Of a stretch of DNA of 64,000 nt, positions 1-64,000 are shown in pieces. This DNA is from Cladocopium goreaui (Eukaryota; Sar; Dinophyceae; Suessiales; Symbiodiniaceae), in assembly GCA_947184155.2 (NCBI GenBank), contig CAMXCT020001509.1:74501-138500 (forward strand), in the 5' to 3' direction. The position numbers and the translations under genes were made by a program. The first letter of the stretch is position 1; every line of letters starts with the position of its first letter. The notes under the pieces were generated by a model. That model had not been told where the DNA came from, did not search any database, and worked only from the letters and a program-made list of their open reading frames with translations.

Positions 1-1942
1 TATATAAATGCTGTGATTGATGACGCGAGGGCTTGCAAAGCTTGAAATGAAACACCATCCAAGAATGCAGGGATTACATTGACATGAAGTTGGAGCAGTA
101 CATGTATCAACGACTTGCCATTCAGTATCCACCACATGGTTGAGACTAGCAAGCAGCGCAGACGCGTTTGTTGGAAGTGTTGTGTTTTGAGGACCTTCAG
201 TCCACTGTTGAATCGCAGAGGGATCATAGCGCACTCAAAGCGTTGAATGCTCTTGGTGTCATGGCATTCGATTGGAGACCGCCTGGCTCTCATATGTAGG
301 TATCTCCAGTTGACGATGTCTGCATCATGTTCTGTTTGAGGTCTCCTCTGTTTTGAGACATTTTGAAACTCAGTCTCAACTTCAACTGTTGTTCAACCAC
401 CTGATTGCGTTCCATATACTGTGGAGGAGCGTAGCCAGTTAAGCTGAGGCAGGCACCTGCACTCAGGTTTGCAAATCCACTTGCCATCCCGGCGTTTCTC
501 CATATTTTGAACCTGCCAGTTTCACATTTCTTATTGGTCCATCCGAACCACCATCCCAACCATGCTTCGATTCCTTCGAATCATTAGGTTAGGCCAAGTC
601 CAACACGGTTCTCACGCGATTGTGAATTTCACACACCTCAGACTCAGCAAACAAAAACTCGTAAAATCCACAAGAAGCTCTACTTCGGAATTTGTTTCCA
701 CACTGCCGGAATGAGTCTTGAAAGGCACAAGCTGAGCTCTCTGCGTGGCTTTCATCGCTTCTTTCTGGCTTCTTAGGCCCGGAAGTTCTCAGCCACAGTC
801 ATCGACTTCAACTAGTTCCAAGAAGTTTTTCTGAAGGAAAGAAAAATGGAACCCAAAATATCACCTGATGCAACACTTGGTGCAGCTTCCAGTCTATTTC
901 CCACCCTGGTCAAAAACAAGCAAAAAGCATCCCAAAAGTATCCAAAAACTATCCAAAATGTATCCAAAAGCATAAATGCCTCTTACTGAATTATGTGTCC
1001 TATCTGTTGCAAGAAGCGAGGAAAAGGCTCCACAATGCTACAATAGAAACTGTGGATAAACAACTGTGAAACACAAAACCTGACGCGCAACCATCGCAAG
1101 TCCTGCAGCTGTCGGAGGACTTGCAAACCCATCCACGGCCACACCTGTTTCACCAGACACAAAGCCGAGTCCAAAACCAATCAAAGTGCTTAGGTGGTGC
1201 ATTAGATCGCCATCAGAAAGCACGCAAATCACTACATCATGCTAGATCCACTTTGCATAGATACAACAGGACTTGTTTGTCAAGTCATGGTTTCCGTGTT
1301 CCCTAGCAATTTTTGAAATGGAGTAGACTCATTTCCTTCATGCTAGCAAACCAAAGTACCAGAGTTTGTTATCGTCATATCCGTCAGATTCTGTCAGCAT
1401 GTTTCTTTGGATGATCCTTTGTTGAGCAAATTTGAAGCGCTACTTCTCCAAAAGGCCCTGCGATTCAGCTACTGCACAACTCTCCACTGTCGTGGCACTG
1501 TCATGGCATTATCATCTTTACGACACAAAGGCTCAAAGGCTATGAAATGCCTCTCAAGTCTTTCAGGATGGCGAAGCTTCTTGTGTACAGCACACATGCG
1601 CATGCCTTGGCATCCGAAGTGTTTCTGGAGTCTCGCATTGCCCTTTCTTCAGAATCCAAGGGTGTTTGGAATCGCGTAGAAAACCTACTGCATACACAGC
1701 TTGGGGAAGGGATGATCTGCAGGGATGTGGTTCTTAGAGGAGGATCGCAAGAATTCTTGTGATGGCAAGGAAAAAATTGATTCAGCATATGAAGGAAATG
1801 GAAGGTAAACAGGACAGTAGGGCCAAATGCGGTTGCAAGATTTTGACCACTTTTCCTCCTGGACCCTGACAAGGCAGCGACAAGGCTGTGAAGCAGCGAG
1901 GATTCCGAGAAGACTAACAACAACACAAGAATTATTAAGAAA
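1..1942. other. No confident gene; left flank of copia element
   Basis: No recognisable domain. Short open stretches exist on the minus strand (290-559 and 1038-1232) and on the plus strand (1547-1762). They have no family signature and could be fragments of exons or chance. No tandem repeats are obvious. The copia element begins at 1943. Confidence 0.5.
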
Positions 1943-2126
1943 TGTAGATGCAACAAGACACGGCAGTGCTGCACCTAAGCGTTTTCCGCCACCTGCATAG
2001 CGTATGCCTATTTGGATCAAGCGCTGTACAATTGGGATTAGGCCATCAGGTAATTGCGCGCATTCGCATCACTACAATGCATGTGCTGTGTCACTCTTCC
2101 ATGCCAAGCACTCAACAGCATTCACA
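1943..2126 (-). repeat. 3' LTR of copia element
   Basis: A 184-bp direct repeat of 8379-8538. On the plus strand it starts TGTAGATGCAAC and ends CATTCACA. It has two extra stretches of roughly 18 and 11 bp relative to the other copy. A purine-rich run lies just inside on the minus strand (about 2131-2152, AAAAAAGAAGGAGAA), a plausible polypurine tract a few bases from the LTR. Confidence 0.75.
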
Positions 2127-2409
2127 GGGGATTCTCCTTCTTTTTTGGTAGAGGCCGGTTTCTGATGGAAAATTACAAGCACATTCGGCACTGCACCAAT
2201 CTGTCCTTGTCTTTGGCCAGCAGTCCATATTCAACCCTGTTCTCTAACCTACGCCATTCAGCCTGGCCATTCGCCCGATCAAAACGACCAACTGCTACGC
2301 AAAGGATATTCGCTAGGGCTAAATCTAGGGACCGGCGTCCGATAGGACTTGGCATCTTTGGCAACTTGAAATGCCATGTCATCTTTGAGATGCCAGCCGA
2401 ATTGATCTC

Positions 2410-3254
2410 CTAAACGCAGCAAATGATGAAAAACTGCAAAGAATCTAACGGCCCACCAATCGTAGGAAGAGACTCTGCCGGTTTCGTGCCACCCTTTTTG
2501 GCTTTGATCGTCTGCTTGACGAAGTCCGGGCTGTAGCGAAGGCTCCAGCGACACTCAGAAAGAATGCCATGGACGTGTTCTGCAGACATTTCCTTAGTTC
2601 CACTGTCAACGAGCATGTTCTCAGTGTTGGTCCACTTCAAGTTCGCTCTTTTGCCAGTTGGGTTCGGATCCACGCAATGCTGAAACACAAACTCTTTTGG
2701 CTTCCAAGGGATGGAGTATCTGAAGTCCCTTTGTCATAACAGTCCTTGCTTTCTGTGACAACAATCATTGGGATTGTCTCCAGCACAGCCTCAATCATTC
2801 TGCCCTTGATGTTCTTGCCTTGAAGCTCGGCAAGTGCACCTCTGCAATATGTGCCAACACCAAGTGCTTCCTCAGTGGAGTAAAGCTCTGCTGCAAAAGT
2901 CGATCAGCACGTGCGACTGATGCGATGGGATCTTGCATCAAGCACTGCAAAGTTCCCTTGTTCACCTTTCATCTCCTTCTCATCCGCAACCAAACCATAG
3001 TATGCTGATTGACTGCAAACTCTGGCAAAAGGGTCTTCGCCAACATTTCCGCGTCTCGTCACATTTCCGAGACTTGCATCGGCAATGACAAGGATTCCAC
3101 TGTTGGTCAGGTCACACGGTTTGAACGTCAAGCAGAAATCAGGAAACTCTTTAAACTTCTTCACAAGAAGGTGAGGGCTGCTGCCGCATGCAGCTCCGAC
3201 TGAAGAGTGGAGAGTTGAAATTGCAGATAAAAACGAAGCTGGGCTACCAACCAC
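2410..3254 (-). pseudogene. copia RNase H and polyprotein C-terminus
   Basis: 3254-2904 contains LVIADASLGNVTRRG (first catalytic Asp region), CSQSAYYGLVADEKEM and LDARSHRISRTC, matching copia RNase H. A further piece at 2688-2410 (RWSLRYSPDFVKQTIKAKKG) looks like the polyprotein C-terminus, in another frame. The LTR starts about 280 bp further on. Confidence 0.7.
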
Positions 3255-4021
3255 TGCATTGAACCTAACAAAGCTCGCAGTTGCTTCGTTTCAGCTGGTG
3301 TCAACGGAGGGCTCAATTCTTTTCTCCTTCCCACGGCTACAATCGCAGGCTTGAGACTCTTGTGATACTCAAACATCTGAATCTTGATGACACCTTCAGA
3401 GTCCTGGGAGATGTGCTTGCCACAGTATGTAAAGCCGTCTCTGTCCAAGCTTCCAAACCCAACTGCCTTGCCCAAATCCGCAAATGATTCTTGCCCCTTG
3501 GCATCACCGCCCAGCAACAAATCGTCAACGTGGCTGCGAATGATGCCACGCAACTCACCACATTCATCTCTCAAAGTCCAGCATAAAGCGTCGAGATGAC
3601 TTCTCTTACCTCCACCTTCTTCCAAAGCATCGCTCAAGCCAAACACCCCTCTGCAAAGACCGTCTCCAAAAGGCAAGCGCGGTTCATCAGGGCTGTTGGT
3701 GCGAATGTTTGCTATGTAAAGTTCACATAGACCAGCAATATACGCATCACCCTTCAAAAGCGCAGCCTTGACGTCTGCGCTCAACAGCCTCCAGCCTTTG
3801 TGATACAAACAGCTGTGGTGAAGATCAACAAAAAAGTGCTGTGAGTTTCTACATGCTGTTGGCACGTCCTTTCGGATGGTGTAGGACGTCACGTCCCGAA
3901 ATCCTGGAACAACCAGTCTGGCTGAGGCCAAGATCGGCAGGTCCTTGTCAACGGTGCAAGCTCTATCAATCATTCTTGTCTGTATAAACAAATCGAGGAT
4001 AGAGGACCTTGAAGGTTTCAT
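3161..4021 (-). pseudogene. copia reverse transcriptase (RVT_2 type)
   Basis: A 286-codon minus-strand segment with RVT_2 landmarks: LASARLVVPGFRDV, then LLSADVKAALLKGD (motif A, catalytic D), then IIRSHVDDLLLGGD (motif C, HVDD in place of the usual YVDD), then LRALLGSMQWLVAQLR, the connection to RNase H. The domain is contiguous through motif C, but the frame is lost on both sides. Copies element RNA into cDNA in the family. Unlikely to be active here. Confidence 0.85.
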
Positions 4022-4029
4022 TCTTCCTC

Positions 4030-5050
4030 TTCAGCTCGCGCCACACCAACTTGGTTTCCTCAGGACTGAAGACTTCAACGGACTCACGCTTGTGCTCAGC
4101 TGTCATATTGCGCCAGTGATACTCTTTCCTGGCTGCCTGAACTGCGTCAACTTCAAACTCATGGCGTCCAGGTGGCCAGGGAAGTCCAAGCGTGCTGCGA
4201 GTCTTCCAGTCAGAAACCAGAGGACATGCCCAGCGCCTTCAGCTTGACGCGGTCAGGATCTCGGCGATCAAGTTCCGCCGAGGCTTGCAATTGCAAAAGC
4301 GGGCGCACGCCAGAAGTCAACATTGAAGGAGCTTCAAGAATCTCATTGGCCTCCAGCTGCAATGCTTCGGAAGGACTCGCACCAGGAAGTGGATCGTCAG
4401 ATCCTCTGGCTTCGGCAGATTGCTGATGTAGAGCATCCACATCAACTTCAGCAGGCCTTTTCTCTCCTTGACCTTGTTCAGTTTCCTCCTCCAACGTCCT
4501 TGCTCTGCTGAAGAGAGGTCGCATTCTCGCCTCCAAATCAGGTCTCGCTTGCAAGATGAGGTCTGGCACAAGTGTACCAGGAGCACCCGTAGGTGTGTCA
4601 CGGCTGTGTAGCAACCATAGAGCTCATTCCACCACCAATTTGTTCACCACCTTGCAAGGCAGCAACAAGTTCGCTGGGCTGAACATCCGGCAACTGTTCC
4701 GCAGCAGCTTCATGAAGTGGTGTTTGCGGCTGCTGTTGCTGCAACATCTTCTCAGGAGTCACTGCACCAGGAATGTCAGATTCGGTCATATCATGAATTA
4801 CTTGTTCAACACATTCTTAAAGTACATCACGCCAAGTAGAAGAAGCTGCTCCATGGTGGATGCGCGTCGTACATGTTCGACAGCACACTTTGTCAATTGC
4901 CCCTTGTAGCTCAAGTACACGTTGGCCCCTTCACATGCAACAACCAACCTCTACCATGCCACCTTCTCAAAGACAGACGCTTTCGGGTCGGCTGATTGCG
5001 GTTGTTGTACTTTTGGGCTCGCCAGAAATAGGCAATTGAACCAGGTTCAG
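4030..5050 (-). pseudogene. copia integrase C-terminus / linker, broken
   Basis: Minus-strand fragments in several frames. About 5040-4810 reads VYLSYKGQLTKCAVEHVRRA, a segment like the integrase C-terminal region in this group. 4789-4598 and 4614-4210 are Q/E/P-rich linkers (for example EMLQQQQPQTPLHEAAAEQ-like and EEETEQGQGEKRPAEVDV) leading to RT. Stops and frame changes near 5056, 4800, 4610 and 4050 show decay. Confidence 0.5.
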
Positions 5051-5055
5051 GCACA

Positions 5056-6234
5056 TCATCCCTCTATGGGTGCCCTTGATCTCGCCAGCTCACCGCGACG
5101 AATGCTTCTGGAAAAATGCAACCTGGTCATGGCTACCTTGGCTGTCTCACGCAAGGCTAATTGGCGTGCCATCGACGGATTGGGGTCGATGTGGCCATGT
5201 TCAGCAAGATGCTGAGAAAAGCTGCCCAAAACATCACCAGTCATCCTTGGCTGTCTTCCTAAGGCTGCTTGCCCCGGACTCACTCCAAGCTCATTGATAT
5301 CGGAGCTGGAAGCTCCAACAGCTTCTCCAAGGGCTTCTTCAAACTCATCGAAACCTTGCATCTGGCGCGCATTGACCATTGATGCCAGAATGACACGAAG
5401 TGTGCCTCCAGTTCTTTCACAAACTCCATTTTGCCATGGTGCTCCAAAGCCGCAGTGCCATAGGAGAATGCTGTGACCAGCGCAGAACTCAGCAAGCTCA
5501 TGGCTGATAAATTCTCTCCTTTGGTCTGCCACCAGCGTCCTTGGACATCCAAAGACTGGAAGCCAACGCTTCTTCAGGAAGGAGATCGCATTGGCCGCTG
5601 TCTTCCTTGGCAACAACTCTGCAAGTTGGAAACGAGTGGCATAGTCGATGACACGCACGGCAGTGAACTTGTTGCCTGAGGAGTCATAGACATCAATCAA
5701 ATCAATGCTGGCCTGATCTCCAGCATCCTTTGGCGCAGGAAGGAAAGCTGGACGTCGTGTTTTCGGCCGTCTCTTCTCTTGACATATATCGCATTTGTGG
5801 TGCTTGGCTGCATAAATGGCTTCCGCTGGGGCACCTGAAATGGCAAGTGCACGGGCAAGTCTGACATTGGAATGATGGCGTGTGTTGTCATGAAGGCGTT
5901 TGATGGCTGCCTTCAATCCAGCGGAAATCTTCATGTTTGGCTTCTCCTCCTCCTCAGACGATGCAGAATCATCTTCGCCAGCCGGTTGGCCAAGGTTCAA
6001 CGACTCTTCATCATCAGTAGCCAACTCATACTCTTCCACAGCAAGAACCTCCGTGGACTTTGCAACATCCTTGGGCTTTGAAACCTTGTTATACTCAATG
6101 TCAAACTGCTTCTCAAAACCATCAACCAAAAGTTTCGCCAATCGGTGAGGATAGTGCACAGCCGGGGCTGTGACAGATTTCCCACCAATCACCGGCTGGT
6201 GAGCATGATCGCCAGTGCAAGACTTTCCATCCAA
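5056..6234 (-). pseudogene. copia integrase (zinc-binding plus DDE core)
   Basis: The longest open part of the element (392 codons). An HHCC zinc-binding module is visible: RLHDNTRHHSNVRLARALA followed by HHKCDICQ. The DDE core follows, with D in IDLIDVYD, D in LVADQRREF and E in WQNGVCERTGG. The second motif reads ADQRREF where D-x-G-x-E/D-F is usual, so the site may be altered. The N-terminus and C-terminus break into other frames. The enzyme would insert element cDNA into host DNA. It is adjacent to RT as expected for copia. Confidence 0.85.
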
Positions 6235-6929
6235 AAGTCAGCTTGCAATCCAACTGGACGAGGCAGTTTTCGTGGCCTTTGGTGAAGACCAATATTTCCA
6301 CGCAAACCAAATCTGCACTGATGAAAACAAGCTAAACGGTGGTCATGCTCATCCAAAACCTTGGCCATCTCGGGATGCTTCCAGGCGCCACTAGGTTGAG
6401 GATTCTTAAGCAGGTAGTGTCCTCCACCGTCAGCTTGAATCGCAGCCAGTTCCAGAGCAAATTTCAGTAAAACTTCACCCTCAGCTTGGATCTCATGCAA
6501 ATTGACCCTTGGGTTCAAACGAAGCAGAGGGCCCCAGGGTCCGCAAGGAAAAGCAATCATCAGGAAATAAGCCCGCTCCTTCCGGACAATGGCTTTGGCT
6601 CTCTCGCGATCTTTCTACAGCAAAAAGTTGAATCCCGTCTCCAAGGACAAAGCTGTGCCAGTTTTGTGGCCTCTGCGGGAAGCTTCCTTGCTTACCCGCT
6701 GGGTGTGAGCGTAGACCTCACTGACAAGCGGCTTCACAGCGCGAACAAAAGCTTCATTGAGCCTTTTCTCAATGTCTTGCAAGCATTGAACCTGCAGCAC
6801 TTCGAAAACTTCCTTTGGAGACAGAGAAATCAGCTTGCGGTCATTCTCATGCTGGGTCCAAGCTTGAGAAATCATCTGGGCCACCTTGCTTTCTTTGCCT
6901 TTGCAAAGACCATTCATGTCCATCACCAT
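6189..6929 (-). pseudogene. copia polyprotein segment between gag and integrase
   Basis: Two broken minus-strand ORFs (6929-6615 and 6560-6189). The lower one contains FPCGPWGPLLRLNP and GGHYLLKNPQPSGAWKHPEM, which look like the protease/pre-integrase linker found in dinoflagellate copia polyproteins, though I cannot assign catalytic residues. Frames change on both sides, so this part is no longer co-linear with gag or integrase. Confidence 0.5.
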
Positions 6930-6934
6930 CTAAC

Positions 6935-8154
6935 TCATGTGGTCGCTGGCAAAGGCTGCTCCTCCCTGCCGCACGCTGCTGCCACATCTCTGCATAGTAG
7001 TCGGCATGCAGTTGAGCGATTTCCTCCTCCGAAAGTTCCACTGCGCCATCCATCTCCATGCGCCTCTTCCGGTCCGTCTTCCTCCGCTGTCAACTGTGAA
7101 GGACCCAGGTGCTCGTCTGGCGGCTCGGTCGACGTTGGTGGCAGCATCTGATTTCCTTGCACGTTCATGACGTGCTGGAAGACCTGTGAGAGCATGGTCT
7201 GGAAACGAGCTTCTTGCGCAGCCATCATTTGCTGCACTTGTTGAAGAGGAACATTCTCTTGAGTCTCCGGCAGCTGATGTTGAACAGGAGTCGCTTTTGA
7301 TGGGCCATTTGCCAACTGGGCCGCGGCCGTTGGCACAGGTGTCTCCTGAGAAGGCTTGGCTCCCTCCTTGGCTTCCGGCTTCAACTTGGCTCCTTTTGGC
7401 ATCAACAAATCCACGGGACGACGCTTTTCTCTCAGTATTGCGTCCTTCTCGGCAACCTCTATGTGGAGAAACGCGGCCAACTTGAGCAAATCTTGACGGA
7501 GAGTTGGCAAACCTCCGCGGGGCCCACCAGTTCCCTGACAGCTGCTTCCCACCTTCTCACGCAAAAACCAGGCGACTGTATCCCTTCAGATCGCAAATCA
7601 GCAGCAACAGTGCGGAAACGAGTGCAAAACTCACTAATCCGCTCACCAGGCTTTCTCTTGAGTGAATTGTAAAACTGCTCTCGCAGTTCACCTTTCTTGT
7701 CCAGCTCGCCCTTGCCATTGATACCTTCCAGGGCATCCAGAAGTTTGTTCAATCCAAAAAGGGAACCGGCTTCCTGCAGCACAACCTCAGTGCCAGTGGC
7801 AGGGCCAATGCCTTTGATAGCTTTCTTCGCTTCAAGCTCCTTCGGCGTGAACTCCTCACCACGTTGACGCACCACTCCCGATTGCCTCAGGAACCATCTA
7901 GCAGCTAAGTTGTACTTCATGGGCCGTTCAAGGTCCAAGGATTCCACCCACCAAGACATTTCTCGGCGACATGATCTCCAAGTCGCAGGAGATCCGTCCC
8001 ATGTCGGCACCTTATACCAGCTATACTCGTACCCTTCTCTTCTTCCATGGCCCAAAATGGGCAATCCAGTAAATAATGACTTTTTGATCACGTAAGAGAT
8101 GAACTCGCAAAAGATGTCTCCCCACAGGAAATGAAACAGGCTCAGGGTGTCCAA
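6935..8154 (-). pseudogene. copia gag region, frameshifted
   Basis: Gag-like structural protein segment in two overlapping minus-strand frames (8154-7459, then 7564-6935). The first frame has the tryptophan-rich start (WDGSPATWRSCRREMSWWVE) followed by a helical segment ending EQFYNSLKRKPGERISEF and RFRTVAADLRSEGIQ, as in retrotransposon capsid proteins. The second frame continues with LRQDLLKLAAFLHIE and a Q/P-rich linker. The frame change lies near 7565. I see no canonical ATG at the N-terminus: the longest frame opens at TTG, and the first in-frame Met is well inside. No zinc knuckle was recognised. Confidence 0.65.
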
Positions 8155-8360
8155 CTGACACTAGTTCCCACTTTTAAACGAAGGAATGCAGTTAAACCCC
8201 CGGGGTTTTGCTAACCAAGTGTTTCAACTCTCAACCCAGTCCTTGCCCCGCAGGAGTTCGCAACCAAGATGAAAGGATGTCACACCAAGCCAGCACGCAG
8301 TTAAAGTCAAAAGGCAGAGCGTAGATCGAGCAAATGCCATAGGTCCCCAATGCGAAGCGA

Positions 8361-8377
8361 TTCAGGCTCCGGTGCCA
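8361..8377 (-). other. Primer binding site of copia element
   Basis: Reading the minus strand, one base after the LTR end (..CTACA) the sequence is TGGCACCGGAGCC. A TGG directly inside the 5' LTR is the expected complement of a tRNA 3' CCA end. The spacing resembles the TGGTATCAGAGC-type sites of plant copia elements. Confidence 0.6.
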
Positions 8378-8378
8378 C

Positions 8379-8538
8379 TGTAGATGCAACAAGACGCGGC
8401 AGTGCTGCACCTAAGCGTTTTCCGCCACCTGCATAGCGTATGCCTATTTGGATCAAGCGCTGTACAACTGGGATTGGGGCCATTCGCATCACTACAATGC
8501 ATGTGCCATGCCAACCCTAGCAATCAACAGCATTCACA
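8379..8538 (-). repeat. 5' LTR of copia element
   Basis: A 160-bp copy of the repeat at 1943-2126, sharing the ends TGTAGATGCAAC and CATTCACA and most of the interior. In minus-strand orientation it is the upstream LTR and should carry the element's promoter. Confidence 0.75.
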
Positions 8539-9002
8539 AGAATTGATGGTGGCATTGAGAGATTGAGATTCAAGAACAAGGGATAGAGGAGGATCGAGGC
8601 AGGGGACCACAGCAAATCAGGACGGGAAAGCAAGGCATGCAGTCATGGGTCATACAGTGCAGGGATTTTGTTCCCCTAGATGCCTTTAGTTATTCACTAG
8701 TGATGCTACAATTTCTATTGAAAGGCCCATGGTCCCCCAAGAAACAATATTTCCGCAGCCCCGTTTTGCTTAACAGTTCAGCAGTCATAGCCCAGAAGAA
8801 CTTGGGCAGCTGACACACCATGTATATATCTTATATATCTTTCAGAATCTGTCATAATCAGCTTCACTTTGGAACTGGGCTTTGAGCTCAATGTTGGGGC
8901 TGAAGTTGGCTTTGCATTCCTCATTCAAGCAGCCATAGCCACCCATACATCACTGTAAGGAGTTTGACTCCACAATGCCGCAAACCACTGAAGTCAACAG
9001 AC
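8539..9002. other. Spacer right of copia element
   Basis: I see no gene, repeat or structural feature here. A short AT-rich patch (tatatatctt) sits near 8822-8840. Confidence 0.4.
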
Positions 9003-10242
9003 TCAGGTCTTTGCTTCATTAGCTGTGCTGTACCTGCCAGGAAATTGCTCTCCAGTCGTACCATCTATGGTACCACAAAAGTCCTGGTCAAAATTTGGAC
9101 TCTCGAAATTGAGGTTCAGACTCTCTTCTTCCAAAAGCTCCATGGTCTCTGTATCGCTTCCTTGCCAACAAATCGATGCAACTTGCCAAACGTTGCATGT
9201 GAGGCGCTTGAAGAATGAGGTACCAAAACCAATGATAGAAGGCCAAAAGCAGACAGCCTCGTCGATCACCTCTACTCGGAGAGCGTTCCTCCTGCAGTTG
9301 GCTTCCGCAGTTGCAATGTCCAAGAGTTTTCTGTGGCAAAATGTGGCGAAATGTGTCGAAATGGTTTCATGGCGATCCAGGTCGGCCTTCATCCTTTGAG
9401 GTCCAAGTGGCACAAGGTTTCCTTTGAGATCCAGGTTGTGCAGTTATGGCATCCATCAATGCAGTGCTTGGGCTTCGGCCACCAGTACGAATGGGCTGTG
9501 TGGATTTCGCCTGTACCACTTTGCCAGTGGAAATGGCATGAACTTGAAAGAAATTGTAAAAATCAAAGCGGTGGACCAACATGAAACGAGCCAATGTGAC
9601 AGAACAATGCCTCGAAGTGGATGCCCCGGGAGGGGCTTCTGGGGAAACCTTTCAGACATGCAGGGGACATGCCTCTTTGCACGTTTGGATCTGTTGTCCA
9701 GACCCGCATCAAATACTTCGTCAATAGCTGGATCTCTCAGCATTCTACATCAAATGTCATCAAATGACATGCATTCTATGCTGTTAGCTTTCATTTTGGT
9801 TTCCCTACGCTGACTACCCAGCTGTCCCATGTGCCTGAGGACAAGCCTTTGTCAACTCCCTGGCTGCATGACACAGGCACAACGCAACAAATGGGAAAGA
9901 AACAAGTGAGCTTTACATAGCTTTGGGAAAACTGCTGAGTAAGTCCTCTTTGAAATCTGTGTCTACAAAAGTTTGGAAACTGAGTTCATGAAATGAAATC
10001 TTTATGCGCCAATTCCAATCTAGCAGCTGAAGAATGCACGCCTTGCAACGGTCATCCCCGGTGCACACCCATTCGCCCTTCACATTGCGTGCCATCCTCG
10101 GAACGTGAAGTCTTACTGCCAGGCAAACAGGCCAGCCTCTGAGGCAAACGCAAATCGCGGCAGCGCCATTTCCTTGAAAGCTTGAAATGTGGACACTGCT
10201 TTGATTTGTCTGTTTATCTTGTTTCATCTTCACAAACCACAA
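9003..10242 (-). CDS. Unassigned minus-strand exon-like ORFs
   Basis: Several overlapping minus-strand open segments (10242-9913, 9743-9456, 9594-9367, 9413-9003). Stretches such as MLRDPAIDEVFDAGLDNRSK and NALRVEVIDEAVCFW have a normal amino-acid mix and no low complexity, and could be exons of one split gene. I recognise no family and cannot place splice sites with confidence. Same strand as the identified host genes. Could also be chance ORFs. Confidence 0.25.
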
Positions 10243-11365
10243 TGCAACATTGCTCTCAGCGATCTCAGTAGAAAGCCCATGCTGTACACATTGAACCCAC
10301 TCCTGCGCTTGTTTGAGGTGTTAGGGTTGAAGCTAAACGGCTAGACCACATGACAAATTGCAAAGCGCCTCCGATGTCTTTGAAGACTTCAATGCCTCAG
10401 ACCGCCTCCTGCGACAGGTTGGAGAACTGGAAGAATTGAACGAACCGACGGAACTCCTGATGAAAAGTTGCAAAGTTCTTGCAAAAGTTCTTGCCAACCC
10501 GTGTCAAACCATTAGCCAAGCAACGCTGGCGCGGACACCTGACCTTTTGCAAAGCGACCCAACCTTAGAGACTGTTTTGTTTCATTCCTTTTTGTCATCA
10601 AAAGACTGGTGGATTCTTTCCGATCTGAACGAGCTGTCAAGCCGTCTCTCAGCCCTCTCTCTTTCTCTCTGTGGAAGTTGCGACAGGTTGCGACGGAATG
10701 AGACTTCAAATCTAGCGGAAGTGCAGAAAAATGAAGAATAAAAAAACTGGGCTCAGAGTCGGGAGTCACACGCAGATCAGGAGGAGGACAGAGGTGACTG
10801 AACAAAAAGGCACAAAAATGGTTTCGTACATTTCCGTTCCTATACAGTACTGTACGACTCACAAACATTTCGTGAGGCTTCAGCTTGGGAGCAGTGGTGC
10901 GTTTTACACCGCGGCGCGACCCAGAGCCTCCAAGCACCAGTTTTGTTCGCTAATGATGCAGATAATCATGTTTTTGGAAGCTTGTCAGACTTATCTCCTA
11001 GGTCCGCCTGAGTACTTGATATTTTTTGCATGTTGCCTTGGAAGTTCATCTGCCAAAAACGATAGGGCCTTTGCTGGGCCGGGTTCTCATTGTTCCCGTC
11101 TTGGTCAATTTCTGCTTCAACGTCTGCAAGGCGCTCCCAGGCCTGCTCTGCTGAAATTCAACTGGCCAAGGGATGAACTTGATTACACATGATGTGGTGA
11201 TGGTCTGGCCTCTCATGAAACAAGTATAAAACAACGACACCAATATAGAATACCATTCGGTAATTCCGTCTTTGATTGCTTTTCGTTATGACACATGAGT
11301 CAAAAGAAGTTTCATTGAGGAAATTCCGAGTTGCGGAAAGTGAACAATAGCATTTCCCAAAAGAT
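10243..11365. other. Intergenic or intronic; one plus-strand ORF
   Basis: A plus-strand ORF of 127 codons (10358-10741) begins SASDVFEDFNASDRLLRQVG and is leucine-rich. No domain is recognised, and the opposite strand is also open over 10512-10937, so coding is doubtful. Nothing else stands out. Confidence 0.3.
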
Positions 11366-11369
11366 CATG

Positions 11370-12110
11370 AAGTCCTGCTGGCATTTGCCTTAAGTAGAGC
11401 AGTAGCTCACAATATAATTAAGTCTAGCTGGCATGTGCCGGAAGTAGAGAAGTAGTTCCAAAGATTATTAAGTCCAGCTGGCATGTGCCTGAAGTAGAGA
11501 AGTAGTTCCAAAGATCATTAAGTCCAGTTGGCATGTGCCTGAAGTAGAGAAGTAGTTCCAAAGATCATTAAGTCCAGTTGGCATGTGCCTGAAGTAGAGA
11601 AGTAGTTCCAAAGATTATTAAGTCCAGCTGGCATGTGCCTGAAGTAGAGAAGTAGTTCCAAAGATCATTAAGTCCAGTTGGCATGTGCCTGAAGTAGAGA
11701 AGTAGTTCCAAAGATCATTAAGTCCAGTTGGCATGTGCCTGAAGTAGAGAAGTAGTTCCAAAGATTATTAAGTCCAGCTGGCATGTGCCTGAAGTAGAGA
11801 AGTAGTTCCAAAGATCATTAAGTCCAGTTGGCATGTGCCTGAAGTAGAGAAGTAGTTCCAAAGATCATTAAGTCCAGTTGGCATGTGCCTGAAGTAGAGA
11901 AGTAGTTCCAAAGATCATTAAGTCCAGTTGGCATGTGCCTGAAGTAGAGAAGTGGCTCCAAAGATCATTCAGTCCAGTTGGCATGTGCCTGAAGTAGAGA
12001 AGTAGCTCCAAAGATCATTAAGTCCAGTTGGCATGTGCCTGAAGTAGAGAAGTAGCTCAAAAGATCATCAAGTCCAGTTGGCATGTGCCAAGCAGAGAAG
12101 TACCTGAAAG
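11370..12110. repeat. 50-bp satellite array, about 15 copies
   Basis: Tandem 50-bp units of the form AAGATCATTAAGTCCAGTTG followed by GCATGTGCCTGAAGTAGAGA and AGTAGTTCCA. Units are near identical in the middle and degrade at both ends. Two variants (gattatta/agctgg and gatcatta/agttgg) alternate in an A-B-B pattern, giving a 150-bp higher-order unit for three cycles (11461-11910). Confidence 0.95.
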
Positions 12111-12129
12111 AGAATCTCATTGAAACTGT

Positions 12130-13740
12130 TACATCAATGGTACATCAATGATGTGATTTGACTGTTAGTCAGGATTTGCACGAAACATTGCGTTTTTTCC
12201 GGTAAAGAGGTGCTTCGTTGCGGAGAATTGTGGCCTCGCTTGCGTGACAGTTGCGGGCGTCGCCGCTTTGCCGTCGAATCTGGCTCGAATTTTGCGCACG
12301 CTGTAGCTGAGGTCTCCAGGTGACTTTTTGTCTTTTGCTGCTGATGCTGTGCTATGGTGTTTTCCAATTCAGGCTCTGCAGATCGCAGTGGAGTGGCTGT
12401 GGCAAGGTATCTCAAAAGGTGCTTGTTCTTGAGTAATGTGTTGTGATGCTATTGTCGTTTGCAACTCACTGTTGCTAGATCGCCTTGGAACTGCTACACA
12501 TCCAAGATGAGATTTGACTGTTAGGATTTGCACGAAACATTGTGTTTTTTCGGGTAAACCGACGTTCCGTTGCGGAGAATTGTTGCCTCGCTTGCACCAT
12601 GGTTGCGCGCGTCGCCGCTTTGCCGTCGAATCTGGCACTGAGGTCTCGAGGTGCCCTTTTGTCTCTTGTTGTTGATGCTGTGCTATTGTGCTTTGCAACT
12701 CAGTCTCTGCAGATCGCGGCAGAGTGGTTGCGTCAACGCCTTGACTCTGCTGCGGCTGCGTGCGTAACACTATTGTCTTTTGTAGCTGAGAGCCGTAAGT
12801 CGTATTGTAGTGGCTGCATGAAGCTTGCAAATGATGCTTTGGCACCAAATGTTTCTGCATTTTGACGCTGATGATTTTCCTTTGAAAAATCCCTTTAAAA
12901 AGTGTTCCAAAATCGTCTTTCTTTCGCTTTGGCGAGCTGCAATACGTGTGGCCGTTGTGCGTAGTTATATTGCGTTTTGCAACTATGCCTCTGCAGATCG
13001 CAGGGGAATGGCTGCGTCGAGGTTCCTCGCTGCTGCGGCTGCGTTGCATTGTGCTTTGCAACTCAGTCTCTGCAGATCGCTCAGAGTGGTTGCGTCAAGG
13101 CTTCTCGCTGCTGTGGCTGCGTGTGTAATATTATTGTCTTTTGCAGCTGAGAGTCGTAAATCGCATTGTAGTGGCTGTGCATGAAGGTTGGGAATGGCGC
13201 TTTGGCACCAGGTTCTTCTGGATTTTGGCGCTGATGATTTTCCTGTTAAAATTTATTTTTAAAAAAGTGCTCCGAAATCGTCTTTTTTCGCTTTGGCGCC
13301 GGCATCCGGTTTTGGAGCTGCAATTTGTGCTACCGTTGCGCGTAACTCCAGTGTGTTTTGCAACCCAGCGTCTGCAAATCGCAGTGGAGTGGTTGCGTAA
13401 AGGCTTTTCTCTGCTGTGCATAATACTACAGTATTGCCTTTTGCAGCTGAGAGTCGTAAATCGTATCTTCGTGGCTGCATGAAGGTTGCGAGTGATGCTT
13501 TGGCACCAGATGTTTCTGCGTTTTGGCGCTGATGATTTTCCGTTTAATATCCCTTGAAAAAGTGCTCCAAAATCGTATTTTTTCGCTTTGGCGCCGAGAT
13601 CCGGTTTTGGAGCTGCAATTTGCATTGCCGCTGCGCGTACTTCTATTGCGCTTTGCAGTCTCTGTAGATCGCCGTGGAATGGCTGCCTCGAGGTTCCTCG
13701 CTGCTGCGGCTGCGTGCGTAATTTGTGTTGCGACTGTGCA
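12130..13740. repeat. Diverged ~300-360 bp tandem repeats
   Basis: A block with GCATGAAGGTTGC, ATGCTTTGGCACCA and GGCGCTGATGATTTTCC recurs near 12805, 13165 and 13468. The shorter motif CTGCAGATCGCAGTGGAGTG recurs near 12370, 12710, 12990, 13070, 13370 and 13660. Copies differ by many substitutions and indels. Long ORFs here, such as the minus-strand frame at 12369-13061, run through the repeats and are not convincing genes. Confidence 0.75.
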
Positions 13741-13754
13741 TAATTCTATTGTGC

Positions 13755-14010
13755 CATGAGAAGAATTGACAAGAGGTGGACAGAGATGAGAATCGTTGAG
13801 AAGAGTTGACAAGAAGCGAGAAGTCATGAGAAGAGTTGAGAAGAGGCGGAAAGATCTGGAAAGAGGTGCAAAGATCGTTGAGAACAGCTGAGAAAAGTTG
13901 TGAAAAGAATTGAAAAGAACCGAGGCCTATGAGAAGAGCTGCAAAGAGCCGAGAAGTCGTTGCCACAGTTGACAAGACTGAAACAAGAAGAGGACGAACG
14001 AACTCACAGA
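13755..14010. repeat. Degenerate GAGAAGAGTTGA repeat
   Basis: Purine-rich tract made of imperfect copies of gagaagagttga with variants (aaagaggtgca, gaagtcatgaga). No coding feature. Confidence 0.7.
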
Positions 14011-15225
14011 AAAGAGTTGAGAAGATGTGAGGCTTCCCCCCAGCTCCTATTAGCAAAATTTGTCTTTTATAGTGTAACATTCCTTGCTGCTGGAAACTTC
14101 CGCCACCCGACTCGTGCGGGTTCTACTTGTATTGTTGCTGCTCTTCTTGAAATGATGCTCAGGCCACCCTATAAGCCTTGTTTTTTTTTTGGTGGCTTCC
14201 ATTAAAAATGTGGACAAGCCGCTGACAGGCCTACTGGCGTCTGCTCGTCAATATAAGAAGAAACAAATTCTGCTGCCAGCCGTTGCCTGGGTTTTCGCTG
14301 ACCTTCCAAGAGGCATGGATCCTGCATTTTTTGCTAGAGCTCACATAGCACACTTGAAACGGCAGAGCAGAAGCAGTAGAAATTCATTATTTCGCCGATT
14401 TTCACCGGCTATGTACCGTCACAATCACTGACGATGGAAAATGACTGATCCCAATATAGGTCGATCACTGAGGCTCCTCGTCTTTACAGACCCACCTGTC
14501 TGGCTCATTGCTCAAACGGCGAACATTTCTCCGTGTCCCTGGCCAAGCGCTGTTGGTTGTACTTATAAGATCTTACATAGTTTTAGCAGCATATGACGTG
14601 TATGCTAAATCTCTATGACGTATCTCTGAAAGAGCAGGAGCACGATATCTGTTGTGCCAGAAGCATAGAAACCGCTCCTCCTTTCGCAGTGGAGAAAGCT
14701 TGCAAAAGTGGACCGGCACTGGCACAAAACCAAATCAAACCAGTTAGCCCCACTTGACCTGAGTTTGATCCATCCGAAGACATGATATTTACGTTTATTA
14801 TATATATATAATTATATATACTATATTATATTATATTATATTATGTTATATTATATTATATTATATATGATATTATATATTATATAATCTGCTTAAAGCC
14901 AAGAGGTACACAAAAATGGTATAATATAGATAGATACTGAAAGTTTGGTGGTGCCAAGACCAAAAGTACCAGACCCCATCAGTAGTCTGCTCATAGCGTA
15001 TTTAGACCCAATAGTCCTCAGAGGTCTAAGGTACCAGAATTTCAGGGTACTGTACATCCAACTGGGAAAATCTGGTCCTTAGTGGTTTTACCGCACAGAA
15101 GCTGCCCACGTCGCGTGAGTTGACGCAGGTTGACGCTCCTTGGAAAGTGAACTCAGTGAACTCCTTCCAGGTCCCTCTTTTAGCTTCAGGGTGTGCTCCT
15201 CGCAGCATGGTCACATGTGCACAAG
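14011..15225. other. Spacer with TA-rich tract
   Basis: No gene recognised. A TA-rich run of TATATAT and ATTAT units lies at about 14795-14895. The short plus-strand ORF at 14189-14431 has no family signature. Confidence 0.45.
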
Positions 15226-15360
15226 GAGGCTAAGATGGCTAAGATGGCTAAGATGGCTAAGATGGCTAAGCTAGCGCGATGCCGCGATGCTCAGAACCTC
15301 ATCTGGATGAACGGCTGCATCACCTAGCAGCAAGATGCAGCAAGATGCAGCAAGCATTCA
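15226..15360. repeat. Short 10-bp tandem repeats
   Basis: About five copies of GGCTAAGATG at 15228-15270, and three copies of CAGCAAGATG at about 15328-15356. Confidence 0.85.
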
Positions 15361-17760
15361 AGTCTTACTAAGTAGCATTTGACTGTGCAAAAAAACTGCG
15401 AAGTGGTGCAAATTTTAGGAACTTGGACAAAGCCACGACAAAGCACACATCATGGCACGTTGGCCTTCGAACTGCATCGCCTCAGGAAGCCTCAAACGTT
15501 TCATAGGTGCGAGATGGTGCGAGTGAAATCTGTTGAAACGTCACAGCTGTCAACTCACGGGCCATCGATTTGCATCTCGATGCACCAGACAAAGCAAACA
15601 AAGCGAACCAAGCGAACCAAGTGAACAAACTCAAAGGGCCCCAACTCTTGCTTCACCGGAATAGCCTGACACATGGCAAGACACGATAGCAATGTGCAAG
15701 AATGATCAATAATGCGCAGGAGGCGCAAATCAGAAACGGGGTGGTCTCCTGAGTGACTTGATGCTCGTTTGAACTTGTTGGGCTCCACACAGGCTCCTTG
15801 ACTAAATGCACAAGTTTCGGCTCAAGCAAGAAACGTCGTGGAAAGCATAGCTTGAAATTGTCGGATTTCCTAATGCAAGACGAATCCTCAAAGTCTGGCT
15901 CAGCTTCCATAAATTCTGGGATCTGGTCCTTCTTCTCAACCTAGGTTCGGTTCGAAAGCCCAAAGCAAGCAAACACACCCTATACTGGTTGCGCAACTTG
16001 GGTCGGTCTGTGACATACCTTTTACCGTTTTACCTATGACCGTGACGGGGCTGAACATGAGCATTCTAGTATCCCTCCAAAAAAATGCTATTGTGAGATG
16101 CTATTTTACGAGCTGATCTCCACAAGTACAATAATTCTTACGAACAGGTCTGAAAATGTCGCAAAAATGCAGCAAGATGCAACAAGAATCCAAGGATGTC
16201 GGGGCAACGCCTCTTTGTGTTGCGAACTGTTTTTGGCTGCAAGGTCCTGCCAAGAGCTCGCTGGAGAGACGCTCAAGTTGTCTCAACCTGTTTGAACGTT
16301 CTCAAATTGTTTCCCTGTAAATCCTCTTTTGACCGGTGTCTGAACCGCCCGTGGCCTGGCATCAGAATGTCAAGACACATTCGCAATCGTTTGAATGCCA
16401 GAAAGTGTGGGACCTCTACCGCCTCTACCTGTTGGCTTTTTGGCACAGCCCTCAAACGCAACGTACCTTCTGATATTCTCCGGCGCTTTGGCCTAACAAA
16501 ACTGGCTAACTTTTGCTGCTTGTGAAAAACACTCCCAAATCATTTTCACGCATTGAACGATTACAATATCAAAAAAATATCATAGCAACAATGACACAAA
16601 TAAAGAATTTGCTGTCATCAAAGCACCACATTAGATTTTGCACGTAATTCCTCCCAGCCTCCTCTCCGAACGTCCAGAGCGGCGTCTTCGAGAGCGTCGT
16701 CGCCTGCCAAACTTTTGCTCAAAAATTAAAAGCAATTTAAAAGATCCCCAAAACAGGTCCTTGGATTGACAGTAGCATCTGTCCACATTCTTCTGGAGGC
16801 ATGACATCCAAACTGATAGTTTTAACTAGGGAAGAAACTTGAGAAGTGTGCCTTAAAAAACGTAAAATAACGTAAGAGCCATGCAGCAAGCCAAAATATG
16901 CCAAGGGTCAGTGCTCGCAAATGCTCACAGTGCATCTTTCATGCAAAGCCAGCACCTCACCTTGACCTGGACCTGGACCTTCGACGCGCTCTGCGTCGCG
17001 ACCGTGGCCTGTCATCGGCCGGCCTGAGCACAACAAATTGTCAACTCCACCTCCGAAACCAAATCACACAGGCACAACTGGCACAACCCACATTCTTCAC
17101 ACCTCGTATTGTTCCCAAATGCAAAGCAAAATCTTATGAAATGTTCTCGTCAATCTCTGGGCGCTTACCCGGTTCACTCGACATTGCTTTTGCGTCCACA
17201 ACCATTCGCAAAAGTTTGCAACCATTTGCCACCGTCTGTGGTGAGTACCCTATGGCCGTGCAGCTGGGGAATGCTGCACCGTGTCGCGTCGGAGTTGGTA
17301 TAAGTTTCTAAAACGCGTGTAAAACGCAATGCAGTGATGGTTTCATGTGTGATTGCTTCAGTGTGACTTTGCGTTCTGTGCGGCATACGCAACAATACAC
17401 AATAATCACTTTCACATGGTCTTTCTGAGTTTTCTCGTGGCAGGTGCAGCATTTTAGACGCATTGTGTTGCGTGTTTCTTGGCCAATCGCAGTGGAGTTG
17501 CTGCAAAAGGAGTAACGAAGTGCCAATTGCGTGGTAAGCGCTGTGCACCGTGAGTGTGTTATCTTACGCAACAGGCGCAACATTTGGTGGAGTTTCAAGG
17601 GTTGTATATGCCCAGATCGGTTTCAGAACGGTATCTTGCAAGAGCGTTCCCCAAGAGTGTCCTAGCGCCCAACAAGGCTATGACGGCTATTCAAACAGCA
17701 TGTACTCCTAACCGGTGATGTGTATTCAGGTTGGTGGTTTCTCTCAGATTTATCTAGAAT
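15361..17760. other. No confident gene
   Basis: Open stretches on the plus strand (16196-16525, 16898-17311) have no recognisable domain, and overlapping frames on the opposite strand are equally open. No tandem repeat beyond tctagaa repeats near 17749-17773. I cannot support a gene. Confidence 0.4.
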
Positions 17761-17767
17761 CTAGAAT

Positions 17768-18123
17768 CTAGAATGACTCCAGACTTTCTCCCACTTTGTC
17801 TAAGCTTTCCACCGTCTCAGCTTGCATGGCCTGTGTTTCAGACTCAAAGGGGTTTGGCGAAGCTTTTGCGACCCATTTGATCTGAATGCAAATGATGCAA
17901 ATCTCACGGTGTTGGCTTCTACTATCTTTGCACTGAGAAGAAGTCTGACCAGGAAGGCAGCACCAACGACCTCGACAGTCTGTGCACACTGATGTGGGAT
18001 AAAAAGCAACACGAAGCTGCAGTCATTGCCTTTCGCATCTGACTCTGAAGCTAAAGCTTTCGTACTGTACTTCTGAAGGTGTAAAATGTCCGTGCTCCAT
18101 TTCCAAAGGTTGCGAGACTTCAT
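17768..18123 (-). CDS. Unassigned minus-strand exon-like segments
   Basis: Two open frames. 18123-17800 carries a hydrophobic segment (TVEVVGAAFLVRLLLSAKIV). 17989-17768 ends with NPFESETQAMQAETVESLDK and a stop, an acidic stretch with ordinary composition. These may be neighbouring exons or a gene end. No family recognised. Confidence 0.25.
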
Positions 18124-18703
18124 GAGATTTCATAAATTTTAATAAATTTTATATATAAAGCCCTTCAAGTTGACACTAGCCTCGTGAATCTCTGGTCAAG
18201 TTCCGCCGGGTTCTTTCCTAAGCAGGATTCACAACACATTGATACACCTTGCTTATATGTCTAGATGGTGAGAATGCCCGTCACTGTGACTCTCCGTGTG
18301 GTCACTAGACTGTGTCACTACAAAAGCCTGAGGCGTTTTTTCTCAGGACAGGGCAGCCTGGTGGATATGGCATCTTATCTTTGCACCCGGCCCGGGCTCC
18401 GTCAAACCCATGCCAGAGGTAACATCAAAAACGGCATAGTCCGTGTTGAGTCTGTGCTGAACATGTTACGATGTTGCGATGTTGTGACGGATCATCTGCA
18501 TTCAAAAACACGACTCATCATGACTCTGTCGTGGAACTTTATTTAGAATGCATTTACAAAGTATAGCTGGGTGAATTATGGGAAAATGGTGTTGCTGATA
18601 CTGTTGTGAAAAACTTTTATTGGCAATGGCAATGATGGAAGCATCAGTCATGACATGGACAGGTCTAAACTTGAGATCCAAGTTTCGGGCAGTGGAAACC
18701 AAC

Positions 18704-19273
18704 TCAAGCGACAGCGAGTTTGAGCAAGGATTTCAATTCAGTCTTGCAGATCTTGCAGGACAATTCACATGCGGCCACAAGATGACAAGCACCACAGAAA
18801 TGCCTGCATGATAGCCTTGCCCCGGCTTTGCTTGGGTCCATCTGTTCCTGCATCATTTGCCTGGCACGCAGAAAAAAGGCAGCAAATGGCAGCAACAACA
18901 GTTTGTTCAACATAGTGGACAGGCCCCAAGTGTCTACCTGTCCACTAAGTTTCTCTCACACTTCACTTGAGGACAAACCTGGCCTTCGCACGATGCTTCG
19001 CACGATGTCGCATGAAGCCTTCCGAATCTTTCAATCTTGCAGTCAGCGAAAGTCAAACCCTAATGGTGTTATGGCAGCCATGGACAAGACTTCGAGGTAT
19101 AACTGGCCTGAACGTCTCCGCATCACCTGCAAGTATTCATATTCCATCTTTCCTGCTGCTGTTTCATTCCTCTCAATGCTGCTCCAGCGTCCAAATCCCA
19201 AACTCCGAAAGTCAAGTTGCACAAGCTGCCTGGCTGGCCACCAATAGGCAGGTAGCAGCACCTGGACACCCAT
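18704..19273 (-). CDS. Unassigned minus-strand exon-like segments
   Basis: 18913-18704 reads LLLPFAAFFLRARQMMQEQM then a Cys-rich stretch. 19273-19043 contains GQLYLEVLSMAAITPLGFDF after a possible acceptor (ttgcag). Composition is protein-like but no domain is recognised. The gene, if any, would stop near the microsatellite that starts at 19340. Confidence 0.25.
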
Positions 19274-20225
19274 ACATATGTGTGTGTGTTTTCGCAGTTA
19301 CTATACAGTAAACAGCATCTTGGAGGTGATATCGACAGAACATACGAACATACATACATACATACATACATACATACATACATACATGCATGCATGCATG
19401 CATGCATGCATGCATGCATGCATGCATGCATATACACGTACGTACGTACGTACATACATACCATTACATTATATTACATTACATTATGTTACCTTACGTT
19501 ACGTTGCGTTGCGTTACACTACATACATACATACATACATACATACATACATACATACATACATACATACATACATACATACAAACATACAAGCATACAA
19601 GCATACAAACATACAAACATACCTACCTACTTACCTACCCACCTACATACCCAACTACGTACATACCATACCATACCATAACATAACGTAACGTAACAAT
19701 ACATAACATAGCATAACATTACATACATACATGACATACAATACATACATTACATTACATCACATCACATCACATCACTTTACATTACATTACATTACAC
19801 AACCAACATTCATACATACATACATACATACAGACTTACTTACTTACTTACTTCCTTCCTCACCTACTTACATTACATACTTACATTACATACTTACATT
19901 ACATACTTACATTACATACTTACATTACATTACATACATACATACACTACATTACATTACAATACATTACATTCCATTACATTACATAACATACATACAT
20001 ACATACAGACATAAATACATACATGCATGCATGCAGGCAGGCAGGCAGACAGACAGACAGACAGAACATACATACAGACAGACAGACATAACATAACATA
20101 ACAAACCATAAAATAACATTACATTACAAAACATTACATTACATTACACAGCATTACATTACATTACGTTACATTACATACATACATACATACACACATA
20201 CATACATACATTACATACATACATA

Positions 20226-20700
20226 CATACATACCATACATACATACCATACATACCATACATACCATACATACCATGCATACCATGCATACCATGCATA
20301 CCATGCATACCATGCATACCATGCATACCATGCATACCATGCATACCATGCATACCATGCATACCATGCATACCATGCATACCATGCATACCATGCATAC
20401 CATGCATACCATGCATACCATGCATACCATACATACCATACATACCATACATACCATACATATCATACATACATACCATACATACATACCGTACATACAT
20501 ACCGTACATACATACCGTACATACATACCATACATACATACATACCATACATACCATACATACCATACATACCATACATACCATACATACCATACAGACC
20601 ATACATACCATACAGACCATACATACCATACATACCATACATACCAATACATACCATACATACCATACATACCATACATACCATAAATACCATACATACA
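20226..20700. repeat. 9-bp subrepeat ACCATGCAT / ACCATACAT
   Basis: Within the larger tract, a run of ACCATGCAT units (about 17 in a row, 20272-20430) grades into ACCATACAT units with 13-bp variants carrying extra ACAT. Confidence 0.9.
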
Positions 20701-22029
20701 TCCATCCATCCACCCATCCACCCACCCATCCATCCATCCTTACATACATACATACCATAACATACCATAACATACCATAACATACTATAACATAACATAA
20801 CATTACATTACATACATTACATACATTACATACATTACATACATCACATGCATTACATACATTACATACATACATTACATACTTTCCATACATTACATTA
20901 CATTACATTACATTACATACATTACATACATTACATTACATACATTGCATACATACATTACATACATACATTACATACTTTCCATACATTACATTACATT
21001 ACATTACATTACATTACATACATTACATACATTACATTACATACATTGCATACATACATTACATACATTACATACATTACATACATTACATTACATACAT
21101 TACATTCATTACATTACATACATTACATACATACATTACATACATTACATACATTACATACATACATTACATACATTACATACATTACATACATACATTA
21201 CATACATTGCATACATTGCGTACATACATTACATGCATTACATACATTACATACATTACATGCATTACATACATTACATACATTACATACATTACATACA
21301 TTACATACATTACGTACATACATGACATACATTACATACATCACATACATTACATACATACGTAAATACATACATACATACATACATACATACATACATA
21401 CCATAACATAACATAACATAACATAACATTTCATAACATAACATAAGATAAGATAAGATTAGGTAAGATAAGATTAGATTAGGTAAGATAAGATAAGTTT
21501 ACATTACATTACATCACATCACATCATTTACATTACATTACACAACCAACATACATACATACATACATACCATACCATACCATACCATACCATACATACT
21601 TACAGACAGACAGACAGAGAGACAGACATACATACATACATACACACACACATACATACATACATACATACATAACATAACATAACATAACATAACATAA
21701 TATATATAACAAAACATAACATTACATTACCTTGCATTGCATTCCATTGCATTGCATTACATTACATTACCATACATACATACATACATACATACATTTA
21801 CTTTACATTACATTACATCACATCACATCACATTACATTACATTATATACATGACATGACATGACATGACATTACATACATACATATATACATACAAATA
21901 CATCCCAATACATCCCAGTACATACCAATACATAGCAATACATACCAATACATACCAATACATACATACCAATACATACATACCAATACATACACACCAA
22001 TACATACATACCAATACATACATACCACT

Positions 22030-22650
22030 ACATACATACCAATACATACATACCATTACATACATACCATTACGTACATACCATTACATACATATCAGTA
22101 CATACATACCATTACATACATACCATTACATACATACCATTACATACATACCATTACATACATACCATTACATACATACCATTACATACATACCATTACA
22201 TACATCCCATTACATACATACCATTACATACATACCATTACATACATACCATTACATACATACCATTACATACATACCATTACATACATACCATTACATA
22301 CATACCATTACATACATACCATTACATACATACCATTACATACATACCGTTACATACATACCATTGTTACAACCATTACATACATACCATTACATACATA
22401 CCATTACATACATACCATTACATACACACCATTACATACATACCATTACATACATACCATTACAGACATACCATTACATACATACCGTTACATACATACC
22501 ATTGTTACAACCATTACATACATACCATTACATACATACCATTACATACATACCATTACATACATACCATTACATACATACCATTACATACATACCATTA
22601 CATACATACCATTACATACATACCACTACATACATACCATTACATACCAA
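22030..22650. repeat. 14-bp subrepeat with 140-bp higher-order unit
   Basis: Units of ACCATTACATACAT repeat about 40 times. The interruption CCATTGTTACAACCATTAC occurs at about 22361 and again at about 22501, exactly 140 bp (10 units) later, and is evidence of a segmental duplication inside the array. Confidence 0.9.
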
Positions 22651-22684
22651 TACATACCATTACATACCATTACATTACATTATA

Positions 22685-22715
<31 letters not shown>

Positions 22716-22890
22716 CATACATACATACACACACAGACATACATACATACATACCTACACTACACTACACTACACTACACTACACTACATTACATTACAT
22801 TACATTACATTACATACATACACACATTCCATCCATCCATCCATCCATCCATACATACATCCATCCATACATACATACATGCATATATCC

Positions 22891-23952
22891 ACATTGCTAC
22901 ATTTTTGATATGTATGTATACATTCATGTGTGTATGTAAATATATATATATATGTAAATATATATATATATACCTATATATATATTTGCGTGTGTAACAA
23001 TATAATTTGACATGTTCTACATTCATCTATATCTACAATACTGTGTAGCCTTAATTTAGTTGATTGTTTTTGTGTACCACCACCATCTCACGCAGCGCGG
23101 CATCATCGCTGCACCGTTGTAGTTCCAAGTTCTTACCGACTCTTGCTGCGTGCTGTCACTTAGTTGATCAAAAAGAAACTGATTTGATGCAAATTCTATT
23201 CCACCACGGCAACATACAATTGCTGTTGTGTGACTGCGTGCTGGTTGGTTTGGCTATGGATATATTTTGTTCATTTTTGTTCTTCTTTTGTGTCTGAATG
23301 CCTTTTCTTTCCCTGTCATCAATTTTCGTGCCTAGGTTGGCGACAACTACCACGGCTATGATGGTGACGACGGTGATGGTGGTGATGATGCTGCTGCTGC
23401 TGATGATGATGATGATGCCCATGATCATGAACATCGTGATCATGATGATGATGATGATCATGATCACTGATCATGATCATGGTCGTGATCATGATCAGAA
23501 TGTAAACGGTGGTGATGGGGCTGGCGCTGGTGCCGGTGCTGGTGCTTCTCTTCCTTGCTGATCGGGTCTGATGACAAATGCAATTTTCACATTCTTTCCG
23601 CCTAAAGGAATGCACATAACCCAGACCTCCATGCTTTCCTGACGGCTTGCGAGGTCCGAAGGAGGTAAAGAAACCTGCATGTATGCGAGTGGCTGGCAAT
23701 GTTTGATTGCCACTAGATCTCATGCAACAAATTTCGGCAGCTTTACGATGCCACAGCATATCAAAGAATGACTTTTCTCGTTGACTAATTTGTGGACCAG
23801 CCGCAATACCTTTCGAGTGTGCTTGAAGCTGCGCCACTGGGGCACTGACCTGTCCTTGCTAACCTTGCAAACAATGTATGCGCAGGCTGCCCACCTGAAA
23901 GAAGAAACTTGCCGATCGCAAACAGCAACGACTTACATGTCATCATATGGCA
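22891..23952. other. Spacer with TA and GAT/GATC simple repeats
   Basis: TA-rich runs at 22935-22985. At 23385-23500 a (GAT)n tract passes into repeated GATCATGATC palindromes. On the minus strand 23837-23580 is open before the repeat (PQISQREKSFFDMLWHRKAA) and could be an exon next to the ORF at 23953-24393. No domain recognised. Confidence 0.4.
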
Positions 23953-24393
23953 TCACATGTCATCATATGGCATCATAAACAACAAAAGCCAAAGCCGACT
24001 CTTTGCAGAAGCCTGCCCGGCAGTTGCCAGTAAAGCTTGGGCAAGCCATTGCAGGCTGGCATGTAATGCGACGATTCTAAACCAAATTCTGTCAAGTGAG
24101 AGTGGAAACTGTTGAACTTTCAGTGCTCTATATATGAAACGACAAGTGTTGTTCTTTACTGCAGGAGCGGGAGACATGTTCCGCCTAGATTGAGTCGGGG
24201 TATACGCGTCTGCATTTACTCCGGGGCGACGTACTATATGTAGAAGGTTCATCATATATGGTGTGGCCTCAATTTCAGCTAGCTTGATCTTTGACTCAAC
24301 CGTAAGCCATTCAAAATCAAAACCAATGGCGACATGTGGCTGACTGAGCATTGCATGTCCGTCCCACCGATATGTAATATTAATAATGCACAA
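23953..24393 (-). CDS. Unassigned ORF, 146 codons
   Basis: Minus-strand open frame with protein-like composition: FDFEWLTVESKIKLAEIEAT, then NLLHIVRRPGVNADAYTP, then DRIWFRIVALHASLQWLAQA. No family is recognised. It lies downstream of the monooxygenase on the same strand and may be one or two exons of the next gene. Confidence is low because introns are expected in this genome. Confidence 0.35.
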   Translation of the reverse strand: MCIINITYRWDGHAMLSQPHVAIGFDFEWLTVESKIKLAEIEATPYMMNLLHIVRRPGVNADAYTPTQSRRNMSPAPAVKNNTCRFIYRALKVQQFPLSLDRIWFRIVALHASLQWLAQALLATAGQASAKSRLWLLLFMMPYDDM

Positions 24394-25479
24394 CTACAGC
24401 AGCCTTTCTCTGACTGGGCCTGCTGCACACGAAACATCAAAAAGCATTCTGTCAGACATTTTGCGTGAACTGCCACTTTCAAACGCGTGCAATAGCACCG
24501 TTGAGGAAAACCAAGCCTGCACAATAGCAAGATTGAAGGCCAACCAGAAATCGCTGACAGCTCAACTTTAGCAGTATTACATCACTGAGCAACATGTCAA
24601 ATCGCCTGCAACTCCACTTCCTCCAGTCAATCTGAAAAAGTTGTCTCTCACAAGGGCCCCTCCAGGTCCAGGCAAAGTCCTCAGCATCAGCCATTGGGGA
24701 ACCAGCATGCAATCATGAGACGGCATGACTGATGGTTGCAATGTTCGGTTGTTCTTTGCCCCGTGTGAATGTGTACATGTAATATACACAGCGTGTGTGT
24801 CTCCCGCCACTAGAGCGAATTTGCTGCATTGTGTGCTCGCATGCAGGCATGCGTGCTTGCGTGCATATGTGCACGAATGAGTAAATATCGCAGGCCAAAA
24901 CAACATGCACCGTCCCAATCCTACAAGACAGTTGAAGGGCAAGTACGTAGGATAGGGCAGATTTGAGAGCCTTGTACGCCTACATATCAAAGAATGTCTC
25001 TTCCGAGCAAACCCAACATTGCATTCTTGCGATTTGTCATGCTCTCAGCATTCCATGCCAAAAACTGATTACCAAATGATTTATAACAGAAAAATGAAGA
25101 ATCATAAAGTGGCGACTCATTGAAGTGCGACTGCTCAGGTTTTCTTCAGCAGCACCACCACCAGGCTCCAGGGAGTTTGACGTGTGTTTGATATCTTGGG
25201 CAGAAGTAGCCCCGGCTTGACCTCTCTAGGACCAACTAGGGAGACTCCATGTTCTCTTCACTCGTAGAAGCTTTCCGTTTCAGGAATCTGTATATATTCC
25301 ATTGTTGTCCCTTGTGAGTCCCATGTGAGTCCCTGGGAGTTTCTTTTGGGAGTTCCTCGTGAGTCCCTTGTGAGTCCCTTGCGGGTCCCTTGCAAGTTCC
25401 TCGTGCATTGAGCAATTGTCATGGAGACATGGAAGTATTGGAAGTATGCCATCTGAATCTGGACATCTGTTGGGTACGG
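24394..25479. other. Spacer; degenerate GAGTCCC repeat
   Basis: No gene recognised. At about 25300-25405 imperfect 11-12 bp units of the form GTGAGTCCCTT repeat about nine times. Confidence 0.5.
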
Positions 25480-25548
25480 GTAAGGACATGTTGTGCAGCT
25501 GAATTTCTCGACTTGGCCCAGAAAGCCACTCTCCAGCCCAAGCAAGGC
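25480..25548 (-). CDS. Monooxygenase last recognised exon
   Basis: Acceptor GCTTGAG, phase 0: ALLGLESGFLGQVEKFS. It fits the 'S...G..e' stretch after the Y..R helix in the family. The stop codon or further exon is not resolved. Confidence 0.5.
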
Positions 25549-28500
25549 CTCAAGCACAGAAGTGAAAAGTTTGAAAACATGTCACTCTGAATGTCCTGGA
25601 AGGATATTCAATATATATATATATATTTATATCCATATCTAACGTATAACGCATTGACATAAAATCACCTACAACTCTTTATACTGCTTAGTTGATAGGG
25701 GTTCTCATAATGCGACATAGTTTACAGTAATCCTGGTAATCCTTCCTAAAACTGGTAGTATGATCAACAAAGATTTGATTTCTGCTCACTTGGCGCATGG
25801 AAGCGCTTGTGGCATGCAAGGACAGACAGATCCCCGTGGTGATCTTCCCGGCGCATGACTTGGCCCACCAAGCTTGAATGTTTTTTTTGATTTTAGTCTG
25901 AATCTTTTCTGAATTCATTCAAGTTTCAACTGGCGGCAAGCGCTTTGCCGTGTAAGCAGCTAGAGCTGATTCAATGGCTGAGCTCATTTTCGCAGAATCA
26001 GACGTGTCCAGACTCGCGAGACCAATTTTGCCCAATTGACCTGCAACGTAGCTCACTGCTCGCAAGTCCAGAAATAAGCTCAGGTGGTATCCCCAACAGC
26101 AAGGGTTGTTATTGATTTAGAATTTTGAAACAATGCCTGTGAAACAGTCAAACATGTTGGCGCCCAATCCTACGTTCGCCCACCTCCAAATGACACCAAA
26201 ACAATATCATACATTTGCCACCTGAGGATTATATAATGAGAACACTGGCTATGCGCAGCAATTCTGACGTTTGGTTTCAGGATTTCGGGCCTTAGGATTT
26301 AGGGTTTCAGGGTTTTAGGGTGCATTGTTTGGAAAGCTGAAAAACGCTAGCCCTATGCAGGGATTTGAGCATGTCAAAGGAGATGCAGGATCGGTGGTGA
26401 GCAAACCTAAGGTTTGCATAGAACATGTTTAATTCAGAAAACCACCACATCTAAATTCCTATACACCCCAGAAACCTGCACCAAAATCTCCAGAACCATC
26501 TGGACTGGAACCCACACCGGAACCTCCAGAAACCACCTGCCATCCCAGAACCTGTGCCAAAATCTCCAGAACCACCGTAAACCATCCCGGAACCCGCCCG
26601 GAACCATCCCCAAACCCACGCCGGAACCCGCACCAGAATCCACACTCGAACCTCCAAAATTCAAAACCTACCCCACAAACCTGCACAGGAACATCCAGGA
26701 AGTAAACTTACTGCATTGCATCTACATACAATACCTCTTCAACACCAAGTCACAATTCACAATACTCAAACAAATACTGTCGCATCCGCAAGCTTCCAAA
26801 CATCCTTGCATGGTCATTGCCAAGTCACCGGCCAGGCAAACAGCATCTTGGATGCCCTGGTTTGCCCCCTGCCCAAGAAATGGTGGCATGGCATGCGCAG
26901 AATCTCCAACAAGGACAACGCGGCCACGGTGCCAACGATTGAATCCAAGAGGCCTGTCGTTTGCTGTGGATGACTACAGTAGCAGTGACTAGCAACATTT
27001 TGGAAGAACCCTGCAACATGTGGACCCATGGACTCAAATTTCTTGTCGCGGCAGTCGAGTTTGGATTAACTTTCTTCAGTGGTGGTTCGAAGGGATCGAT
27101 TCACCGATTCAACTTGAAAGTGTTAAAGCTTTGAGGACACTGGGATATTCAATTGCTGTCAAGGGATTCAAAAAAAGACCACGTCTTGATAGAGCCATTG
27201 AGGCAACTCCATCCTTGCGGAAGTATTTTCAACAAATTGTCGGAACTCACAAGAGTTTATGTCGACCTTGGTTCGTATCAACGCCTAGGACGGAATAGAT
27301 GCATGTACATATGTTGGAGTTGGGAGCTGGCTCGCGCCATCGCCGAATCGGTAGTCAGCGGGAAAGTGGAAAATGGACTCAGATTTCTGAATATACCCAC
27401 GCCTATACCTACACCAACACGCATGAATTTACATATACATATACATATGGATATAAATATAAATATACATATACATACACATATGCAAAAACATATGCAT
27501 ACGCATAAAGACATACACACACATACACATATTCATACTCATACACATATTCATAGACATATGCATATGCATATGCATGTACAAACACAAAATACATAAG
27601 CATATACATATACATGTACGTATGCACATACATGCATACATGACATAACAATCCCCCTTGGAGTTCAGTGTGTAACCTGGGTACCACCATTTTATAGTGA
27701 TAAAATGGTTTTGGGGGGGTGGCCCTTTATAAAATGGGGGTGCCCAGGTAATTAGGGGGGTCTGCGCTGTCAATAAAATGGGGGTACCCAGGTTACTCAC
27801 TTAACTGTCTGATGCGGCTGCCTGGGTCCATTTTGACCTTCTATAAAATGAGGATCAGGGTCCCAGGTGTGAAGTGCTGGGGCCAAACTCCGGTCACAAA
27901 AGAGAGTTGTTGATTTGGAATTTCTATTTTATAGAGGTGATCAAAGGTGAGAAATCACCAAGTCCCGGGTGAAACCGAGCAACACAATCCAACGCATTGA
28001 ATATTTTGAAGATTGTTTGTATATATTGTTTTAGAAAGATAATTACTTTACTTCGTGTGATCCCCACCATGACATTTATACATTTTCTTACTGGCAAATC
28101 TTCTGGCATTCTATCTGACATATCTTCTGACATTCTATCTGACATATCTTCTGGTATTCTATCTGGCATTCTATCTAGCATATCTTCTGGCATATATTCT
28201 GACATATCTTCTGGCATTCTATCTGGCAAATCTTCTGGCATTCTATCTGACATATCTTCTGGCATTCTATCTGGCATTCTATCTAGCATATCTTCTGGCA
28301 TATATTCTGACATATCTTCTGGCATTCTATCTGGCAAATCTTCTGGCATATCTTCTGGCATATCTTCGGGCATATCTTCTGGCATATCTATCTGGCATAT
28401 CTTCTGGCATATTTTCTGGCATTCTACTGGCAAATCTTCTGGCATTCTATCTGGCATATTATCTGGCAAATCCTCTGGGATTCTATCTGGCATATTTTGT

Positions 28501-31500
28501 GGCATTCTATCGGACATTTTACCTGGCATTCTATTTGGCATACCTTCTGGCATTCTATCTGGCATATCTTCTGGCATTCTATCTGGTATATCTTCTGGCA
28601 TTCTATCTGGCATATCTTCTGGCATTCTATCTGGCATATCTCATGGCATTTTATCTGGCATATCTTCTGACATTCTATCTGGCATATCTTCTGACATTCT
28701 TTCTGGCATATCTTCTGACATTCTGTCTGGCATATCTTCTGACATCCTATCTGACATCTTTTCTGACATTCTTCCCGTTGAGGTCCGGCAGTGCCCACTG
28801 CCATCTGGAAGTCGCGGTTGAGGCCCGGCAGTGCCCACTGCGATCTGGAAGTCGCGGTTGAGGTCCGGCAGTGCCCACTGGGATCTGGAGCTCGCGGTTG
28901 AGGTCCGGCAGTGCCCACTGCGAACTGGAAGTCGCGGTTGAGGTCCGGCAGTGCCACTGCGACCTGGAAGTCGCGGTTGAGGTCCGGCAGTGCCCACTGC
29001 GATCTGCAACTCGCGGTTGAGGTCCGGCAGTGCCCACTGGGATCTGGAGCTCGCGGTGGAGGTCCGGCTGTGCCCACTGGGATCTGGACTGCGAGGAGGA
29101 GGCGGCGGGTGAGGAGGCGGAGGAGGCGGAGGAGGCGGAGGAGGCGGCGGAGGCGGAGGAGGAGAACAGCTCTGATAAAATCTAACAATCCTCACCTGGC
29201 AGGTGGGGAAAAAACCTCTGATAACCTTTCTCTAAAATGGGGAACAGAACGGTTTTGCAAGGGCTTGCCTCTTTAAAATAGAAACGCATGGGCACCTGTG
29301 ATTGGAAAGCTAGGAAGCCCTTCTATAAAATAGGGAGCAGAACGGTTTTGCAAGGGCTTGCATCTATAAAATGGAAAAAATATGGAAAACACATTGGCAC
29401 CTGGGAGATCCTGGGATGGGAAAGCTAGAAAGCTGGAAATTAAGGAAGGCGCTTTACCACACAACACAAGATATCCATAGAATTCCATAGATATTCAAAG
29501 AATTCCTAAGATTCCCCAAACATCCCTAAGCCATCCCAGACCCAAAAGCCCCCTCAAAAAGAACATCAAACATCATCAAAAATCTCCAAAGCCTCAACAC
29601 TTTCCCAGATTCTGGGAAGCCTTCCTCTATAAAATGGGGAACCAGCTCGTATTTTACCACAAAGCACCCATTTTATAGAGGCTCTTGGTGGTAGAGGCCC
29701 AAATACCCATTTTATAGAGATAGTATAATATAAATTTGTAACATCATGTAACATATTGTAACATCATGTAACATCAATGTTCGTGCTTGTATGTGCTTGT
29801 AGTATCTTGTATGTTCTTGTATGTTCTTGTATTATCTATTATTGTCTTGTAGATTCTTGTAGTATCTTAATGATTCTTGATTCTGCATGTCCCCCTTATA
29901 CACTCATTCCATGTCATTCCCATACTATCGTTCTTGAAAATTCCGGCTTAAAAAAAAGGCCTTACTTATCCTTATTTGATGTATTTGATTAGTTTCGATT
30001 GTATTCAATTGGTTTCTCTTTTTACTTGCCAAATCTTGCCAACATGTTTGATCTTTTTGAACATTTTGGAGCCATGTGGTGCTGCCAGTCTAGCGAGTTG
30101 TTCATGTTGACACAATCCAAGCATTAGTCTCTATAAAATGGGGGCCAGGGTCAAAAAGAGCCCCCAAAAGTTACCCCAAAAAGTCCCTCTATAAAATGGG
30201 GACCTGGGTTGACCTTGCAACATGCCAAAAACACCAAAAAGTGCTTCGTATTTCCCAACATTTAAAAAAAAAAAAACATTTTATAGAGGGATAAAATAAT
30301 GGGTTATAAGGGTACCCGGGTACCTCTATTTTATAGAGGAAATTGCCAGGGGGATACATAACACAACATAACACACAAGACACAAGACACAACACAACAT
30401 AACATCAAGGTGAGCTTCTGTGGTGGTTTGGGTTGGTGGTTTGGGGGTCTTGGAAATGGATGTTTTTTCTTACAAATATTGAAATAACAGGTGGCCTTGA
30501 AAAATTGGTTGCTCCAAAAAAATATCCCGCCAAGAGACCCCAAACAGTGTGTAGTTAGGATTCTAAAGGAAAAGGTGGAAAGGACCCAAAATCATCAGTG
30601 GCTGCAAACTAGCAGGACAAGAGCGACCCTAGTGGTGAAAGCATGATGTTCATTCAAGGTGGTCTTTGGAAGAAGATGAAGAAGAGATACCAGGCTAGAT
30701 TCTGCAAGTTCCCTTCGTGAAGATCTCTGTAGAAGATCGTGCGCAAGATCTATTTTACAGGTTCTGACAAGGTGTCTATCAGAGATCTCCACAGAAGATC
30801 TCTGTAAGGGATCCTAAAGTAAGATCTCTGTTCAAGCTCTCTATAAAGGATCCCTGAGCAAGATCTCTGCTCTCTTCACCAGGTCTGTACAAGATCTCCA
30901 TAAGAGGTCTTCTGGCAAGATCTCTGTAAGAAACATCTTGGCAAGATGTCTAAACAAATCTCTAAAAGACGTCTCTTGGCAAAATCTCTGCACAAGCTCC
31001 CTATAAGAGGTCTCTTGGCAAGATCTCTGTATGAGATCTCTGTACAAGCTCTCTATAAGAGCTCTCTTGGCAAGATTTATGTAAGGGACCTCTTGGCAAG
31101 ATCTCTGCAACAGATCTCTATGCAGTGTCTCCGTACAAGATCTCTACAAGAGGTCTCTTGGCAAGATCTCTTTATGAAATCTCTGTACAAGCTCTCTACA
31201 AGAGCTCTCTTGGGAAGAAGATTTATGTAAGAGACCTCTTGGCAAGATCTCCTATGCAATGTCTCTGTGCAAGATCTCCATAAGAGGTGTCCTGGCAAGA
31301 TCTCTGGACAAGACCTTTAAGAGGTCTCTTGGCAAGACTCTTGAAGAGATCTCTGAACAAGCTCTCTATAAGATATATATATATTATATATATACGTATA
31401 CAGTATACATGTATCTACGTATAGTATATACAACAAATCTACACAAACATAGTATAGACATGTACATCGGCAACAAAATATACACACAGACCTGTATACA

Positions 31501-34500
31501 CATATCTAGCCATATATTTACATGCACTTGTTTGTACATACATTGAAAAGATGCATGACAAAGACAAATCTGATGGTTCCAAGGGTACCACAAGCAAGAC
31601 AATCTGTGAAGTCTAAAAGCGTCCTAGGATGCACCTGCCTCTCGCAAACGCCAAGCTCAAAGTAGCGCTTGCAGCCCTTAGCCAGTTCCAGGACTTCTTC
31701 AACATGACCTGCTGCTTGAAGTCGTTCAAGGCAACTGTCCTATGCAAGTTTCTGAGCTACAACGGGGACTCACTGAGAGAAAGCGTCTTTGCCATGTGCC
31801 AGAATACAAAACATCGGATTCGATTTTGTTTAATTTTGCTTAGCAAGTGTTTATCAATTTTATCAACCCTTTGCTGCTTCACCATGCCATTCTGATGCCT
31901 CGACACACTTTGGTCCTTCACCTCGGCTGGATTCCAGTTTGCATTCTCCGCCACTGGAGAATCATCCCTGAAGACCACAGCAAGCATTTCAAATTGTTTG
32001 CCGTCAAGACCTCCATAGGTGGCTGTTAGAGCATAAACACCTCCCATCAGGGTTCAGAGCAGGCTTTCAACCCAAAAAGGCTTACAGAAAGCACATGATA
32101 CAAGTAAAAATGAATGTCTGCGATGCTTCATGTGGAATGTTTCTGCAGCACAACTGTAACTGCAACGTACTCATAATGTTGCTGGCATCCAGCTTGCTCA
32201 GGGAGGAAATTTCCGTGTCCTGAGATTCACTTTATTATCATCGGCTTGGCGCACGAACCTGGTTTATATGATGTTGCTGCAATGGCATAGTGGACATTCT
32301 GATGGCTTAGCTTAGCCTCCTGCCTTCACCAAACCACTGATGAACCTCTTCCTCACACCCAGTTGGTCTTGCTCCAGCTTCTCTGACACCATATTGAATG
32401 CGAAGTCCTAGACGCTGAAAATCGAGGAAACTGTTGAAAGCTACTGAGCTTTGTTGAGGCAAGCCTCTGAATGTGTATACGGTATACGACTGTGTGTGCA
32501 GCTTCGGCTCCAAAACTCACAAATAAATACAAATAATTTCAAATAATCGAATTTAGCAGCTACCTAGCAGGCAGTGTGAAGTCAGAAACAGATTCTGATT
32601 TCCCACTCTGAAGGTAGGCCAGCACAAGAATGTATCATGTGCATATGCGATTCCAGGAGTTGTCTTCTTGCAATCAGGGTAGTGGTGCCTGTGTATCGCG
32701 GCTTCTTGTCAACTTCTTGAAGCACCATTCCACGTACAAGACTTCCAATACCATCAGCACCTATGACCAAATCAAAGTCCTCCACAAAAGTCTATGCATT
32801 GAAAGAGTCATGTGCTAGTGCTGCAGGTGGCTTGACAAGCCTACGACCATGTTCCTCCAAGAGGAAATTGGTCCAAAAAATTATGCTATGCTGATTTGAT
32901 TTGCTGCACAAGAGCACGAAAACACGTCCTCCTCAGAATCTCCGAAACGACAAATCCTGACAAGTTGAACAAGGGTTCTAACAAGGTTTGCACCGCCTAA
33001 AATGATACCATATGCCACCAGAGATTGTATTCATATCAGCGCATGTACTGACAGTATACGTCCAAGTTTCACTTTGCCGTGTGAAGTTTGTTTCACATCT
33101 TCAAGCTCTTTTCCAAGAAAAAGGGAATTGGGTGGCAATTGGTCAGCAATGGCTCTCAGGAGCGCATCACGCATCACCTTGCTCGAAGTGATGCAAAGGA
33201 AAGTGAAACAAATGGCAAGTAACACGCAAAGGCACTTGTCACAAGATTCCATGTTGCTTTACCTGTGCCTCCCAGCAACTACATCTCTTGCAGCAAGAGA
33301 GAACAAACGGGCAAGCGGCCGTGCAGCTGGCTGGATCGCCGCTTGGCTGACGCACGGAACCCACAAACATTTTGAAGCGGTCCTCAGAGCCGAAGATCTG
33401 CTGAGTTCGCGCGCAGAATTGAGTTGCAGCAGTCTCAGTTGTCAAAAGTATCACCACCTATGCTAATGCGTACTGCTTTTCAGCCTAAAACCAAAGCTTT
33501 TTTCAAATGAAGTTGGGGTTCAGCAATGGCTTCAGACTGGGCACCATCAAGCTTGGCAAATCCAGCTTGAGCAGCTCAGAGCCGTCCACAGCCCTGCTCC
33601 TGATGCATGTTTGTCTTTTGTGAGCCTGTCTTTCTTTCTTTCTGTCTGTCTGTCTGTCTTTCTGTCTGTCTGTCTGTCTGTCTGGAAGCAATGGCTCTTC
33701 AGGCACAACCGTCTCGATTCTCACACCGCCTTGTACACAATTCATGAAAACATTCCTGTACCTCTGGTGACAAATTCCCGACCCAACCGCAGGGACTGCA
33801 CTGACACATTGCTGCCCAATGTAACTGGCTCGAGCACTACGCTGATATAAGCCAGCTCTCGTGACGCCTGTAATAGTTATATACAAATGCTGCCACCCGC
33901 AACTTGACCTACCGACCCCTTGCTTTCATGTCACAGCGCTGGTCACGCTCTGCCACCACGAAATGCTGACACACAAAAACAGCAAAACACCACAGCCTGA
34001 TTCGACGCATAGGCTGAGCAAAGCCCAGGTCGACGCCAAGATCTTGAAGCAACGCAGCACCAGAATGCAACTGAACGCCTCCGCCTATACCAGGCCTCGG
34101 ACAAACACTAATCATGCCAATCCCAACAAACTGAAAGTAGTCATGAAGCCCATGAAGTATTGAATTTCCACGACTGCCTAGGCATAGTCAAGAAGACGGC
34201 CGCAGCTGCAAACTTCATGTAAATCGTAACCCCCCTCAAGGGCCCGTTCCAACAACTCTTAAAGCTACTGCGCCCAATGCTTCTTGACCAGCTTAGAAAA
34301 GTAGGATCACTTGTCCCAATGGCCCAAAGCCAGGGAAAGCCGACCAAAGTACCTGCACTCTCACCAATGCTGCTATTAGAAATAGTGGAGTGGAGGAGAC
34401 CTGCAGTCCGCACTTACACACCTTGAGAAGTTACTGAACACAGAGAAAGAGAGGGAGACAATGAGAGACACTATTTTTGAACTGATTTGCTGTGATCTTT

Positions 34501-35095
34501 GTTTCGGTGTTTTCGTTACCGTTACATAGAATTGCATGATGGTTGTGAATGGTGAAGGACTGGGGGTATTTTTCAAACCCCGGAAATCCATACGTATGCA
34601 TTGTAGCCAAAATATTTCTCTTCAAAGGTGTTGCAAATAGAAATGAATTTGAACATGTCGGGTGAATCTGAGTATTGCGCCACTGAAAAGCGGGGTTCAG
34701 TCGGAGGCCAGTAGGCGTTACAATTTTGTAGTAAATTCGCAGTCTGAGTCAGGCAACCGCAACTCTGGAGAACGTTCGTAGATGTTGACATCCAAACCAT
34801 CTCGTCTCAATGCCAACGCCGCAGCCAGGCCTGCTGGCCCAGCGCCAATGACTGCCACGCGACCGGCACAGCGCTGTATCACTTCCATATCTCGCTTTGG
34901 TTTAGCGTTCTTGCGCCCTTGAGCATCTCGCCGTGCTCGCAGAGCTAAAATTGGACCGAAGGAGAAGACAAAGCTCTGCAACCTTTGCACACCAAACTCC
35001 CTTGCAAAATCCCTTTTTTGAGATCGGATCTGATTGGCCAGGAAGGGAGCACTCCGAATCCGTGAGTTGACTGTACCAGTCGCAACAGAAGCCAT
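25480..35095 (-). CDS. FAD-dependent monooxygenase (salicylate hydroxylase / zeaxanthin epoxidase-like), multi-exon
   Basis: A split gene whose exons carry the three signature motifs of class A flavin monooxygenases in the right order: the dinucleotide fold (VAVIGAGPAGLAAALALRR), the DG motif (DLVIGADGIGSLVR) and the GD motif (GRVVLVGDSAHAMPPFLG). Such enzymes use NAD(P)H and O2 to hydroxylate or epoxidise small, often aromatic or carotenoid, substrates; the substrate here cannot be told. Exons seen: 35095-34758, 34095 to ~33996, 33177 to ~33055, 32791-32672, ~32050-31922, 26953-26778, 26040-25931, 25548 to ~25480. Several joins agree in codon phase. The N-terminus is basic and could be a targeting peptide. 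At least one exon between 33996 and 33177, others around 31922-26953, and the exact 3' end are not resolved. One intron of ~5 kb is packed with satellites. Confidence 0.85.
25931..26040 (-). CDS. Monooxygenase exon: C-terminal helix
   Basis: Acceptor TTGCAG, two bases complete the split codon, then QLGKIGLASLDTSDSAKM and SALAAYTAKRLPP. The 'aL..Y...R.p' helix is typical downstream of the GD motif. Ends phase 0 before GTTGAA. Confidence 0.75.
26275..26325. repeat. Degenerate telomere-like TTTAGGG units
   Basis: Within an intron: tttcaggatttcgggc, then ttaggatttagggtttcagg and gttttaggg. These are several imperfect copies of TTTAGGG, the telomere repeat reported for dinoflagellates and plants. 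Confidence 0.5.
26450..26700. repeat. Degenerate CCAGAACC repeat in intron
   Basis: Imperfect repeats of CAGAACC, CCGGAACC and ACACCGGAACC on the plus strand. They give apparent Pro- or Gly/Trp-rich frames that are not convincing proteins. Confidence 0.6.
26778..26953 (-). CDS. Monooxygenase exon: GD motif
   Basis: Acceptor ACGACAG, then PLGFNRWHRGRVVLVGDSAH, AMPPFLGQGANQGIQDAVCL and AGDLAM. This is the diagnostic GD motif with the 'P..GqG.n..i.Da' helix that binds the FAD ribityl chain. It ends phase 1 before GTATTT. Confidence 0.9.
27020..27298 (+). other. Unassigned plus-strand ORF inside intron
   Basis: 92 codons with protein-like composition (ESVKALRTLGYSIAVKGFKK, AIEATPSLRKYFQQI), antisense to the monooxygenase, in the intron before the GD exon. 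No family recognised. It may be a fragment of an inserted sequence or chance. Confidence 0.25.
27420..27650. repeat. ACATAT-type microsatellite
   Basis: Runs of ACATAT and CATACACATA hexamers in the large monooxygenase intron. Confidence 0.85.
28090..28780. repeat. 24-bp satellite, GGCATATCTTCTGGCATTCT units
   Basis: About 29 imperfect 24-bp units (ggcatatcttctggcattct + atct), with 12-bp half-unit structure. Open on both strands: minus reads repeating MPDRMPED, plus repeating ISSGILSG. With a multiple-of-three period both frames stay open automatically, so I do not call a gene. Confidence 0.9.
28780..29085. repeat. 40-bp satellite, about 8 copies
   Basis: Units GAGGTCCGGCAGTGCCCACT + GCGATCTGGAAGTCGCGGTT, near identical, repeat from about 28780 to 29085 directly after the 24-bp array. 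The junction suggests stepwise amplification. Confidence 0.92.
29086..29165. repeat. GGAGGAGGC trinucleotide-rich tract
   Basis: Low-complexity GGA/GGC repeats at the end of the 40-bp array. Confidence 0.9.
29624..29681. repeat. Perfect 15-bp inverted repeat, 28-bp spacer
   Basis: CCTCTATAAAATGGG at 29624-29638 and its exact complement CCCATTTTATAGAGG at 29667-29681. It looks like a miniature hairpin element or a fossil with terminal inverted repeats. Confidence 0.85.
29740..29900. repeat. Degenerate TTCTTGTATG repeat
   Basis: Imperfect 10-bp units ttcttgtatg / tgcttgtatg / tcttgtagat in the monooxygenase intron. Confidence 0.7.
30700..31375. repeat. Degenerate AAGATCTCTGTA satellite
   Basis: Imperfect units built on TCTCTTGGCAAGATCTCTGT and ACAAGCTCTCTATAAGAG repeat through about 650 bp. 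Many carry AGATCT and GAGCTC palindromes. Followed by a TATATA run at 31370-31395. Confidence 0.85.
31922..32050 (-). CDS. Monooxygenase exon: substrate-domain strand region
   Basis: Reads YGGLDGKQFEMLAVVFRDD then NANWNPAEVKD, like the family's segment before the 'F..W' helix. The likely donor is GAG|GTGAAG at 31922. The 5' end is approximate. Confidence 0.6.
32672..32791 (-). CDS. Monooxygenase exon: DG motif
   Basis: 120 bp, phase 0 to 0, acceptor GCATAG, likely GC donor (GCAAGA). It encodes DFDLVIGADGIGSLVR and continues KKPRYTGTTTLI. The DG motif contacts FAD pyrophosphate and NAD(P)H in the family. Confidence 0.85.
33055..33177 (-). CDS. Monooxygenase exon: pre-DG region
   Basis: Preceded by a pyrimidine-rich intron end and AAG, it reads VMRDALLRAIADQLPPNSLF then LGKELEDVKQTSHGK. 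This is the conserved 'R..L...L........l.l...v' segment between the two FAD motifs. The donor is uncertain (GTGAAA or GTATAC). Confidence 0.75.
33630..33682. repeat. (TCTG)n / (TTTC)n microsatellite
   Basis: Runs of CTTTCTTTCTG and TCTGTCTGTCTG inside a monooxygenase intron. Confidence 0.9.
33996..34095 (-). CDS. Monooxygenase exon 2
   Basis: After acceptor ..CCGAG the exon reads G CCT GGT, completing R then PGIGGGVQLHSGAALLQDLG and VDLGFAQPMRRI. This is the conserved loop after beta-2 in the family (G-x-G-x-x-L plus the 'A..L..LGv' helix). Phase matches exon 1. The 3' end is approximate; a GC donor after ATCAG is possible. Confidence 0.8.
34758..35095 (-). CDS. Monooxygenase exon 1: N-terminus and FAD-binding GxGxxG
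   Basis: ATG at 35095. About 70 residues of basic, Arg/Lys/Ser-rich leader precede VAVIGAGPAGLAAALALRR and DGLDVNIYERSPELR, with the acidic residue (E of YERS) that normally binds the FAD ribose. Coding similarity stops at GAG TTG CG, followed by GTTGCC. That gives a phase-2 donor, and the next exon supplies one G to make Arg. Confidence 0.85.
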
Positions 35096-36449
35096 TGCTC
35101 AGAACATGTTGTACTTCTCCGAATCCTCCCTGGACTTTCACTATCTGTGTGTGTGTGTGTCTTCCTTTCCGTCATGTGTTTGTACCCATGTGTGTATGGC
35201 CCCAGGTGCTTCGCAAAACAGACAAATATGTGTCTAAGTGCAAATGCAATTTCTCATGTCACTACCCTTTTTCTTCCAAAAACATGTACTTGCGGCAGCA
35301 AATACTTGAGGAGCAAACAAGCTAAAATGTCCCATGGCGCATGCCAAGCACACTGCACGCAAGTCCGATGTTCGAAGCTAAATCTGAAAGTCCTATGGCA
35401 TTTGCAATTGCGCGACCCCAAAGAAAAAGGACACTTGAACCTCAAATCTTCCGAGTTTGAACAGTGCATCCAGCAGGAATCCCATCATCGAGCCAGACTG
35501 TGAACTCTCAAGAATCGCTGTGCTGTTTTTATGTAGAATGTAGAAAAAAAAACAGCCAAGGACGATGCAAGCGCTGTAGAAGCTGGAACCGCAGTACTTT
35601 TGCAGGGTCCAAAGATTCAGAGGCTCAATGGTTTAACTTGAAAACAAATCAACCGATGCGAACCTCTTAGAATGCACAGGGCATAGAACCTTCGGCATGC
35701 CCTGGGAATTCAAGACATTGACGTCACAATGTGTACAACATCTCTCGTGGATGAACTCAGTGACTTCATCGGCGCTTTGCTGCCAATGCTGCTTTCTCAC
35801 TGACAGCACAAATATCTGGAAATATTTCAAAGAAATAGGCTATGCATGGCTATGCTATGTCACTGCCGGCATTGTGCCAAACATTCACTGCACGCCATTG
35901 AAAAAAACAAAGAAGCAGCGAAAGGAAGTATCCTTTTTTGCTCATTATTTCAATTTGTTCTGTATGCTCTTTGCGGGTTTTGATCCTTTGCGAATGTCTA
36001 CGGTTGTGGGTATGTGGCAATGCCAAAGCTGCACAAAGTCGTCCTTGGATCCGCTTTGGATCCCGTCAAGGTGGAGTTCTCCCGTCCGCAACGGCCAACT
36101 CAGGACTTTTGAGGACCCATTCTCAGATTTGATTCAACTTCCAATTCATCGACTTGCCAAATCCCATTCAAATCTGTTTCTCTACATCGGCCCTCTGTAG
36201 AACGCTTATTGTCTGGGGAACTCAAGAACATTCAAAAACTATGTGCAGTGCCTTCCAGGAGATGCGGGATTACTGCCCGAACCAAAGCTCCCGCTTTTTG
36301 AACGATGCAACCTCAGAAGATCCAGCGGGGCTTCCTTTTGCACCTTGCAAGGAGAGCAAGAGAGCAAGGAGAAGCTTCCAATGCAGGGCCAGAGAAATGA
36401 GACCAAAACAGCGAAAACGACCGAAACGTGAGCTGCGCAGCTGCTCGTC
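35096..36449. other. Interval between monooxygenase and channel genes
   Basis: This should hold the 3' flank of the channel gene and the 5' flank of the monooxygenase. Open plus-strand frame at 35697-36200 shows no domain. A short TG run is at 35147-35161. No promoter element can be named. Confidence 0.4.
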
Positions 36450-36569
36450 TTAGCGAAGCTCCGGCGCCTGACGAAGCAGCTCCTCATCAACGATGTCTTG
36501 ACCACGACCAAGAAAACTTTCTCGAAGCTTCTCGATGCCAGTCCTCAGCGAGCTAGACCTACTAAGACA
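36450..36569 (-). CDS. Channel exon: C-terminal tail and stop
   Basis: Acceptor AATCTCAG, phase 0, 39 codons then TAA: CLSRSSSLRTGIEKLRESFL, GRGQDIVDEELLRQAPELR. Ser/Arg-rich start followed by an acidic helix, plausible regulatory tail. Confidence 0.65.
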   Translation of the reverse strand, partial: CLSRSSSLRTGIEKLRESFLGRGQDIVDEELLRQAPELR

Positions 36570-39500
36570 CTGAGATTGATCTAAGCCTACATAGCCTACT
36601 AGATTGATCATGATTGATCTAGATTGTTTCATTGGGCCCATTGGGCAACAATGATAACCTGTGAAAGCTGGGAGTTTGGCAATGGTTGATGCCTTTTCTT
36701 GTCTCTATTGTCTCTATTCGCACAGCACTTCACCCAGTTGCCAGCAAGGCTCTCTTTGGACCCTCCAGCCACCTCGAAGCCCAGATTCTCAACAACCTCC
36801 ATCTCTCGAAGCAAATCCTGACCACAAAAGTGTGTAAAATTGTATTTAAAAAAAGTAAAGAGGAAGCTGGCAAAAGAAAAACTGTTCTGCGTGTCTACAC
36901 TCAGTAGTGGATTTGAAAAGCACATTGTGAAGTGGGCTGAACTTGATGCGCCTGAACCTGTCTTGTGAGCTCAGACCGCCTGGCTTCACACCGTTCCACG
37001 TTCTCGGCCAAACTCGCTCGATAGAATTCAATCATGAGCCTCGAACAAGGTCGAGATTGGGACATCCCATGGTTTGTAAAATTTGTAAGTAAAAAAATGC
37101 AAAAGAGCAACATCAATCAAAACATAATGGCATGCGGTATGGAAAAACTCAGCGTCCAGCGCTGTGACAAGATTTACGACCACAAGGACCGCAATCGCAT
37201 AGTATGCCACAAATATGATGCCAGCCGCTGGATGTGCCTTGCAGTCAAAGCACAAGGACCGCCAAGGAGGCCAAGCACGAATCTTCGGAAGTGATCTGCA
37301 TTTTTTCATATTTTTTCTATACAGAGTTTCCTGAAATAGGCTGCGTTTCTGTCGAGTTGCCTTTTGTAAGTTCTCTCGTGCCATCGTGATCCCATCGGCA
37401 TTGAGAAGAATTTGAAGAAGCGACATCGCTGCATCAGGAAAGGTGACCTCAGCAAGCTGGACATGGCCCACAACGCAGTTTCAATGACTGAAAACCATCA
37501 CCTATACCATGGAAATCCATGGACCATTTATGATCATTTATGTTCATCCATTGTCCACAAATGCCATCAGCATTTCTTCTTTGCCGTTCTTCGTCTCATT
37601 CTCACCTTAAGACCTGAGGGACAGGCAAATCCTGGTGCATTTTGCCGGCCCAAGATCTCCAACGCAGTCGCTGCAAAGGTATATTGGACGACGCATATCA
37701 AACCGAGCATCTGTGTCATGGCCTCAGGAGCGCAGTCGGAGTTGCTTTCCTCTCATGACCGACCTACCTCACTCTAGCTGGAAACAATCAATGGTGCCTT
37801 GAAAACCAGGTTGAAGCATGGAAAAGGTACCAAGTTGGTCTGGGCCCACGGCCGGCAAAATGTCTGCCAGGCACTGACAAAAACGTGAGCTGCCGGATGT
37901 CATTGCCAAACGCAGGCTTCTTAGGGCACCAAGCCACGCAGCGACTTCACCTTCCAAAGAAGTCTTCAAAGCAGAGTAAAGAACTTTGATGAACTTTGAA
38001 AACCACTTTGTAAGCCTTTTCAAACCACTTTGAGCGTTTCTGCTTCTCTACACACCGAATGACAAGTCACGGAAGTCAACGAAGTAGCCTCAGCTAGTGC
38101 ACGGCATTTTCCAGGCTTGAGTAGAGGGAGAAAAAAAACTTGTTGGTTTGTCCTTTGCTTGAAGCAGACAGATCCACACATAACTCACCGTCAGAATAGT
38201 ATGAGAATCTCAGACGGTTGCCCAGCCACAGAGGCAATGGCTCGACAATGAAATCATGGACAACATAGCTGCCTTCGAGCATGCAACATGACAGTGTTCA
38301 CTTGCATAAGAGTGAAACCCGACACAAGTTTAAAGCCATGCAAATACAAATGGTGCAAACAAGCTGTGCAAACAAGCTGTGCAAACAAGCTGTGCAAACA
38401 AGCTGTGACAAGGTGTGGCTCAAAGCTGCATGCCAAGCAGCCAAAATCAGCTCTCCTCGTACAAGAATCGGAAAGTCTGAGGAGCCGCTGAAGCGCCAAG
38501 CTTTGCTTACACTCCCCAAAGCTGAGACCTTCACAGGGACAACATGTCTGTGTACACATATTGTTTAGGTATCTGTAAAATAATGTACAATCATGTACAT
38601 GTTGCAAAAGCTCAAAGATGGACATGCAAGGGTCAGCTGCAAATGAAGACAAACTTGGTGGACAGCTCTGAGATGAGGAAGACAAACTTGGTGGACAGCT
38701 CTGAGATGAGGAGCCACAGAGAGAGAGAGAGAGAGAAAGAACCCCTATCTATTTGCAACAACTCATCAAGTCACAGCTTTGCCTGCAGCATAGTCTGCAT
38801 CAAGAATGCCAGCTGCAAGAAATCCTTGGCAACACAAAGTGTGAGCAACAGGAAGACCAATTTCATCCAATTTGCATTGCCATTTTGAGCACTGGCAACT
38901 TGAGGCGACGGGTAAGGGACGAAAACTAGTTTGGCAGGCATTTCAGTAGAGCTCATACCGTACATGTTCAAAGTCAGCAATAATGTTTTTCCAAGAAAGA
39001 TCAAGTAAGCAACCAAGAAACATTGCCGGCAATAATTATGTTCATCATGGTCATCATGGTCATTATGGTGGTCATGATGGTCATGATGGTTACAATGTTC
39101 ATGAAGGTGATGGTCGCAAAAATGATGACTATGATGGGGATGATGATGAGGAGGAGGAGGAGGGAAGAAGGGGTACGAAGAGGACGAAGAGGACAAAAAC
39201 GACGGAAAGGACGCAAAGGACGAAGGGGACGAAGAGGATGAAGTGGAGGAACAGAGGAATAAAAAGGGAAGAAACAGAAAAAATGTGTTTAAAAAAAAAG
39301 GAAAAAGGAAAAAATAAAGAAAACAGAAAAAATAAGGAAAGGACAGGGAGGGGATAAATTTGATTCATTGTGATGCTGATGATTGTCATGATCACGACGA
39401 TGACAGTGACGATGCTTTGAGTGATGATGGTGATGATGCTGATTACCATAATGACCTGGATGACCATGATGGCCATTATGACGACGATGCCACCAACCTA

Positions 39501-42500
39501 ACCCAACAGTTCGACCTACTTTTTCCTAAGAAAAATGAATCATACTCCAACTTCTTTCAGCGTTGTTGGATCGATTTGTCCACACATGACGTGAGCTGGA
39601 ACAAAATCTTCCCCCGAAGGCGAGACGACGAGGACAAAATGACTGCAAAAAACAATGATTGCGAAAAAGGGTACGCAGAATCGAGCCCATGTACATCAGG
39701 TTACGAGGCTTGCCCCCCCCCCATCCACAAGGTAGAACTGTGAAGTTATCACATGATTGGCGGTTCCTGTCCCGCCAGCCAAAGCAAGAGCAGCTTCAGC
39801 TTGCAGAAGCTTTCGTGAATCCTGTGCCCAGCGGCATTAACTTGGGCGTAGCACCCCCACTTCGCCAGGGGCTTTGCACATTCTGCATCTGCCAGAAAGA
39901 TAGCTGCATCAAGCCACATCACAGCTCGGCCTACAGCTTGATATCCTCGGAGCCAAAGGTACAAAAAGAACAAAACCAAGAAGTGACTGGACACTTGAGT
40001 CCTCAAAGTGGCAAACTCATAGCGCAAACATCTTCATCTCAATCTGTAGGAATGAACAGTATCTATAGAATCTATAAGAATCTATCATGGCAGCCATGGC
40101 AGCCATGGCAGCCATGGCAGCCATGGCATCTGCATGACATTTCTGCAATGCCAAACCACGCAGATCTGCGGAAAGTACTTCTGCATATCGGCTCCACCAA
40201 GGCTGCTCTCCAGCAACTCCAGGGACATCCCAGGCGGGTCGGCGAGGCTTGAAAGTCAGCTCCAAGACCTCTGACACAACGTGACAACCGCAGAGAGAAA
40301 ATGCAACCGACCAATCGGACACATGCCAAGGCAGCAATTTAATGTAATTCATGGTATAATGTTATATTATATGATATTATTTATTATGTGGTACAATATT
40401 GCAAAACATGGCATAATATGGTATAGCCAAAGCGATCATGAATGATATAGATCTGCAAAATAGAGCATGTCAATTGAACACTGGTGGAAGGGAGAGATGA
40501 TAAACATCAGAGACCCCAACCCAAACGTAAAACCCAAACAGTCAAAACAAATCCTACTCTCATCTATTCCAAACATCAAAAGTGAAAGTTAAGACCCCAA
40601 ACCACCCCAAACAATGCCCCAGAGAATCACTAAAACCAAGGCTAAAAAAACATAAAACCATAAGAACCATGAACTTATACTCCCCTGAATCCCTTTTTCA
40701 CAATTTGTTTGCCTTTGATTTGACCGTGAGAAACTGCCAGGTTTGGGGGAGGGAACGAAAAGAGATTCAAGCTACTGCAGCTACTGAGTACTGCTGTTCG
40801 GCAGTTTCTTGTGGGAGGTGTTTAGGAACTGGAACATTTGAGAGGTATCGGATAAGGTTTCAGTATGTTGTAAGCCCGTTTGGAAACAAAGTCCACCAAA
40901 CTTGAACTGTGTCCACCCCAGAGGCTTGGGTGGGCGTAATGTCTGCGCTTTATACAGCACAGGTAGGCTCCCACAATGACGCAGAAACATAAGCTTGGAT
41001 ACAAATTCTGCCAGCATGTTCAGCAACTTCTACCCCGCACATGGCCTTTGACAAAAAGCGTATAGAAAACAATAGAAAACATATAGCAGGACAAAATATG
41101 TATCTTCATTTGCATCTTCATCTTCTCTTTCTCTTTCTCTTTGAACTTGATGCAAAAAAAAGAGTCGGGAGAAGCGTTGCACCAATGCAACGCCATTTTC
41201 GACAAATCAAATGTGAAAAGATATTGAAAGAAGAGCACAAGCAGTGCTATTACGGCGCTAGGCATGCCAATGTAGCAAAATCATCGGGATGAACCTTGCA
41301 AACATTGGGAGGAGATAAATTCAAAGGATTTCAAAGGTACATTGAAAGAAATTGAATCAAAAACGGAACTGAAGAGGCTTGCCGAACAAATAATATGACA
41401 GAAAATAAGGAAAAGGAAGAGGGGAAAGTGTGAAGGAGTGCTACGGCAACAGCGATGCAAAGAAAACATGAGAAATAAACGAAACTGGTGATGAATAATG
41501 GTTGGAGCCAATTATTGGGAGAAGAGCTCGTAACACTGCTGGAATGAGCGAATGGGATGAGAGAAAATTTCACGGACCACGGAGGAATCGAATGGGGGAG
41601 GGGGGAGACCCAGCCACCAGTACTAAAGATACTGTTACTAAAGTACATTGAACTCAGGTAGGCTAGGCTACCTTTTGTGATATGAAAGCATACGGTCAGC
41701 TCGATGCTTGGGAACGAAATGCCATCTGCTTCAATCAGCACAAATAGACACGACAAAACATGACAAACGACCAAATGACAACAAGCAGCTGTGTGAAGTG
41801 ACAGGAAATCAATAGGATCGACCGTGGGCTCATTGCTCCAAGGCTGAAAAGGAAGAGGAGACTCCGGCAGCTGCGGCAAAACTGGTCGCTTTGGAGGAGA
41901 AGCTGGAGCCAAGGGCGACAAGTCCTGGCGCGACTCGAATCATCTTCCCGCTTCCACCCACCTGAACCCACCTGAACCCACCTGCACCTGCCTGCACCCT
42001 GATTCTGCCTGTTCCCGCAAGCCACTATCAATTTGATGACACGTCGTCAAATTGCGTGCAGCAGTTTGTTCAACAAAGCCCATGCATCCTCCAAACGGTT
42101 TCGCGCTGGCGAGGATGGACCGGAGCTAGCAGAAAGCGGCACCATGGACTTGTACTTGTTGGACAGAAGACCTAAGCCATAGAAGCATTCTCTAAACTCT
42201 AAAGCTCCAATAATGACACACCTTTCCGAAACTGAGACATGGCAGGAAAGCAATGGCGCACTGCCTTACATCAAGATACTGAACTTCAGATGTCGCTCAA
42301 AGGGCGAATCCGAAGGCCGAAGCTTCTGTAACAGCCGTTCAAACGCCTTCTGCCGAAGTTTTCCTGCCCATCACAACAGAAAGTCCTGAATGTATTTACT
42401 GGCTGAGGTAAGACGTCAGGTTCTGCTCTTGTTGAAGGCAACACAATTTTAATGCCACAGTGACAACATTGGAAGAGAGACAAAAACAACACTGGTGAGT

Positions 42501-45500
42501 TTAAACTGCTTCCAAAATACTAGCTGTGGGCTGTTGTGGTCTTTGCTTTTTGAGAGACAATGCAATACAATTCATGTCATTATTAATTGACTTTGATTGA
42601 CAATGATTGACACTGATGCATGAAGAACAAGTCATTTTTTTCAACCTTTGTCAAACATTTATTTTGTCCACAAAGCGAAAAGTCGAAGCACTGCTCCTTC
42701 GTTTCGAAAGTCCAGCACCGAAAAGGCCCGCATCAAACCTTCCAGGGTCTGAGGTACACACAAAGGCATCAAAGGCCACAAAGGCATATTTTAGTCAGGC
42801 TGTGTGAGGAACCCCAGCCTTTGGATTGTTTGACTCGCTTGCTCCTGAGCTCCTCTTGGGCTTCCTCCATGTACGTATCAATAACGGTGCCCAAAATCAG
42901 CCTGAAGCACTAAAGATCACTCTTTTTGGAGGCTTCAGCCAACAAAATTGTCAGTTTTCCAGATGCGCATTCCAAGGAACAGTAGGGTAATTACAAAAAT
43001 CCACATGTTGTTTCTGTCTGTGCCAGGACAAAGCGTGACTATTTATAATATAGCTGCTTTTTGGATGTCAAGACTCAGAAATTCTGAAGCCAAGCAACTG
43101 CAGCAAAAAAAGTATACCGACGACAACGAAGGTGAAAAACACCAGCAGAGAAACAAGTCCGCCGTGACTCATGAGATCATTGAGAAGTTCCTGAGCTCCA
43201 AGGCGTGTGCCGCCCACACCGAAACCGGATGTGGATGCAAAAGCCAAATTGAGCTCTGTATAGCTTTAGCTCCACAGAATAGCATGTGTTTGTCTAGAAT
43301 GCTGTGCTTTTTGCCCCAACATGGCCCCATGGCCCCATGGCCCCATGGCCCCATGGCCCCAGCACCCCAGCATGACCCAGCATGGCACAACATAGCGTCA
43401 TGATAAATAGCCCGACATACCCTCAACATAGCTCCAACATGAACCCGACTTTCAGGTTGAGCCATGCTAGGGGCAAAGTCGGGGCAATGTTGGAGCTATG
43501 TTGAGCCCTGCATGCGCGAAAACAAACAAAAAGTGGAAAACTGAAAAAACCGCATTACACTGGGTTTAGAGCCAAGTTCGGCCCCGTACTGCATATTGAT
43601 GCTATGTTGGGCCATGTTGGGGCAAGGCTGGTGAGGGTGGAGTTAGCCGCGAAGCGGTGTGAATATTGATGATACAGAACGAAAAAAATCAGCGATACTG
43701 TGGCACGGTGATTCCAGCACCCATCGGAAACAATTCAACAACAGGTTTGACTTGGAGTGCTGTGCGTAGACTTCAAGGCCAGGTGACTTTGTAGTTGTCC
43801 TCAAAAGCACAGAAAGACCAAAAAAAAGGAAGCAACCAAGAGCCTGTTCTCTGGTGATTCTTGGCAAGAGGCTACACAGCAAGAGTTTGCATCAGTTACT
43901 TCCACTCCTTTTGCCTTCACCAAGATAATTGAAAATGTTGATCAGCTGCAGGGATATCCATGTGGTAATAACTTCGGTATGGAAGTTGCCCTGTCCTGTG
44001 TCAGCAAGAGCACTGCCATCTCTTTAAAAGTGGCCACTGAGCTATTGAAGTATTGACTTCCGCTTCCACGAAGTAGACGAGCCAATCCAAATGACGAGGC
44101 CATGAGAATAAAAAGCAACCTGAGACTCAGTAAATCCATAGCTTTCTGTACAGGGCAAAACATTGTTTAACCCACCAATCAACAGAAAGAGTCCAAAAGA
44201 GATACCTTCTTGTTCGAGGAAAGCACTAGAATCAGCAGGAGCAGCGTGAACACAATTTGCAAGAATGTGTAAGTAGGTGGGTAAAGTGAGACGTGAATTG
44301 CACATCAATGCGTATCAAAGCCATGCATTGCTCAGCTCAGCGCAATCCCAACACTTTCAGCAGACTTGGACAAATTCTGAGGACGGTCGTGTAAAAGTTT
44401 CGAATGCTCCGAGATCCTTAAATTAAGAGCATGTGAGCGCAAACTCAGGAGTCAAACAAAGCATGTGAAACACATGTGAAACATATGCAAAACATGAACA
44501 AATCCCAAGCACCAAAGTCTAAGCCCACCACTAAGAACCAGGATAATTGGCCGTAGAGGCCGTGAAAATCGAGTGGTTGGTGCAATGGCAGCATCAATCA
44601 GAAGAAGTGTCGTTAAGGCCGCATATGTGGTCTGCCAGACCTGGGTTTGACTGGGTTTGACTTTGCAGCTTTTCGAAGACCAAGTGTGCCATTTTAAATG
44701 ACTTCAAATGACTTGAAATGAACACTCATATGGTAATTATATTTCAAAATGATAATCTTTGCACATGGTCAAGCCACCAGAATCAAACATCTATAGTAAT
44801 TTTATCTAATGTAGTGTGTATATATATATATACAATAGTATGCTAAGCACCCCGCTTTGGAGCCTTTCAGTGAAAGGAAGGTACCAGCTCCCATATATGC
44901 CACCTCAAAGTTGATCAGGTATGGACATCAATCCAAGTGTGCGCAGAGAAGACCACCAAAAAAGGTCATATCCCTAATGCAACTCAGCAGGCCGCAGATT
45001 GTGCTCCATAAACATAAATCTGTGCAAGTTTATGATTGTGTTGGCATCCAACCTTCAGAAGGATGTCTGCCACATAGAGAAGCATGAGACAAATCTCTGC
45101 AGCATTGATCCAACCTGCACCAAGAAGAATCTGAATTCTAGACTCACATTATAAGAATGTATAAGATAGAGTAAGCAAACAAATCCAATTGAAACTAGTG
45201 ACAAAGAGTGTGCATGCTGCTAATTCCTGTTGGAATGGAAACCGATAAAAAAAACACATTTTCCCTAGTATAGTCATGCTTACCAGCAGCCTCGAGTGCT
45301 TGCTACTCGCTGCGATGGTGGGGGCTCAAAGACGATTAGCAAAGAATGCAAAACGCAGGCAGTCATCAGCATGACCTTTGTTATCTCAACACTCTGACCA
45401 GAAATCTGCTGAGATCTGCTGAGTACACGTTTCTGATCGTTTTTGTGTTCCCTGGTGCAAGTGCAGTTTTCCACACTGAAAGACCTGAATCAAATCAGCG

Positions 45501-45683
45501 AGAATGGAAGAAAACACCGCTGATCGGACGAGATGCATGCCAAACAATGTGAGTCTGCACCAGGCAGCAGTTCAGTTTCAGTTTGTTTCCAGACTTAAAG
45601 TTTGAAGCCAGGCCATTGTCCAATCGCCCCTCTGCAGCGTCTTCAACATAGTATGCTGCGAGCTGGATGGCATGTTCCAGTTC
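36450..45683 (-). CDS. Two-pore-channel-like voltage-gated cation channel, multi-exon
   Basis: Exons along the minus strand encode two sets of channel segments, as in TPC proteins of endolysosomal or vacuolar membranes. Domain I: N-terminal helix HAIQLAAYYVEDAAEGR, S1 ending in the TPC-like FEPPPSQ, S2 (MLLYVADILLK), S5 and pore (YFNSSVATFKEMAVLLLTQD), S6 with ILGTVIDTYMEEAQEEL, and the post-S6 helix RQKAFERLLQKLRPSDSPF. Domain II: S3 to S6 in six consecutive phase-matched exons, S6 reading VVVNLVTALMIEFY, then a C-terminal tail and TAA. Voltage sensor II is weak (LRSLRLA). Pore II (LLQILLNADGITM) lacks the usual NNW filter, so selectivity may differ. Domain-I S3/S4, the domain linker and S1/S2 of domain II are only partly seen (candidate pieces at ~42150-42050, 41930-41780, 40330-40090, 39950-39760 and 38893-38775). 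A general ion-channel call is safe; TPC is an inference from order and motifs. Confidence 0.75.
36734..36817 (-). CDS. Channel exon: C-terminal tail, part 1
   Basis: 28 codons, phase 0 to 0, acceptor TGGTCAG, donor GTGAAG. DLLREMEVVENLGFEVAGGS then KESLAGNW. No named domain. Confidence 0.7.
36958..37039 (-). CDS. Channel exon: S6 exit and charged helix
   Basis: G plus 27 codons, phase completes Ala of the previous exon. LMIEFYRASLAENVERCEAR then RSELTRQ, likely a short coiled helix after S6. Donor GTTCAG. Confidence 0.8.
37161..37237 (-). CDS. Channel exon: S6 of domain II
   Basis: 25 codons plus GC, acceptor CTGCAAG, second GC donor. AHPAAGIIFVAYYAIAVLVV then VNLVTA. Continues across the intron as LMIEFY, giving the 'NLv.A.i.EfY' end of S6. 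Confidence 0.85.
37361..37456 (-). CDS. Channel exon: pore loop of domain II
   Basis: 32 codons, phase 0, acceptor CATGTCCAG, GC donor (AAAAG|GCAACT). LAEVTFPDAAMSLLQILLNA then DGITMAREN. In TPCs the filter has N-N/D-W; here N-A-D-G-I replaces it. Confidence 0.8.
37606..37722 (-). CDS. Channel exon: S5 of domain II
   Basis: 39 codons, phase 0 to 0, acceptor CTCCTGAG, donor AAG|GTGAGA. AMTQMLGLICVVQYTFAATA then LEILG is an S5 helix that aligns by eye with 'LgL....yycFAi.GmE.f' of TPC domain II. Confidence 0.8.
37850..37944 (-). CDS. Channel exon: S4 and S4-S5 linker of domain II
   Basis: Acceptor GTGAAG; TC completes Val, then AAWLGALRSLRLAMTSGSSR and FCQCLADILPA. Only two regularly spaced Arg (LRSLRL) remain as gating charges. 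Ends phase 0 at GCC|GTGGGC. Confidence 0.7.
38189..38272 (-). CDS. Channel exon: S3 of domain II
   Basis: Acceptor GCTCGAAG, GC + 27 codons + G, donor GTGAGT: SYVVHDFIVEPLPLWLGNRL then RFSYYSD. A 'v.DF.V' core is typical of S3. The phase fits the S4 exon. Confidence 0.65.
38345..38406. repeat. 13-bp tandem repeat TGCAAACAAGCTG
   Basis: Four to five copies in a channel intron. Followed at 38646-38710 by a 33-bp unit in two copies (GACAAACTTGGTGGACAGCT...) and a (GA)n run at 38716-38737. Confidence 0.9.
38775..38893 (-). CDS. Channel candidate exon: membrane segment of domain II
   Basis: Reads NANWMKLVFLLLTLCVAKDF then LQLAFLMQTML, a strongly hydrophobic helix in the right place for S2/S3 of domain II. 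Splice sites are not settled; a donor after CTCACACTTT would be in phase with the next exon. Confidence 0.45.
39030..39500. repeat. CATGGT/GAT and purine-rich low complexity
   Basis: TCATGATGGTCATGATGG-type repeats, then a long G/A-rich stretch (39140-39350), then GATGAT-type repeats to about 39500, in a channel intron. Confidence 0.85.
40086..40125. repeat. 9-bp repeat CATGGCAGC
   Basis: Four to five units. On the minus strand it gives AMAAMAAM in an exon-like frame (40352-40017), so it could be coding or intronic. Confidence 0.85.
42270..42363 (-). CDS. Channel exon: cytoplasmic helix after domain I
   Basis: Acceptor GGGCAG. GA completes Gly, then KLRQKAFERLLQKLRPSDSP and FERHLK. Donor AT|GTAAGG is canonical. 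TPC proteins have a similar 'KR.ai..Af.lL' helix here that leads into EF-hand-like linker sequence. Confidence 0.75.
42813..42901 (-). CDS. Channel exon: end of S6 and post-S6 helix
   Basis: Acceptor GCTTCAG. G completes Gln, then LILGTVIDTYMEEAQEELRS and KRVKQSKGWG. This is the hallmark S6 exit of TRP/TPC/voltage-gated channels. It ends phase 1 before GTTCCT, which matches the GA start of the next exon. Confidence 0.8.
43099..43190 (-). CDS. Channel exon: first part of S6, domain I
   Basis: 92 bp, acceptor GAGCTCAG, 30 codons plus CA: ELLNDLMSHGGLVSLLVFFT then FVVVGILFLL. The donor GTTGCT splits the Gln codon, and the next exon starts with the G that completes it. Confidence 0.75.
43318..43505. 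repeat. GGCCCCAT repeat and 19-bp inverted repeat
   Basis: (GGCCCCAT)n at 43318-43365, then CTCAACATAGCTCCAACAT at 43422-43440, whose exact complement is at 43487-43505. A 46-bp loop separates the arms. Lies in the intron between domain-I pore and S6 exons. Confidence 0.85.
43960..44145 (-). CDS. Channel exon: S5 and pore loop of domain I
   Basis: Acceptor TGTACAG, then DLLSLRLLFILMASSFGLAR (S5) and YFNSSVATFKEMAVLLLTQD with a possible filter continuing RATSIPK. The 3' end is approximate. A further membrane segment (LQIVFTLLLLILVLSSNKK, 44270-44205) before it could be S4/S5-linker coding. Confidence 0.6.
45053..45094 (-). CDS. Channel exon: S2 of domain I
   Basis: Short exon ICLMLLYVADILLK after GCAGAG and before GTTGG. 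An acidic D in the helix and a final K match S2 of voltage sensors. An intervening exon carrying the S1-S2 loop may lie at about 45200 (a piece reading ELAACTLFVTS after CCAACAG). Confidence 0.55.
45307..45405 (-). CDS. Channel exon: S1 of domain I
   Basis: 33 codons, phase 0 to 0, acceptor CAGCAG, donor GTAGCA. Contains VMLMTACVLHSLLIVFEPPP. A membrane helix ending in E-P-P-x-S is a TPC feature. Confidence 0.7.
45561..45683 (-). CDS. Channel exon: N-terminal helix before S1
   Basis: Acceptor GCTTGCAG, 41 codons, phase 0 to 0: ELEHAIQLAAYYVEDAAEGR, then DNGLASNFKSG. It resembles the conserved 'AalYieeA' helix at the start of TPC domain I. The non-LTR element ORF starts only 46 bp upstream of this exon, on the other strand. 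Confidence 0.65.
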
Positions 45684-45728
45684 CTGCAAGCAATCAGCAT
45701 CAGCGAAAGCATTGATTTCTGTTGAGCC

Positions 45729-47565
45729 ATGGTCCCTGCTCCGGGCACTCCCGTTGGTGGGGAGCGCCCCCGGCGGCGGCCGCCGGAAGGCGCTGGAGGG
45801 GCTGATGCGATGGAGGTCGACCCCGGCAGTCCTGCTGCTCCTAGGCGGCTCTTCTGCCCGGTGGACGGTTGCCCTTGTGCGGATGCTAACTCCGCCCGTG
45901 GGTGGACCTCCGACAGCACCCTGCGAGCACATGTAGATGCTCATTTGGCGGGCTCGCTCAGTGGTCAGGTTCCTTCGGCTTGGCTTCAAGATCGCTCTTT
46001 GCAGCAGTGCTTGGTGTGCGGGTTGTCTGTGTCCACTCGCTTCGGCATCCATCCCACGTGCAGGCCTGCTGCTCGGGCTGTGGGCGGTGCGGTCGGGAGC
46101 GGCCCCAGGGACACTGACGGCCCTCTTCCGTCCTTAGCCGAGATCCAGTGCAGCTACACGCCAACTCTGCGGCATGTTCCCCCTAGCGCCCGCTATGCTT
46201 GGGGGCAAGCACTGACTCGGGCATGTGCGGCGGTGGCTGAATACAACGATGAGGCCGCTTGGGTTCATTTACTTATGCTGCCCAAATGTGTGCTATGCAG
46301 CCCCCGCCGGGGTGGCCGGAAACATCAGCGCACCGCAGCCGCCTTCACCATCGAACGCCTCAAGCGTTGGAATGATGGCGAGCGGGCCTCTTTGTGGGCC
46401 AGTCGGCCTCAGCCGCAGCGGCCCCATGGCCGTGACATGACGGCGGAGCAGAAGCGGGACTTCGCCACCGGCCTTGCCAGAGAAGGCTTCGACAAGAAGG
46501 CCTGCACAGCCTTGCTTTCGCACGGTCTCTGCGACCACTCCCAGGCAACAGTTGCAGCCCTGCGCGCCCTCCACCCCACATCTGCAGCACCAGTCGTCCC
46601 TGCGTTGGAGAGCTTGCCGTTGGCGCCCGGGTTCGATGTCGATGCGGTGACGCAAGCCCTTCGCCGCTTCCCTTCAGACACGGCGCCGGGGCCTAGTGGC
46701 CTCCGCGTGCAGCACGTCTTGGATGCTGTGGGGCATGGCGTCGGGCTCCTGGACCAGCTTACCGCGGTTGTGAACCTCCTGGCCCAAGGGCGGGCTTGTC
46801 CAAGCATTGCTCCACTGCTCGCTGGTGCGGGGCTGGTGGCTTTGCCCAAGCCGTCTGGCGGTATCCGCCCAATAGCGGTAGGCGAGCTTCTTCGCCGCCT
46901 GACCGGCAAATGCCTCATGCAAGCGGTGCGGCCTGAGGCCCGGGACCACTTCTGGCCTGCCCAAGCAGGTGTTGCAGTGCCGGGCGGAGCTGAAGCTGCG
47001 GTCCATGGCCTGCGAGCTTGTGTCAGCCGCCATGCCGCTTCGCACGACTCGGTCGTGGTGAAGGTTGATTTCCAGAACGCCTTCAACACTGTCAGCCGTG
47101 ATGTGGTCTTACAACAGGCCCGGGACAAGTTTCCCGCTCTGGCCCGCTGGAGCACGTGGTGCTACCAGCACGCCACCAACCTCCAGTTCGGAGACACGGT
47201 CCTCCAGTCCAACAGCGGAGTCCAGCAAGGGGATCCCTTGGGACCCTTGCTCTTTGCGGCTGCTCTCCATCCCCTGGCTGCAGCGCTTCGGACCACCGCC
47301 TTGGACTTTTCGGTGTTCTACTTGGACGATGGGGTGCTGGCTGGGCCCATTGATGCGGTGACAGCTGCCCTGTCTCAACTTCAGCAGGCTGCTGGTCGAG
47401 TTGGCTTAGTGTTGAACTTGGGCAAGAGTGAGGCCATCGCTGTGGGCATGACGTCTGCCGCGGCCATTGCGGCCAAGCTACCATCCCAACTTGTGAGCAC
47501 TTCCGATGGCAACAATCGCATTCTCCGTGACTTTGAATTTCTCGGGGCTGGCATTGTGGGCCCGA
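45729..47565 (+). CDS. Non-LTR element ORF, part 1: zinc finger and reverse transcriptase
   Basis: ATG at 45729 follows an in-frame TGA. Residues ~38-75 contain a C2H2-like finger (FCPVDGCPCAD .. LRAHVDAHL). RT landmarks: PGPSGLRVQHVLDAVG (~320), ALPKPSGGIRPIAVGE (~375), VVVKVDFQNAFNTVS (motif A, ~442), GVQQGDPLGPLLF (motif B, ~497), FYLDDGVLAG (motif C, YLDD, ~530) and GLVLNLGKSEAI (~559). The true frame ends near 47565, where the protein continues in the -1 frame; the stop at 47946 is out of register. One lesion makes it a near-intact copy. Confidence 0.85.
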
Positions 47566-47569
47566 GTAT

Positions 47570-48835
47570 TTGCAAAGGCATGCCACTGGTCGAGTTGAGG
47601 GTGCCCGCAAACTTTTGGAAGCCATTGGTGCACTTGAAGATCCACAGGTTGCCCTTCGGCTGCTGCGAGCTTCCGCTGGTTACGCGAGGCTCGTGCATAC
47701 CATGCGGTGCTGCCCACCCGCTGGGCACGAGACTGCATTGGAACAGTTTGACTACCTGGTGCAAGAATGTTTCAGCTCCTTCACTGGTCTGCATGTTGAG
47801 GCTTCTGCGTGGCAACAAGCAAGCCGTGGCTTGGGCCAAGCCGGCCTGGGGCTCCGCTCCACTAAGGTCCATGCGCCAGGTGCCTACCTTGCCTCAGTTG
47901 GCGCTTGTGCCCGACTCTGTGGTGAGCTTGATGGCGGCTACTGGTTAGACCATTCTGGAGATGTGGCCGCCGCTTTGTCGGCACTCAACGCTTGCCTGGA
48001 CCCAACTCAGCAGCTCACTGCCGCCGCTGCCTTGGGGCTCACGCAGAAGGACCTCAGCCGCAGAATAGATGGTGCTGGGTGGCAGGCCCAACTCCACGCA
48101 ACTTCCGCTGTTGGCAAAGCCACGTTGTTGTCGGAGGCAACGCCTGGTGCTCGGGCCTTTCTGACCTGTGCGCGGTCCGGCCGCACACGCATGGAGCCAG
48201 CGGTGTTCGTGGCTGAGATCCGGGTCCGTCTGGGCATTGCAGAAGCTGCTGCCGACACATGGTGCCCCAAATGCGATGCCATTCTGGACACGCATGGGTA
48301 CCATGCTGGCATGTGCATGGCTGGTGGGGAGCGTACACTTCGCCACAACGCCCTTCGTGACCTGGTTCACAGTTGGGCCGAACGAGGATGTCTTCGCCCT
48401 GAGCGTGAGAAGGCTGGCCTGCTTCTCCCACAACGACCTGATGATGCGGCCAGTGCCCGACGCCGCCCTGCGGATGTGTTTCTCCCGTCCTTCCTTGGAC
48501 GCCCAACTGCACTTGACTTTGCCGTCACGGCACCCCAGCGGTTGGACGCCCTTGGTGGTTCAGGAAACACTTCTGCTGCGGAGGCATATGGTGCTTACAA
48601 GCGCCGGCACCTGGACACAGCTGATGCATGCGCAGCCCAGCACGTGACCTTCCTCCCCATGGTGATTGAAACCACGGGCGCTTGGGCGCCGGAGGCGGCC
48701 CAAGCCTTGGCTCACATCAGCCGCGCTGCTGGAGGCGGCGCAGGCGGGCCCACCTTGTTGCAGGAAACCTGCGTGCTGGTGCGTAGCTGGAGGGGCCGTG
48801 CTGCTCTGCGGCGCCGTGCTGAGCTCGTTGCTTGA
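47570..48835 (+). CDS. Non-LTR element ORF, part 2: thumb, zinc knuckle, endonuclease
   Basis: Continues in the -1 frame relative to part 1: ATGRVEGARKLLEAIGALED and PQVALRLLRASAGYARLVH (thumb-like). Then CPKCDAILDTHGYHAGMC, a C-x2-C-x6-H-x2-H-x3-C knuckle. Then RRPADVFLPSF .. ALDFAV with a later AYKRRHL, fitting the P-D...D...K pattern of the restriction-like endonuclease. Stop TGA at 48833. Needs a one-base change or -1 frameshift near 47557-47568 to join part 1. Confidence 0.8.
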   Translation: MQRHATGRVEGARKLLEAIGALEDPQVALRLLRASAGYARLVHTMRCCPPAGHETALEQFDYLVQECFSSFTGLHVEASAWQQASRGLGQAGLGLRSTKVHAPGAYLASVGACARLCGELDGGYWLDHSGDVAAALSALNACLDPTQQLTAAAALGLTQKDLSRRIDGAGWQAQLHATSAVGKATLLSEATPGARAFLTCARSGRTRMEPAVFVAEIRVRLGIAEAAADTWCPKCDAILDTHGYHAGMCMAGGERTLRHNALRDLVHSWAERGCLRPEREKAGLLLPQRPDDAASARRRPADVFLPSFLGRPTALDFAVTAPQRLDALGGSGNTSAAEAYGAYKRRHLDTADACAAQHVTFLPMVIETTGAWAPEAAQALAHISRAAGGGAGGPTLLQETCVLVRSWRGRAALRRRAELVA

Positions 48836-49359
48836 GCTTTGGTCGTTGTGCGGATGGCTTGCCGGACTCCGGCTGGGATGGCCACGTCGATCTCTTCTGG
48901 TCTTCGTTGTCTTCGACCCTTGCGTGCGGGCCGCTTTTTGCTGAGGCAGTGAGAGGCATCCTTGCTTTTTCCGACCATCTTTGGCTGGCCCTGACTCGGC
49001 CAAGCTGTGTCGGGCATTTGGCCTGCATGCCTCTTAATTTTTCTTCTCTTGGCCTCTGGGGTTTGTGCAGCGGGGCCTGGGTCCATGAGTGGCTCTGGTT
49101 TTGGGCATCGGCCAGGTTTTTTTTCCACCTCAAGGGTGTTTTTTCCTGGTCGCTGCTCCGTTCTGTTTTCACAATACTACACCATTGAGGAGCAATCAGC
49201 AAGACTCTTGGATTTACTGATTATCACATATTATCAGATTCATATTCGTGCTACCCTCGTCCTCATCTTTGACAGCCAGCATAGCGTTCCTGTGGGTACG
49301 CCACCTGATTGGAGATAAGAACAAAGGAACCGGCACAATGCATTTGTTCCAAACACTAG

Positions 49360-49475
49360 AGCCAACTCCAGAACTCAATCAATGATCCATGCCTGGAGAC
49401 AGCATTAACTGGCGAGTTTGAATTTTTTCTCGAAGGCGAATCCTCACCAGACCGTGTTGAAACCTCAGCATCAAA
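49360..49475 (-). CDS. Possible upstream exon of the channel gene
   Basis: Minus-strand segment VSTRSGEDSPSRKNSNSPVN then AVSRHGSLIEF, Ser-rich with protein-like composition, after a possible acceptor. It would be an N-terminal cytosolic exon if the non-LTR element lies in an intron. No motif proves the link. Confidence 0.3.
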
Positions 49476-50750
49476 TATCATCCACAAAGTATGTTGGATT
49501 CGGTGTTTGTCTGACGCGCATGTGTTGCTCGGCAAAAACCCGAGCACGACGATACTACTATTTTGGCACCCCACAGCATCTCAAAAACGCTTATGCCAAG
49601 AAACTCCCAAAGTGGGGCCTTTGCAACGCAATTGTGACCCCAAACATGGGGACTGCCCACCAAGGTAACCTTCCAGAAGCGCAACCACATGCTGTTTGAT
49701 TGCAATTTGTCCGAATTCCAATTCTTGGGTATTGGCACGGGATTTTAAAAAAAATGCTAGTCAAATCCAAGGTTTTTCTCATACTGCATTTTGACAGCAC
49801 GACAGTACAAATGTGAAATGAACTAAAAAGACATACTGCATTTACACCAACTGGTACAGAGCAACAAAACACAGGTTTGCCATGGTCTGCCTTTCGAATT
49901 TTTCAGGACGAAAGCAGAAACCGACCCAGAAAAGGGTTCATTGGGACTGGGCCTTGCTCAGCTGCTCCACGACAACTTTGCCGCCGTCGCAATGTGTCCT
50001 CCACTTGTTTCGTTTATTTTTCAATCATACGCCAAACACAAAACGAAATCAATCTGGCACACCAACGAACCTGATTCGCAACATTTTCGCTGCGGTCTTC
50101 TGCAGCAGTTGTGACCCCAGGCCTCGCCACGGCATGCAAAATGAACTGCGAATTGCAAAAGAAACTGATAAAATACAATTTTTCAAGCAGCAGACTGGTG
50201 TCATTTTCCACTTATACAGTTTATACAATATGAATTGCGCTGACGGCCAACCGCAATTGGCATCGCTTAAAGGCCCCGGCAGCTCATGCGACATCAGCAG
50301 CAAACCGTTTTCTGAATTGAAGTAAACCTACACAATTTATAAAACTGTTTTTGTGGTGTGACATGATTTTTGACAAACAAACGTTGGCATGCTCATGTTA
50401 TTCACAAACAATTTTTGTCACATGTTTTCCTGAATTTACGTTGGAGGTTTGCTTGCAATGAATTGCATGTCTGCCACCAAATTTGCTGAAGGCAGCAAGG
50501 CATGTACTAATACGAAGGAAAAAATTTTGTTTCCATGCAATGGTTCGTCAAACAAAAATGAACATGGCAATTTCCCAATACTTTTCCCATGCATATTCAT
50601 TGGGGAAACAAGTTGAGATTTCACCCCCAAAGGCCATTTTTTTTGAAACATGGACAAAACAGCGGCAAACTGATGGTCAAAGGGTGAAATATTCTGGACA
50701 ACAGTGATTTAAAGACTGTTATCCCGGCAAAAGACCCCAAACAATGTGGG
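49476..50750. other. No confident gene
   Basis: Short open frames on both strands without domains. No repeats. Could be intron or 5' flank of the channel gene. Confidence 0.4.
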
Positions 50751-50754
50751 GGAG

Positions 50755-50830
50755 CGGGGGTATAATTATGATAATGTGGATGATGATGGTGATGATGATG
50801 GTGATGATGGTGATGATGATGATTTGCTAT
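50755..50830. repeat. (GAT/GGT)n microsatellite
   Basis: Runs of GATGATGGT. Confidence 0.92.
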
Positions 50831-50959
50831 ACCCGTGTAATGCTTATAACTAAACCTTAAACCGTGGCAAACCTGCAGGCCAAAGGGGGCGGCAACGCCC
50901 ACCCTCCAGCCACTTTTCCCCGAACTAACTCTTGCAGCTCTCCCAGGCCCATCCCCGAC

Positions 50960-51230
50960 GGTTTCCACCCAGGTTCTCCCAGGAAATCCCGGAAACCCCA
51001 CAAAATCGCAGAAAATAACACCCAGTTTCTCCCAGGAAATCCCGGAAACCCACAAAATCGCAGAAAATAACACCTACTATTAGGTTCGCCCAGGAAATCC
51101 CGGAAACCCCACAAAATCGCAGAAAATAACACCCAGGTTCTCGCAGGAAATCCCGGAAACCCACAAAATCGCAGGAAATCACTAATTTCCTGGGAGAACC
51201 TGGGAGAACCTGGGAGAACCTGGAGTTGGG
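50960..51230. repeat. ~51-57 bp tandem repeat, 4-5 copies
   Basis: Units of CCAGGAAATCCCGGAAACCC + CACAAAATCGCAGAAAATAA repeat with small indels, ending in short CTGGGAGAAC repeats. Confidence 0.9.
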
Positions 51231-51474
51231 ATTGACCTGGGCAGACTTAGGCGGACCTGGGCCGACCTGGACAGGGTTAGCCTGAATAAACCACGCATAT
51301 GTAAACCAGAGCAGAATTGGATAAAACACCACTAACGAATAGTGCTGAGCCAACATCGTTTTGATATGTATCCTGCACCATTCAAAAACCAATTTTAACA
51401 CCCAGAAACCCACAAAAATTAAAAACAAGGCCCCAGAATCCTGATTTATATTATATGCATTACAAGGGTTGATC

Positions 51475-51476
51475 AA

Positions 51477-51525
<49 letters not shown>

Positions 51526-51527
51526 CA

Positions 51528-51563
<36 letters not shown>

Positions 51564-51840
51564 CGGAGGAGGAGGAGGAGGAGGAGGAGGAGGACGAGGA
51601 GGAGGAGGAAAATGTTGCGGACGATGATGTTGAGGATGACAACGTTATGGAAGATAAGGTGGAGGGGGATGATGTTGCGAGGATGATGTTGCGGAAGATG
51701 AGGTGGAGGATGATGATGTGGAGGATGATGATGTTGAGGAGGATGAGGATGAGGATGTGGAAGATGAAATTGAGGATGATAAGGTGGAGGAGAATGATGC
51801 TCAGAAGGAGGAAGATGATGATGTTGAGGATGTGTCAAAG
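51475..51840. repeat. (GAT)n and (GAG)n tract
   Basis: About 120 bp of GAT repeats, then GAG/GAC, then degenerate GATGATGTTGAGGA units. Open frames here (poly-Met, poly-Ser, poly-His) are repeat artefacts. Confidence 0.95.
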
Positions 51841-52092
51841 AAAGGAGCGGTTCCCTTTCACCTTCGGAACCACTTGTAGCGGTCCCCACATCTATTCACA
51901 TCTGTTCACATGTTGCTTTTGACATGGGGCAAATGTCACTGCTATATTTTGACACCCCGCCTCCAAACCTTCGTTTTAGAATGGTTCGGCCTTTCTCTGT
52001 ACTGCAGCATGTTCCATCCTATCTGCTAGCACCGCAGGAACAGTCTGGATCCTTGTTGTCACATTTATTGGTGCTTCTACAAAGCCCTCCCT

Positions 52093-52440
52093 CTAACGCC
52101 TAAAGCTGCTAGAAAGTCTTGACGATGAAGGCCGCACCGCGACTCGGCTATGGTGTTCTCCACTGCCACCATCACCATCGGGGTACTCCTCGTCATAGTC
52201 GTAGTCTGATCTGCCACGACCATCTCCATCGTCTCTTCCATCAGCACTGCCGGGATCGTCTTGATCATCTCCAGGCTGTGATGGGTCGTCATCTGTTTCT
52301 GATTCTTCACCTTCCCCAGCTAAACTTCCTGCCTCTGTGTCTGGCTCCTCGAAGAAGAAATCTGCATGTCGATCGTCATCAAGCCAACTCTTAGTCTGCT
52401 CTGCAGTTTCAATCCACAACTCTGCTCTGCCAGATTGAAA
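52093..52440 (-). pseudogene. 3' part of an ORF split by the LTR element
   Basis: Minus-strand frame FQSGRAELWIETAEQTKSWL, then a strongly acidic tail (FFFEEPDTEAG, DDDPSQPGDDQDDPGSADG) and R/S-rich end with stop at 52093. Its first codon directly continues the frame that ends at 62190 once the element and one copy of the target duplication are taken out. No family recognised. Confidence 0.6.
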
Positions 52441-52445
52441 TTTCA

Positions 52446-54005
52446 TGTAGAAAAAGCGCCGTGCACAGATCTGCGGTCAGATCCAACGCTTCATCAAAAT
52501 TCCTACAGAACTACGCAGGCAGACGCGTACGTCAACCACGCACACCAAACACAAGCGCAGAGCGTAAATTCACAAACCTAATTAGACTAAAGCAATACCG
52601 TGTCAAAAGGATTGTTTCACCCTCGACTCCCACGTGCTGACGTCAAGCTCCTTCTTTTCGCTCCAGACGCAACACGATCAGTCACGGGAAAACAAAAACA
52701 CAACAAACAAACAAACCAAAACCGGGAAAGAGGAAGATGTGTTCCCTGTGTCGGTCTGTCTTATGTCAAGCTATGTGACACAGCAGCTCTTGTTCATTAA
52801 ATGAACTTCTGACACCAGTCCTTCGAGCCGATGTCTCAACTGGTAAACTCGATTCCAGGTTTCCAGTTAACAAACCTCAAGTTCTTCAAATAAAGGTCTG
52901 TTGAAACTATTCCAGCTGCTACAAGTCTACAAAACTCAATTTCACTAGATGAATTCAAAACATCGAAACACTTCCAAAAGTTCTCAAATCAAACTGGTTC
53001 TCATCCAAACGTGAATAACCAGCTCATTAGTCACAAGCTGACTAACTTCTCAAGAACGAAGTGGTTCACACAAGGTATCTGTACAACCTTCTTCTGGATA
53101 CAAAACATAGTCAGAACACAACGTTCCTTCTCCAAATCAGATTTCCACATAGAGATAGCATCTCACAGCTTCAAACCTCAATGTAGAACAGAATGTTCTG
53201 CTCGACATTGTCAATGTAGGTCAGCCAAATACAGTTGTATCGCTGAAGTCTTTCGACCACTGCAATAGCCAATCCACAATGTAGACCAAAGTCTTCTCAA
53301 AACAATGTCGTCCTCATAGAGGTAACCAAAGTCTTCTCAGGAACGATAAAATGCACACCATAAGACCAAGTGTATGATCCATAGGTCACGATGACGATGA
53401 TGTAGGTATTGTCCTCACAATACTGAAACATCTCATCACAAAACTCTCAGACAAATAAGATGAGCCAATGTGGCCATTGTCCTCACAATGCCAATGCATC
53501 TCAAGGTCCAAGACTCAAAATATAGTAGGTTCTCTCCATCAGATATTTCCAGCTAGCTTAAACTCTTCTCCAAGAGTTTCTAGCTGTGTTCTCATCACTT
53601 GGAGAGAATAAACTTCTCAGTGTCGAATACACAATACAAAATCTCAATGTCAAACCAATGTAGGTATCTTCAGCTCAAGCAATAAGCTGTACCAGACTCA
53701 AGTCGAATCCAGAATAAGATGTAGAACTGATCAATATACCACAATCAGGTCAACACTGATGAATGACATCTCAAGATGTCAAAAAATGGTAAGTCCAAAG
53801 ACTCATAGAATATTGTCACAATGCGCCGGTTTCTTCCGCAACAAGTAGAGTGTTCTCTACCAATCTTCCGCGTCATGTGTAAGCGATGAACTCTTGCAGT
53901 AGCCTTCCACGTATCTTCTGTGCATAAAACTATACAACCATGATGAATGGCATGTCGCTTCACCCTTACCCAGAGGGTGCTCCCACAGGGTGTCAAATTT
54001 CCATA
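52446..54005 (-). repeat. 3' LTR of the young element
   Basis: 1560 bp; starts (plus strand) TGTAGAAAAAGCGCC and ends CAAATTTCCATA. Nearly identical to 60641-62184. The main difference is an extra CAACAAACAAACAAACC-like stretch near 52695. Confidence 0.93.
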
Positions 54006-54014
54006 CCCCCTTTC
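54006..54014 (-). other. Polypurine tract of the young element
   Basis: GAAAGGGGG on the minus strand directly abuts the 3' LTR, as expected for the plus-strand primer. Confidence 0.8.
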
Positions 54015-54377
54015 GACATGACATCTCATCCATTCACATCACTGCCATGTACGGATACCAATAGTATTCGCTGATCCGCAGAAAAATGTTCATGTTCCAG
54101 ATCACATTCATGATCAAAAGATAGTCAAAGAAGAACACGTCTTCCAAAACACAAAGTAGATGATCTTTATCATCCAAAACTCATCTCGTTCGATTCATGC
54201 ATAATGTCGTAACTTCCAAATTCAAAATCTTCTCTGTCGCGAAAACCAGATGTAGGAATACCAGACTCAGTCCAAAGACTCCTGAGGTCTTTCCAGTACT
54301 AAACTTGTCTTCCAAAATCCAGTTCTTCGGATAAACCATGGCGTCAATAACGATGTATCTACAGTGCTGTTGCCTTC

Positions 54378-54389
54378 CTACAACAAACA

Positions 54390-54425
<36 letters not shown>

Positions 54426-54475
54426 ACAACAACAACAACAGAACAAAACAAACACACACACACACACACGAGACC
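54378..54475. repeat. (AAC)n and (CA)n microsatellite
   Basis: About 20 AAC units then a short (CA)n run inside the young element. Confidence 0.95.
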
Positions 54476-55447
54476 CAAGACGAAGCCTAACGTCACACGA
54501 TCGGAGTCAACACGAAAACAAAGGCCAACTGTTTCAGCTAATCCGCACCTTCATGTAGAAGGTAGGCGTATGAAAAGAAAACGAAAGTGAAATAATATCA
54601 CTCATGCAACTCATCTCAAATTCAAAGCAAGTGAAGTACAGTTCACAGTCACTGCACAACGAATTCAAAACACTCTGAATGAAAATCGTTCACAGTTAGG
54701 GTTCAGGCTAGCTAAGTTCGGCACAATGTTCGCTATCCCCCTTTCAACGTCTGATCCATCCTAACGATCTCGAAGGTGTGATATATCTTGTTTAAGTCCA
54801 TATCATGACATGACAATGCAATGTGTCTGCAATCATGGCATCAGATTCCCCGGAAGATTTTCCGATTAGTTAGACTCAGATTCCGTCTGAGTTTCTTCCC
54901 AGGTTCTCATCATTTGCCATGACAACTCAATTGTACCACATGTACATTATCAAGTTCCAAAAAAAACTAAAGCATCAAGACATGAACATACAAATTCAAA
55001 ACCATGTCCAATACAATCAAGTTCAATCAAACACAACGTCAACACAACATCAACTTCTATTCATGATGTCTCCCTCAGATCTGTTAGCAACTCCAAGTTC
55101 TGAATGCCTTCAAGAACGTTGCTCTCGCCATCGTCATTGAGAGACATATGACAACAAAACGAACCTCAAACAACTAACAGAACAACATGCAAACAGTGCT
55201 ATCCAGCATCAGCTTACACTCAAGACACAACGCAAACTCAAAACTGGTCTTGGAATCTTCCGTTCCAAGGCAAATCAGCTCCAAGTCGTTTCACTCGGCA
55301 CATCCCCCCTTTTAAACTCACGCTTGATCTCTTTACTCAGCCATATCGTCTTATTGGAAAACAACGAGTGAACCTCGAGTTGACAAAAATAGTCAGCTAT
55401 TCTCTCGTCGTCACAACAGACGAATTCAGGTGCCTTTGGCACCCTTC

Positions 55448-56604
55448 TCAGGGGTATACCCGCCGGTATTCGCTCGTCCCCTTTATCTGGACGTACCCTA
55501 GCGGGGCAAATGCCGCTGTACCCGTTGCCGGGTCATGGCGACCAGTGGGTGATACGCACCGAATGCGGCCCGTAGACTCCTCAAGTACTTGGCAAGGTGG
55601 AGTCTTGATATCTGTCACTTCTCTCTGCAAAGGGTAGCTCATCGGTAACTCCCCCATTTTAGCCGGACTGTAGCCCACAAACTTCGCCACAGGAAGGGGT
55701 GGCTGCGGTGGTACCATGGGCTTTGGTGGCACCATGGGTGGTACCGCCGGTGGAGGCGGGATCCCAGGGCTAACAGCCAAGCCAGGTGCCGGTGTCAATG
55801 GTGTCACTGATGGAATGCCCAGGTGTCCATTGGAGGTTGAGGTGGATCATAGTCCATGGTTACTTCTTGACCTACCGGTGCCTTTTCGATTCTCACAGCA
55901 ATCTTCTGCATATTTTCTTGTAGTTTGTCCATCGATTCGAAAAGCTGGGTCATCAGGTCCTGCAGAGCTTGGTCTCGCTCCGTGCGGTTCTTGGCGTTTT
56001 TCTTGAGCACCTCTCCCATGGACACATCCATTGCCCACTCCAGGTGTTTTCTCAAATTGGAGTATTCCCCACATACCGCACCCACGCGGCCAGTATTGTG
56101 GCTCACACCAGCAGTCAATGATTCTACTGCTCTCGACATGTTGTTCACTGCCGAGCCCACCGTCTCTAGGCTACGGCAAAGGTCTTGCTGAAGAGTCTGC
56201 AAATTCTGGATGAGAATCTCCAGCTTCGCGCTCGAACCCTTCAATGCAGCGATCATCGACGTGACCCCGATAGCCAAGGCCGTGGTGGAAGCCAGGAGGC
56301 TTGCCGGGTCATTGGGGTCTGGTTCAGGGACCCTTGGTCTGGGAGACCTTGACCGGTCCTCATCTCTTTCCTCTTTGTCTGCCGGTGATTTGTTGCCTTC
56401 CTCAGGATGAGGGATACCTTGCTCTTCTCCTTTCTCTGATTCCGCATCCACAGTTCCTGCCTGTGCCGGCAGTGGCGGATTCTCAGACAGGGGAAACTCC
56501 GATGCTGCTGGAAGCGCGGCGTTCGCCATGAATCTCTCAAGACGTCGAGTGAGAGCTTGATGCACCCGTTGGGAGAGACCCGGGCCAAGATACAGCTTGG
56601 GCAT
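55448..56604 (-). CDS. Coiled-coil and proline-rich ORFs in the young element
   Basis: ATG at 56604, 266 codons: Arg-rich start (LTRRLERFMANAAL), acidic/Ser linker (DEDRSRSPRPRVPEPDPNDP), then a long heptad-like region (KLEILIQNLQTLQQDLCRSL, LFESMDKLQENMQKIAVRIE). Stop at 55804. A second frame overlaps in -1 register (CAGTGA, read GTG ACA) and continues APGLAVSPGIPPPPAVPP with PPQPP repeats to 55448. A -1 frameshift would fuse them. The shape resembles a gag-like scaffold but has no capsid signature. Confidence 0.5.
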
Positions 56605-57259
56605 ACTCTGCGTCCCAACTTCACATTCCAATCTTGTATTCCAGCTTGCATCGACAATGCAACCAGATGTCAAGATCAACCATTCAACAGACTACAAACT
56701 CCCTTCTTCTCACCCTAAGGTGTGTGACGCACACCTTAACAGATGATTCACATTTCCGACAAAGATCACACTCACTACTACCCCAAGATGCGTGCCGCAC
56801 ATCTTGACAGGTAATATGTGATCGACCAAACTTCAATGTCTCAGACAAAACAAAAATAATGCAAACTTGTGGCAAACTGCAAACTTAATCCACATCCAAC
56901 TGCCAATGCATGCACAACTCTTCACAAAACTGCAAAACAGATCACAGTGGTTTCTGCGCATAAAACCCATAGACATGTCATGCAGTAAAAATGAAAACTC
57001 ATGCAAAGCTCGTGACAGCTGACAAAACTACTCACGCTGAGTTCCACAAGTCCAAGTTCCGTCCAGTCCGAAATCGTCCAAAACTCTGAAATTCCAAGAC
57101 ATCTCAAGAATTGTTATTCCACTCCAATCTCAACTTGACAGCTCTTTCGTCGCAGCTTTTGCATTTCTCCTCACAGCTGTCGGCGGCTTCCAAGCCTAGC
57201 ACTACCACCCGGCCTGGAACCACTACAAAAACCTATACATTGGGAGGAAACCTGCCCAC

Positions 57260-57617
57260 TCAGACGATCTTGTGAGCGTCCGCGGCAAACTTGTACAACA
57301 AGTTTCCATTCTCGTCGAATTCCAAAGCCTTCATAGTGCCTTGCCAACGATATTCGTTGGGCTTGTACTTCAGAAGGATCCCCGCCTCGGCCTTCTGGAG
57401 ATAGCCAATGGCGGTCAATTCGACCTCAAGCACAGAACTCACCCTTGGGACCTTCTGGCGTCCAATCATTGAAGTACTGCGCACGTTTAACGGCAGCAAT
57501 CGGGTCTTTTCGTAGTCCAAACCTTTTGGAATATTCGTCAGGCTGGATCTCCTTGCCATTGTTCAAGTCCTCAAACTGCTTAGGAGTCAGAGCCAACCAA
57601 AGACGAATGGATTCCAT
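57260..57617 (-). CDS. Unknown ORF pair in the young element, two frames
   Basis: ATG at 57617: ESIRLWLALTPKQFEDLNNG, KEIQPDEYSKRFGLRKDP, then a stop at 57426. An overlapping frame to 57260 reads VELTAIGYLQKAEAGILLKY and QGTMKALEFDENGNLLYKFA. The two halves look like one ~120-residue protein broken or spliced near 57450 (PEGPKG). A GTGAGT donor-like site lies at the break. No family recognised. Confidence 0.45.
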
Positions 57618-57859
57618 TGCCGTTGATGCCAAAGGATCTCGAAGCGGTCGTTAGGGCAGCTGAAATGCAAAACCCTGAGCCAAAGTTGCCTTATAGTAAA
57701 ACAACAAAAGATAGAATGGAACCTATACAGACATGAGAAGTCCAAACAAGAGGTCAAGTCAAGTCCAACAGAACACACAGCTCCATACTTCGTCTCTCAC
57801 TTAGACAGCATGTCGAGCAACGAACTGACATCACATTCACATTACTTCCAGTCAGTTTC

Positions 57860-59460
57860 ACGTTTTGGAACCTATGCAGATCGTCTCGTCGCCTCTGCCG
57901 TCCAGTTCCCTATTTCTCTCTTTCTGATTTAATCTGTTATCTGAGCCTATGCACGTCTGCAACCCAGCTCATGTGTGAACCTTGCAACGTCTTGCAATCT
58001 GGTACACGTTTTGACTTTCTACAACCTTTCTTTTCTTTTGGAACCTATGCAGATCGTCTAGTCGCCTCTGCCGTCCAGTTCCCTATGGACCTATGCAGCG
58101 CCTCTGCCATCCAGCCCATTTCTTTCTTTTTGTTGTAAGTCAAAACTCTTTCAATTCAAAAAGTTGCAAATCTCAAATCCCAGATTCCCTCTTTTGCTTT
58201 TCACTCTGAGCAACACGCCAACGCAAAACTACACTTCCGTTCTACTCATCTCTCAGGATACTCTGCAAAGTCTGGTAGTACAAGATGTCCAACCAACATG
58301 GCCCAAGGTTCGCAAAGGAAACCCTCCAGGGTCGACTAACACCAAATCCATCTTGTTCGCAAACTACCAAAGAAAGTGCCATGCCCAACGTAGGCAAATG
58401 ACGCTGGCAATCATCATCGCAAAGATGATCAGGTTCATTTCACAGACAAGATTGACTTGCAGATGTCCCCAAACTCATGCCATTCATTTCGAGAGATATG
58501 CTACGGTATAGCTGCTCTAAGCCAAAAGAGAAAAACTGCCATTCAGGTTATCTTCACACAAAGTTCAGTCAGTCTGACAACAACTCCAGAGTACCTGTCT
58601 GTCTCAGGGTTCAGTGTACCTTCTCTGCATCCGCCCCAGTCTTTACGAATACATCCGTTCCAGGTTTCACAAAAACAAACTGCAACAATCCAAGCAACGT
58701 AAGTCATACCTGACCTGCCTGCGACTCTGCACAACTGTTCAAATTCCGGTCAAAGAAAACATAAAAGCAAACTCACAACAAAGTTTCCTGTTTCGTTTCA
58801 AAATACAGTTCAAAACAGTTTCCACTTCCTACACAGTTTAGGTCGTTTCCATCGACTTACAGTAATACATGCTCAACTCCAACACCTCCACAACTGCAGT
58901 TCAAACCATGGATGTTACCTGATGCATCTGAGAAATCAAGATCAACATTCCCAAACAGGCGGTGTCCACATGTCACCTTTCTCTCACTCCGTTGTCAACC
59001 AACATTCTCAACACCAAGTTCCACTGTGCCTTCAGTGCCATGACGGTTCCTATTCATCTCTCTGTTTCTCAGCACTCCAGTACCTATACTGCCAGGCAAA
59101 CAACAATGCTTCAGGCTTTAATCTCCAGGTTACCAGTCAGTGCAAACATCCGTCAAGCCCCACCGTTCCTGCACACTATCGAACCTCAGGTGTTCAACTA
59201 CTCACGTCTTATCTCACAAATGTGGCAACTAAACCAAGGTCACTGACAAAGCAAACTCGACCCTCCAGGTTCTCATGCCAAAATTTCTCTTTCCAACTAC
59301 CATCTCCAGGCATGACGCCAGGCTCAGTAGCACCACGCACTGTGCACTCCGTGCGTCCAGGATCAACTACAACCTGACCAACCTGTCGAGATGTAACTCT
59401 TTCTTACAGTACTTTTCTAGTATGGACCTATGCAGCTCCCTGCCATCCAGCCCATTTCCT
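57860..59460. repeat. Recurring CCTATGCAG...CCATCCAG motif
   Basis: GGAACCTATGCAGATCGTCT with GCCTCTGCCGTCCAGTTCCC occurs at about 57868 and again at about 58039. Shorter relatives (GGACCTATGCAGC .. CCATCCAGCCCATTTC) occur at about 58087 and 59424. Non-coding repeats in the element interior. Confidence 0.7.
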
Positions 59461-59499
59461 TTCTAATTCCTTTTCAATGCTTTCTAGTGATTCTCCAGG

Positions 59500-59640
59500 C
59501 ACTCTCTCTCTCTCTCTCTGCCAAAATCACCAAGCTTCCTAGTGACTCCCCAGGCTCTCGTTGCCAAAGTCACCACAACAATCTCTCTCTCTCTCTCTAG
59601 CGACTCTCCAGGCTCTCTCTCTCTCTCTCTCTTGCCAAAG
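59500..59640. repeat. (CT)n microsatellite, three runs
   Basis: Three CT runs joined by GACTCTCCAGG-type spacers. Confidence 0.95.
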
Positions 59641-59805
59641 TCACTAAACCTCTTACACAATAAAACGCAAATCACACATGCAACGCAACTCAGTGTGTTG
59701 CAGCTCAGTCGTTGTCACCTATTTTCCTCAAGCTTACCACTTTTGTCAGGAACTCCATCGCCTATATCTACCACATCTATCATACAACAATGGGTCACAG
59801 GTATT

Positions 59806-60099
59806 TCAACCTTGCAGTGTCCTGTGGTATCTGCCTAAGATATGCTCACGCATCTCACAAATCTGCCTCTGCATTTCGGTTTCCAAATCTCTGAGATGGT
59901 CACGGAACATCGCTATGATGTCTCGTTGGTTCGCATTCAGACGAACATCTTCAAGCAACGGCAAAAGCCATTCCAATAGAACAAGCAAAGTCTGCATCAG
60001 CCGAAAGACACTCGTCACCTTCTCTAATCCGATAATCCAACCAATGTACTGTTCCTCCATTGCTTCACGTAATGGCCGGTTGTCGCGGCGATTGTCCAT
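59806..60099 (-). CDS. Small helical ORF in the young element
   Basis: ATG at 60099, 97 codons. VTSVFRLMQTLLVLLEWLLP is hydrophobic, followed by a charged helical segment FRDHLRDLETEMQRQICEM. It is the first ORF after the 5' LTR, the place of gag. No capsid or zinc knuckle motif. A coiled-coil or membrane-associated role is only a guess. Confidence 0.5.
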   Translation of the reverse strand: MDNRRDNRPLREAMEEQYIGWIIGLEKVTSVFRLMQTLLVLLEWLLPLLEDVRLNANQRDIIAMFRDHLRDLETEMQRQICEMREHILGRYHRTLQG

Positions 60100-60628
60100 T
60101 CTTAGTACAGATCGGATGGCGATACTTTTCTTGAGCTTAAACGCTTCGGTTCCTAATTTATTTTTGCTGCAATTTTAATCAAAATCCAGTGGTTTTCTCA
60201 ACTTCTACATTCAAGGACTTCTAGGCCAGTTGTCGGAGTCCCTATTGTCCAAACACCTCACTTGTGTCTCCAGGACCTACTCCCAACCTCAGCCTACCGA
60301 GATACTCCAAGCACTTCAAAAACATGTCGTCTCCGGCAATCAATTGACAAGCCACCTTCAACAAATGACCTTACAGCCAGCATGCCAAATAAATGAAGTG
60401 AGACAAAACACGTCACCTGAATCAAGAATACTCAAGCTCTTCGATGCCCTTGACTTTACATCAGCAATGTACCAACCTAGTGTCGACTGCAAATCCTTAG
60501 TATAAGCTCAACACAGATCTCGCAAAAACCTAGGAGCTCAGTACAAACGATCTCAGCTTCACCTTAGATGGTGTCCTTAGTACACTGCAACAAGGGTCAG
60601 CGGAGAATGGTGTGGGTAGCTCCGTAGA

Positions 60629-60640
60629 GCTCCGCTACCA
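60629..60640 (-). other. Primer binding site of the young element
   Basis: Minus strand reads TGGTAGCGGAGC immediately after the LTR, 9 or 10 of 12 bases as in the classical initiator-Met site. The following TCTACGGAGCTACCCA makes an imperfect inverted repeat with it. Confidence 0.85.
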
Positions 60641-62184
60641 TGTATAAAAAGCGCCGTGCACAGATCTGCGGTCAGATCCAACGCTTCATCAAAATTCCTA
60701 CAGAACTACGCAGGCAAACGCGTACGTCAACCACGCACACCAAACACAAGCGCAGAGCGTAAATTCACAAACCTAACTAGACTAAAGCAATACCGTGTCA
60801 AAAGGATTGTTTCACCCTCGACTTCCACGTGCTGACGTCAAGCTCCTTCTTTTCGCTCCAGACGCAACACGATCAGTCACGGGAAAACAAAACCGGGAAA
60901 GAGGGAAAGAGGAAGATGTGTTCCCTGTGTCGGTCTGTCTTATGTCAAGCTATGTGACACAGCAGCTCTTGTTCATTAAATGAACTTCTGACACCAGTCC
61001 TTCGAGCCGATGTCTCAACTGGTAAACTCGATTCCAGGTTTCCAGTTAACAAACCTCAAGTTCTTCAAATAAAGGTCTGTTGAAACTATTCCAGCTGCTA
61101 CAAGTCTACAAAACTCAATTTCACTAGATGAATTCAAAACATCGAAACACTTCCAAAAGTTCTCAAATCAAACTGGTTCTCATCCAAACGTGAATAACCA
61201 GCTCATTAGTCACAGGCTGACTAACTTCTCAAGAACGAAGTGATTCACACAAGGTATCTGTACAACCTTCTTCTGGATACAAAACATAGTCAGAACACAA
61301 CGTTCCTTCTCCAAATCAGATTTCCACATAGAGATAGCATCTCACAGCTTCAAACCTCAATGTAGAACAGAATGTTCTGCTCGACATTGTCAATGTAGGT
61401 CAGCCAAATACAGTTGTATCGCTGAAGTCTTTCGACCACTGTAATAGCCAATCCACAATGTAGACCAAAGTCTTCTCAAAACAATGTCGTCCTCATAGAG
61501 GTAACCAAAGTCTTCTCAGGAACGATAAAATGCACACCATAAGACCAAGTGTATGATCCATAGGTCACGATGACGATGATGTAGGTATTGTCCTCACAAT
61601 ACTGAAACATCTCATCACAAAACTCTCAGACAAATAAGATGAGCCAATGTGGCCATTGTCCTCACAATGCCAATGCATCTCAAGGTCCAAGACTCAAAAT
61701 ATAGTAGGTTCTCTCCATCAGATATTTCCAGCTAGCTTAAACTCTTCTCCAAGAGTTTCTAGCTGTGTTCTCATCACTTGGAGAGAATAAACTTCTCAGT
61801 GTCGAATACACAATACAAAATCTCAATGTCAAACCAATGTAGGTATCTTCAGCTCAAGCAATAAGCTGTACCAGACTCAAGTCGAATCCAGAATAAGATG
61901 TAGAACTGATCAATATACCACAATCAGGTCAACACTGATCAATGACATCTCAAGATGTCAAAAAATGGTAAGTCCAAAGACTAATACAATATTGTCACCA
62001 TGCGCCGGTTTCTTCCGCAACAAGTAGAGTGTTCTCTACCAATCTTCCGCGTCATGTGTAAGCGATGAACTCTTGCAGTAGCCTTCCACGTATCTTCTGT
62101 GCATAAAACTATACAACCATGATGAATGGCATGTCGCTTCACCCTTACCCAGAGGGTGCTCCCACAGGGTGTCAAATTTCCATA
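60641..62184 (-). repeat. 5' LTR of the young element
   Basis: 1544 bp; starts (plus) TGTATAAAAAGCGCC and ends CAAATTTCCATA. As upstream LTR of a minus-strand element it should contain the promoter. Confidence 0.93.
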
Positions 62185-62189
62185 TTTCA

Positions 62190-62430
62190 CCAAGAGATTC
62201 TGCAAATTTCGAAGTAGACGTCGAAGACGTCGTTGTTCTTGAGGATCTTGTTCCAACGGGATGTAATTTGACAAATTGGCGCGATTCAGGACAACCAGGC
62301 TTTCAGGTCCAATGCCTTGCATGATTTGATCCCACCTGTAGTCGTCCAGCGCATCCGGTGCACCAGGGACAGGCATGATTCGCCACAGGCACACTGCACA
62401 AGAAATAGCTGCAGTCATTGACAATGCCAA
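62190..62430 (-). pseudogene. 5' part of an ORF split by the LTR element
   Basis: Minus-strand frame DALDDYRWDQIMQGIGPESL, VVLNRANLSNYIPLEQD, then LRRLLRNLQNLLVK up to the target duplication. A possible acceptor (TTCTTGTGCAG) precedes it near 62392. Upstream pieces (62540-62460, AKQVSRRIAMDKVMDMQAER; 62911-62636 and 62883-62473) may be earlier exons. No family recognised. Inside the LTR the frame runs on by chance. Confidence 0.6.
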
Positions 62431-64000
62431 GCAAAGGTGGGCTCATAGAGCTTGAAGGTTCAGCGCCACTCATCACGCGCTCTGCCTGCATGTCCATAAC
62501 CTTGTCCATCGCGATTCGACGGCTAACTTGTTTTGCCAATGTTTCGGCATTGCTTTGGGTTGAGGGATACCATCACACTCATCATCATTCCTTGACCTCA
62601 ATCTCGTTGAAGCCATATCATCACCAGGACCATCTTCATCTTGCGTCCCAAAACCGTAGTGCATCTCGCTGACATTTTTGCATGGTCGATTGTAGGTAGC
62701 GTTGGTATCTTTCTGCAAGTGTCTCCTCAACTTCAAATGACTCATCATCATCATCATCTGGTTCTTTTCCATCATCTGCACCACCTTCGTCAGGAACTCG
62801 AGCTTCATCTCCATCTTTAGAGCCATGTGCTCCTCCAGCTTGAAGAACTCGGTGTCGAATTCCAACAGCTTCCACAGCTCCATTGATACTTCTTGTCGAT
62901 ATCAACTCCATTGCTTTTTTTTCCTTCCAACGCCTTCATGGCTTTCGTCAGGTCGTTACACACGTTCAATCGCAGCAAAAAAATTTTCCGTCCAACGCCT
63001 TCATGGCTTCCGCCAGGTCGTTACACACGTTCAATCGCAGCAAAAAGATGAATTGTAATTATCATGCAAGGCTGTCTACTTGTCGATAGCCACAAAAGTA
63101 CTGGTAGTGGACCTGCACGCAGTCCAGCGAGCTGTCCCAGCAAGAAACCAAAAAACCACAACCAGAAACAAAAGAAACCAGGCAAACAAAAAACACACAA
63201 CCACAACCAAACCAAAACAAACAAAAACACAGAGAAAGTGGGATCGCTACCAGCAATGGGAATAACATGCATGAGCACATCTTGTGTGTCATTATGAGAA
63301 TGGCCACCGAACAAGAAGCAAAACAAAGAAAACACAGAATCACACAAAGGGGCCAGGTAGGAGGGTGATAGAAGCAACAAAGCTCAATGCGGAAACGAGG
63401 GATCCCCCCAGCCAGGATCCCCGAGATCACAAAGAGCAGCCGTTAAGGCATAACATTCACCCTGGCACTTCGAAGCAAACACCGACAACGCCGGGTCGCA
63501 ACGAGAGTGGTGAAAAACGAATAAAAGGTGAAACAGGAGGTGAGACATGATCTATTGTGAAAAATGACAGCAGTAGCTACGGCATTTAGGCGCACTCAGA
63601 GTCCGCTCAGTCGTTCTTTTCCAAGCATCATCATCATTGGGAGCTGTAGGGCACCCTTGCGGTGCACTGCTTTCAAAACTGTATCCTATGCGATCGAGTT
63701 AGCGATGATCGCTAGCTCGACAGCATTGATGCAGACTTGCAAGCGTGGAGCTCCTTCAGCGGTCAACAAATGCATGCGTTGCAGTCAATTGTATCAACTT
63801 CTTTAACGTGGAGATCGGTCTGCACAAGAGCCTGCGACCAGGATGGGCCATATTTTATTCTTTCTATGCTTGTTCTGAGAATATATCTTTTGGCAGCTTG
63901 GACGAGATAACATTGGTTGTATGTTGCTGTTTTTGGCATGATGTCGAAGGACACTGAACTTCTTGATTGTTTGCGCAGTTTCGGAAAGCTGATCCTCATG
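62431..64000. other. Right edge; upstream pieces of the split ORF and spacer
   Basis: 62473-62911 (minus) has two open frames with an acidic run (DDGKEPDDDDDESFEVEE) and a Met-rich alternative; the true one is unclear. A 62-bp direct duplication (CAACGCCTTCATGGCTTTCG...) lies at about 62926-62984 and 62990-63048. Beyond 63060 I see no gene. Confidence 0.45.

What the first reader, a model, noticed from the sequence alone, without database searches (positions are those of the whole stretch)
52446..62184. A young, large LTR element that lacks all usual pol domains
LTRs, TSD, PBS and PPT are all present and correctly placed, and the LTRs differ at only about a dozen sites, so it moved recently. 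Yet the 6.6-kb interior shows no RT, integrase or protease, only small unknown ORFs. It may be a non-autonomous family that carries its own unknown proteins and uses another element's enzymes.
Basis: partly seen in the sequence, partly recalled or inferred. Interest (0 to 1): 0.75.

Follow-up and report, generated by a model that had tools for sequence, protein, structure and literature searches.

The report
Three-protein retrotransposon borrowing another's enzymes
This is one young copy of a large family of jumping genes that makes three conserved proteins of its own, has no copying enzymes, and shares its end signals with an enzyme-bearing family that probably moves it; both also carry small RNA hairpins that look like nucleolar RNAs.

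Summary
Confirmed. Window 52446-62184 is an LTR retrotransposon on the minus strand: LTRs 1544/1560 bp (K2P 0.011), 5-bp TSD, PBS, PPT; the empty site restores an open host frame. Pfam finds no pol domain in six interior frames. The window's own 1.17-Gb genome was searchable: ten further two-LTR copies were fetched. The "small unknown ORFs" are remnants of three proteins, A (97 aa), B (124 aa), C (~400 aa), open in many other copies, under purifying selection (pooled pN/pS 0.20, 0.09, 0.30), without convincing match in the libraries tried; B and C are broken in this copy. A copia-type family (C201/C535) shares PPT/LTR-start junction, LTR end and PBS, and has RT and a zinc knuckle: the likely mobiliser. 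Unexpectedly, LTR and 3' interior carry box C/D snoRNA-like hairpins, sense-only in the copies examined; two are 96-97% conserved where the spacer between them is 73%, and one also sits in the partner's LTR. Mobilisation in trans and the hairpins' function are inferred. Host organism not verified.

The parts
60641..62184 (-). 5' LTR (1544 bp), begins TATGG, ends ATACA
52446..54005 (-). 3' LTR (1560 bp), K2P 0.0111 to the 5' LTR
52441..52445 (.). target-site duplication, copy 1 (TTTCA on + strand)
   Evidence: flank join gives an open host frame
62185..62189 (.). target-site duplication, copy 2
60629..60640 (-). primer binding site TGGTAGCGGAGC (initiator-Met-like tRNA 3' end; tRNA identity recalled, not tested)
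54006..54019 (-). polypurine tract ..TGTCGAAAGGGGG
59806..60099 (-). protein A, 97 aa, intact; predicted two-helix hairpin
57260..57617 (-). protein B (124 aa in other copies), frame broken in this copy
55448..56604 (-). protein C (about 400 aa in other copies: coiled-coil-like part plus Pro-rich part), frame broken in this copy
61709..61787 (-). S1, box C/D-like unit in the 5' LTR
53530..53608 (-). S1, box C/D-like unit in the 3' LTR
55066..55147 (-). S2, box C/D-like unit, also in the LTR of the C201/C535 copia family; C box is ATGACGA here
54831..54923 (-). S3, box C/D-like unit
57860..58130 (-). three of four H1 hairpins
59417..59468 (-). fourth H1 hairpin
59476..59660 (-). three H2 hairpins

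Best explanation
The element is one recent copy of a large non-autonomous LTR retrotransposon family (called ABC here). Shown: its RNA-sense strand is the window's minus strand; the layout is LTR-PBS-A-hairpins-B-C-two C/D-like units-PPT-LTR; apart from C and a nested insert, none of 11 copies has a sense ORF of 180 aa or more; A, B and C are conserved as proteins; a copia-type family in the same genome carries the same PBS, a closely similar PPT and LTR start and the same LTR 3' end. Inferred: ABC RNA is packaged, reverse transcribed from the same tRNA primer and integrated by the copia family's Gag-Pol, which needs little more than those shared signals. The element keeps A, B and C because they favour its own RNA in cis (assembly, trafficking or competition for the helper's particles). 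The C/D-like units are RNA structures in the transcript that bind the host's 15.5K/Snu13-type protein and affect stability or nucleolar passage.
For: Ten further copies of the same architecture, three of them truncated. ORF survey of 11 copies. pN/pS on open frames: A 0.20 (8 of 11 copies), B 0.09 (6 of 11), C 0.30 (7 of 11). Protein B: 150 of 150 scored places at 90% identity or more, 148 of them without a stop. LTR pairs K2P 0.0013-0.0188 in 11 pairs. PPT/LTR-start alignment scores 60 (C201) and 55 (C535); 0 of 2000 base shuffles reach either (maxima 39 and 31); unrelated copia C279 scores 16, reached by 483 of 2000. CTACA|TGGTAGCGGAGCT is shared at the LTR end. C535 has RVT_2 E 2.1e-18 and zf-CCHC E 7.9e-6. 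S2 is shared by ABC interior and partner LTR.
Against: The same PBS occurs in several pol families: 13 of the first 100 PBS places carry a listed copia RT, further pol families were seen, so PBS alone is not specific. The LTR bodies of ABC and C535 show no homology beyond the ends. A, B and C have no detectable homologue in the partner pieces at E<=1. At the DNA level protein C is one of the less conserved parts (77% identity; much of the non-coding interior is 87-89%). 39 of the first 100 PBS places were not assigned by the capped lists. No transcript or transposition data.
Confidence: 0.78

Rival explanations
1. The element is mobilised by a different pol family (another copia lineage using the same tRNA primer), and the likeness to C201/C535 is shared ancestry only.
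For: The 16-mer LTR-end+PBS is shared with 13 listed copia RT places among the first 100, and with further pol families.
Against: Among families where I saw the LTR start, only C201/C535 shares the junction: C279 does not; C75/C835 begin TGTGAATATATGG (their PPT was not seen). The junction was not examined in C144, C770, C490, C67 or C313.
Confidence: 0.17
2. A decayed autonomous element: pol was once present and has been lost from this copy by deletion.
For: Two of three proteins are broken in this copy.
Against: LTRs are only 1.1% apart; ten other copies show no pol-sized ORF either; A, B and C are conserved instead.
Confidence: 0.02
3. The hairpin units S1-S4 are ordinary foldback or MITE-like repeats whose C and D boxes are coincidental.
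For: S1 and S3 pair internally, leaving little free guide sequence. S4 lies in a segment present in one and absent from another LTR of its family. Rfam gives no match at its thresholds; by E-value only weak snoR44/snoR31 matches at S1 and S3, 24-27 bits against cut-offs of 45-48, and none at S4 or the partner's S2. ABC S2 units have ATGACGA, one base off the C-box consensus.
Against: Four unrelated sequences share the geometry stem-N-C box...CTGA-stem. Shuffles with stem >=7 average 0.01 hits (maximum 1 of 200) against 3 found, two of them the same unit in the two LTRs. S2 and S3 are 96-97% conserved while the spacer between them is 73%.
Confidence: 0.4

Closest known systems
[quoted passage not shown] passages and section 13 read)
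   Same: High-copy families without RT or integrase, probably cross-mobilised by an autonomous family; homology reduced to PBS, LTR termini and a short LTR motif.
   Different: Gypsy-type names (RLG) rather than copia-type. Here both LTR ends, the PPT and an RNA hairpin unit are shared, and the passenger keeps three conserved proteins; the passages I read do not report such proteins there.
TR-GAG (PMC8704663, passages read)
   Same: LTR element that encodes a protein but no pol.
   Different: TR-GAG encodes Gag; A, B and C match no Gag or zinc-knuckle model.
LARD, large retrotransposon derivative (definition recalled; listing only)
   Same: Large, non-autonomous, structured non-coding stretches.
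   Different: LARDs are described as having a non-coding interior; this family has three selected ORFs.
BARE2 / BARE1 (named in PMC9744471 passages)
   Same: Parasitic dependence on a related copia element.
   Different: BARE2 is described as lacking only a working gag; ABC lacks pol altogether.
Retroposed snoRNAs (recalled)
   Same: C/D-like RNA units carried by retroelements.
   Different: Those known to me move by LINEs; here units sit inside LTRs and interiors of LTR elements.

Membership tests
LTR retrotransposon | Two LTRs, short TSD, PBS, PPT in order | tested here: met
LTR retrotransposon | LTR termini TG..CA | tested here: inconclusive
   Here TATGG..TACA with 5-bp TSD; partner TGTGA..TACA
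Non-autonomous LTR retrotransposon | No RT, integrase, RNase H or protease in two-LTR copies | tested here: met
   Window: six frames, Pfam. Ten other copies: only by lack of sense ORFs of 180 aa or more besides C and a nested insert; not scanned frame by frame
Non-autonomous LTR retrotransposon | Autonomous partner with matching cis signals | tested here: met
   PBS, LTR end, PPT/LTR start shared with C201/C535; use in trans not testable
Ty1/copia superfamily | pol with integrase before RT | tested here: not met
   No pol in the element; its likely partner has RVT_2
TR-GAG | Encodes a Gag domain | tested here: not met
LARD | Interior without coding capacity | tested here: not met
   Conserved A, B, C
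Box C/D snoRNA (units S1-S4) | Terminal stem, C box RTGATGA, D box CTGA in fixed geometry | tested here: met
   S2 in ABC has one C-box mismatch
Box C/D snoRNA (units S1-S4) | Guide complementary to rRNA or snRNA next to D or D' box | not tested
   No rRNA could be fetched: family searches unanswered, LSU pattern 0 places
Box C/D snoRNA (units S1-S4) | Stable small RNA bound by 15.5K/fibrillarin | not testable with these tools
   No expression data

The most novel reading that the evidence does not exclude
In this genome, LTR retrotransposons of at least three families (ABC, C201/C535, C75) carry box C/D RNA units, mostly in the LTR. Because the LTR is duplicated, the genomic RNA may carry a C/D unit near both ends, like a sno-lncRNA, giving stability or nucleolar passage. 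ABC is then a satellite that shares this signal and the end signals with its helper and adds three accessory proteins of a new kind.
Probability: 0.35. Interest if true: 0.88.

Novelty: new variant of a known kind. Interest (0 to 1): 0.72.

Why it matters
Pol-less LTR families known to me are mostly non-coding or carry Gag (recalled). A high-copy passenger that keeps three unrelated, strongly selected proteins implies that these give its own RNA an advantage inside another element's replication cycle, comparable to a virus satellite with its own genes. The named helper makes this testable. The C/D-like units in LTRs, if real snoRNA-type RNAs, would link LTR elements to nucleolar RNA biology; I saw no title on this in the listings (15 of 186 papers shown; 12 of 55; 12 of 61; 8 of 77), which cover only the open library.

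Tried and rejected
Rfam at gathering threshold gave 0 matches in the window; by E-value only sub-threshold matches. ARAGORN on the window found no tRNA, so the PBS tRNA is not confirmed. PDB searches with single proteins and profiles gave nothing convincing. The fold of window protein C was weak (single sequence, pLDDT 55.7); A is a two-helix hairpin (83.6), too simple for a fold search, so none was run. I first took copia C279-type elements as the partner because their RT lies about 4.3 kb from the same PBS; rejected after reading the LTRs. In my notes I considered a programmed frameshift in B; rejected, because six other fetched copies have one open frame. H1 covariation rests on four copies with two compensatory pairs, so it is modest. 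Antisense ORFs of up to 310 aa occur in the copies, but antisense shuffles of the window interior reach 330, so I give them no weight. The window's own copia (about 1.9-8.5 kb) has another sequence at the PBS place. Pfam missed that copia's decayed RT while finding its integrase, so Pfam alone is not proof of absence. The first fold of S2 used wrong coordinates for L057; corrected. The S1 genome count did not complete, so solo LTRs were not counted; protein A was never searched genome-wide.
Full report
OBSERVATION. The repeat pair lies at 52446-54005 and 60641-62184. The element is on the minus strand: directly inside the LTR at 60641-62184 comes TGGTAGCGGAGC (PBS), directly before the other LTR comes GAAAGGGGG (PPT). 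The flanks repeat TTTCA, and with one copy removed the host sequence reads as one open frame across the site. The LTRs differ by 17 substitutions and one gap (K2P 0.0111), or 14 substitutions and two indels in another alignment. The interior (54006-60640) gives no RT, integrase, RNase H or protease in six frames by Pfam at E<=1; the only family listed is Med11 at 0.067. Pfam is not perfect here: it found the integrase (E 2.7e-7) but not the decayed RT of an old copia element in the same window. The stronger point is that the sense strand has only one ORF of 180 aa or more, of 295 aa, longer than in any of 500 shuffles (maximum 238).

THE FAMILY. The LTR search scored 40 of 1238 first-look candidates and lists 41 matches at 88-100% identity, the window's own two included. 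I fetched ten further two-LTR copies. The matched interior pieces are 72-95% identical. Three copies are truncated: C458 and C107 in the 5' LTR, C2370b in leader and A. C1972 has a nested insert of about 10.6 kb. By my reading TSDs of 5 bp are exact in 6 of 7 testable other copies (not C1972); C2370a, C2370b and C458 could not be tested. LTR pairs range from K2P 0.0013 to 0.0188 over 11 pairs. The exact 16-mer of LTR end plus PBS occurs 365 times, its reversed control 0 times.

THREE PROTEINS. In other copies the small ORFs become three proteins, in sense order A (97 aa), B (124 aa) and C (about 400 aa; coiled-coil-like, then Pro-rich). In this copy A is open and B and C are broken. Pooled pN/pS on open frames: A 0.20 (8 of 11 copies), B 0.09 (6 of 11), C 0.30 (7 of 11; C6135, C824, C2628 and the window dropped as short). 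Some copies are close relatives, so the pairs are not independent. Genome-wide, protein C gave 134 of 134 scored places (772 candidates) and, with a divergent query, 101 of 101 (6846 candidates); protein B gave 150 of 150 (764 candidates). Protein A was not searched genome-wide. Pfam, NCBIfam and PHROGs give only weak matches, below the cut-offs where one is listed, and PDB profiles nothing convincing.

THE HELPER. Of the first 100 listed PBS places (of 365), 48 carry B and/or C at the expected distance, 13 carry a listed copia RT, none both, and 39 were unassigned because the lists are capped. Of 355 B or C places (205 C, 150 B, many from the same elements) none has one of the 150 listed copia RTs (7362 candidates) within 10 kb. 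Copia elements such as C279 share little beyond the PBS and four LTR bases. Ten unassigned PBS places were sampled: C89 is ABC; C313 matches a copia polyprotein; C67 looks copia-like and C75, C93, C635 and C835 protease-like to my eye; C201 and C535 belong to another copia family; C77 was unclear. C535 has RVT_2 (E 2.1e-18), a zinc knuckle (E 7.9e-6) and a weak, sub-cut-off Pol_BBD match and LTRs of about 850 bp; C201 pieces encode nearly the same polyprotein by my reading, and its 3' LTR was found only in part. Their PPT and LTR start align with those of ABC over about 54 bases (scores 60 and 55; none of 2000 base shuffles reach either; the C279 control 16, reached by 483 of 2000). LTR end and PBS are shared over CTACA|TGGTAGCGGAGCT. 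These are the signals needed for tRNA priming, plus-strand priming and integration. They meet criteria iii and iv of the wheat Wilma/Sabrina/WHAM study (PMC9744471, section 13); its other criteria were not tested.

C/D-LIKE UNITS. The 90-bp block shared by the ABC interior and the C201/C535 LTR is a hairpin with box C (ATGATGA in the partner, ATGACGA in ABC) and box D (CTGA) next to a terminal stem. A scan for stem, RTGATGA, CTGA, stem found five hits on the element's sense strand, none on its antisense strand and none elsewhere in the 64-kb window; with stem of 7 or more it found three (one unit in both LTRs plus one interior unit) against a shuffle mean of 0.01, maximum 1, in 200. By the laxer scan, S1 is in 20 of 21 LTRs, S2 in 11 of 11 interiors and S3 in 8 of 11, sense only; that scan also gave weaker sense hits (a second LTR motif with stem 6-7, and one in L022). 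One S2 copy lies in the opposite direction in the flank of C201 (L063). S2 and S3 are 97.1% and 96.2% identical to the window copy over ten copies, the 141 bp between them 72.8%. S1 has 0.016 pairwise diversity against 0.057 for the LTR, rank 11 of 148 windows, so it is among the conserved parts but not unique. A fourth, unrelated unit (S4) is in the LTR of pol family C75, inside a segment that C835 lacks. S2's 25-mer occurs 547 times (control 0); by my reading 16 same-strand pairs among the 100 listed lie 9.35-9.65 kb apart, as LTR pairs of the helper would. Weak Rfam matches to plant C/D families (snoR44, snoR31; 24-27 bits, cut-offs 45-48) fall on S1 and S3. Against a guide function: S1 and S3 pair internally, Rfam has no match over threshold, and rRNA could not be fetched. 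Of the LTR pieces read, those of C279, C144, C770, C490, C67, C313 and C835 showed no unit.

OTHER STRUCTURE. H1 hairpins (four in the window; z -2.5 to -3.2) and H2 hairpins (three; z -1.8 to -2.5) fold on the sense strand. By pattern H1 recurs in 11 of 11 copies and H2 in 10 of 11. H1 shows two compensatory pairs. At the DNA level the best conserved interior parts are S2, S3, PPT, B and H1; protein C (77%) and the H2 block (75%) are less conserved than much of the non-coding interior.

VERDICT. The interest lies in the three selected proteins of a pol-less passenger, the identified helper, and the C/D-like units. The steps from shared signals to mobilisation, and from C/D geometry to function, are inference.

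Noticed in passing
window 1943-8478: Old copia-like element on the minus strand with integrase (rve E 2.7e-7, just under Pfam's cut-off) and RT-like remains; the sequence at its PBS place differs from that of the ABC element.
   Followed up: partly
window 45726-48835: RVT_1-bearing ORF on the + strand (E 2.4e-17), LINE-like, in a GC-rich block (0.58-0.63).
   Followed up: no
window 19340-22885: 3.5-kb array of ACAT-type simple repeat.
   Followed up: no
window 51980-52440 and 62190-62430: The element interrupts an open frame of a host or older mobile gene on the minus strand; its two halves have no significant Pfam match.
   Followed up: partly
G000:C2370:67326-84855 (L013-L015): Tandem LTR-interior-LTR-interior-LTR arrangement, with a PBS after the last LTR and further B and C hits downstream; suggests LTR-LTR recombination.
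   Followed up: no
L062 2848-3474; L061 2906-3532 (sense): The helper family has an extra 209-aa ORF between pol and its 3' LTR; no Pfam match for the L062 one.
   Followed up: no
L065, L066, L050, L052: Helper polyprotein has a repeated Cys motif (D.GCVLA..CDSCT) between zinc knuckle and protease-like motif.
   Followed up: no
L055 1637-1752 against L056: About 116 bp holding C/D-like unit S4 is present in one LTR and absent from another of the same family, flanked by a repeat of about 23 bp; the unit may be mobile by itself.
   Followed up: partly
L026 4378 to L027 5028: About 10.6-kb nested insert in the C1972 copy with 703- and 1035-aa ORFs and a 150-bp direct repeat (99%); no Pfam match at E<=0.01.
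   Followed up: partly
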